The notes under the pieces were generated by a model. It had not been told where the DNA came from and ran no database searches. It was given only the letters and a program-made list of their open reading frames with translations. DNA of 34,495 nt from Deltaproteobacteria bacterium (GTDB taxonomy: Bacteria; Desulfobacterota; Syntrophia; Syntrophales; UBA2192), in the NCBI GenBank assembly GCA_012728915.1, contig JAAYEC010000023.1, positions 1 through 34,495 on the forward strand. The letters run 5' to 3'. The first letter of the stretch is position 1; every line of letters starts with the position of its first letter. The position numbers and the translations under genes were made by a program. This document shows positions 1 through 34,495 of the stretch, piece after piece.

Positions 1-842
1 ATGGCCTGGTGACGGGCGATGGGGCTCCCCATCTGGACGCGCTGCTTGGCGTACCGGATGGACTCGTCGAGGGCCGCCTGGAGGATGCCCACACCCTGGG
101 CGGCGATGCCCACGCGACCGTGGTCGAAGGCGGTCCCTGCGTTTCCCATGCCCGCCCCCTCAGCGCCCAGCAGATTCTCCTTCGGCACGCGGCAGTCCTT
201 GAAGACGACCTCCGAGGTCTGCGACGAGCGAAGCCCCATCTTGTGGAAGTGCTCGCCGGGCTTCAACCCCGGCGTCCCCTTCGGGATGATGAAGGAGCTC
301 ATGCCCTTGCGGCCCGCCGCCTTGTCGGTCCAGCAGAAGACGAGGTAGGTGTCCGCGATGGGGCCGTTGGAGATGAAGGTCTTCGTCCCGTTCAGGACGT
401 AAGCGTCGCCGTCCTTTGTCGCCGTCGTCGTGGCGGCCATGACGTCCGTGCCGGCGCCCGGCTCGGTGAGGACGAAGGCGCCCAGGTGCTTGCCCGTGGC
501 CAGCGGGACGAGGTACTTCTTCTTCTGCTCCTCCGTGCCGAAGAGGCTGATCAGCATGCAGGCGATCCCGACGTGGATCGACACGGTGAACCCCGTCGAG
601 GAGCACGCGCGCGAGAGCTCCTCCACGACGATGGCGTGGGTCAGGTAGTCCGAGCCCGAGCCGCCGTACGGCGTCGGGATGGGGATGCCCATCCAGCCCC
701 CCTCGGCGAGCTTGCTAAAGAGTTCGGCCGGGTGGGCTTCCTTCTCGTCGATCTCCGCGGCGACGGGCTCGACGTTCTTCACGCAGAATTCCCGGATGTT
801 CTTGCGGATCAGGTCCTGTTCCTCGGTCAGCTTGAAGTTCAT
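1..842 (-). CDS. Acyl-CoA dehydrogenase, N-terminal part (cut by window edge)
   Basis: Flavin-dependent acyl-CoA dehydrogenase that introduces the alpha,beta double bond in an acyl-CoA and passes electrons to ETF. About 280 residues are visible, starting MNFKLTEEQDLIRKNIREF; the C-terminal third lies outside the window. The N-terminal helical domain is followed by the beta-domain signature LTEPGAGTD, and the flavin/substrate stretch TKTFISNGPIADTY is clear. An ATG at 848 is also in frame, but the AAGGAGGG Shine-Dalgarno complement at 850-858 is better spaced for the ATG at 842. It follows fixC and fixX on the same strand after a 300-base gap, which suggests that its electrons reach the FixC quinone oxidoreductase. 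Substrate chain length or ring specificity cannot be read from this part. Confidence 0.95.
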   Translation of the reverse strand, partial: MNFKLTEEQDLIRKNIREFCVKNVEPVAAEIDEKEAHPAELFSKLAEGGWMGIPIPTPYGGSGSDYLTHAIVVEELSRACSSTGFTVSIHVGIACMLISLFGTEEQKKKYLVPLATGKHLGAFVLTEPGAGTDVMAATTTATKDGDAYVLNGTKTFISNGPIADTYLVFCWTDKAAGRKGMSSFIIPKGTPGLKPGEHFHKMGLRSSQTSEVVFKDCRVPKENLLGAEGAGMGNAGTAFDHGRVGIAAQGVGILQAALDESIRYAKQRVQMGSPIARHQA

Positions 843-917
843 CGTCATCTCCCTCCTTCTATATCGGTAATTGGGTGATCATGAACTCGTCGTGATGGTG
901 AACAGCCGGACAACAGG

Positions 918-1087
918 GTCATTGCGGTGAGCCGAAGCCCCGAGCGAAGCGCGGGGGGAAGCGAAGCAATCCCGATCACTTCACGGGGTTGCCGCGTCTG
1001 GCTCACGCCCTCCTCGCAATGACGAATCGGCGCTGTTTCGCCCATCGATAGCCCCGAACGAGGTCGGGTTCGTTTGTTCGCAATGAC
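918..1087. repeat. Intergenic GTCATTGCG-type inverted repeat element
   Basis: The 298-base gap between fixX and the acyl-CoA dehydrogenase (843-1140) holds no convincing gene. It contains GTCATTGCGG at 918-927 and the inverted match CCTCGCAATGAC at 1012-1023, enclosing GC-rich sequence with the words GAAGCCCCGAGCGAAGCG and GCGAAGCAATCCC. A further partial end, TCGCAATGAC, lies at 1078-1087. Elements with ATTGCGAGG ends and internal GAAGCAATC words are familiar as dispersed intergenic repeats in anaerobic proteobacteria (from memory). It could fold into a long hairpin in the fixCX transcript and so affect expression of the downstream dehydrogenase. Confidence 0.6.
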
Positions 1088-1140
1088 AAGCTTTTCTCAT
1101 TTCACCTCTCCGCCCCGAGCCCTGTCCCCGGACCCTGTTC

Positions 1141-1416
1141 TCACCCAAACCGGAACTGGACGCCCGCGCCGCCCTCGGGGTAGCCCCATTCGAGCACCTC
1201 CGTGCCGCAGGCGATGCGGCACGTGCCGCACTCGAGGCAGCCGTCGATGGTCAGCGTAAAGACCCCGTCGGCGCCTTCCTCGTAGAGGCCTGCGGGGCAC
1301 GCCCGCACGGCCGCCCTGAGCCGCGGGTCGCGCTCCATGCCCGGCCTGATGCGGATGTGGGGGGCGGGCAGGGGCTTGAAGACATTGAGGCCCAGCCTGG
1401 TCTTGAGGTCGCTCAT
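1141..1416 (-). CDS. fixX: Ferredoxin-like protein FixX
   Basis: Small (91 aa) ferredoxin-like partner of FixC. Cysteines at 40, 60, 63, 66 and 70 form the pattern ACPAGLY then GCLECGTCRIACG, which is the typical FixX arrangement and should hold a [4Fe-4S] cluster. It works with FixC as the small domain of an ETF:quinone oxidoreductase, which in animals is fused into one chain. Its ATG overlaps the fixC stop codon (ATGA at 1413-1416), so the two are translationally coupled. The stop lies at 1141-1143. Family assignment is firm; the in vivo electron acceptor is inferred. Confidence 0.93.
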   Translation of the reverse strand: MSDLKTRLGLNVFKPLPAPHIRIRPGMERDPRLRAAVRACPAGLYEEGADGVFTLTIDGCLECGTCRIACGTEVLEWGYPEGGAGVQFRFG

Positions 1417-2699
1417 ATCTTCGCGACCTCCTTGGCATCCAGGAGCATGGTCCAGAGCTCGCTCAGCGTCAGGTGCCTGCGCAGTGTCGTGAAGACGGGC
1501 GACTTGGGTCCGGCGGGGACCGTGTACAGGTCCCGGAGCAGATTCCCGATGAGCTCCGGGTAATGGCCGAAGAGGTGCGGGTTTGCGAGCACCCGGGGCG
1601 TGTCCTTGAAGGTCCTGAAGTCCTTGAGGACGAAGCTCTCCTCCAGCGACTGCCGGTAGGCGGCAAGCACCGTTGCGTCGAAGCGGCCCGCCTTCCTCGC
1701 CGCGATGACGGTCTTCGCCGCATAGTACCCCGAGGCCAGGGCGTATTCCATGCCGCGCACGGTGAACCCGAGATTCAGGGCGAACCCGGCCGAATCCCCC
1801 GCCACGAGAAGGCCGTCGCCGCAGAGCCCCGAAAGCGCCCGGTAGCCGCCCTCGGGGATCACGTGGGCCCCGTACTCGACGGTCTGCCCGCCCCGGATGA
1901 GGGGCTCGACCTCGGGGCGCGCCTTGAAGGCATCGAACAGGGCGGGCGCATCGCCCGCCGCCGCCTCTTTCGCCATGTCCCCGATGGAGACGACGAGGCC
2001 GAGGCTCAGGCTGTCCCGGTTCGTGTAGAGGAACCCCCCGCCGAAGAGGCCCCTGGTGATGTCGCCCGCGAAGAGGTGCGCCGCGCCCTCGCCGTCGCCC
2101 ACGGTGAACCGGTCGCTGATCACGCCGGGCTCGAGGCGGATCACCTCCTTGATGCCCACGGCATAGTCGCGGGAGAGCCCGGGCGCCCTCAGCCCGGCTT
2201 TCTCCGGCAGAAGGGAGAGGACGCCGTCACAGGCGATGACCACGTCCGCCCGCAGCTCGTCCCCGCCGGCGACAACGCCGCAGACCTTCCCGTTTTCGCG
2301 GACCAGGTCCGTCACGAGGGTCTTGGCTAGGATCATGGCGCCGCGCTCCTCGGCGCGCCCGGAGAACCAGCGGTCAAATTTCGAGCGCAGGATGCTGCAA
2401 CTCTGGGGCTTCCCGTTTCGCAGCTCGCCGCCGGTGTAGTGGAAGGTGAAGGAGCGGTTGCGGGCCATGAGGGTGGCCCCTTCGCGGACGATGGCCCGCT
2501 CCAGGGGAGCCTCGTCCCAGAGGCCGGGGAAGAGATCGCGGACGGGGTTGAGGTAGAGTCTCCCGCCGGAGACGTTCTTGGCGCCCGGGTAGTCGCCCCG
2601 CTCCAGGACGACGACCTCGACGCCCTCGCCGGCCAGCGTGTACGCCGCCGCCAGCCCGGCCAGCCCCGCGCCCACGATGATGACGTCGAACCTCTCCAC
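1413..2699 (-). CDS. fixC: Electron transfer flavoprotein-quinone oxidoreductase FixC
   Basis: FAD-dependent oxidoreductase of 428 aa that takes electrons from electron transfer flavoprotein and delivers them to the quinone pool, with FixX as the iron-sulfur partner. The N terminus has the FAD-binding motif VIIVGAGLAGLAAAY followed by VVVLERG, and GDGLLVAGDSAGFALNL near residue 290 is the second FAD-contact motif. The start is a GTG at 2699 preceded by AAAGGGGT on the minus strand. Length is normal for FixC. fixA and fixB (ETF subunits) are not adjacent: the gene upstream is divergent and unrelated. Together with fixX and the acyl-CoA dehydrogenase it suggests a beta-oxidation or benzoyl-CoA type electron branch. 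Confidence 0.94.
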   Translation of the reverse strand: MERFDVIIVGAGLAGLAAAYTLAGEGVEVVVLERGDYPGAKNVSGGRLYLNPVRDLFPGLWDEAPLERAIVREGATLMARNRSFTFHYTGGELRNGKPQSCSILRSKFDRWFSGRAEERGAMILAKTLVTDLVRENGKVCGVVAGGDELRADVVIACDGVLSLLPEKAGLRAPGLSRDYAVGIKEVIRLEPGVISDRFTVGDGEGAAHLFAGDITRGLFGGGFLYTNRDSLSLGLVVSIGDMAKEAAAGDAPALFDAFKARPEVEPLIRGGQTVEYGAHVIPEGGYRALSGLCGDGLLVAGDSAGFALNLGFTVRGMEYALASGYYAAKTVIAARKAGRFDATVLAAYRQSLEESFVLKDFRTFKDTPRVLANPHLFGHYPELIGNLLRDLYTVPAGPKSPVFTTLRRHLTLSELWTMLLDAKEVAKI

Positions 2700-2937
2700 C
2701 GCATCACCCCTTTGACCCTGCTGCGACGAGTGCCAAATTCATATCCTTTTTCCGGAGGAAGTTCAACCCGAAAGGATGCGTTTGCCTGATGATTCGACGC
2801 GGTACGCTTCTTGCAAAATTATCCGGCACTTCAGGCGCATTTGCCGGAAATGAGGCTGTTTTCGGCCGTCCGGGTAGAGCGCCGCCGCGGGTGAATGTCA
2901 AATTACCGCTCGCCGGGTGAAGAGAAAGGAAAATGCC

Positions 2938-3249
2938 GTGGATGTCAAAAAACCCATCGCCAACCCCCTGATCGTGCTGCGCGAGGAATTCGACGACTGG
3001 GCGATCCTATTCGATCCCGACACGGGCAACGCCTTCGGCCTCAATCCCACGGGGGTCTTCATCTGGAAGCTCCTGGATGGCAGGCACAATCCGGATGACA
3101 TCGTCAACCGGCTCCGCGAGGAAGCCGACAACGTGCCCGAGGACGCCGGAGAGCACGCCCGCCGGTTCATCGCATCCCTGGAGCAGCAGGGGCTCGTAGG
3201 CTACGAGATAGAGCAGGGACCGGGGGCGGGGACCGGGGTTCGGGGCTGA
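2938..3249 (+). CDS. PqqD-like RiPP recognition protein
   Basis: Small protein of 103 aa (from the GTG at 2938) with the PqqD fold. The hallmarks are NPLIVLREEFDDWAILFDPDTG, NPTGVFIWKLLDG and a helical C terminus with DIVNRLREE. PqqD domains bind the leader of a precursor peptide and present it to a radical SAM enzyme. A GTG at 2917 is in frame, but AAAGGA at 2925-2930 favours 2938. It is the first gene of the peptide cassette, four bases before the first radical SAM gene. The last ten residues are a Gly-rich tail with little PqqD similarity. It probably recognises the shared YExPxL[IV]DM leader of the two precursors; that link is inferred from context only. Confidence 0.88.
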   Translation: MDVKKPIANPLIVLREEFDDWAILFDPDTGNAFGLNPTGVFIWKLLDGRHNPDDIVNRLREEADNVPEDAGEHARRFIASLEQQGLVGYEIEQGPGAGTGVRG

Positions 3250-3253
3250 ACGA

Positions 3254-4369
3254 ATGAAACTCATGCGGACCCCGAAAAAAGTCGATATCGACATCACGAA
3301 CCGCTGCAACCTGCGCTGCCGGTACTGTTACCACTTCGAGAGCGCCGGCGATGCGGACGGGGACGGGGACCTGCCGGCGGAGGAGTGGCTGCGGTTCTTC
3401 GGGGAACTGAACCGCTGCGCCGTCACGGAGGTGACGCTGGCCGGGGGGGAGCCCTTCCTGCGCGGCGATCTCCGGGAAATCATCCGGGGCGTCGTGGAGA
3501 ACCGGATGCGATTCGCGATCCTGACCAACGGGACGCTGATCACCGATGAAATGGCGGCCTTTCTCGCCTCGACGAAGCGCTGCAACTACGTGCAGGTCTC
3601 CATCGACGGCTCTGTGCCCGAAAGTCACGACGCCATGCGGGGCAGGGGGAGCTTTGCGAGAGCCCTGCAGGGGCTCCAGGCCCTCCGGCGCAACGGGGTC
3701 CGCGCGGCCGTGCGCGTGACCATTCACCGGAAGAACGTCCACGACCTCGAGGGTATCGCCCGTTTCCTGCTCGAGGATATCGGCCTGGGATCCTTCGGGA
3801 CCAATTCCGCCGGGGCCATGGGCCTGTGCCGGAAGAACGCCGAGATGGTGCAGCTCACGGTGGAGGACCGCATCCTCGCCATGGAGACCCTGCTTCGGCT
3901 GTCGAAACAATACAACGGGCGGATCCAGGCCATGGCCGGGCCGCTGGCCGAGGCCAGGACGTGGCTCGACATGGAGGATGCCAGGCTCGAGGGGCGGCCC
4001 CCGATGCCGGACCGCGGGGCGCTCACCGGCTGCGGCTGCTACCGGTCGAGTCTCAGTGTTCGGGCCGACGGGGTCATCACCCCCTGCACCATGCTCTCCC
4101 AGATCGAGCTGGGGCGGATCAACCGTGACGACCTCGCGACGCTCTGGCGGGAGCACGGGCTGCTCAACGCCCTGAGGGAAAGGGGACACATCCCGCTGAG
4201 CCGCTTTCCGTTTTGCGAGGGCTGCGATTACGTTCCCTATTGCACCGGGAACTGCCCCGGCCTGTCCTATACGCTCGCGGGCGAGGTCAACCACCCGAGC
4301 CCGGATGCGTGTCTGCGAAAATTCCTGGCCGAGGGCGGGCGGCTGCCGGACCGGGCCCTGCTGTGCTGA
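3254..4369 (+). CDS. Radical SAM/SPASM peptide maturase 1
   Basis: Protein of 371 aa that should modify a precursor peptide by radical chemistry. The N-terminal radical SAM domain has the CxxxCxxC cluster motif at C18, C22 and C25 (NRCNLRCRYCYHF) and the SAM-contact GGEPFLR. The C-terminal SPASM domain carries auxiliary-cluster cysteines in the classic order: C-x15-C in the SVRADGVITPC region, then CEGCDYVPYCTGNC (C-x2-C-x5-C-x3-C) and a final DAC. It lies directly after the PqqD-like gene and abuts the next start codon. It resembles the maturases of SynChlorMet-type cassettes (recalled, not checked). Thioether, C-C or epimerisation chemistry cannot be told apart from sequence alone. Confidence 0.92.
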   Translation: MKLMRTPKKVDIDITNRCNLRCRYCYHFESAGDADGDGDLPAEEWLRFFGELNRCAVTEVTLAGGEPFLRGDLREIIRGVVENRMRFAILTNGTLITDEMAAFLASTKRCNYVQVSIDGSVPESHDAMRGRGSFARALQGLQALRRNGVRAAVRVTIHRKNVHDLEGIARFLLEDIGLGSFGTNSAGAMGLCRKNAEMVQLTVEDRILAMETLLRLSKQYNGRIQAMAGPLAEARTWLDMEDARLEGRPPMPDRGALTGCGCYRSSLSVRADGVITPCTMLSQIELGRINRDDLATLWREHGLLNALRERGHIPLSRFPFCEGCDYVPYCTGNCPGLSYTLAGEVNHPSPDACLRKFLAEGGRLPDRALLC

Positions 4370-6073
4370 ATGGAACGGGCGACCATGACAAGAAGAAACC
4401 CCGGTGAAACGATCTTCCTGGCGGCCGTCCTGGCGGCGCTGGCGGCTGTTTATCTCGCCGTGATGCCTCCGGGGCTGTCCTCCAGTGAGGAGGCCGTCCA
4501 GTACGTCCAGATGAAGAACCTGGTCACGAGGGGATCCCTCGAGATCGATTCGCCCGCCGTCGGCCTCGGGTTCGGTGCGGAAGACGTTGCGGGAGCGCGC
4601 GGGCTCTTCGAGTCCCGTGGCGGCAGGCTCCATGCTGTCGCTCCCCCGATCTTTCCCTGGGTCGCGGGCCTTTTCTATCCGCTTGCAGGCGAAGGGGCCG
4701 TCGATTTCACACCGGTGCTGTTCCTGTTCCTTTCGACGCTGCTCCTGGGGCTCGTCCTGGATCGGCTGATGCGGAGGGATTTGACCTACTGGCTCCTGCT
4801 CGCGGTTTTTCTGCTGGGCTCCCCTGTCTTCATGCAGGGCATGCATTTTTCGGGGATGACCCTCGCCCTGTTCCTGATCGTCTCGGCCCTCGGGCTTCTC
4901 GTGAGCCATTTTCAGGACCGTCCTGCAACAGCGAGGCTCTTTGGCGCATCCGTCCTGATGGGGGCTTCCGTGGCCGTCCGACCGGAATGCCTGCTTGTGG
5001 TCCTGTCTTTTTATCTCTGCGCAGCGATGGTTCTTGCGGCCCACGGGCGAATGAAGGATCTGCGGACGATCCTGGCGGGCCTGGCTGCGAGCACGGCCAT
5101 GCTCGTCCTGCACGACCTGGCGCTTCACGGGACGTTTCCCGGTTCCTATCTGCAGCGGATGATTCCCTTCCATGCCCTCTCGCCCACCCGGGCGGCCGTC
5201 CTGGGAGGGGCCCTCGTCTCATCGGGCATCCTGTTGGCCCTCTCCCTGCGGAAGGACACGGTGCCCGGCCTCAAGCCGTTTCTCGCGGTCCTGCCGGCCG
5301 GAATCTTCCTCGCAGCGATTGTGGCGACGGCCGCCCGGATCACGGTGTCTCCTCTCGCGGCGCTGTTCCCGGCGGTGCTCCTCGTCTTCTGCAGTATGCC
5401 GGCGCTGCTCGGTCGGCTCAAGGAGCGGGGCGGAACCCTTGAAGGGATCCTCGCCGCCGCGGTCGTTCTCTGCCTGATCCTCGGCGCCGCGATCCTCCAT
5501 CCCGGCAAGTGGGTTGTCCTGACGGTGTGGGTGCCGATGATTCCGCTGGCCGTCGTGCTGATCGCCGCGAACCGGAAAGCCGTCTTTGCCGCCGAGGGGA
5601 TGTCCCTGGTGCTGACTTTCTTCATCGGCGTCGCCCTCGTGAACGGGATCCAGGAATCGAGGGAGGGGGTGCTGACATACAGGGCCTATAATGCCGCGCG
5701 CGTCGACTTCATCGGCAGACACACCGAGGCCGGGGATGCCGTCCTTTTTACCGATCCCGGCAGCCTGGAGCACGCGGGCCCGCTCTTCTTCGACAGGGTC
5801 TTTCTCCTCGCGAAAGACCCCGGCGATGCGCAGCGCCTCGCCGGGCGCCTTGCCGGGCGGGGCGTCGAGCGGATCTATGCCTGGACGCGCGACCCGCATG
5901 GCCTCGGAGGGGGCAACCCCTACGGGGAGGGGAGACCGCACGTCTTCCCTCCGCCGCCGGGATGGAGGCCCTGCTGCGGCGCATCCTGCGGGCAGGGAAA
6001 CGACTATCTCGTCAGGGTCAAAACCCGGCAGGGCACGGCCGCCGGGATCAAACAGGGAGGATTGCCTTCATGA
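4370..6073 (+). CDS. Polytopic membrane protein, GT-C glycosyltransferase-like
   Basis: Integral membrane protein of about 567 aa with roughly eleven hydrophobic segments and a soluble C-terminal domain from about residue 440. After the first membrane segment the loop reads SSEEAVQYVQMKNLVTRGSL, which matches the acidic catalytic loop of ArnT/PMT-like GT-C transferases (usually DE..Y....A.N...G.W). This suggests transfer of sugar from a lipid carrier, but SEE replaces the common DE/DD, so activity is uncertain. The start codon abuts the stop of the radical SAM gene (TGA at 4367-4369, ATG at 4370); an ATG at 4385 is an alternative. It overlaps the next gene by ATGA at 6070-6073. Its place between two peptide maturases ties it to the cassette. 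Confidence 0.72.
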   Translation: MERATMTRRNPGETIFLAAVLAALAAVYLAVMPPGLSSSEEAVQYVQMKNLVTRGSLEIDSPAVGLGFGAEDVAGARGLFESRGGRLHAVAPPIFPWVAGLFYPLAGEGAVDFTPVLFLFLSTLLLGLVLDRLMRRDLTYWLLLAVFLLGSPVFMQGMHFSGMTLALFLIVSALGLLVSHFQDRPATARLFGASVLMGASVAVRPECLLVVLSFYLCAAMVLAAHGRMKDLRTILAGLAASTAMLVLHDLALHGTFPGSYLQRMIPFHALSPTRAAVLGGALVSSGILLALSLRKDTVPGLKPFLAVLPAGIFLAAIVATAARITVSPLAALFPAVLLVFCSMPALLGRLKERGGTLEGILAAAVVLCLILGAAILHPGKWVVLTVWVPMIPLAVVLIAANRKAVFAAEGMSLVLTFFIGVALVNGIQESREGVLTYRAYNAARVDFIGRHTEAGDAVLFTDPGSLEHAGPLFFDRVFLLAKDPGDAQRLAGRLAGRGVERIYAWTRDPHGLGGGNPYGEGRPHVFPPPPGWRPCCGASCGQGNDYLVRVKTRQGTAAGIKQGGLPS

Positions 6074-7254
6074 CCTCGGGCCCCCGTTGTCACGATGCGG
6101 CGCGGGAAGAGCCCCGGGCCGCAGGGAGCAGCGCGCCTGCGCTGCGGAGCCTTTACTTCTATCTCACGCAGGGCTGCAACCTCCGCTGCCGCCACTGCTG
6201 GCTTGCTCCGCAGTTCCAGACGGCGGCGAAGCAGTACGCCGCCCTGCCGCCGGATCTGTTCCGGCGCATCCTGGGCGAGGCGAAGCCGCTCGGCCTCTCC
6301 GGGGTCAAGCTGACGGGGGGCGAGCCCCTCCTGCACCCGGATATCGGGGCGCTCCTGGAGATCCTCCAGGACGAGCAGCTTCGCTTCAGCATGGAGACCA
6401 ACGGCGTTCTCTGCACGCCCGAACTGGCGCGGGACCTTGTCCGCTCGGGGATGCACCACGTCTCCGTCAGCCTCGACGGGGCCGACGCGCAGACCCACGA
6501 GTGGGTCCGGGGCGTCGAGGGGTGTTTCGAGGCCGCCCTGCGGGGCGTCCGAAACCTCGTTGCCGCGGGCATCCGCCCCCAGATCATCATGAGCCTCATG
6601 CGCAGGAACGCCGGCCAGGTCGAGCCGCTCGTGCGCCTGGCCGAGTCGCTCGGCGCCTCGTCGGTCAAGTTCAACCTCGTCCAGCCCACGGCGCGGGGGG
6701 AAAAGCTGCGCGACAGCGGGGAGGGCCTCGACGTCGGGGAGATGATCGGCCTGGGAAGGCGGATCGAAAACGACCTGGCGCGGACGGCGAAGATCCGGTT
6801 GTTCTACAGCCATCCCGTCGCGTTCAGGCCCCTGGGACGGATATTCGGCGAAAACGGCGACTGCGGCGTATGCGGCATCCGCGGTGTCCTGGGGGTGCTC
6901 GCAGACGGGAGCTATGCCCTCTGCGGGATCGGAGAGCACGTCCCGGAGCTTGTCTTCGGGCAGGCCGGCCGGGACGGCCTGGCGGAGGTCTGGGGCGGAA
7001 ACCCCGTTCTGCGGCAGATACGTGAGGGGATGCCCCGTCGCCTCGAGGGCGTCTGCGGGGAGTGCCTCATGAAGGGCGTCTGCTTCGGCAGCTGCATCGC
7101 CCAGAACTATTACCGCAGCCGCAGCCTCTGGGCGCCTTTCTGGTTCTGTGAGGAGGCCGAGAAGGCGGGGCTTTTCCCCGGGTCGCGGAAAGCGGCGACG
7201 GACGCAAGACAGGAGAGGAACCGCCCGATGACGGACTGTCAATGCGCGGGTTAG
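6070..7254 (+). CDS. Radical SAM/SPASM peptide maturase 2
   Basis: Second radical SAM enzyme of the cassette, 394 aa from the ATG at 6070, which overlaps the preceding stop (ATGA) and follows GGGAGG at 6055-6060. The CxxxCxxC motif is at C36, C40 and C43 (QGCNLRCRHCWLAP), with GGEPLLHPD as the SAM-contact strand. The SPASM part has CGVCGIRG, DGSYALCGIGEH and CGECLMKGVCFGSC (C-x2-C-x5-C-x3-C), then FWFCEEA. It differs clearly from the first maturase, so the two probably act in sequence or on different residues. Its 3' end from about 7031 is duplicated at 8637 as a dead fragment. The last residues DCQCAG include two extra cysteines. Confidence 0.92.
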   Translation: MTSGPRCHDAAREEPRAAGSSAPALRSLYFYLTQGCNLRCRHCWLAPQFQTAAKQYAALPPDLFRRILGEAKPLGLSGVKLTGGEPLLHPDIGALLEILQDEQLRFSMETNGVLCTPELARDLVRSGMHHVSVSLDGADAQTHEWVRGVEGCFEAALRGVRNLVAAGIRPQIIMSLMRRNAGQVEPLVRLAESLGASSVKFNLVQPTARGEKLRDSGEGLDVGEMIGLGRRIENDLARTAKIRLFYSHPVAFRPLGRIFGENGDCGVCGIRGVLGVLADGSYALCGIGEHVPELVFGQAGRDGLAEVWGGNPVLRQIREGMPRRLEGVCGECLMKGVCFGSCIAQNYYRSRSLWAPFWFCEEAEKAGLFPGSRKAATDARQERNRPMTDCQCAG

Positions 7255-7344
7255 GGAACCTGTGGATTAAGCGGAAGGGGGGGCATCTTGATCATGCCGC
7301 AGGAGCCCGCACCGGCCGCATAGCGGTGGAAGAGGTTCGCGACG

Positions 7345-7704
7345 ATGAAAACGTTCAGCTACGAAAAACCGGCCCTCATCGACATGCAGGAAGACAGCGC
7401 GCAGGGCCGTGCAGATTGCGTCAATGGCAGCGGTGTAGATGATTGCGCTTACGGAAGCTGCGTTGCCAGCGCACAGTGCGCTGAGGGACAACAAACCGGA
7501 TATTGCTGGAATGGAAAATTTGCCTGCGGAGGCCTCAGCGGATGCTACACCTGCTGCAGTACCGGCAACCGCGTGACCAAAGGTGTCGGGATGGGCACAA
7601 CCAACTGCAGCTGCAGTGATGGAACCTCGGTAGCGATGAACTGTTACACCGGCTGGGGCGCGGGTTATGAATGCACCTCTGGTAGTCGTCAGGTTCAATG
7701 CTGA
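7345..7704 (+). CDS. Cys-rich precursor peptide 1 (predicted RiPP substrate)
   Basis: Protein of 119 aa with 14 cysteines, 13% of the chain. A short leader-like start, MKTFSYEKPALIDMQEDSAQ, precedes the Cys-rich part (C25 to C119), which is also rich in Gly, Ser, Asn and Thr, with no membrane segment or Sec signal. Cysteines lie at 25, 34, 39, 45, 54, 61, 67, 70, 71, 88, 90, 100, 110 and 119; the last residue is Cys. GAAGAGG at 7328-7334 is a plausible ribosome site. Local base use is more AT-rich than its neighbours. The stop overlaps the next start (CAATGCTGA at 7696-7704). It is paralogous to precursor 2 at 8938. Proposed role: substrate of the radical SAM enzymes. A cysteine-rich structural or metal-binding protein is the alternative. 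Confidence 0.85.
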   Translation: MKTFSYEKPALIDMQEDSAQGRADCVNGSGVDDCAYGSCVASAQCAEGQQTGYCWNGKFACGGLSGCYTCCSTGNRVTKGVGMGTTNCSCSDGTSVAMNCYTGWGAGYECTSGSRQVQC

Positions 7705-8792
7705 TGATACGCAAGGGGTATTACAGCGTAGAGCTTGCCGATGGCTGCGTGTGGGGGCTTGAGGCTTGCGCGGGGACGGAAGATTGGGTCGATAACCTTG
7801 CGGCTGTCCTGGGGCTTACTGTCATGGAGGCCGGCATGCCGGGCTGCCTGTTGTCTTTCCGGAGGCGGCCTGCGAGGTCGCGACCGGGATTGAATGGCCC
7901 GGTTCCTTTCGGTCCGACCCGGTTCGGTGACTCACCGGGCGTCGGCTGGCGCCGTTACCTCCTGCCTGATATTGTCATGTGGGAGAATCCCGCGACACGC
8001 CACACGATCTGTCTCCTGCCGGAGACCGGAACCCTCGAAGAAGAATTGGAGCAGATGAGGCGGGTGTTGCTCCCGCTCTATTGGGAAGCTCTCCGCCGGG
8101 GCGGGTTGCCGCTGCACGCGGCCCTTGCTGAAACAGGCGGCCGGGGCGTGATCCTTGCGGGGAGAAGCGGGGCGGGAAAATCGACCTGCTGCCGGAGACT
8201 GGAGCCGCCGTGGATGGCTCAGAGCGACGATCTCGTCCTCGTCGTCCGCGATGAGGCCGGGAGATTTCTGGCACATCCGCTTCCGACCTGGAGCGCCGTT
8301 CGGAAAGGGATCAGGGAGAGGCCGTGGAACATCAACCGCCCGATCCCCCTGGAGGGAATTTTTTTCCTGGAGCAAGCCGCGGAGGATGGGTTGGAACCGC
8401 TTGGCGGTGCCTCTGCGACCTTGCGAATCCGCCAGTCGGCACTGCAGGTCCTTGGCTCACTCGGGCCCTGCATCGAGTCCGAGAGAGACGTGCGCGCGAA
8501 TGCCACGCTGTTCGAAAATGCCGCAGACCTGGCTGCGTCTCTGCCGTCCTGCATCCTGCGAGTGAGCTTGACCGGCCGGTTCTGGGAGAAGATCGAAGAG
8601 GCCCTTGAAAAAGGGGACAGTCCCCTTTTTCAAGCCTGCCCCGTTGCCTCGAGGGCGTCTGCGGGGAGTGCCTCATGTAGGGCGTCTGCCTCGGCAGCTG
8701 CATCGCCCAGAACTATTACCGCAGGCGCAACCTCTGGGCGCCCTTCTGGTTCTGCGAAGAGGCGTGCGCACAGGGCCTTTTCCCCGGGATGA
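7698..8792 (+). CDS. HprK-like P-loop kinase 1 (ScmC-like), C terminus altered
   Basis: The homologous part (about residues 1-303) has a phosphate-binding loop GRSGAGKST at residues 155-163 and an Asp pair D177-D178 in SDDLVLVV, as in HPr kinase/phosphorylase. Such proteins occur in several RiPP loci, where some phosphorylate the peptide. The N terminus has KGYYSVELADGCVWGLE and the C terminus VSLTGRFWEKIEEAL, both matched in kinase 2. The start ATG lies inside the last codons of precursor 1. The final roughly 60 residues are read through a REP (8608-8630) and, out of frame, through a dead radical SAM fragment, so they are an acquired tail. The substrate is inferred to be precursor 1. Confidence 0.82.
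   Translation: MLMIRKGYYSVELADGCVWGLEACAGTEDWVDNLAAVLGLTVMEAGMPGCLLSFRRRPARSRPGLNGPVPFGPTRFGDSPGVGWRRYLLPDIVMWENPATRHTICLLPETGTLEEELEQMRRVLLPLYWEALRRGGLPLHAALAETGGRGVILAGRSGAGKSTCCRRLEPPWMAQSDDLVLVVRDEAGRFLAHPLPTWSAVRKGIRERPWNINRPIPLEGIFFLEQAAEDGLEPLGGASATLRIRQSALQVLGSLGPCIESERDVRANATLFENAADLAASLPSCILRVSLTGRFWEKIEEALEKGDSPLFQACPVASRASAGSASCRASASAAASPRTITAGATSGRPSGSAKRRAHRAFSPG
8608..8630. repeat. REP palindrome, copy 1 (end of kinase 1)
   Basis: A 23-base palindrome with 11-base arms around one central base: AAAAAGGGGACAGTCCCC followed by T5. It is read as EKGDSPLF in kinase 1. It marks the junction between the kinase coding sequence and the decayed radical SAM fragment. A GGGGA/TCCCC stem with A and T flanks could act weakly as a terminator on either strand. 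Confidence 0.93.
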
Positions 8793-8881
8793 GGCTTGCG
8801 TCGCGACCGGGCTGCGGACGGAGCGTGGAGCAAAGAGGCGCACCCGAGGCGGCCTCGGCCAGCCGGCAGGCCGCCGGATGA
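8636..8881 (+). pseudogene. Decayed 3' end of a second copy of radical SAM/SPASM maturase 2
   Basis: In the frame LPRCLEGVCGECLM, stop, GVCLGSCIAQNYYRRR the sequence matches maturase 2 from residue 321 on (MPRRLEGVCGECLMKGVC). Nucleotides 8637-8761 are about 93% identical to 7031-7155. An AAG lysine codon has become TAG at 8678-8680, and everything upstream of this point is missing. The frame then runs on to TGA at 8879-8881 with unrelated sequence after FPG. It lies just before precursor 2, as the intact gene lies before precursor 1. This is the footprint of a duplicated module that lost its enzyme gene. No start codon or ribosome site is left, so expression is unlikely. Confidence 0.88.
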
Positions 8882-8937
8882 GAACGCCGGAACGCCACGG
8901 TTCCGGCCGGTTTCACAGCGAAGACGGGATGGTGATC

Positions 8938-9309
8938 ATGGAGAAGAAAGCCCGATACGAGCCACCTCTGCTCGTCGACATGAGGGGCGATGACCTGTGC
9001 GGGCAGTTCGCTAAATGTCAGTCGGGAGATAATATTCCCGTCTCGCTGGACAGCTGCATGGAAAATGTAAACTGCCATCAGGGTCTGGCAGCGGAGCAGT
9101 GCATGGTCGGCAGCAACGCCTGCGGGTGTGACGGCTGCTGCTCGACGGGCTTCGCTGCCAAAACAAGCGGCTATACAAATTGGAGCAAATACTCGAACGG
9201 CTGCCAATGCAAGAACGGCGGCGTCGCCTTTCTCCAGTGCACTGTCGGTTATGATACGGGAAGATACTGCGCCCTCGGTCAGAATACTGACATGGAAAAT
9301 CAATGCTGA
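8938..9309 (+). CDS. Cys-rich precursor peptide 2 (predicted RiPP substrate)
   Basis: Protein of 123 aa with 14 cysteines at 21, 27, 40, 46, 55, 62, 64, 67, 68, 89, 91, 101, 111 and 123. The start MEKKARYEPPLLVDMRGDD aligns with that of precursor 1 (YExPxL[IV]DM). The core shares SC-x5-C-x8-C-x6-C, CCSTG, a CxC, C-x9-C-x9-C and a terminal Gln-Cys, while residues between them differ widely. An in-frame ATG at 8929 is also possible. The stop overlaps the next start codon within CAATGCTGA (9301-9309). No Sec signal is visible. It should be modified by the same radical SAM enzymes, since its own linked maturase copy has decayed. Confidence 0.85.
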   Translation: MEKKARYEPPLLVDMRGDDLCGQFAKCQSGDNIPVSLDSCMENVNCHQGLAAEQCMVGSNACGCDGCCSTGFAAKTSGYTNWSKYSNGCQCKNGGVAFLQCTVGYDTGRYCALGQNTDMENQC

Positions 9310-10238
9310 ACAGGACCCCGCTGTACGAGTTGCGACTTGCCGACGATCAGTCCTGGGTGATTGAGCCTACCGGGGACACGGGGGAGTGGGTTGACGAGGT
9401 CGCCCGCCTGCTCAGACTCAAGCCGTCAAGCGAGTCCGGGGTGCGGACCATCCACGTCGAAAGGCTCCCGTATGGGGACGGCGACGGGGAGAGAGAGCAT
9501 GCCCGGCTCCCCCGGTGCGGGCACCCCGACGCCGAAGGGTGCATCTCCCGCGCGAAACCGCTGGAGTTACGGAGGCACCCATTGATCCCGGGGGTCGTGT
9601 GCAGACTTCGGAAGGACCGGGAGTCGCATCAGGTGAAGCAGCAGATGCGATATGCCCTCCGTCCCGTCTATGAAGAGACCATCCGCCGGGGGGGCCTTCC
9701 TCTCCATGCCGCCCTCGTGGAGCGGGACGGACAGGGGGTGCTGCTAGTCGGCCGGAGCGGCGTGGGCAAATCGACGGCCTGCCGGAGGCTGCCGCAGCCG
9801 TGGAATGCGCTCGGCGACGATCTGGCCCTCGCCGTTCGGACAGGGGAGGGCCGCTATGCGGTTCACCCCTTCCCGACATGGAGCGCCGTGCAGGTCGGTT
9901 CGGGGGAGCGAACATGGGATGTCAACCGGAGCGTGTCCCTGTCGGCGATCTTCCTGCTCACCCAGGGCGCGGAAGACGCCGTGGAGGGAGTCGGCACGGG
10001 TGTGGCCGCAGTGGCCCTGAACGATGCAGCGGTGACGATTCTCTATACCGTGCATGCCTGTTCCGGTTCCGGGTCAACGTCCCTGCTGCGCGATGTCTTC
10101 TCGAACGCGGCGGCCATGGCCCGGTGCGTCCCGGTCTACATTCTCCGGCTCAGCCTGACCGGCCGGTTCTGGGAGAAGATCGAAGAGGCCCTTGAAAAAG
10201 GGGACAGTCCCCATTTCCGGAGGGCCCATGGAGCATGA
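9303..10238 (+). CDS. HprK-like P-loop kinase 2 (ScmC-like)
   Basis: Protein of 311 aa, paralogue of the kinase at 7698. The phosphate-binding loop GRSGVGKST is at residues 150-158 and the Asp pair D172-D173 is in GDDLALAV; HPFPTWSAVQ and LRLSLTGRFWEKIEEAL match kinase 1. The start ATG is embedded in the last codons of precursor 2, so precursor and kinase are made as a coupled pair. Its last residues (EKGDSPHFRRAHGA) are encoded by an imperfect REP and the leader of the next gene. The last 57 bases up to and into the REP (10156-10212) are identical to 8569-8625 in kinase 1 although the rest has diverged. Proposed role: phosphorylation or ATP-driven handling of precursor 2; the reaction is not shown by sequence. 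Confidence 0.82.
   Translation: MLNRTPLYELRLADDQSWVIEPTGDTGEWVDEVARLLRLKPSSESGVRTIHVERLPYGDGDGEREHARLPRCGHPDAEGCISRAKPLELRRHPLIPGVVCRLRKDRESHQVKQQMRYALRPVYEETIRRGGLPLHAALVERDGQGVLLVGRSGVGKSTACRRLPQPWNALGDDLALAVRTGEGRYAVHPFPTWSAVQVGSGERTWDVNRSVSLSAIFLLTQGAEDAVEGVGTGVAAVALNDAAVTILYTVHACSGSGSTSLLRDVFSNAAAMARCVPVYILRLSLTGRFWEKIEEALEKGDSPHFRRAHGA
10195..10216. repeat. REP palindrome, copy 2 (end of kinase 2)
   Basis: AAAAAGGGGACAGTCCCC followed by ATTT, so the right T run is broken by one A. It sits in the kinase 2 reading frame (EKGDSPHF) at the same position as copy 1 in kinase 1, and in the same orientation. Confidence 0.9.
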
Positions 10239-10815
10239 GGTGTTCTGTCGCGGCGAGAGCATGCGGCCCCTCTTCCAGCCGGGGGACCGGATTTGTTTCG
10301 AGCCCTGCCGCATCGAAGACCTGCGCCGGGGGGATGTGATCATCTTCAAAGCCCCGGGACAGGAGGAGCGAGTCGTCCACCGCGTCGTCGCAACGGATAC
10401 CGCCCGCATCCGGACGAGGGGGGATGCGAACCTCTCGCGCGATGCCTGGGAAATCCGTCAGGACGACATCGTCGGCCGTGTCGTGTCGCTCGAGCGCGGG
10501 GGCCGGGTGCGTCCCGTGGCAGGCGGATTCCCGGGCCGTCTGCTGAGCGCATACATCCACGCTTTCCGGAAGGCGGATCACTTGGCTTCCCATGTCCTTC
10601 ACCCCTGCTATCGGATCATGGTCCGAAGCGGGCTCGTGCGCACCCTCCTGCCTCCCGCCTTGCGCCCGAGGGTCATCATGTTCGAGCGTGATGGGCAGAG
10701 GGAGATGCAGCTTATCCTGGGCAGACGCATCATCGGTAGACGCCCCGCCGGATCCGGCTCGTGGACCATCCGTCGACCCTTCCGGATCTTCGTGGATGAG
10801 CATTCCCTGCCATAG
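10228..10815 (+). CDS. S26-type (Ser-His) signal-peptidase-like protein
   Basis: Protein of 195 aa with the S24/S26 peptidase fold. Ser11 is in RGESMRPLFQPGD (box B), and RRGDVIIF with VVHRVVA places His51 where bacterial LepB has Lys. TRGDANLSRD, with Asp72, is box E. The Ser-His arrangement is that of the SipW/ER-type branch. Unlike normal signal peptidases it has no N-terminal membrane segment, which suggests a soluble or peripheral protease. The start follows GGAGG at 10219-10223 and overlaps the kinase 2 end by 11 bases. As the ABC exporter downstream lacks a C39 peptidase domain, this enzyme is the natural candidate to remove the leaders. A role as a non-proteolytic factor remains possible. 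Confidence 0.82.
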   Translation: MEHEVFCRGESMRPLFQPGDRICFEPCRIEDLRRGDVIIFKAPGQEERVVHRVVATDTARIRTRGDANLSRDAWEIRQDDIVGRVVSLERGGRVRPVAGGFPGRLLSAYIHAFRKADHLASHVLHPCYRIMVRSGLVRTLLPPALRPRVIMFERDGQREMQLILGRRIIGRRPAGSGSWTIRRPFRIFVDEHSLP

Positions 10816-10893
10816 AAAAAGGGGACAGTCCCCTTTTTGCCGGCATGATTCTGGCAGCGCCTTGACTAAATCAAAGGGGACAGTCCCCTTTTT
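10816..10893. repeat. Pair of REP palindromes, copies 3 and 4
   Basis: One full copy lies at 10816-10838, directly after the peptidase TAG stop; a second, three bases shorter on the left, is at 10873-10893. Both have the central ACAGT orientation and are 34 bases apart. The second ends eight bases before the exporter start codon, leaving no good Shine-Dalgarno sequence. The pair could form hairpins that modulate expression of the downstream exporter half of the operon. Confidence 0.92.
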
Positions 10894-10901
10894 CTAGAGC
10901 A

Positions 10902-12773
10902 ATGAAAACATGGCTTGAGTACTTGAAGAGCGGCCTTGCCCGGAAGGCGCCGGAAGACCGGATTGCCGATGGAAAGACCTATGCGGGAATCGGCGCGAAC
11001 CTACGCCGCCACGGGCCGTTTTTCCGAAGGCACGGGAAGAAGGCGGCCCTGGGCGCGGGATTCATCCTGCTCAACGCCATGATGGCCTTTCCCATGCCGC
11101 TTGTCTCGCGGTTCGTCATCGACGACGTGATCCTGGGCAAAGAGCTTTCGCGCCTTCCCTGGGTGCTGCTGCTCATGACGGCGATCGCCGTCTTCACCCG
11201 GGCCTTGGGCCTTTTCCAGAACTGGTTCTTTCTGCGCTACAGCCAGGAGATGACCCTCGACATCCAGAGGCAGGTGCTGGAGCACTCCTTCAGCCTCCCC
11301 AAGGCCTTCTTCGACAAGAATCAGACCGGGTACCTGATGGCCCGGATCACGGGGGACATCGGCGGCGTGACCTGGTTCCTCTCGGGGAGCCTCGTGGGCA
11401 TCCTGACGAACATCCTGTACTTCACCGGCGGGCTCTGCCTTCTTTTCTGGCTCGAATGGCGGCTGGCGCTTGCCGTCCTCTGTTGCGTGCCGGCCTTCCT
11501 GTTTGCCCTGCGGCGGTTCTCCGACCGGATGCATGCCCTGAACCACGCGGGCAACGAGCAGAACGCCCGGTACATGAGCGACTTCCAGGAAACGCTCAAC
11601 GCCGTCTCCCTCGTCAAGTCCTTCGCCGCCGAGGAGAAGGCCGTCGGCAAAATCCTGGCCGGCCTGCGGCACGTCTTCCGCCTCTCGGCGGAGCGTTCCG
11701 TGGTGGGCTCCGTCACGGGGCTCGCCCTCTCCTCGACGCCGAGCCTTGTTAACTTCGGCGTCTTCGCGGTCGGCGCATACTGGGTCATCACGGGCCACTG
11801 GACCCTGGGGTCGCTCTTCGCCTTCCAGGCCTACCTGGGCCGCGTCTTCGGCCCGGCGCAGTCGCTTGCCTCGACGGGCCTGCAGATGCAGAACATCCGG
11901 GCATCGCTGGAGCGGCTGACGGCCCTGCTCGACGTGGCGCCGGAAAGCGGGCCGGGCGGGGGCGAAAAGGTCGAATCGCTGCGGGGGCAGATCGAATTCA
12001 GAAACGTCACATTCGAGTATGATCCGAAAAACCCGGTGCTCCGGGAGGTTTCCTTCCGTATCCGGCCGGGCGAACGCGTTGCCGTCGTCGGTCCCAGCGG
12101 CGCGGGCAAGACGACGCTGCTGAGCCTCCTCATGCAATTCTACCCCCCGACGGGGGGCGAGATTCTCTACGACGGCATTCCGGCCGGGCGCTACGAGGTC
12201 CGCTCGCTGCGGCAGCGGATCGGCTATGTCCCCCAGGCGCCGATGCTGCTGTCCGGATCGATCCGGGAAAATCTCCGGTACGGCAACCCCGATGCCTCCG
12301 ACGCGGAACTCACGCGGGCCTGCCGCGCGGCGGGGATCCACGAGTTCATCGCGGGCCTTCCCGGCGGCTACGGCAGCGAGGTCGGCGAGAAGGGGGTCAA
12401 TTTTTCGGAAGGCCAGAAGCAGCGGATCGCCATTGCCAGGGCCCTGGTGAAGGATCCCGACATCCTCGTGCTCGACGAGCCAACGGCGGCCCTCGACGGC
12501 CTGACGGAAAAATCGATCTTCGAGGCCCTCCCGTGCCAGATCCGGGGCAAGACGCTCATCCTCGTGGCGCACCGCCTCTCAACGGTCGTCGACTGTGACC
12601 GGATCCTGCTGTTGAACGAAAATCGTCTCGTCGCCGAGGGGACGCACGGCGAGCTGATGAGCATGAGCGGCTACTACCGGGAGCTGGCGGCCTGCCAGCT
12701 GATCCCCGCCCGGGGAGGGCAGGGAGGAAGGGTCATTCCCATTGAACATCTCCGTCGTCATACCCGTCCATAA
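10902..12773 (+). CDS. ABC exporter (fused membrane and ATPase domains)
   Basis: Half-transporter of 623 aa, presumed homodimeric, exporting the mature peptide. Residues 50-330 form a six-helix type IV exporter domain with the usual coupling-helix stretch SLPKAFFDKNQTGYLMARIT. The ATPase domain has Walker A GPSGAGKTT, a Q-loop in YVPQAPMLL, the signature NFSEGQKQR instead of LSGGQ, Walker B ILVLDEPTAALD and the switch His in LVAHRLSTV. There is no N-terminal C39 peptidase, so leader cleavage must be done by another protein, probably the S26-type peptidase just upstream. The start follows the REP pair closely and has only a weak ribosome site. The 3' end overlaps the next gene by 32 bases. Confidence 0.93.
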   Translation: MKTWLEYLKSGLARKAPEDRIADGKTYAGIGANLRRHGPFFRRHGKKAALGAGFILLNAMMAFPMPLVSRFVIDDVILGKELSRLPWVLLLMTAIAVFTRALGLFQNWFFLRYSQEMTLDIQRQVLEHSFSLPKAFFDKNQTGYLMARITGDIGGVTWFLSGSLVGILTNILYFTGGLCLLFWLEWRLALAVLCCVPAFLFALRRFSDRMHALNHAGNEQNARYMSDFQETLNAVSLVKSFAAEEKAVGKILAGLRHVFRLSAERSVVGSVTGLALSSTPSLVNFGVFAVGAYWVITGHWTLGSLFAFQAYLGRVFGPAQSLASTGLQMQNIRASLERLTALLDVAPESGPGGGEKVESLRGQIEFRNVTFEYDPKNPVLREVSFRIRPGERVAVVGPSGAGKTTLLSLLMQFYPPTGGEILYDGIPAGRYEVRSLRQRIGYVPQAPMLLSGSIRENLRYGNPDASDAELTRACRAAGIHEFIAGLPGGYGSEVGEKGVNFSEGQKQRIAIARALVKDPDILVLDEPTAALDGLTEKSIFEALPCQIRGKTLILVAHRLSTVVDCDRILLLNENRLVAEGTHGELMSMSGYYRELAACQLIPARGGQGGRVIPIEHLRRHTRP

Positions 12774-13761
12774 CGGGGGGCCATATCTGGCGCAGGCGAT
12801 CGAGAGTGTCCTGGCCCAGAGTTGGCGAGACCTCGAGCTGCTGATCGTCGATGACGGCTCGACGGATGGAAGCAGCGCCGTCGCGGAGCGCTATGCCCGC
12901 TGCGACCGTCGGATCCGCTTGGTTTCCCAGGCAAACAGGGGCGTCGCCGCGGCGGGCAACCGCGGCCTCGAGGAAGCCCGCGGCCAGTGGGTGGCGCGCC
13001 TCGACGCCGACGACGTCTTCCTGCCTGATAAGCTCGAACGCCAGGTCGCTTTCCTTGCACGATACCCCGACGCGAGGATCGTCGGCACGCTCGGCTACTT
13101 CATCAATCACTCGGGTCGCACCATCGGTCTTGTGAGCACGGACGGACCGTTCACGCCGACGCAGTTCGAGACGATGGCCGCCCGCGGCGAGCCCGTCTTC
13201 TTCGTCCACTCCTCGACCCTGATGCACCGCAGGACCGTCCTTGAAATCGGCGGCTACCGGGAGCGTTTCATCCAGGCCGAGGACGTCGATCTCTGGCTCC
13301 GGATGGCCGGGCAGGGACATCTGCTGCTGAAGATGCCCGAGCCTCTCCTGCTCTACCGGCTCCACGGCGACTCCCTCACCATGAAGCGCAACGCCGAGCA
13401 GAAACGCTGTCACCGCTGGGTCATGGCCTGCGCCGACGCGAGGGGCAAGGGAAGGGAGGAACCATTGCTGGAGGAATTCCTCCGGGCCGAGAGGCGCCGC
13501 CCTTGGCCCGTGCGGTTCCGTGCCTGGCGGAGGGAGGCGGGCGAACGGTATTACCAGACGGCGGCCCTGCGCTACGCCGACGGAAATTGCGCGGCCCTTG
13601 CAGCCTTTCTGTGCCTTGCCGCCTGTCTTAACCCCGCACACGTCCTTCCCCGGCTCTACGATCGCAAGATCGCCCCGATGCTCGAGAGGAGTCTGCCGGA
13701 GACGTTTCCCGCCGCGGTTCCAGGGCGGACGGAGGCCTGCCGTCATGCGCCCGGAAACTGA
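12742..13761 (+). CDS. Family 2 glycosyltransferase
   Basis: GT-A fold glycosyltransferase of 339 aa. The N terminus ISVVIPVHNGGPYLAQAIES and LLIVDDGSTDGS bind the nucleotide sugar; ARLDADDVFLPDKL has the DxD metal site; DVDLWLRMAGQG is the acceptor-side ED motif region. The start is a TTG at 12742 with GGAGGAAGGG upstream, inside the exporter gene. It overlaps the next gene by 17 bases. In this setting it may glycosylate the peptide in the cytoplasm or load a lipid carrier for the GT-C-like membrane protein at 4370. Cell-surface polysaccharide synthesis is the main alternative. Confidence 0.9.
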   Translation: MNISVVIPVHNGGPYLAQAIESVLAQSWRDLELLIVDDGSTDGSSAVAERYARCDRRIRLVSQANRGVAAAGNRGLEEARGQWVARLDADDVFLPDKLERQVAFLARYPDARIVGTLGYFINHSGRTIGLVSTDGPFTPTQFETMAARGEPVFFVHSSTLMHRRTVLEIGGYRERFIQAEDVDLWLRMAGQGHLLLKMPEPLLLYRLHGDSLTMKRNAEQKRCHRWVMACADARGKGREEPLLEEFLRAERRRPWPVRFRAWRREAGERYYQTAALRYADGNCAALAAFLCLAACLNPAHVLPRLYDRKIAPMLERSLPETFPAAVPGRTEACRHAPGN

Positions 13762-14935
13762 GCTTCTGCTGGCCTGCCTCCGGACCGACTTCCGCCAGGG
13801 AGAAACGACGCCGCTGCCCGGAGGTGTCGACTGGAGCCGCTTCGTGATCCTCTGCGAGTGGCACCACGTGGTCCCGCTTGTTTGCAGAACGCTGCCGGGC
13901 GTTCTCAAGGAGGCCGCTCCCCCTGCCGTCGTGAGCCGCCTTCGCGGCCTTCATCATAGCAACACGGCCCGGTCGCTGCTGCTTGCGACTGAGCTGACCC
14001 GTGTCCTGCACGCCCTCGAATCATCCGGCATCTCCGCCTGTCCCTTCAAGGGGCCCGCCCTGTCCGTGATGATCTATGGCGATCCAGCCTGCCGGCAGTC
14101 AAAGGATCTCGACATCCTGGTGCCCGGCCAGGCGCTTCGCAGGGCCGTGAAGGTCCTCGGTTCGCTGGGATACGGCTCAGGACGGAACTGGGACGGGCCA
14201 CAGCTGTCCGCGCACCGGCGCACCGAGTACGAGGCGGTCTTCGCCCGCCGCGACGGGAAGCTGCAGGTCGAGCTTCAGTGGGCCGTCGTCCCTGCTTACT
14301 TCGGGTTCGACCATGAGGAGATGGGCATCTGGTCCCGGTTGGAGAACCGCGCGTGGGGGGCCATGAACTTTCCGGTGCTGCCGCCGGAAGAGACGCTCCT
14401 GATGCTCTGCGTCCACGGCGCCAAGCACCTGTGGTGCAAGCTGGGCTGGGTCTGCGATGTGGCTGGCCTGCTCGAATCCGGGACGCCCCCCGATCTGTTG
14501 CGCTCCCTCGAACTCGCCGGTCGATGCGGCGTGACAAGGCTCCTGCTGCTCGGGCTTCTCCTAGCCGAGCGACTGGCGGGCGCTCGTCTTCCGCAGGAGG
14601 TTTGGGATCGGCTCGAGGCGGATTCCAGGATCGCCGTCCTGGCGCGGCGGGTCCTGGACATTATTGCGAAAACCCCGGTGAACCCAGACGCGGACCCCGC
14701 CCGGTACCTTTTCTACGCGAAGTCAAAGGACAACAGGTGGGATCAGCTCCTCTTTGCGGGCAGGCTCCTGTCGACACTGGCCGCTGGCGAGTGGAACCCG
14801 TCGGCCCTGCCCGACATCCTCGCCCCGTTCTATTTCCTGTTCAGGCCTCTGCACATGGCAGGCCGTCACGGCGAACCGATCCTGCGGGCCCTGGCCCGAA
14901 AAAAGGGGACAGTCCCCTTTTTGAAAGCGAGGTAA
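13745..14935 (+). CDS. NTP_transf_5-like putative nucleotidyltransferase
   Basis: Protein of 396 aa from the ATG at 13745. The stretch CPFKGPALSVMIYGDPACRQ followed by SKDLDILV matches the KG.al...lYgdp..R...DiDlLv pattern of the uncharacterised nucleotidyltransferase family (PF14907, from memory), where the paired Asp residues should bind metal. Proteins of this family recur in lasso peptide and other RiPP loci, but the reaction is unknown. The middle has HGAKHLWCKLGWVCDVAGLL, also typical of the family. The last residues KKGTVPFLKAR are encoded by a REP that runs through the stop region, so the natural C terminus has been replaced. Its position as last gene of the overlapping run supports a place in the peptide pathway. 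Confidence 0.8.
   Translation: MRPETELLLACLRTDFRQGETTPLPGGVDWSRFVILCEWHHVVPLVCRTLPGVLKEAAPPAVVSRLRGLHHSNTARSLLLATELTRVLHALESSGISACPFKGPALSVMIYGDPACRQSKDLDILVPGQALRRAVKVLGSLGYGSGRNWDGPQLSAHRRTEYEAVFARRDGKLQVELQWAVVPAYFGFDHEEMGIWSRLENRAWGAMNFPVLPPEETLLMLCVHGAKHLWCKLGWVCDVAGLLESGTPPDLLRSLELAGRCGVTRLLLLGLLLAERLAGARLPQEVWDRLEADSRIAVLARRVLDIIAKTPVNPDADPARYLFYAKSKDNRWDQLLFAGRLLSTLAAGEWNPSALPDILAPFYFLFRPLHMAGRHGEPILRALARKKGTVPFLKAR
14900..14922. repeat. REP palindrome, copy 5 (upstream of the transposase)
   Basis: Full 23-base copy in the ACAGT orientation, preceded by one extra A. It encodes the tail KKGTVPFL of the nucleotidyltransferase and lies 20 bases before the transposase start, forming the left end of the transposase-REP unit. 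Confidence 0.93.
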
Positions 14936-14942
14936 ATCAATC

Positions 14943-15599
14943 ATGCCCAGAATGTCACGGCAACTGGCTGACGGCCTGATTTATCATGTGATCAACCGCG
15001 GGAATGACAAACAGGTCGTCTTTCGAAAAAAGTGGGATTACGAGGTTTTCCTGGAATTGATGGGGATGGCAAGGGAGCGGTATCCCCTGAAGGTATTCGC
15101 CTACTGCCTCATGCCGAATCATTTCCATTTTGTTGCATCGCAGGACGGTGACATCTCGCTGAGTTCATGGATTCAGTGGCTGATGACAACGCACGTTCGT
15201 CGTTACAACAGACACTACGAGCGAAGCGGCCATCTCTGGCAGGGGCGATTCAAGAGCTTCCCTGTGCAGGATGACGAACATCTCCTTGTTCTCATGAGAT
15301 ATGTCGAAGGCAATCCTGTGCGCTCTGGACTGGTTTCCACCGCGCGAGACTGGAAATGGTCTTCTCACGGGGAAAACACGGGGGCAGTGCCGAGGAATTT
15401 GACGGATGTCGCTCCACGGGTTCTGCCTGAAAATTGGACTCGATACGTCGACGTGCCTTGGACGACGAGCGGCCTGGATTGTGTCAGGGAGTGCGTGAAC
15501 CGCCAGGCTCCGTTCGGGTCGGATGTCTGGAGGGCGAAGATCAGCAGGGAGTTCAACCTGGAATCGACCATTCGGCCCAGGGGTCGACCTAGAAAATAA
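14943..15599 (+). CDS. REP-associated tyrosine transposase (RAYT, IS200-like)
   Basis: Y1 HUH-family single-strand nuclease of 218 aa. The HUH motif is H60-F-H62 in YCLMPNHFHFV, and the candidate catalytic Tyr120 is in LMRYVEGNPVRSGLV. YHVINRGNDKQVVF at the start and RPRGRPRK at the end are typical of RAYTs. REPs of opposite orientation flank it (ACAGT upstream, ACTGT downstream), as expected for a transposase that acts on these palindromes. It is more AT-rich than its surroundings, which fits transfer. The frame is intact, so it may be active. It is the likely agent that seeded the REPs in the peptide cassette. Confidence 0.93.
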   Translation: MPRMSRQLADGLIYHVINRGNDKQVVFRKKWDYEVFLELMGMARERYPLKVFAYCLMPNHFHFVASQDGDISLSSWIQWLMTTHVRRYNRHYERSGHLWQGRFKSFPVQDDEHLLVLMRYVEGNPVRSGLVSTARDWKWSSHGENTGAVPRNLTDVAPRVLPENWTRYVDVPWTTSGLDCVRECVNRQAPFGSDVWRAKISREFNLESTIRPRGRPRK

Positions 15600-15617
15600 A
15601 GGGGACTGTCCCCTTTT
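15598..15617. repeat. REP palindrome, copy 6 (inverted, downstream of the transposase)
   Basis: AAAGGGGACTGTCCCCTTTT, with the central base complementary to the other copies, so it is in the opposite orientation. Its first bases overlap the transposase stop codon TAA. It pairs with the upstream copy as the right end of the unit. Confidence 0.9.
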
Positions 15618-15619
15618 CG

Positions 15620-15654
15620 GAGAAAAGGGGCGCCGGTCGAATCGACCGGCGCCC
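15620..15654 (-). terminator. Intrinsic terminator of the MFS transporter gene
   Basis: A 13-base perfect stem, GGGCGCCGGTCGA at 15628-15640 pairing with 15642-15654, followed on the minus strand by CTTTTCTC. It lies 31 bases past the transporter stop. On the plus strand it is not followed by a T run, so it serves mainly the minus-strand gene. Confidence 0.65.
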
Positions 15655-15685
15655 TCTTCGTGTCAAGCTGCTTTGAGAGAATGGG

Positions 15686-16918
15686 TCAGGCCTTCCGGAC
15701 CGGCTTCATGAGCGCCATGGCGATGAGGATGCCCAGTACCGCGAGGCCCGCCGTGGGGTAGAAGGCGAAGGTGAAGGAGCCAAAGGTGTCCTTCGCCTGC
15801 CCCGCGATGATACCGCCCAGGATGGCGCCGAGGCCGTAGGCGAAGAAGACGAGGCCGTAGTTCCTGGCGTAGTTCTTCACCCCGAAGAAGATCGTCGTCG
15901 CCGTGGGCGCGATGGCCAGCCAGCCGCCGAGCACGAGCCAGAAGCCGATGAAACAGAGCGTGTAGAGCATCACGCTGCCCGGGCCCGCCGCCAGCATGCC
16001 CAGCGAGCACACGAGGATGAGGACAAAGGAGATGAGCGCCGCCATCTTGGGCGAGAGCTTGTCCGTCAGCACGCCGAACAGGGGCCGGCCCACGCCGTTG
16101 AAGATCGCGAAGACGCCGACGAGTGTTGCCGCCGTGGCCGCATCCATCTTGATGATCTCCTGGGCGACTGAGGCGGAGATCCCGATGGCCATCAGCCCCG
16201 CGAGGGACCCGATGACGTAGCACAGGAAGAGGCCGAAAAAGGTGGAGGTCCTCGCCATTTCGCCCATGGCGAGGTCGACGGTGCTGGCCGCGGCCGCTGC
16301 CGGCGGCTTCCAGCCTGCGGGGAGCCAGCCGTCCCTGGGGAAACGGTAGGGGATGAAGCAGACGAGGATGATAACCAGGAAGGCGACCCCCATGTAGAAG
16401 AAGGTGGTCATGGGGCCCACGTCCTTGATGAGGGCCGCCGCGACGTTGGCCGACACGAAGGGCGAGCCGCCGAAGCCGGCCAGCGTCAGGCCCAGGGCGA
16501 GCCCCCGCTTGTCGGGGAACCACCGGCCCGCGACGGCCAGGGGGACGCCGTAGGCCAGCCCCACGCCGCCGCCGCCGATCAGCCCGTAGGTGATCGTCAG
16601 CATGGTCCCGTTGGTGGAGAAGCTGGCCAGGATCCAGCCCACCCCGACGACGATGCCGCCGAGCCAGCCGAGCATCTTGGGGCCGAGCTTGGCAAGAAGA
16701 AGGCCGCCGAAGAACACCATGATGGCGAACAGGGCCAGGAAGACCATGAAGGGCAGGCCCGCCTCGGTGGCGCTCATGTTGAGCAGCTTAGCAACCGGGC
16801 CCCGGAAAACGCTGTAGGCGTAGACGCTGCCGAGGCAGATGTTGATGATGAAGCCCAGCACAACGAACATCCACCGGCCCTTCTCGGCCGGCATTCCGAA
16901 TAGTCTCTCCTCGCTCAT
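15686..16918 (-). CDS. MFS transporter, oxalate/formate antiporter (OFA) family
   Basis: Twelve-segment major facilitator of 410 aa. The first membrane segment INICLGSVYAYSVFRGPVAK is typical of the OFA family, which moves small monocarboxylates or dicarboxylates. GRPLFGVLTDKLSPK in the middle is the loop motif between segments 8 and 9. Start: the ATG at 16918 is preceded by AAGGAGGGAGGG on the minus strand; an upstream in-frame start at 16957 would add 13 residues without support. It is a single gene with its own terminator. The substrate is open; formate or another short acid would fit a syntrophic life style, but this is inference. Confidence 0.88.
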   Translation of the reverse strand: MSEERLFGMPAEKGRWMFVVLGFIINICLGSVYAYSVFRGPVAKLLNMSATEAGLPFMVFLALFAIMVFFGGLLLAKLGPKMLGWLGGIVVGVGWILASFSTNGTMLTITYGLIGGGGVGLAYGVPLAVAGRWFPDKRGLALGLTLAGFGGSPFVSANVAAALIKDVGPMTTFFYMGVAFLVIILVCFIPYRFPRDGWLPAGWKPPAAAAASTVDLAMGEMARTSTFFGLFLCYVIGSLAGLMAIGISASVAQEIIKMDAATAATLVGVFAIFNGVGRPLFGVLTDKLSPKMAALISFVLILVCSLGMLAAGPGSVMLYTLCFIGFWLVLGGWLAIAPTATTIFFGVKNYARNYGLVFFAYGLGAILGGIIAGQAKDTFGSFTFAFYPTAGLAVLGILIAMALMKPVRKA

Positions 16919-17019
16919 GAGAACCCTCCCTCCTTGGGTGTGGATAGCGCGGGACAAGAGAATGAATGGGAAGCATCGGTCTGCGTCTCTCTGTCAGAAG
17001 AACGCAAAATCGCGCCAGA

Positions 17020-17046
17020 GTTATCGAAAAACCGGGGAATTGTCAA
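17020..17046 (-). promoter_or_regulatory. Possible sigma-70 promoter for the MFS transporter
   Basis: On the minus strand a perfect TTGACA (17041-17046) is followed after 15 bases by GATAAC (17020-17025). The -35 is ideal, the spacing is short and the -10 is only 4 of 6. It is about 100 bases upstream of the transporter start, in the only gap between mobA and this gene. Confidence 0.35.
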
Positions 17047-17120
17047 ATGGAAAAAAGGGCGGTGTAATGACCGACGGTTCTGCTGCCCGGGTGAAGGGGA
17101 AACGGGCCGATCGGGAGGAA

Positions 17121-17741
17121 TCAGCGGCGTGTTCCGGGCTGCGGGATCGGTTCCAGGTCTTCCGGCCGGTTGAGGTTGGTGAAGAGCCGCCCCTCGGGGT
17201 CGAACCGGCGGATCTCGCTGGCGGGGATCTCGCAGGTCTTGAACTTCCGGAACAGGGGGGCGAGTTTCAACTCGCCCCTCTCGATCTGCGATTCGATGAC
17301 AGGAAGGCACCGTCGGGAATAGATCGCGTGAAGAGGCTCGAAGCCCTTCGCGGAGACGGGCACCACGAGGTCGTACCCCCCGGCCTTCGCGATCATGTGG
17401 GCGATAAACGCCTCGCTGAGGTAAGGCATGTCGCAGGCCGAAACGAAGGCCTGTTCGGCCTCCGCGTGGAGAAGCCCGGCGTGGATCCCGCCCAGGGGGC
17501 CTTTCCCGCGGTGGATGTCCGTGACGATCCGGGCGTCGAACTCGAGATACTCGAGCGGGGAGTTGGTGGAGATGATGATCTCCCGGAAAAACGACCGGTA
17601 GATGCGCATCGTGCGGTCGATGAGGCGCTCACCCCCGATTTCGATGAAGGCCTTGTTGATGCCGCCCATGCGGCCGGCCTTTCCGCCTGCCAGAAGAATC
17701 CCCGTCATGCGCCGCTGCAGGACAGGCGTCTCGCCTGCCAT
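17121..17741 (-). CDS. mobA: Molybdenum cofactor guanylyltransferase MobA
   Basis: Nucleotidyltransferase of up to 206 aa that attaches GMP to molybdopterin, making the bis-MGD cofactor of enzymes such as formate dehydrogenase. TGILLAGGKAGRMGGINKAF is the GTP-binding signature, GKGPLGGIHAGL and SACDMPYL carry the metal-binding residues, and FTNLNRPEDL near the end is typical of MobA. The start at 17741 has GGGAGG immediately adjacent, which is too close. The ATG at 17708 (MTGILLAGG) would give the more usual length of 195 aa and may be the real start. It follows the alcohol dehydrogenase gene by 28 bases and is probably cotranscribed. Confidence 0.9.
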   Translation of the reverse strand: MAGETPVLQRRMTGILLAGGKAGRMGGINKAFIEIGGERLIDRTMRIYRSFFREIIISTNSPLEYLEFDARIVTDIHRGKGPLGGIHAGLLHAEAEQAFVSACDMPYLSEAFIAHMIAKAGGYDLVVPVSAKGFEPLHAIYSRRCLPVIESQIERGELKLAPLFRKFKTCEIPASEIRRFDPEGRLFTNLNRPEDLEPIPQPGTRR

Positions 17742-17769
17742 CCTCCCGAAGCGTCCCGCCCGTCCGTCT

Positions 17770-18936
17770 CTACCTGCAATGCTGCAGGACCTCCATGATG
17801 ACCTCTTTCGTGTAGTCCTTCAGCCGCCAGGTCCGGGCCAGCTCGACGGCGTTGTCGGCGATCTTTTCCATGTCGCCCTCCGGGATTCCGCCCTCGCCGA
17901 GGCTCACGGGGCTCCTGATGGAGCGGAACCAATCCCGAAGCTGCGAGATGCCCGCCGCGGCCGCCTTCGCGTCATCGGCCTCGGCCGCCCCGAAGAACTC
18001 CCTCGCAAGACAGGCGAAGCGCGCCGGTTTCCTCTTGGCGGACCAGGCCATCCACCCGGGCAGGACGATGGAGAGGCCGGCGCCGTGGGCGATGTCGTAG
18101 AGGGCCGACAGCGAGTGCTCCATCATGTGGACGGGATACCCCACGATCCCCATGCCCGCCGTCGTCAGGCCGTTGAAGGCAAGCGTTCCCGACCACATGA
18201 AGTTCGCCCGCGCGTCGTAGTCCCGCGGGTCGGCGAGCGACTTTTCGGCGGCCTCCATGATCGTCCGCATGAAGGCGTAGACCATGCGGTCCTGCAGGGG
18301 GCTCTCGCCCGTTTCCGTGTTGGTAAAGTAGCCCTCGAGCATGTGCGTGACGATATCGACGGCGCTGTAGGCCGTGTAGGCCGGGCTCAAGGTGTAGAGG
18401 ACCTGCGGGTCGAGGATGGAGGCCTTCGGCTGGATGAGGGGCGAGCGGACGCTGTACTTCTGGCAGGTCTCGTCCTTCGTGATGACAGCCGCCGGGTTCA
18501 TTTCCGAGGCGCTGGCCGAGAGGGTGAGGACGACCAGGACGGGCAGGGCGTCTTTCACGGTCTTCGTGTAGACGAAGAACTCCCAGGGATCGTGATCGGC
18601 CTTTGTCCCCGCCGCGATCGTCTTGGCCGTGTCGATGACGCTTCCGCCGCCCACGGCGAGGACCACGTCAACCTTTTCCGCCCGGGCCAGCGCGATGCCT
18701 TCCCTGGCCTTGGAAAGCAGCGGGTTGGACCTGACACCGGGAAACTCCACGAATTCCACCCCGGCCTCCTTGAGGGAATTCAGGACCTGCCCGTAGACGC
18801 CGCCGGTGCGGATGCTTCCCATCCCGTAGACCATGAGCGCACGGGTTCCGAACCGCCGGACCTCGGCCCCGATCCGGGCGATGGTGCCTTTTCCGAAAAT
18901 GATCTTCGTGGGGTTTTCAAAGACAAAGTTCTGCAT
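17770..18936 (-). CDS. Iron-containing alcohol dehydrogenase (YqhD/BDH-like)
   Basis: Protein of 388 aa that reduces aldehydes or oxidises primary alcohols with NAD(P). The N-terminal part has FENPTKIIFGKGTI and the nucleotide loop VVLAVGGGSVIDTAKTIAAG. Metal ligands are expected at Asp and His in DIVTHMLEGYF and at the two His in HMMEHSLSALYDIAHGAGL. LTLSASASEMN is close to the YqhD/butanol dehydrogenase form. The start ATG at 18936 has GGAGGAGACC upstream. It is divergent from paaK, with a 9-bp repeat array in the shared gap. The physiological substrate is unknown. Confidence 0.93.
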   Translation of the reverse strand: MQNFVFENPTKIIFGKGTIARIGAEVRRFGTRALMVYGMGSIRTGGVYGQVLNSLKEAGVEFVEFPGVRSNPLLSKAREGIALARAEKVDVVLAVGGGSVIDTAKTIAAGTKADHDPWEFFVYTKTVKDALPVLVVLTLSASASEMNPAAVITKDETCQKYSVRSPLIQPKASILDPQVLYTLSPAYTAYSAVDIVTHMLEGYFTNTETGESPLQDRMVYAFMRTIMEAAEKSLADPRDYDARANFMWSGTLAFNGLTTAGMGIVGYPVHMMEHSLSALYDIAHGAGLSIVLPGWMAWSAKRKPARFACLAREFFGAAEADDAKAAAAGISQLRDWFRSIRSPVSLGEGGIPEGDMEKIADNAVELARTWRLKDYTKEVIMEVLQHCR

Positions 18937-18954
18937 GGTCTCCTCCGGCGATTG

Positions 18955-18992
18955 GTCTGTCCCGTCTTTTAGTCTGTTTTGTCCGTTTCGTC
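18955..18992. repeat. 9-bp GTCTGTTTT-type repeat array, locus A
   Basis: Four degenerate units GTCTGTCCC, GTCTTTTA, GTCTGTTTT, GTCCGTTTC and a trailing GTC, in the gap between the alcohol dehydrogenase and paaK. The same family occurs at 29362-29413. It is a strand-asymmetric, phase-keeping short repeat with no evident gene. Confidence 0.75.
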
Positions 18993-19068
18993 AAAAAGAT
19001 TCGTCTTCCCGGGAAGGATAGCGCGCGACGGCCTGTCCTCCAGCTGCCCGGGACGGCGCAGAATGCAC

Positions 19069-19097
19069 TTGCGAAAATTCCGCGGGAAGGGTACAAA
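19069..19097 (+). promoter_or_regulatory. Likely sigma-70 promoter for paaK
   Basis: TTGCGA (19069-19074), a 17-base spacer, then TACAAA (19092-19097). Both boxes are 4 of 6 with ideal spacing. The start codon of paaK is 29 bases further on. Confidence 0.45.
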
Positions 19098-19125
19098 AAC
19101 GCTCGAACCATTCGGAGGAACAGTG

Positions 19126-20424
19126 ATGTACTGGGAAAAAGAAATCGAGACCCTGCCGCGCGAGAAGCTGGATGCGCTGCAGGCCGAGCGGCTGAAGGCG
19201 ACCCTCCGGCAGGCCGCGAGGTCCCCTCACTACGGCAGGGTGTTCAGGGAAACCGGGTTCAGCCCCGGTGATTTCAATTCCCTGGCCGACGTGCCGAAGC
19301 TTCCCCTGACGACCAAGGACGACCTCCGGGAGAACTGGCCCTACGGGTTCCTCGCCGTCCCGCGGGAGGAACTGGTCCGCATGCACTCTTCGTCGGGCAC
19401 GACGGGCAGGGCGACGGTCATCTTTCACACGGCAGGTGATCTCGATGCCTGGACGAACCTAGTGGCCCGGTGCATGTACATGACGGGGGTGCGCAAGGCC
19501 GACGTTTTCCAGAACATGATGACCTACGGGCTCTTCACGGGGGGCCTCGGTTTTCACTACGGGGCCGAGCGGATCGGCTGCCTCGTCATCCCCGCCGGGG
19601 CGGGCAACAGCAAGCGGCAGATCCAGCTCATGCAGGATTTCGAGACGACGGTCATCCACATCATCCCGAGCTACGCCCTGCATCTCACGGGCGTCTTTGA
19701 GGAACTCGAGGTCGATCCCCGGAAGGACACGAAGGTCCGCATCGCCTTTGTCGGAGCGGAGCCACACACGGAGAAGACCCGGAAGAGGATCGAGGAGTAT
19801 TACGGATGGAAGGCCTTCAACTCCTACGGCCTCTCCGAGATGAACGGACCGGGGGTGGCCTTCGAGTGCACCGCCCAGAACGGCCTGCACATCTGGGAGG
19901 ACAACTTCCTCGTCGAGATCCTCGACCCGGAGACGCTGAAACCCGTCCCCGACGGAGAAGAGGGCGAGCTGGTCATGACGACGCTTCGGCGCGAGGGAAT
20001 GCCCATTGTCCGCTACCGCACGAAGGACCTCACGCGGATCCTCCCGGGGCCCTGCGAGTGCGGCCGGACCCACCGGCGTATCGAGCGATTGAAGGGCCGC
20101 ACCGACGACATGATGATCCTCAAGGGCGTCAACATCTTCCCGATCCAGATCGAGAAGAAGCTACTGGACATCCCCGGCGTGGGGATGAACTTCCTGATCG
20201 TCCTGGAGCGCAAGGGCTTCAACGACGAGATGATCGTGAAGGTCGAGGTGGCGCGGGAGTTCTTCGACGGCGATTTGCTGAAGCTCCAGAAACTCCAGCG
20301 ACGGATCACGGAGGAGCTCAAGGGAGACATCCTCATCACCCCGAAGGTCGAGCTTGCCGAGCCGGGAAGCCTCCCCAAGACGGAGGGGAAGGCGGTGAGG
20401 GTCATCGACAACCGGAAGGATTAG
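19126..20424 (+). CDS. Phenylacetate-CoA ligase family protein (PaaK-like)
   Basis: ATP-dependent, AMP-forming acyl-CoA ligase of 432 aa. The P-loop HSSSGTTGRATVIFHT is the adenylate-forming motif. YGLSEMNGPGVAFEC, VRYRTKDLTRI and RLKGRTDDMMILKGVN are motifs shared with PaaK, and the small C-terminal domain starts at about residue 330. GGAGGAA at 19114-19120 supports the ATG at 19126; a GTG at 19123 is adjacent. PaaK-type ligases of anaerobes activate phenylacetate or other aryl acids, and the tandem-ACT protein encoded downstream is a frequent neighbour. The exact acid is unknown. Confidence 0.93.
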   Translation: MYWEKEIETLPREKLDALQAERLKATLRQAARSPHYGRVFRETGFSPGDFNSLADVPKLPLTTKDDLRENWPYGFLAVPREELVRMHSSSGTTGRATVIFHTAGDLDAWTNLVARCMYMTGVRKADVFQNMMTYGLFTGGLGFHYGAERIGCLVIPAGAGNSKRQIQLMQDFETTVIHIIPSYALHLTGVFEELEVDPRKDTKVRIAFVGAEPHTEKTRKRIEEYYGWKAFNSYGLSEMNGPGVAFECTAQNGLHIWEDNFLVEILDPETLKPVPDGEEGELVMTTLRREGMPIVRYRTKDLTRILPGPCECGRTHRRIERLKGRTDDMMILKGVNIFPIQIEKKLLDIPGVGMNFLIVLERKGFNDEMIVKVEVAREFFDGDLLKLQKLQRRITEELKGDILITPKVELAEPGSLPKTEGKAVRVIDNRKD

Positions 20425-20488
20425 CCGTCCGCGGGCCGGGGGCGCATCCCTTTCTTTGCGCTGCGATCTTCTGCCTGCTTGGCGTTTG

Positions 20489-20590
20489 TGAAGTGAGGAA
20501 GAGCAGAAGTGAGGAAGAGCGGCAAATATTCAAAAATATTTAACCCACGCCTATCTTCCGCTCTTCATGGCTTCCTAACTTCTATCTGTT
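20489..20590. repeat. Direct and inverted repeat cluster between paaK and the ACT gene
   Basis: Two tandem copies of GAAGTGAGGAAGAGC (20490-20504 and 20506-20520) are followed by AAATATT...AATATTT (20524-20541) and then by an imperfect inverse of the first block (CCTATCTTCCGCTCTTC at 20550-20566, then TTCCTAACTTCT). The whole can fold into a long hairpin downstream of paaK. The CCTATCTTCCGCTCTTC block recurs at 29417-29433 in the rlmN tail. No gene is seen in the gap 20425-20643. Confidence 0.7.
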
Positions 20591-20643
20591 CAGGGCGTCT
20601 TGCGTCCGGGCAATTTTGACCGGCCCGAAAGGAGTGGGGGGCC

Positions 20644-21099
20644 ATGACCGTGCATCAGATCTCCGTGTTCGCAGAGAACAAACCCGGGCAGCTGGCGAGG
20701 CTCACCCGGATCCTGGGCAAGGCCAAAGTGAACATCCGCGCCACGACCATCGCGACGACGGCGACCTTCGGCGTCATCAACCTCGTTGTCGACGACCCGC
20801 AGAAGGCGATCAAGGCCATCCAGAAAGACGGGATGATGGTGACCACCAAGGAGGTCATCGCCGTGATCATCGAGGACAGGCCGGGCGGCCTCGACCGGCT
20901 TACGCAACTGCTCTTCAAGGAGGACATCAACGTCAACAACGCTTACGGTTTCGTGCTCGACAGCTGGAAGACGGCGATCTTCGTCGTCGAGGTGGACGAC
21001 ACCGCGAAGGCCCAGAAGCTGATCGAGAAGGCGGGCTTCAAGACGCTCGACGACGAGGCCCTCTCGGCGGTGGAGCCGTTTCACTATGTGAAGTACTAG
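20644..21099 (+). CDS. Tandem ACT-domain protein
   Basis: Protein of 151 aa made of two ACT domains, about residues 4-70 and 72-145. Each starts with a strand and a Gly at the turn: ISVFAENKPGQLARLTRIL and IAVIIEDRPGGLDRLTQLL. There is no enzymatic domain. ACT pairs bind small ligands, often amino acids, and proteins of this form are regularly encoded next to paaK-like ligases, perhaps as sensors. GAAAGGAG at 20629-20636 is a ribosome site. It may be cotranscribed with paaK across the repeat-filled 219-base gap. Confidence 0.88.
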   Translation: MTVHQISVFAENKPGQLARLTRILGKAKVNIRATTIATTATFGVINLVVDDPQKAIKAIQKDGMMVTTKEVIAVIIEDRPGGLDRLTQLLFKEDINVNNAYGFVLDSWKTAIFVVEVDDTAKAQKLIEKAGFKTLDDEALSAVEPFHYVKY

Positions 21100-21206
21100 G
21101 CGAAGGGCGAAAGGCAGAGACTACACGTTAACCAATCAACTGTCATAGCCGCGCGGCCGCGTCGCGAGGCGGATGAAATAAACCAAAGAGAAGGAACGAA
21201 GAGGAT

Positions 21207-21638
21207 ATGGCCAGGAAAGACAAGGGACACTTTGCGGCAAAGCACCCCGGCGAAAGCGTGAAAAAGGAAGTGGCGGAACTGCTGAAGAAGAAAAAGACCG
21301 ACGGGGCCATGGCGTGCCCCCTGGCGTTCCAGGCCGCGGACGAGCTCAACCTGACGCCTGCCGAGATCGGCCGGGCCATCGACCTGCTGGAGATCCCCAT
21401 CAGCAAGTGCCAGCTGGGGCTCTTCGGCTTCACGCCGGTCAGCCGCATCATCCAGCCCGCGGAGTCGGTTCCGGAAGACCTGGAAGCGGCGATCCGCAAG
21501 GCCCTGACGGACGGGCGGCTTTCCTGTGCGGACGCATTCCGGATTGCCGGTGAGTTCAAGCTCGCGAAGATCCGCGTTTCCTCGGCCTGCGAAAAGCTGA
21601 AGATCAAGATATCGGCCTGCCAGTTAGGGGCATTCTAG
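21207..21638 (+). CDS. Hypothetical protein with two CQLG-ending repeats
   Basis: Protein of 143 aa that I do not recognise. It has a Lys-rich start (KDKGHFAAKHPGESVKKEVAELLKKKK) and two similar 40-residue units. Unit 1 runs from ACPLAFQAADELNL to ISKCQLGLFG; unit 2 runs from SCADAFRIAGEFKL to ISACQLGAF, which ends the protein. Each unit has a Cys near its start and a Cys in the final CQLG, with two or three amphipathic helices between them that could form a winged-helix-like fold. GAAGGAACGAAGAGG upstream offers a ribosome site. A metal- or nucleic-acid-binding role is only a guess. Confidence 0.8.
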   Translation: MARKDKGHFAAKHPGESVKKEVAELLKKKKTDGAMACPLAFQAADELNLTPAEIGRAIDLLEIPISKCQLGLFGFTPVSRIIQPAESVPEDLEAAIRKALTDGRLSCADAFRIAGEFKLAKIRVSSACEKLKIKISACQLGAF

Positions 21639-21639
21639 C

Positions 21640-21713
21640 GACGGCTAAAGGCTAAAGGCGATGGATTCTATCCCCGACCCTTTTGCCCTTTGCCTTTCGC
21701 CCTTTGCCTCCTT
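21640..21713. repeat. Inverted 7-bp repeat runs between convergent genes
   Basis: GGCTAAAGGCTAAAGGC at the left faces CCCTTTTGCCCTTTGCC, TTTCGCCCTTTGCC at the right, all in 7-base phase (GGCTAAA versus GCCCTTT). The halves can pair, giving a hairpin between the convergent genes that end at 21638 and 21714. Bidirectional termination is plausible. Similar words occur at about 23700-23735 and 30485-30500. Confidence 0.55.
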
Positions 21714-22337
21714 TTACAGGTACGGCTTCATCGCCTCGTGGAAGTAGCCCGCCATGACGCCGTAGCCTGCGCTGTTGGGGTGGATGGCATCGCTCGTCTT
21801 CTCCGGGTTGCCCAGCAGGCCCTTCAGGACGTTGGGCACCAGCACGGCGCCCGTCTCCTCGCTCAGCTTCCGGTACTGTTCCTGGAATCCCCTTCCCCAG
21901 ACGGGCACGTCTAGCCCCCCGAGGATGACGAGGGCCCCCTTGCCCTGTATGGACGTGACGATCGTCTTCAGGTTCCGGAAGGCGCTGTCCCGGTCCAGCC
22001 CGTTCTTCAGGTCGTTCCCGCCGAGGGTGATCAGGACGATGCGGGGAGAACGGCTGAGCACGTCGCGGTCCAGCCGGGCCATGGCCGAGGCCGTCGTGTC
22101 GCCGGGGATGCCCGCGTTGATGACGGGCCGGCCGATGAGACGGGAGAGCTGGGAGGGGTAGTCCATGCCGGGCGAGGCGCCGGTGCCGTAGGTGAGGCTG
22201 TCGCCGAAGCAGATGATGGTCTCGCCCGCCGGTCGGGGGTTTTTCACCGGCGGGTGATGGAAGAACTGACGGGAACCGGCGTATGCGATGAGGGCGATGG
22301 CCAGCGCCATCGCCCCTATTTTCAAGAATCTCGCCAT
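21714..22337 (-). CDS. SGNH/GDSL hydrolase (TesA-like), membrane-anchored or secreted
   Basis: Esterase or lysophospholipase-like protein of 207 aa. An N-terminal hydrophobic segment ([18 protein letters not shown]) is a signal peptide or anchor. Block I has the nucleophile Ser47 in [14 protein letters not shown], block II the Gly in NAGIPGDTT, block III the Asn in TLGGNDL, and block V Asp and His in [10 protein letters not shown]. It should act in the periplasm. It is the last gene of a three-gene minus-strand set after pduO, 29 bases apart. The physiological substrate is unknown. Confidence 0.9.
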
Positions 22338-22366
22338 TATCTTCGCCTGATGCCTGCGGCCTCCGT

Positions 22367-22882
22367 TTACCCCTTTTCCTCCGCCCAGCGGGCCAGCGTA
22401 AAGAGCATGTCGGCCAGCCGGTTCAGGTACCGGTGGATCTCGGCGCTCTCCAGGAGCCCCTTCTGCTTGAGCTCGGCCGCCCTGCGCTCGGCGCGGCGGA
22501 TGACGGTCCGCCCCACGTCGATCTGCGCGCTGACGGCATTTTTGCCCGGGTAGATGAACTCGCGGGGGAAGGGCACTTCCTCCTGGAGACGGTCGATGAG
22601 GTCCTCGACGCGGTCCACGTCGGCTTTGCCGATCCTCTGCGCGAGCTTGCCCATGTCCTCGGGAAGGGTCGACATCTCGGCCCCCATGACGAGGAGGTCC
22701 TTCTGGACCTGCAGGATGATTTCCTTGATCCGGGCACTGGACGTCATCCCCCGGGCCACCCCGAGGACGGAGCTGGCCTCGTCCAGCGTCCCGTAGGCCT
22801 CCGGCCTCGGGTCGAACTTGGGGATCCGCTGCCCGCCCAGGAGACTGGTCTCTCCCGTGTCGCCCTTCTTCGAGAACTTCAT
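22367..22882 (-). CDS. PduO-type cob(I)yrinic acid a,c-diamide adenosyltransferase
   Basis: Protein of 171 aa that adenosylates cob(I)alamin, giving coenzyme B12 for mutases such as methylmalonyl-CoA mutase. The N-terminal TKxGD-like loop is seen as [19 protein letters not shown]; the helical bundle carries [12 protein letters not shown] and the C-terminal signature [17 protein letters not shown] and [15 protein letters not shown]. Its start overlaps the stop of the upstream phosphorylase gene (22879-22882), so they are translationally coupled. Length is typical of a stand-alone PduO/MMAB enzyme. Confidence 0.93.
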
Positions 22883-23589
22883 GCCTTGCTCCTTTCGATG
22901 AACTTGCCGACGATCGTCAGCATGGTTTCGCGGTTCCTTTCCGCTCCCTCGAGAATCGTCTCCATGGTCAGGGGGGTCTCGACGACTCCGTTGCAGTAGT
23001 TGTCGACCGAGCAGAGCGCGGCATAGGAGAGTCCGAGTTCCCCGGCGATGATCGCCTCGGCGGCCATTGTCATCCCCACGATATCGGCGTGGGCGGCCAT
23101 CATGCGGATCTCGGCCCTTGTCTCGAGCCTCGGTCCCTGCGTCTGCCAGTACACGCCGCGCTCGACAACGGGAATCCCGCAGGCCCCGGCGGCTTCGATG
23201 ATCCGCCGGCGCACCTCCCCGGAGAGCTCGGGCGTGATGTGCACGGGCTTGTCCGCAAAGACCGTGGGCGTGTCGGCCAGCAGGATGAAGTCATCGGGAA
23301 CGACGATGGAGCCGGGCGGCAGTCCCCTCCGGAGGGACCCCGTCGAGTTTACGGCGACGACGGCCCGGACGCCGAGGGCCTTGAGGGCCGTGAGATTGGC
23401 CCGATGGTTGACGAGGTGAGGCAGGACGTATCCGCCGGTCTCGCCGTCGTGGCGCGAGATGTGGGCAATGTCCCGGGAGAGCCGGAGGGTCACCCGTCCG
23501 AATTCGTTGACCGCGTGTTCCTTCCGGAGTCCCTTGAAGACGCTCGTCCCGTGCAACACCGTCCCCGAGATGATGCCGATGGGCGCCAT
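22879..23589 (-). CDS. PNP/MTAP family nucleoside phosphorylase
   Basis: Protein of 236 aa related to S-methyl-5'-thioadenosine and purine nucleoside phosphorylases. IGIISGTVL opens the Rossmann-like fold. [12 protein letters not shown]-like sequence ([24 protein letters not shown]), [21 protein letters not shown] and [17 protein letters not shown] are the substrate-site blocks. MTAP enzymes split methylthioadenosine, a by-product of SAM-derived reactions such as polyamine synthesis; radical SAM enzymes yield 5'-deoxyadenosine, which some members also accept. It is slightly short for MTAP (usually about 250-290), so the exact nucleoside is open. It heads the operon with pduO and the SGNH gene. 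Confidence 0.88.
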
Positions 23590-23832
23590 GGGTACCTCGA
23601 CGAATGGCGAATGGCTTATGGCATAAGGCTCAGGGCGAGAATGGAGGTGAATTCTAAAACCGCCTTTGCCTCGATCGTTCTGCGGTTTTCTTGCCCTAAG
23701 CCCTGTGCCCTTAGCCTTTTAGCCCTTCCCGTTTACCAGAATCGACAGGGCCTGTCAAAAAAATCGTGCCCCGGGCCGGGCGGGCAATCCCCGCCCGCGG
23801 AGCCCCGGGATGCCCTTGCCCTTGCGGATTGC
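23590..23832. other. Intergenic region between the phosphorylase and trxA
   Basis: No gene is seen in this divergent gap. It holds AAGGC/GCCTTA-type short repeats (23620-23735) and a strong GC hairpin at 23768-23808, with a GGGCGGG/CCCGCCC stem inside CCCCGGG ends. On the minus strand the hairpin is followed a few bases later by seven T (23755-23761), like a terminator, though no minus-strand gene ends here. Confidence 0.5.
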
Positions 23833-23861
23833 TTGACTTCGGCCGAACTTGATGGCATATT
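23833..23861 (+). promoter_or_regulatory. Sigma-70 promoter for trxA
   Basis: TTGACT (23833-23838), 17-base spacer, CATATT (23856-23861). The boxes are 5 of 6 and 4 of 6. The trxA start codon is 29 bases downstream. Confidence 0.6.
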
Positions 23862-23890
23862 CTGCCACAGCATATCAAGGGGGTAAGCCC

Positions 23891-24220
23891 ATGAGTGGTG
23901 AAACCGTCATCCACGTCAGCGAAACAACCTTCGACGCCGAGGTGCTGAAGTCGAGCCAGCCGGCGCTGGTCGATTTCTGGGCACCCTGGTGCGGGCCCTG
24001 CCGGGCAATCGCACCGGTGCTCGACGAGCTTGCCGAGGAGTACAAGGGCAAGGTGAGGGTGGCCAAGATCAACGTCGACGAGAACAGGAAACTGGCCGGC
24101 GATCACGGGATCCAGAGCATCCCCACCATGCTCCTGTTCAAGGACGGCAAGGTGGTGGACAAGGTGATCGGGCTCGTTCCGAAGGAGCGGCTGAAGGCGC
24201 TGGTGGACAAGGTCCTGTAG
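23891..24220 (+). CDS. trxA: Thioredoxin
   Basis: Small redox protein of 109 aa that reduces protein disulfides in the cytoplasm. The active site is WCGPC in [22 protein letters not shown]; the cis-Pro is in [13 protein letters not shown], and Asp and Lys of the fold are in place. AAGGGGGT at 23878-23885 supports the ATG at 23891; an in-frame ATG at 23849 lies before the predicted promoter -10 and is unlikely. It is a single-gene unit with its own promoter and a strong terminator. Confidence 0.96.
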
Positions 24221-24234
24221 AACGAACGGAGACG

Positions 24235-24271
24235 GGAGGCCCCCGCGACGCGGAAGGGCCTCCATTTTTTT
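24235..24271 (+). terminator. Intrinsic terminator of trxA
   Basis: Stem GGAGGCCC (24235-24242) pairs perfectly with GGGCCTCC (24256-24263), followed by ATTTTTTT. It lies 15 bases past the trxA stop and isolates it from bamD. Confidence 0.88.
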
Positions 24272-24300
24272 ATGCGGCCGGAGGGCCGCGGCGGGGAAGA

Positions 24301-25164
24301 ATGAAACCGGAATCCATCGGAAACGCCATGAAAAACAGGCACAGGCTCCTGGCGGCGGCGATGCTGCTGGTCCTGGTGGCGACCATGGGCGGCTGCGCCT
24401 GGTGGGATAAGATGTGGGGCAGGGAGCCCCGAGTGCGCCAGACGCCCGAAGGGCTCTACCAGCGGGGCTTCGAGCAGTACAAGCAAGGCGACTACAAGAA
24501 GGCGATCGAGACCTTCACCCGCGTGCGGGACGAATACCCGCTGAACCCCATTGCCCTCATGGCGGAGCTGGGGATCGCCGACTCCTATTTCGAAAACGAG
24601 CAGTACATCGATGCCGAGGTCGCTTACAGCAGCTTCGTGGAGCTTCACCCCACGAACCCGAACGTCCCCTACGCCATGTTCCAGCTCGGCATGTGCCATT
24701 ACCACCAGATGCAGACGATCGACCGGGATCAGACGGAGACGCAGAAGGCCCGCAAGGAGTTCGAGCGTCTCATCTCCCGCTACCCCCAGAGCAGGTTTGC
24801 CATCATGGCCGAAAAGAACCTGCAAGAGGTCAAGCAGCGCCTTGCGGAGCACGAGTTCTACATCGGCGAGTTCTACTACCGAACCAAGAAGTACGAGGCG
24901 GCGCTGAAGCGATTCGAGGCGATCCAGCGCGATTATGCCAACCTGGGACTCGACTACAAGACGGCCCGGTTCGTCGAGGAGACGAAGCTGCGGATACGGG
25001 AGGCCGCGGACAGGAAGGCCAAGGAGACGCAGAAGGCCGAAGAGGCCCGGAAGGCCAAGGACGCCGGGAAGTCCGGGGGAAAACCGCCGGCGCCGGATGC
25101 GGAACGGGCGCCGCAGGCCCCGCCGGCACCGGGACCCCTAGCACCCCCGGAACCCCGGAAATAG
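24301..25164 (+). CDS. bamD: Outer membrane assembly lipoprotein BamD
   Basis: Lipoprotein of the BAM complex, which inserts beta-barrel proteins into the outer membrane. The signal peptide ends MLLVLVATMGGCAWWDKMW, with Cys as the lipidation site. Five TPR-like helical pairs follow, starting with YQRGFEQYKQGDYKKAIETF and including AYSSFVELHPTNPNVPYAMF and FYIGEFYYRTKKYEAALKRF, all typical of BamD/YfiO. The last 50 residues are a Lys/Ala then Pro-rich extension beyond the usual end. The ATG at 24301 follows GGGGAAGA closely; the ATG at 24328 would give a more standard signal peptide. Its presence shows a diderm cell. Confidence 0.93.
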   Translation: MKPESIGNAMKNRHRLLAAAMLLVLVATMGGCAWWDKMWGREPRVRQTPEGLYQRGFEQYKQGDYKKAIETFTRVRDEYPLNPIALMAELGIADSYFENEQYIDAEVAYSSFVELHPTNPNVPYAMFQLGMCHYHQMQTIDRDQTETQKARKEFERLISRYPQSRFAIMAEKNLQEVKQRLAEHEFYIGEFYYRTKKYEAALKRFEAIQRDYANLGLDYKTARFVEETKLRIREAADRKAKETQKAEEARKAKDAGKSGGKPPAPDAERAPQAPPAPGPLAPPEPRK

Positions 25165-25165
25165 C

Positions 25166-26734
25166 TCACCCCGGTTCCGACAGTCGTTTCACGGCGGCAA
25201 GGACGTTTTCATCGCCCTCGCGCGACGTGTCCACCACGAGATGAGACCCCGCGGGGATCTCGTCGATCCTCTCGAAACTTCCTTTCTGGGCCCGGAAGAG
25301 TTCCCAGCGCCCGTCGGAGATGTCACCGCCCTGCGATTCCCGCGACCGGAGCCGGGTCTCGACGATGGCCTCGGGACAGGTGCACTCCACCAGGAAGGCC
25401 TCCGCGCCGATCCCGCGCGCGCCCTCGAAGACGCGCGAGCGCTCTTCCCGGCTCTTGTAGGAGCCGTCGAGGATGACGGCCCCGGTGGATTCGAGTTTTT
25501 GCAGGGCGATCTCGAGGGCCCTTGCGTAGGTCCGGCGCGATGTCTCCGCCGAGTAGATCCCCTGGCCGAACCCCTCGTAACGGTGCTCCGAGGAGGGGAT
25601 CCGGAGCATGTCCTTCCGGACGGCGTCCGTCTGGACAATGTCGGCCCCGATCAGGGGCGCGAGGGCCCTGGCGAAGACGCTCTTGCCCGTTCCCATCAGG
25701 CCGGCCACGAGGACCAGCGTCTTTTTCGGGGGACGGGCTGCGTAGGAGAAGGCCAGATCGAAATACCGCGCGGCCGTCCGTGCGGCGGCATCCCGGTCGA
25801 CGGCCTCGGTGTGCGGGTCGTCGAGGCGGAAACTCGTCACCTTTCCCCGGACGAAGGCGTAGTAGCAGCGGTAGAAATCGAGCAGGCGCCGCACGTCCCC
25901 GTCGCCGCTGTGGCGGATGTAGGCCTCGACGAAGGATTGCGCGTGGTCGGGGTAGCCGTGGTAGTCGAGGTCCATGGCAAGGAAGGCCGCCTCGGCCGCC
26001 ACGTCGCCGTAACGGAAGCGCTTGTTGAACTCGATGCAGTCGAAGATGACGATCCCGTCGGTCAGGCAGATGTGCTCGGCGTGGAGGTCGCCGTGGCAGT
26101 CCCGGATCCGGTGTTCCTCCACGCGCTTCTCGAACAGCTGCCGCTCCCGATCCAGGTACCGATTCACCCAGGCCTTGAGGAAATCGTACCGGCTGCGGGG
26201 GAGGGTGATCCCGACGTACGTTGCCGTCTGCTCGAAGTTCTCGTCGTGATTGCGCCGGATCGTTTCGATGCCGCCGCACTCGTCGATCTCGCCGCCCGTA
26301 TCCGCGGTGGCGTGGAATGCGGCGACCTTCCGGGCGACGGCATCCATGGTCCCCCGGGGGACCTTCCCTTCGGCCAGCAACCTCTTCAGCATCCGCTCCC
26401 GCGGAAGCCTCTTCATCACGACGGCATAATCGACGGGCCTGCCGGCCCCGAGCCGAATCTCGCCCGCCTCGTCCTGGCCGATCGAGGCGACCTCCAGATA
26501 GGCCTCGGGCGCCAGCCTGCGGTTGAGCCGCAGCTCCTCCCTGCAGTAGTGCATTCTCTTTTCGAGCGTCGTGAAATCGAGAAAGCCGAAGCCGACAGCC
26601 TTCTTCACCTTGTACACCCGGTCCCCTGCGATGAAGACGAAGGAGATGTGCGTCTGGACGAGCTCCACCGTCTCGGGTCTGTGCGGGTAGAACCCGGGCC
26701 GCAACATCGCTTCCACAAGGCGGGGGTGCGTCAT
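25166..26734 (-). CDS. Fusion of APH-like kinase and AAA-type P-loop kinase domains
   Basis: Protein of 522 aa with two phosphotransferase-like domains. Residues 1-330 resemble aminoglycoside phosphotransferases: DCHGDLHAEHICL holds the catalytic Asp and IFDCIEFNKRFRYGD the metal-binding Asp. Residues 340-522 are a P-loop domain with Walker A VAGLMGTGKSVFARAL and a gluconate/shikimate-kinase-like fold (ILDGSYKSREER). This two-domain form (COG2187 plus COG0645, from memory) is widespread but its substrate is unknown. It ends two bases from the convergent bamD stop. Confidence 0.88.
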   Translation of the reverse strand: MTHPRLVEAMLRPGFYPHRPETVELVQTHISFVFIAGDRVYKVKKAVGFGFLDFTTLEKRMHYCREELRLNRRLAPEAYLEVASIGQDEAGEIRLGAGRPVDYAVVMKRLPRERMLKRLLAEGKVPRGTMDAVARKVAAFHATADTGGEIDECGGIETIRRNHDENFEQTATYVGITLPRSRYDFLKAWVNRYLDRERQLFEKRVEEHRIRDCHGDLHAEHICLTDGIVIFDCIEFNKRFRYGDVAAEAAFLAMDLDYHGYPDHAQSFVEAYIRHSGDGDVRRLLDFYRCYYAFVRGKVTSFRLDDPHTEAVDRDAAARTAARYFDLAFSYAARPPKKTLVLVAGLMGTGKSVFARALAPLIGADIVQTDAVRKDMLRIPSSEHRYEGFGQGIYSAETSRRTYARALEIALQKLESTGAVILDGSYKSREERSRVFEGARGIGAEAFLVECTCPEAIVETRLRSRESQGGDISDGRWELFRAQKGSFERIDEIPAGSHLVVDTSREGDENVLAAVKRLSEPG

Positions 26735-26833
26735 GGGATCGGTTTCCTTTCGGGCTGGCCTCCCGGGCCGTGCGAGGTGAAATGCGCCGGGTCCCGCGTC
26801 CTTTCGACAACATCCTGCCGGCGGGGGGCCGGC

Positions 26834-26861
26834 AAAAAAAGGATCGGGGTTGTCCCAATCC
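26834..26861 (-). terminator. Intrinsic terminator of the ribbon-helix-helix gene
   Basis: On the minus strand GGATTGGG and CCCGATCC pair (one T-G wobble) around ACAAC, followed by seven T. It lies 54 bases past the stop of the gene ending at 26915. Confidence 0.8.
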
Positions 26862-26914
26862 TTCGACGGGCGACGGGCTGCGTCACGATGGCGCGGGACG
26901 CGTCCGCCCGGTTT

Positions 26915-27379
26915 TTATCTGAACCACTTCTTTTTCCGGCTGAAGGGGCCTGTCGAGGAGCGAAGCAGCCGGGTGATGAACCCTTCGCCGGACCTGGGGT
27001 TGCAAATGCCGGATTGCTCCTTTGCCGCCTGTTCCCGCTCGATGTCCTCCAGGCTGGGGTAATTGGCCAGGTCGTCGATCAGGATGCGGGGCTGCCTGTT
27101 ACCATCGTGACCGACGCGGCCGGCCGGCGGCGCCGCGGCGGCCCGTGCCAGCGCTTCCTCACGACGCGGGAAGTGCCGCAGTACGGGAGGGGCGTAGGCC
27201 TGCCTCTTGAGGCTCGACAGGGCCTTTTCCATGATGGCGGCGTAGCTCTCGCCCGTCTTTTCCTTCTCTGCGGCGAGGAATTCACGCGCGTCACGGGAGA
27301 GGACGACGGTGAAGGAACTCTTTCCCTCGGCCTTCTGCTTTTCTCTCCACCGCCTTACCCTGTCTGCCTCTTTTTTCAT
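26915..27379 (-). CDS. Putative ribbon-helix-helix DNA-binding protein
   Basis: Protein of 154 aa from the ATG at 27379 (an in-frame start at 27424 would add 15 residues through a palindromic region). After a basic start (KKEADRVRRWREKQKAEGK), residues 22-55 read SFTVVLSRDAREFLAAEKEK then TGESYAAIMEKAL. This is the strand-helix-turn-helix pattern of MetJ/Arc-type proteins, with the strand facing DNA. The rest is low-complexity and basic, with no known domain. No toxin-like gene is adjacent, so a solitary regulator is more likely than an antitoxin. Inverted repeats just upstream suggest self-regulation. Confidence 0.65.
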   Translation of the reverse strand: MKKEADRVRRWREKQKAEGKSSFTVVLSRDAREFLAAEKEKTGESYAAIMEKALSSLKRQAYAPPVLRHFPRREEALARAAAAPPAGRVGHDGNRQPRILIDDLANYPSLEDIEREQAAKEQSGICNPRSGEGFITRLLRSSTGPFSRKKKWFR

Positions 27380-27389
27380 CCCGTTTCCC

Positions 27390-27425
27390 GTTACAAGTAA
27401 CTGCCGTGATGTTTCTTGTAACATC
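27390..27425. promoter_or_regulatory. Possible operator: overlapping inverted repeats upstream of the RHH gene
   Basis: GTTAC-AA-GTAAC at 27390-27401 and GATGTT-TCTTGT-AACATC at 27408-27425 are two inverted repeats; GTTACAAG (27390-27397) also pairs with CTTGTAAC (27415-27422). They are AT-rich in a GC-rich background and lie 10 bases upstream of the start at 27379. Confidence 0.5.
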
Positions 27426-27533
27426 GGCTGCGCGATTATTCAAGTCTTTATGCAAAGAAATTCAATGGCATCCGGCCCTCCACCGGTTGTCCCGTTCCCC
27501 TCGTGCAAGGGATCCTGCCCGGGCGGGCCGACT

Positions 27534-28526
27534 TCAAGTCCTCCTCCGGGCCAGGACGTCTGCGTTGACAACGCAGCGAGGGGTCTCTCCTCTCAGCCCG
27601 GCAAGGAGGTTGTCGACGGCCATGCGTGCCATGAGTGTGCGGTCCTCGATCGTGCCGCTCCCGACGTGGGGGGTCAGGACCACATTCGGCAGATCGGCCA
27701 GTCCCGGCGTCAGGGCCGGTTCGTTTTCGTACACATCGAGCCCGGCCCCGCCGATGATTCCCTTCCGGAGCGCCTCGACCAGCTCCTTCTCATGGACCAC
27801 GGGGCCGCGCGAGGCGTTGATGAGGACGGCGGAGGGTTTCATCTGCCCGAGTTGCTCCGCCCTGATCAGGTAACGGGTCTCTTCCGTGAGGGGCACATGA
27901 AGGCTCACGAAGTCCGACTCCCGCAGGAGGCGGCCGAAATCGGCATATTCGGCACCCAGTTCCTTTTCGAGGGCCTCGTCGAGCCGCTGCCTCTGGTAGT
28001 AGAGGAGCCTCATGCCGAACCCGCGTGCCCTTCTGGCCACGGCCCGGCCGATGGCGCCGAGGCCGACGATGCCGAGCGTCTTGCCCGCAACGGAACGGCC
28101 GAGGAAGAGCATGGGCGCCCAGTACTGAAAGCCGCCGCCCCGCGTCAGGCGGTCCCCCTCGACGATGCGGCGGGAAACGGCGAGGAGGAGACCGAAGGTG
28201 AGGTCCGCCGTGGGTTCCGTCGTGACGCCGGGCGTGTTGGTCACGATGATGCCGCGCCGCGTGGCGGCCGCGACATCGATATTGTTGAACCCCACGGCCA
28301 GGTTGGAGACGATCTTGAGGCCGGGGGCCCTGTCCATGACCTCCGCGTCGATGCGGTCGGTGATCATCGAAAGGATGCCCTCCCGGTCGGCAACTTTCCG
28401 GAGCAGGTCATCACCGCTCATGGGCCGGTCATCCCGGTTTGCCTCCATGTCGCAGGCGGCTTCGAGCTGTGCCATGATTTCGTCGGGGAGCCTCCCGGTA
28501 AGGAGAATCTTCTTTCTGTCGTCCAT
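27534..28526 (-). CDS. D-2-hydroxyacid dehydrogenase (glyoxylate/hydroxypyruvate reductase-like)
   Basis: NAD(P)-dependent dehydrogenase of 330 aa that reduces a 2-oxo acid. LGIVGLGAIGRAVARRARGFG is the nucleotide motif, LINASRGPVVHEKELVEAL carries the substrate Arg, LDVYENEPAL the Glu and LTPHVGSGTIEDR the catalytic His. The start ATG at 28526 is supported by GAGGTGG on the minus strand. It lies ten bases after the crotonase-family gene and is probably cotranscribed. The substrate cannot be set from sequence. Confidence 0.93.
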   Translation of the reverse strand: MDDRKKILLTGRLPDEIMAQLEAACDMEANRDDRPMSGDDLLRKVADREGILSMITDRIDAEVMDRAPGLKIVSNLAVGFNNIDVAAATRRGIIVTNTPGVTTEPTADLTFGLLLAVSRRIVEGDRLTRGGGFQYWAPMLFLGRSVAGKTLGIVGLGAIGRAVARRARGFGMRLLYYQRQRLDEALEKELGAEYADFGRLLRESDFVSLHVPLTEETRYLIRAEQLGQMKPSAVLINASRGPVVHEKELVEALRKGIIGGAGLDVYENEPALTPGLADLPNVVLTPHVGSGTIEDRTLMARMAVDNLLAGLRGETPRCVVNADVLARRRT

Positions 28527-28536
28527 GCGGTCCACC

Positions 28537-29340
28537 TCACTTTCCCTTGAAGTCCGGCTTGCGTTTTTCGCGGAAGGAGGCAAAGGCCTCCTTCAGGTCC
28601 TGAGACATCAGGAGCACCATGTTCTTGTGTTGGGCAAGCGACATCCCCTCCTGCACCGTCAGGTGACGGCTCGCGTTGAGGACATCCTTGGTCGCCTGCA
28701 CGGCCAGGGGGGCATTGGCGGCGATCTGGCTGGCGAGCGTGCCCGCCCCCTCCATCATGGCCGCCCGGTCGGGGTAGACGGCGCCGACGAGGCCCATCGC
28801 CTTCGCCTCCCCGGCCGCGTAGAAACGCGCCGTGAAGGCCATCTCGCGCGTGAATCCCTGGCCGATGACACGGGGAAGCCTCTGCAGAACGCCCATGTCG
28901 GCCACCAGGCCGATGGCGGCCTCGCGCAGCGAGAAGGAGGCATCCTCCGTGCACAGGCGGATATCGCAGGCCGAGACGATGTCCAGCCCCCCGCCGATGC
29001 ACAGACCGTTGACGGCGGCGATCACGGGTTTCGGGCAGTTCTCGATTTCGTCGCAGCAATCGAAGAGGGGCCGGAACGCCGCGGGAAATCCCAGGCTCGC
29101 CTTGGCGGAGCCCTTCAGCCCGGCGGCGGCGAATTCCTTGAGGTCGAGGCCGGCGCAAAAGGCCCTGGCCCGGCTGGCCAGGACGATCACGCGGACCTCG
29201 TCGTTCCCGCCCAGTTCCCGGAATGCCTGCGCGATCTCCGCCGCGAAGGCGAGGCTCAGTGCATTCATGCTTTCCGTCCGCGCCATGGTCACGATTGCGA
29301 CGCTCTCTTCGATCGAGACGTCCAGATTCTGATACGTCAC
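28537..29340 (-). CDS. Enoyl-CoA hydratase/isomerase family, dienoyl-CoA isomerase-like
   Basis: Crotonase-fold protein of 267 aa. The oxyanion-hole stretches are ASRARAFCAGLDLKEF and AVNGLCIGGGLDIVSACDIR. The stretch LREAAIGLVADMGVLQRLPR closely matches the active site of delta3,5-delta2,4-dienoyl-CoA isomerase (ECH1), with the acidic residues Asp (SACDIR), Glu (REAAIG) and Asp (VADMG) all present. This points to isomerisation of dienoyl-CoAs rather than plain hydration. The start is a GTG at 29340 with GGGAGGAGG upstream. It is followed by the hydroxyacid dehydrogenase in the same operon. Confidence 0.9.
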   Translation of the reverse strand: MTYQNLDVSIEESVAIVTMARTESMNALSLAFAAEIAQAFRELGGNDEVRVIVLASRARAFCAGLDLKEFAAAGLKGSAKASLGFPAAFRPLFDCCDEIENCPKPVIAAVNGLCIGGGLDIVSACDIRLCTEDASFSLREAAIGLVADMGVLQRLPRVIGQGFTREMAFTARFYAAGEAKAMGLVGAVYPDRAAMMEGAGTLASQIAANAPLAVQATKDVLNASRHLTVQEGMSLAQHKNMVLLMSQDLKEAFASFREKRKPDFKGK

Positions 29341-29361
29341 GGGTTTCCTCCTCCCAAATCG

Positions 29362-29413
29362 GTCTGTTCCGTCTGTCTTGTCTGTTTCGTCTGTTTGGTC
29401 TTCCGGTCTTTCG
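29362..29413. repeat. 9-bp GTCTGTTTT-type repeat array, locus B
   Basis: Six units: GTCTGTTCC, GTCTGTCTT, GTCTGTTTC, GTCTGTTTG, GTCTTCCG and GTCTTTCG, between rlmN and the crotonase gene. Same family as 18955-18992. It is followed directly by the CCTATCTTCCGCTCTTC block that forms the rlmN 3' end. Confidence 0.82.
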
Positions 29414-29417
29414 TTTC

Positions 29418-30494
29418 CTATCTTCCGCTCTTCTTCATTTCCTGACTTCCTGCCGTTTCCGCCCGGTGTCTGCCCGAGAGCTGGCCGCAGGCGGCAAGGA
29501 TGTCCTTGCCGCGGCTCTGCCTCAGGACCGCCGTGAAGCGGTGATCCACGAGGACCTTCCGGAAGGCCTCGATCGCGTCGGGGGAGGGGGCCCTGAAGGG
29601 GCTTCCCGGGAACTCGTTGAAGGCAATGAGGTTGAACTTGCATCGCAGCCCCCCGAAGGTCTTGACGAGCAGCTTCGCGTCGGCGGGCGAGTCGTTCACG
29701 CCCGCGATGAGGATGTACTCGAAGGTGATCCGCCGGCGCCTCGGCATGGGGTAGCGCCTGCAGGCCCCGATGAGCGTCTCGAGGGGATACGTTCTGTTGA
29801 TCGGCATCAGCTCGCTTCGCCGCCGGTCGTCGGGGGCGTTGAGCGACACGGCGAGATTGACCGCCGACTCCCGGCCGAGCCGTTCGATGCCGGGCGCGAG
29901 TCCGCAGGTCGACAGGGTGACCCTGCGCGTCGAGAGCGAAAGCCCGTGATCGGAGGTGATGATCGCGATGGCCTTCAGGACGTTGTCGTAATTGTCCAGG
30001 GGCTCGCCCATTCCCATGAGGACGATGTTGTTGATCCCCGGGCCTTCTTCGGTGCGAAATTTCGCCTGAACGATCTGGTCGACGATCTCCGCGGGCTGCA
30101 GGTTCCGGTTGAGGCCCGAGCGCGCCGTGAAGCAGAATGCGCAGCCCATCCGGCAGCCCGCCTGCGTGGAGACGCAGAGCGTCCAGTGGCTGGTGCCTGG
30201 GATGAGGACGCTCTCGATGAGCAGGCCGTCCTCGAGGCGAAAGAGGATCTTTTTCGTCTTGTCCTCCGAGGTTTCCGTCCGGACGATCTCGAGTGTGCCG
30301 ATCCGGGCCGTCTTGGCCATCTCGGCCCGGAAGTCCTTCGAGAGGTTTGTCATCTCCTCGAAGGACGCAGCTCCCCGCTGGTAGATCCACTTCATGATCT
30401 GCCGGGCGCGGTATTTCTCCTTGCCGATTTCGGCGACAAGGGCCTCGATCTCCTCGAGGGTCATGTTTTTCAAGTCGGCCAAGGGCATACGCAT
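29418..30494 (-). CDS. rlmN: Dual-specificity RNA methyltransferase RlmN
   Basis: Radical SAM methyltransferase of 358 aa that methylates C2 of A2503 in 23S rRNA and A37 of some tRNAs. The cluster motif is CRMGCAFC in STQAGCRMGCAFCFTAR, then MGMGEPLDNYDNV. The methyl-carrier Cys is the one in SRGKDILAACGQL near the C terminus. The last residues (QEMKKSGR) are encoded by the dispersed intergenic repeat seen also at 20550, so the natural end has been overwritten by repeat sequence. An in-frame ATG at 30488 is an equal start candidate; no strong ribosome site is seen. Confidence 0.96.
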   Translation of the reverse strand: MRMPLADLKNMTLEEIEALVAEIGKEKYRARQIMKWIYQRGAASFEEMTNLSKDFRAEMAKTARIGTLEIVRTETSEDKTKKILFRLEDGLLIESVLIPGTSHWTLCVSTQAGCRMGCAFCFTARSGLNRNLQPAEIVDQIVQAKFRTEEGPGINNIVLMGMGEPLDNYDNVLKAIAIITSDHGLSLSTRRVTLSTCGLAPGIERLGRESAVNLAVSLNAPDDRRRSELMPINRTYPLETLIGACRRYPMPRRRRITFEYILIAGVNDSPADAKLLVKTFGGLRCKFNLIAFNEFPGSPFRAPSPDAIEAFRKVLVDHRFTAVLRQSRGKDILAACGQLSGRHRAETAGSQEMKKSGR

Positions 30495-30552
30495 AAGGCA
30501 AAGGGCGAGGAGCCAGCCCCGCTCTTTCTCACCCTCTCACTCTCTTCCCTTC

Positions 30553-31803
30553 TCAACTTCTGTCCTCTCCTGCGCGTTTGCGGACGAGGCTGCGCCGCAG
30601 CCGCCCGCCGATCGCGTCGATGAATCCCTCCGTCGTCACCCGGCGGTTTCCGGCGCTTTTCCTCGCCACGGCCAGCAGGTCGCCTGTCATGATGCCGGCC
30701 TCCACCGTGCCGAGGGCCGCCCGCTCGAGGGCCGCGGCGAAACGGACGACGTCGGGCGTGCCGTCCAGCTCCCCGCGCTTGCGCAGGCCCCCCGTCCAGG
30801 CGAAGATCAGGGCCATGGAGTTCGTCGAGGTTTCCTCGCCCCGGAGGTGCCTGTAGTAGTGGCGCTGCACGGTGCCGTGGGCGGCCTCGTACTCGAAGCA
30901 GCCTTTCGGCGAGACGAGAACGGAGGTCATCATGGCGAGGCTGCCGCTGGCGGCCGCGACAAGGTCCGACAGGACGTCGCCGTCGTAGTTCTTGAGGGCC
31001 CAGAGGAACCCTCCCTCGGAGCGGATCGCCCGTGCCGCCGCGTCGTCGATGAGGGTGAAGAAGTACTCGATGCCCGCCGCGTCGAATTTCGCTTTCCAGC
31101 TCGTTTCATATTCCTGTCGGAAGATGTCGCGGAACCGGGCGTCATAGACCTTGGAGACGGTGTCCTTCGTGCTGAACCACAGGTCGATCTTTTCGTCCAG
31201 GGCGAAGGCGAAGCAGGCGCGGGCGAAGTTCCGGATCGACTCGTCGGTGTTGTGGATCCCCTGCAGGATGCCCGGCCCCGTGAAGTCGGCGATCTTCTGC
31301 CAGGCTGCGGCCCCCCCGGGAGCGGGCGTGAACATGAGCACCGCCGTGCCCGCGCAGGCGACGGCCATCTCCGAGTTGTCGTAGACGTCCCCGTAGGCGT
31401 GACGGCCGATCACGATGGGCCGCTTCCAGCTCGACACGAAGGGTCGGATATTCTTCGCGAAGATGGGCTTGCGGAAGACGGTCCCGTCGAGCATGGACCG
31501 GATTGTGCCGTTGGGGCTCTTCCACATCTTCTTCAGCCCGTACTCGGCGACACGGTCCTCGTTGGGGGTGATCGTGGCGCACTTGACGCCCACGCCGTGC
31601 CTCAGGACGGCCTCGGCCGCCTCCACCGTCACCCGGTCGTCCGTTTCGTCCCGGCGCTTCACATGCAGGTCGTAATACTCGAGCTTCATGTCCAGCCAGG
31701 GGTTCAGGAGCTTTTCCTTTACCAGGGCCCACATGACGCGCGTCATCTCGTCACCGTCCATCTCAACGATGGGGTTCTTCACTCTTATTTTCCCGATGGC
31801 CAT
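30553..31803 (-). CDS. icd: NADP-dependent isocitrate dehydrogenase (eukaryotic-like type)
   Basis: TCA-cycle enzyme of 416 aa converting isocitrate to 2-oxoglutarate. VEMDGDEMTRVMW at the start and the ITPNEDRV, SPNGTIRSML and RHAYGDVY blocks are those of the homodimeric subfamily shared with mitochondrial IDH2. Metal ligands are expected in the KNYDGDVLSD stretch, and GCFEYEAAHGTV is the nucleotide loop. The start ATG at 31803 (MAIGKIRVKNP) is chosen over an upstream frame extension to 31881, which lacks homology. It lies 75 bases after aconitase, so two successive steps share an operon. Confidence 0.95.
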   Translation of the reverse strand: MAIGKIRVKNPIVEMDGDEMTRVMWALVKEKLLNPWLDMKLEYYDLHVKRRDETDDRVTVEAAEAVLRHGVGVKCATITPNEDRVAEYGLKKMWKSPNGTIRSMLDGTVFRKPIFAKNIRPFVSSWKRPIVIGRHAYGDVYDNSEMAVACAGTAVLMFTPAPGGAAAWQKIADFTGPGILQGIHNTDESIRNFARACFAFALDEKIDLWFSTKDTVSKVYDARFRDIFRQEYETSWKAKFDAAGIEYFFTLIDDAAARAIRSEGGFLWALKNYDGDVLSDLVAAASGSLAMMTSVLVSPKGCFEYEAAHGTVQRHYYRHLRGEETSTNSMALIFAWTGGLRKRGELDGTPDVVRFAAALERAALGTVEAGIMTGDLLAVARKSAGNRRVTTEGFIDAIGGRLRRSLVRKRAGEDRS

Positions 31804-31877
31804 TTCGCGCCGTTCCCTTTCTGAGGATATCCGCTGCCCTGCCTGCCGGTGAAGCCCCCGATATCGGGCGCGGGGCC

Positions 31878-33845
31878 TCATTTCCTTGCCGTACCTGATG
31901 GCCGATCCCCTGTTCGTACCAGGTTGAGCGCCCCGCCGGCCAGCACGATCCGCTTCTGCCGCTCCGAGAGCGGGCAGGCGACGGTGAAGCTGCGGCCCCT
32001 GGTGACATTGCGGACCGTGAGAGCCCGCCCTGCCGCCAGGGTGTCCCGGAGATCGGGGATCTCGAGGCTGTCGCCCTGGTCCAGGAGGTTGTACTCAGAT
32101 TCGTTCCCGAAGACAAGCGGCAGGATCCCGAAGTTGATCAGGTTGGCCGCGTGGATGCGCTCGTAGCTCTTCGCGATGACGGCCTTGACGCCGAGGTACA
32201 TGGGGCACAGGGCCGCGTGTTCCCGCGACGAGCCCTGGCCGTAGGACTGGCCGGCTACGACGACGTTGTGCCTGCCGCTGTCGCGGATCCTCGCCGCCCG
32301 CGAGGGGAAGGTGGGATCGAGACCCTCGAAGACGTAATCGGCGTACCGGGGGATGTTGGAGCGGTACTTCATGCGGGCGCCCGCGGGCATGATATGGTCC
32401 GTGGTGATCTTGTCGCCCACCTTGAGGGTGACTTCGCCGTCCAGGCGTTCGGGCAGGGGCCCGTTCTCCGGCGGGCTGCCGATGTTGGGCCCCCGGACGA
32501 TCTGGACGGATGCGGCTTTTCCGGGAGGTGCAGGCTCGAGGATCATGCAGTCGTCGACGCGGAAGGCCTCCGGCATGGCCACGGCGGGGAAATCCATCCC
32601 GAGGTCCCGCGGGTCCGTGACGGCGCCCGCCACCGCGGCCGCGGCCGCCGTTTCGGGGCTGACCAGGTAGACCTCGGCATCTTCCGTGCCCGAGCGGCCG
32701 TAGAAGTTGCGGTTCGAGGTGCGCAGCGAGACCCCCTTTGAGCCGGGGCTGTGGCTTCCCCCGATGCAGAAGCCGCAGGAGCTCTCCGTGAGCCTCGCCC
32801 CCGCGGCGAGCAGATCGGCGAGATAGCCGTCTCGGGCCAGGTTTTCGAGCACCTGCCGGGAACCGGGCGTGATGATCAGGCTCACCCGGGGATGGGCGAC
32901 CTTGCCGCGGAGGATGCGTGCCACCGTGGCGAGATCCCGGTAGGAGGAATTCGTGCAGCTGCCGATGCAGACCTGGTCCACGGGGATCCCCGCCAGCTCC
33001 CGCACCGCACCGATGTTGTCCGGGCTGTGGGGCCTCGCGGCCAGGGGGACGAGGCCCGAAAGGTCGAGTTCGACGTCCCGCGCGTATTCGGCATCGGGAT
33101 CGGCGGAAAGCTCCGCCCAGTCGGCCTCTCTCGCCTGGGCCGCCAGGAACCGCCGCGTCATCCCGTCACTGGGGAAGACGGAGGTCGTCAGCCCCATCTC
33201 CGCCCCCATGTTGGCGATCGTGGCCCTCTCGGGCACGGCGAGGCCCTCGAGGCCTTCGCCGCCGTACTCGAAGACGTGGCCCACGTTGCCGCGCGTCGTG
33301 AAGATCTCCAGGAGCTTCAGGACCACGTCCTTGGCCGAGACCCAGGGGGGAAGACTCCCCTTCAGGTTTACCCGGGTCACCTCCGGGCAGGTCAGGAAAA
33401 AGGGCTCGCCGGCCATGGCAAGCGCCACGTCGAGTCCGCCGGCCCCGACGGCGAGCATGCCCAGGGCCCCGCAGGTGGAGGTGTGGCTGTCGGAGCCCAG
33501 GAGGGTCCTTCCCGGCTTTCCGAACCGCTCGAGGTGGACCTGGTGGCAGATGCCGTTGCCGGCCCTCGAGAGCCGGATGCCGTAGCGGCGCGCCACGGAA
33601 TGCAGGTATCGGTGGTCGTCGGCGTTCTCGAAGCCGATCTGGATCGTGTTGTGGTCGATGTAGCTCATCGAGAGCTCCGTGCGCACCCGGTCGATCCCCA
33701 TGGATTCGAACTGCAGGTAGGCCATGGTGCCCGTGGCATCCTGGGTGAGCGTCTGGTCGATGCGGATGCCGATTTCGTCGCCGGCGACGATCCGGCCCGC
33801 CACCAGGTGGGACTCGATGAGTTTTTCGGTCAGGGTCTTGCCCAT
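31878..33845 (-). CDS. Aconitate hydratase (mitochondrial-like, about 650 aa)
   Basis: Aconitase of 655 aa that isomerises citrate to isocitrate with a [4Fe-4S] cluster. The cluster Cys are in the IGSCTNSSYRD block and in ESSCGFCIGG. The large N-terminal domains carry LLGSDSHTSTCGALGMLAVGAGGLD-type sequence, and the swivel domain has TTDHIMPAGA and the GQSYGQGSSREHAAL loop. The size fits the short aconitase class of deltaproteobacteria rather than AcnA (about 890) or AcnB. It heads the acn-icd set. A predicted promoter lies about 75 bases upstream. Confidence 0.95.
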   Translation of the reverse strand: MGKTLTEKLIESHLVAGRIVAGDEIGIRIDQTLTQDATGTMAYLQFESMGIDRVRTELSMSYIDHNTIQIGFENADDHRYLHSVARRYGIRLSRAGNGICHQVHLERFGKPGRTLLGSDSHTSTCGALGMLAVGAGGLDVALAMAGEPFFLTCPEVTRVNLKGSLPPWVSAKDVVLKLLEIFTTRGNVGHVFEYGGEGLEGLAVPERATIANMGAEMGLTTSVFPSDGMTRRFLAAQAREADWAELSADPDAEYARDVELDLSGLVPLAARPHSPDNIGAVRELAGIPVDQVCIGSCTNSSYRDLATVARILRGKVAHPRVSLIITPGSRQVLENLARDGYLADLLAAGARLTESSCGFCIGGSHSPGSKGVSLRTSNRNFYGRSGTEDAEVYLVSPETAAAAAVAGAVTDPRDLGMDFPAVAMPEAFRVDDCMILEPAPPGKAASVQIVRGPNIGSPPENGPLPERLDGEVTLKVGDKITTDHIMPAGARMKYRSNIPRYADYVFEGLDPTFPSRAARIRDSGRHNVVVAGQSYGQGSSREHAALCPMYLGVKAVIAKSYERIHAANLINFGILPLVFGNESEYNLLDQGDSLEIPDLRDTLAAGRALTVRNVTRGRSFTVACPLSERQKRIVLAGGALNLVRTGDRPSGTARK

Positions 33846-33917
33846 ATCGGGGTTCCTTTCCCTTCGCGGCCGGCAGGGCAGGGCACGAATCGGGATTGCG
33901 AAACTGCAACAATATGG

Positions 33918-33946
33918 AATTTAAAGTCTTTTGCCTTCCGTGGCAA
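33918..33946 (-). promoter_or_regulatory. Likely sigma-70 promoter for the aconitase gene
   Basis: On the minus strand TTGCCA (33941-33946), a 17-base spacer and TAAATT (33918-33923). The boxes are 5 of 6 and 4 of 6, about 75 bases upstream of the start at 33845. Confidence 0.55.
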
Positions 33947-34174
33947 GTGTTTTTCCTGCCGGGGGATGAAAAAAAAGCCGAAGCGTGCTACAACGCTCGG
34001 GAGCCGGGAGCAGGGAAGCTGGAACGCCTGAAAACCCGCAGTGACCGCCGGTTGATACCGGGTCTTCGGGATCACCGGCCTTCAGCACGTCCGAGCTTCT
34101 TGACTTCCCTGCCGGCACGGCATAACCGTTTCCTGAGAGACCCTCGCAATCAGGAGACCAAGCATGGAGGGAAT
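33947..34174. other. Intergenic region before the last gene
   Basis: With the aconitase leader this makes a 329-base gap without a gene. It holds an A8 run (33969-33976) and an imperfect hairpin at 34048-34079 (GCCGGT...ACCGGC). A weak plus-strand promoter candidate is TTGACT at 34100 with CATAAC 15 bases later. Confidence 0.4.
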
Positions 34175-34495
34175 ATGTCCGGCGTCCTGATCCGGTGGCT
34201 GATTCTCACCGCGGCGATCCTCGCTGCGGCCTACCTCGTCGACGGGATCGTCGTCACCGGGTTCTGGGCCGCGTTTTTCGCCGCGGCGGTCCTGGGGCTT
34301 CTCAACGTCTTTTTCAAGCCCCTCCTGATCCTCCTGACCCTGCCTGTCAATATTTTGACCCTGGGCCTGTTCACCCTCGTCATCAACGCGACGCTGCTGA
34401 AGCTTGCCTCGGCGTTCATCCCGGGATTCGACGTGCACGGGTTCTGGCCCGCGTTGCTCGGTGCCGTCATTGTCAGCATCGTCAGCTGGCTTCTG
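34175..34495 (+). CDS. Small membrane protein, phage holin superfamily IV/YvlD-like (cut by window edge)
   Basis: Open frame of 107 codons with no stop before the window end. It encodes four hydrophobic segments, starting MSGVLIRWLILTAAILAAAY. The stretch AAVLGLLNVFFKPLLILLTL then PVNILTLGLFTLVINA is the hallmark of the PF04020 family, commonly annotated as superfamily IV holin, though most members are chromosomal proteins of unknown role. GGAGGG at 34166-34171 is directly upstream of the ATG. Few residues should be missing, as the family is about 110-120 aa. Confidence 0.88.
   Translation, partial: MSGVLIRWLILTAAILAAAYLVDGIVVTGFWAAFFAAAVLGLLNVFFKPLLILLTLPVNILTLGLFTLVINATLLKLASAFIPGFDVHGFWPALLGAVIVSIVSWLL

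Follow-up and report, generated by a model that had tools for sequence, protein, structure and literature searches.

Linear polyphosphorylated peptides (LPPs) are a RiPP family of 2026, known from the lpp cluster of P. alginolyticus, and the core of an LPP pathway consists of a RiPP recognition element (RRE), an HprK-like kinase, a soluble archaeal-type signal peptidase, an MsbA-like exporter and an NTP transferase (PMC13381572). In the precursor LppA, cleavage after T-1 was determined by experiment, with Y-16 and P-13 upstream; the LPP leader reads YxxPxVLxHQxIxFETxxS with a phosphorylated Ser3, the kinase LppK acts on the peptide itself, and LPP clusters, as well as those for paeninodin, sit in capsular polysaccharide loci (PMC13381572). 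Among the phosphorylated lasso peptides, pseudomycoidin is phosphorylated and then hexosylated (PsmK/PsmN); a His-Lys-Asp-Asp set is reported for the lasso kinases, which also act on the peptide (PMC9266682). The unnested sactipeptide streptosactin (GggA/GggB) carries thioethers between Cys25 and Ser28 and between Cys31 and Gly34 (PMC8172795). The SynChlorMet (SCM) system is defined by the NCBIfam equivalog models TIGR04248–TIGR04252. A text search of 5.4 million open-access papers gave no mention of the SCM name, and the TIGR accessions were absent among the matches listed; in open papers, there was nothing on point on ScmE/ScmF or on a RiPP with both an S26 peptidase and radical SAM enzymes.

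The window, i.e., the whole stretch of 34,495 nt that was analysed, contains at 2938–14935 a cassette of 12 genes, all open and on the plus strand according to the ORF list and the profile searches. Judged from sequence, it is probably an intact, LPP-like RiPP pathway with two added radical SAM enzymes, making two modified Cys-repeat peptides. Its features are:

2938..3249, plus strand: scmD, discrete PqqD-like RiPP recognition element, predicted to bind the leader (TIGR04248)
3254..4369, plus strand: scmE, putative radical SAM/SPASM peptide maturase 1 (TIGR04250; CxxxCxxC intact)
4370..6073, plus strand: multi-TM GT-C-like protein (weak PMT_2/NF047440)
6070..7254, plus strand: scmF, putative radical SAM/SPASM peptide maturase 2 (TIGR04251)
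7345..7704, plus strand: precursor peptide 1 (profile A3; leader and CxxG statistics)
7698..8620, ORF on to 8792, plus strand: scmC1, HprK/PEPCK-fold kinase (TIGR04249)
8637..8803, plus strand: scmF 3′ end fragment, dead (internal TAG)
8938..9309, plus strand: precursor peptide 2 (profile A3; leader and CxxG statistics)
9303..10238, plus strand: scmC2, second HprK/PEPCK-fold kinase (TIGR04249; AlphaFold model)
10228..10815, plus strand: soluble S26 archaeal-type signal-peptidase-like protein, putative leader peptidase (TIGR02228; Ser/His/Asp)
10902..12773, plus strand: MsbA-like ABC exporter without a C39 peptidase domain (PF00664 and PF00005 only)
12742..13761, plus strand: family 2 glycosyltransferase, GT2 (PF00535)
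13745..14935, plus strand: NTP_transf_5 nucleotidyltransferase-like protein (PF14907; LppN-like, PsmN-like by annotation)

A preliminary description of this DNA had counted 12 intact genes in one direction, and every one of them was recovered, with corrections to the end of the scmC1 ORF (see below) and to several starts. The gene scmF probably starts at 6070, in an ATGA overlap with the stop codon of the GT-C-like gene, and the probable starts of precursor 2, S26 and the NTP_transf_5 gene are ~8938, 10228 and 13745, respectively.

The same description had called the cassette SynChlorMet-like and proposed a search with the corresponding TIGRFAM models. Four enzyme families pass the equivalog cut-offs, which confirms the identification: ScmD with 126.7 bits (TIGR04248, cut-off 100), ScmE with 590.5 (TIGR04250, cut-off 400), ScmF with 581.2 (TIGR04251, cut-off 400) and ScmC1 and ScmC2 with 226.5 and 234.6 (TIGR04249, cut-off 125). 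The gene order is as in relatives. In contrast, the ScmA model TIGR04252 (cut-off 35) matches neither window precursor, even at an E-value of 10; it is matched by 8 of 30 relatives (best E 2.1e-7), those scored singly all lying below the cut-off, which no relative passes. From this miss and the enzyme scores, we conclude that the four enzymes belong to SCM and that the precursors are homologues too divergent for the model to cover. The idea that SCM has no named precursor was wrong, since ScmA exists as a model, though it misses these peptides. Membership of the HPr-rel-A system was rejected, with 22.9–28.3 bits for HprK_rel_A (TIGR04352) against a cut-off of 200 and 24 bits for PqqD_rel_X (TIGR04353) against 35.

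The family labels first given to ScmD, ScmE, ScmF, both ScmC, S26 (61.3 bits, TIGR02228 cut-off 51.85) and the NTP_transf_5 protein (188.5 bits, PF14907 cut-off 31.2) all stand above cut-off, and that of the exporter is borne out by its domains (399 bits against TIGR02204, below the cut-off of 780). As for the two proteins described as glycosyltransferase-like, GT2 holds (127.9 bits, PF00535), but the GT-C label is weak: PMT_2 at 19.4 bits and NF047440 at 82.8 bits are both below cut-off, and the structure model of this protein is poor (pLDDT 51).

Both precursors match profile A3 in their own genome (66.5 and 69.8 bits) and had no match in Pfam. Precursor 1 consists of the leader YEKPALIDMQEDSAQG, a predicted cleavage site after the G of SAQG and a core of CxxG repeats; precursor 2, 32% identical to it, has the leader YEPPLLVDMRGDDLCG, with predicted cleavage after the G of DLCG, and a core in which CxxG repeats are joined by a CxCxxCC cluster. 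Across the family, compared in about 40 relatives, the leader reads YExPx[LI][VI]D[LM], and the amino acid 16 positions from the Tyr is small. In held-out leaders, that position was small in 18 of 22 (p 1e-5), and position 9 was hydrophobic in all 22. The cores vary strongly in sequence and length (about 20–124 residues; about 100 in the window) and are dense in Cys, up to 17 per core, and these lie in C-x-x-G in 208 of 294 cases in the first set (54 in shuffles) and in 119 of 138 in the held-out precursors (28 in shuffles).

The predicted cleavage distance of the SCM precursors, 16 residues from the Tyr, is the LPP cleavage distance, and both leaders share YxxPx[L/V]. Without its radical SAM genes, the cassette equals the LPP core, all five component types being present together: a discrete RRE, an HprK-like kinase, a soluble, archaeal-type SpI-like peptidase with Ser/His/Asp, an MsbA-like exporter and an NTP transferase. 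Differences are the two radical SAM/SPASM enzymes and the Cys-repeat core, a leader that lacks HQxIxFET and a conserved Ser3, and the hosts, which are Bacillota for the LPPs and, as named in sequence records, Syntrophales and other phyla here. The solved structures nearest to ScmD include the lasso RREs TbiB1 and TfuB1 and LppB (9x8z); the equivalents of LppB N33 (in LNP) and F74 are kept, whereas that of D70 is mostly His. It is very likely, from homology and motifs, that ScmD, an RRE of lasso/LPP type, would bind the YExPxLVDM segment of each leader. The phosphorylated lasso peptides paeninodin and pseudomycoidin likewise share the lasso-type RRE, the [Y/W]xxP leader, the His-Lys-Asp-Asp kinase and a partner annotated as nucleotidyltransferase, but lasso peptide membership was rejected, as no cassette ORF belongs to the macrolactam synthetase (C) or the transglutaminase-type leader peptidase (B2) families. 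SCM, hitherto a set of named models without a product, is thereby linked to a family with known biochemistry; it also gains a broad family of precursors with a defined leader, a repeat rule and a site where cleavage is predicted, so that its product is now testable.

The S26 peptidase, nearest to SEC11 by profile, has Ser12, His52 and Asp73 invariant in 12 homologues, like S29, H68 and D93 of LppS; guided by ScmD, it is likely to cut at A-x-G, 16 residues downstream of the Tyr in the leader, after which the exporter, having no peptidase of its own, would secrete the core.

SPASM radical SAM enzymes and Cys-containing precursors occur together in the cassette, from which we infer, with good confidence, that ScmE and ScmF would modify the core at its repeats. 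The nearest solved relatives of ScmE are SkfB, PqqE and 5wgg. The exact chemistry can be put forward tentatively: bonds from the Cys sulfur to the Gly alpha carbon within C-x-x-G, giving small, unnested rings like those of streptosactin, with which the cassette shares the C-x-x-S/G donor–acceptor spacing and a SPASM radical SAM enzyme; it differs in having two radical SAM enzymes as well as a kinase and an S26 peptidase, and in its many repeats, and the bond type here is a prediction. A competing reading, about equally tentative, is that ScmE and ScmF make other bonds (ranthipeptide-type beta/gamma thioethers, C–C bonds or epimerisation), with the Cys free or in disulfides. With the NirJ, mycofactocin, PapB, StsB and WgkB models, ScmE and ScmF reach similar scores that all stay below cut-off, leaving the C-x-x-G spacing as the sole pointer to alpha-thioethers; we take 5wgg, one of the near solved relatives of ScmE, to be the ranthipeptide synthase CteB; two differing enzymes suggest two reactions, and Ser/Thr at +4 or Ala at +6 could be acceptors. 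Nevertheless, C-x-x-G is by far the strongest feature of the cores, and Gly, lacking a side chain, offers no site at +3 for a beta/gamma bond; should it be the acceptor, an alpha bond is favoured.

The order scmD-E-F-precursor-C-S26-NTP5-ABC recurs across several phyla. Members of the precursor family occur at 22 of 24 evaluable SCM loci, and the remaining two genomes carry one elsewhere. Whether such precursors are regular without the radical SAM genes had been raised as a possible objection. They are not: a homologue is present in 18 of 18 ScmE-positive relatives versus 2 of 42 ScmE-negative genomes (Fisher 2e-13), and in genomes outside the profile building in five of five versus 2 of 42 (p 1.4e-5). 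In one of the two exceptions, the precursor is next to scmC/S26/NTP5 where a short contig ends; the other genome has a variant ScmE. Nor do the radical SAM genes cluster with unrelated substrates, another objection foreseen, for one precursor type accompanies them from Syntrophales to Chlorobiaceae, Aminicenantes and UBP9. In variant loci L031–L036 and L040, precursors of the same type occur with no S26 gene in the surrounding DNA examined; hence, another peptidase must act there.

The GT-C, S26 and NTP_transf_5 genes had been thought to go beyond the SCM set. This is true of the GT-C-like gene, which, among the SCM loci, is specific to the window's genus, but S26 and NTP_transf_5 are found repeatedly at SCM loci from several phyla. 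Like the ABC exporter, they are regular components, and in locus L052 the two are even fused. Strong GT2 matches are likewise restricted to the window's genus, and by these sequence comparisons, GT-C and GT2 are the only genus-level additions to the set. A PDB search with the NTP_transf_5 protein gave nothing useful; this protein, here perhaps with GT2/GT-C, may extend a phosphate on the peptide with a sugar or nucleotide. That the product is a cell-surface peptide with heavy decoration, an envelope component with phosphate-linked sugar and not a small diffusible molecule, is unlikely, even though capsular polysaccharide loci house the LPP and paeninodin clusters (PMC13381572), the window adds two GT genes and its cores are long: these genes are confined to one genus, and profile searches recognised no polysaccharide locus elsewhere in the window.

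The His-Lys-Asp-Asp residues of ScmC are invariant or nearly so in the alignment, and the AlphaFold model of ScmC2 (pLDDT 86) matches PEPCK (VIA Z 15.3, 257 residues, rmsd 4.3) and HprK/P (Foldseek E 3.4e-5). We lean towards each ScmC phosphorylating or polyphosphorylating Ser/Thr of its own precursor. None of the Ser positions in the precursor alignment is invariant, so that no one Ser stands out as the target. This, together with a very low identity to any solved HprK, would suit a role of ScmC as a regulator that binds nucleotides, or as an HPr-type kinase acting on some other protein, leaving the peptide unphosphorylated; such a role is rather improbable, given the retained catalytic residues, the action of LppK and the lasso kinases on the peptide, and the tendency of extra precursors to bring their own scmC (two of each in the window, three of each in L030). 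Each window precursor gene overlaps its kinase gene by 7 nt, which likewise speaks against such a role and suggests translational coupling.

The precursor–kinase module thus occurs twice in the window. Between the copies, the reading frame of scmC1 crosses a REP palindrome and then enters a dead copy of the scmF 3′ end that has an internal TAG (8637–8803), so that the last ~57 codons of the scmC1 ORF are not ScmC. This fragment, 94% identical to 7031–7157, is by its sequence the scar of a module insertion or duplication. A straightforward, recent duplication of the entire module in tandem was rejected, because, against the 94% of the fragment, ScmC1 and ScmC2 are 42% identical and the precursors 32%. 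A better fit is a module that had diverged beforehand and came in by insertion or recombination.

Least probable of all is that the peptides are carriers or scaffolds of a metal or redox cofactor (PQQ-/mycofactocin-like, or a Cys-rich metallophore) and not secreted signals or antimicrobials: PqqD/PqqE-type machinery, Cys-dense cores and mainly anaerobic hosts (relatives as named in sequence records) would suit it, but the dedicated exporter, leader peptidase, kinase and NTP transferase are as for secreted LPP and lasso peptides, and the cores vary too strongly in length and sequence for cofactor precursors.

Rather speculatively, SCM products may form a new RiPP class of peptides in which tandem C-x-x-G thioether rings are combined with (poly)phosphate or a phosphate-linked sugar; the pathway behind them would be of LPP type with added radical SAM enzymes, would occur outside Bacillota, and would have its precursor–kinase modules exchanged between strains. 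If so, the LPP chassis would not be confined to Bacillota and could be combined with radical SAM chemistry.

The REP-like palindrome in scmC1 has 18 copies in the genome, 6 of them within 8.6–15.6 kb. A repeat search and profile searches located:

8597..8631, no strand: REP-like palindrome AAAAAGGGGACAGTCCCCTTTTT (1 of 6)
10184..10218, no strand: REP-like palindrome (2 of 6)
10805..10894, no strand: REP-like palindrome pair (3 and 4 of 6), between the S26 and ABC genes
14889..14923, no strand: REP-like palindrome (5 of 6), at the cassette end
14943..15599, plus strand: REP-associated tyrosine transposase, REP-flanked (NF047646, 80.6 bits, cut-off 80; PF01797)

The transposase is likely the source of the repeats and lies outside the pathway.

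As the preliminary description had it, twelve genes occupy positions 2938–14935 of the window in one direction, on the forward strand; several junctions overlap by 4–32 bases. In a profile search with the SynChlorMet (SCM) models of NCBI, ScmD, ScmE, ScmF and both ScmC proteins scored above the respective equivalog cut-offs, which bears out the SynChlorMet-like identity proposed there; judged by the sequences of these four enzymes, the cassette is SCM. Profile searches also upheld the S26, exporter (ABC), GT2 and NTP_transf_5 assignments; of the two proteins described as glycosyltransferase-like, the GT2 stands, while the GT-C label (4370–6073) is weakly supported. This GT-C-like protein has a Cys-rich C-terminal tail, CCGxSCG, conserved in 4/4 aligned homologues. 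The window is one entire contig of 34,495 bases from a 2.79-Mb draft genome, the relatives of which are Syntrophales/Syntrophaceae metagenome assemblies, and the host is therefore very probably a syntrophic anaerobe of the order Syntrophales.

We gathered ScmE loci from relatives and by a species-wide scan, and annotated them with profiles made from the window's proteins. The scan reached Desulfobacterales, BMS3Abin06, Omnitrophota, Aminicenantes, Chlorobiaceae, WOR-1 and UBP9. The order scmD-scmE-scmF-precursor-scmC-S26-NTP5-ABC recurs, so that S26 and NTP_transf_5 are normal members of the set. The earlier view that these two and the GT-C go beyond it thus holds for the GT-C only, which among SCM loci is confined to the window's genus, as are strong GT2 matches. 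In an Aminicenantes SCM locus, L052, S26 and NTP_transf_5 form a single 644-residue fusion protein (14110–16041). L052 also carries an additional scmD-scmF-precursor set (6058–7782) with no scmE beside it, possibly a minimal version with one radical SAM enzyme.

A small Cys-rich ORF with the leader YExPx[LI][VI]D[LM] lies between scmF and scmC in nearly every locus. It is local in 22 of the 24 SCM loci uninterrupted by a contig end or gap, and on another contig in the two remaining genomes. Amongst 60 relatives, the precursor occurs in 18/18 ScmE-positive and 2/42 ScmE-negative genomes (Fisher 2e-13); some of these genomes also went into building the profile, so a fair comparison takes only the five with ScmE that were kept out of it (5/5 vs 2/42, p 1.4e-5). 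One ScmE-negative exception is L093, a 4.6-kb contig in which the precursor adjoins scmC, S26 and NTP5; the other, L040, has a variant ScmE. At phylum level, the two ScmE-less precursor matches examined (L104, L114) are short contigs with other scm genes. Precursor homologues regularly lacking radical SAM and PqqD genes, one of two patterns against which the preliminary description had cautioned, were thus not encountered. Nor was the other, radical SAM genes clustering elsewhere with unrelated substrates: the phylum-level ScmE loci examined share the precursor type, except L105, where scmD and scmE are the only scm genes detected. The precursor idea itself is not new, TIGR04252 being the NCBI model for ScmA; this model matched neither precursor of the window, and its cut-off was passed in 0/60 relatives. 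At L092 (G045:C7) and L091 (G015:C34), SCM-type precursors lie on contigs without radical SAM genes, with scmD-E-F located elsewhere in the genome, which suggests that they are acted on in trans.

Among the solved structures nearest to ScmD are LppB and RREs of lasso systems, proteins that recognise leaders of the [Y/W]xxP type, and LppB N33, which holds the leader Pro, is kept in nearly all primary ScmD proteins; ScmD would probably bind the SCM leader likewise. The leader Tyr of LppA stands at −16, and cleavage follows residue −1; the enzyme responsible is soluble, resembles signal peptidases and is presented by the RRE (PMC13381572). This distance matches SCM precursors, where the residue exactly 16 from the leader Tyr is Gly/Ala/Ser in 28/33 of the first set and in 18 of 22 held-out precursors (background 35%, p 1e-5), often within A-x-G or A-x-A. 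In the SCM S26 protein, the Ser, His and Asp residues are retained, spaced roughly as in LppS, and the sequence lacks a membrane anchor at the N terminus; the putative exporter has no C39 peptidase domain. Jointly, these features make S26 the likely leader peptidase. Seven variant SCM-like loci (L031, L032, L034, L035, L040, L110, L111) have additional PqqD-like genes, divergent ScmC/ScmE and a predicted A-x-A precursor site (AHAQ, AYAQ); S26 was not found in the DNA fetched around each, so a different peptidase probably acts there.

The core repeat unit approximates C-x-x-G-[SGT]-x-A. Gly stands at +3 of the core Cys in 208/294 cases (71%) in the first set and in 119/138 (86%) in the held-out set, against 54 and 28 expected by shuffling. 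Streptosactin has unnested alpha-thioethers, Cys25-Ser28 and Cys31-Gly34 (PMC8172795), with the same donor–acceptor spacing. The nearest solved relatives of ScmE are SkfB, PqqE and 5wgg (CteB). Sequence does not decide the bond type; on this spacing and these relatives we favour, with moderate confidence, serial alpha-thioethers, by which ScmE/ScmF would join Cys to Gly within each C-x-x-G unit in turn.

The predicted ScmC model (pLDDT 86) aligns with PEPCK across 257 residues (rmsd 4.3, VIA Z 15.3) and, by Foldseek, matches HprK/P. Amongst ScmC homologues, Asp173 is almost always present and His135, Lys156 and Asp172 always; the same four residues are reported to be catalytic in the kinases of lasso peptides (PMC9266682). 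The comparison of SCM precursors revealed no invariant Ser; candidate phosphorylation sites, from the repeat sequence, are Ser/Thr after the repeat Gly. LppK polyphosphorylates its own peptide (PMC13381572), and PsmN adds a hexose to a phosphorylated lasso peptide (PMC9266682); for the SCM peptide, such steps are predictions. The computation itself establishes the gene content and its linkage, the family assignments, the precursor family with its leader, the C-x-x-G and position-16 statistics, and the kinase fold with its catalytic residues, whereas leader binding and cleavage, the type of bond, phosphorylation, any glycosylation, export and the biological role are predicted. A lasso system and an HPr-rel-A system were both rejected for the cassette. 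It is LPP-like in its predicted working but does not qualify as an LPP, since two radical SAM enzymes are present, its leader differs downstream of YxxP, its precursors are without Ser3, and it sits outside Bacillota.

Precursor and scmC copies rise together in several loci (two and two in the window, three and three in L030). The extreme case is L023, a 12-kb locus of a close relative, with six Cys-repeat precursors and at least three intact scmC. In the window, a dead (TAG) fragment of the scmF 3′ end, 94% identical, lies at 8637–8803 between scmC1 and precursor 2, with a REP palindrome alongside. Since ScmC1 and ScmC2 are only 42% identical and the two precursors 32%, the best explanation of this scar is that a second precursor–kinase module, which had diverged beforehand, was inserted by recombination. 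The REP-like palindrome AAAGGGGACAGTCCCCTTT has six copies within 7 kb around the cassette (8597–15619), out of 18 with the exact core in the whole 2.79-Mb genome. A REP-associated tyrosine transposase (14943–15599) lies between two copies, and several scm genes terminate in or beside such palindromes (GDSP/KGTVPF tails).
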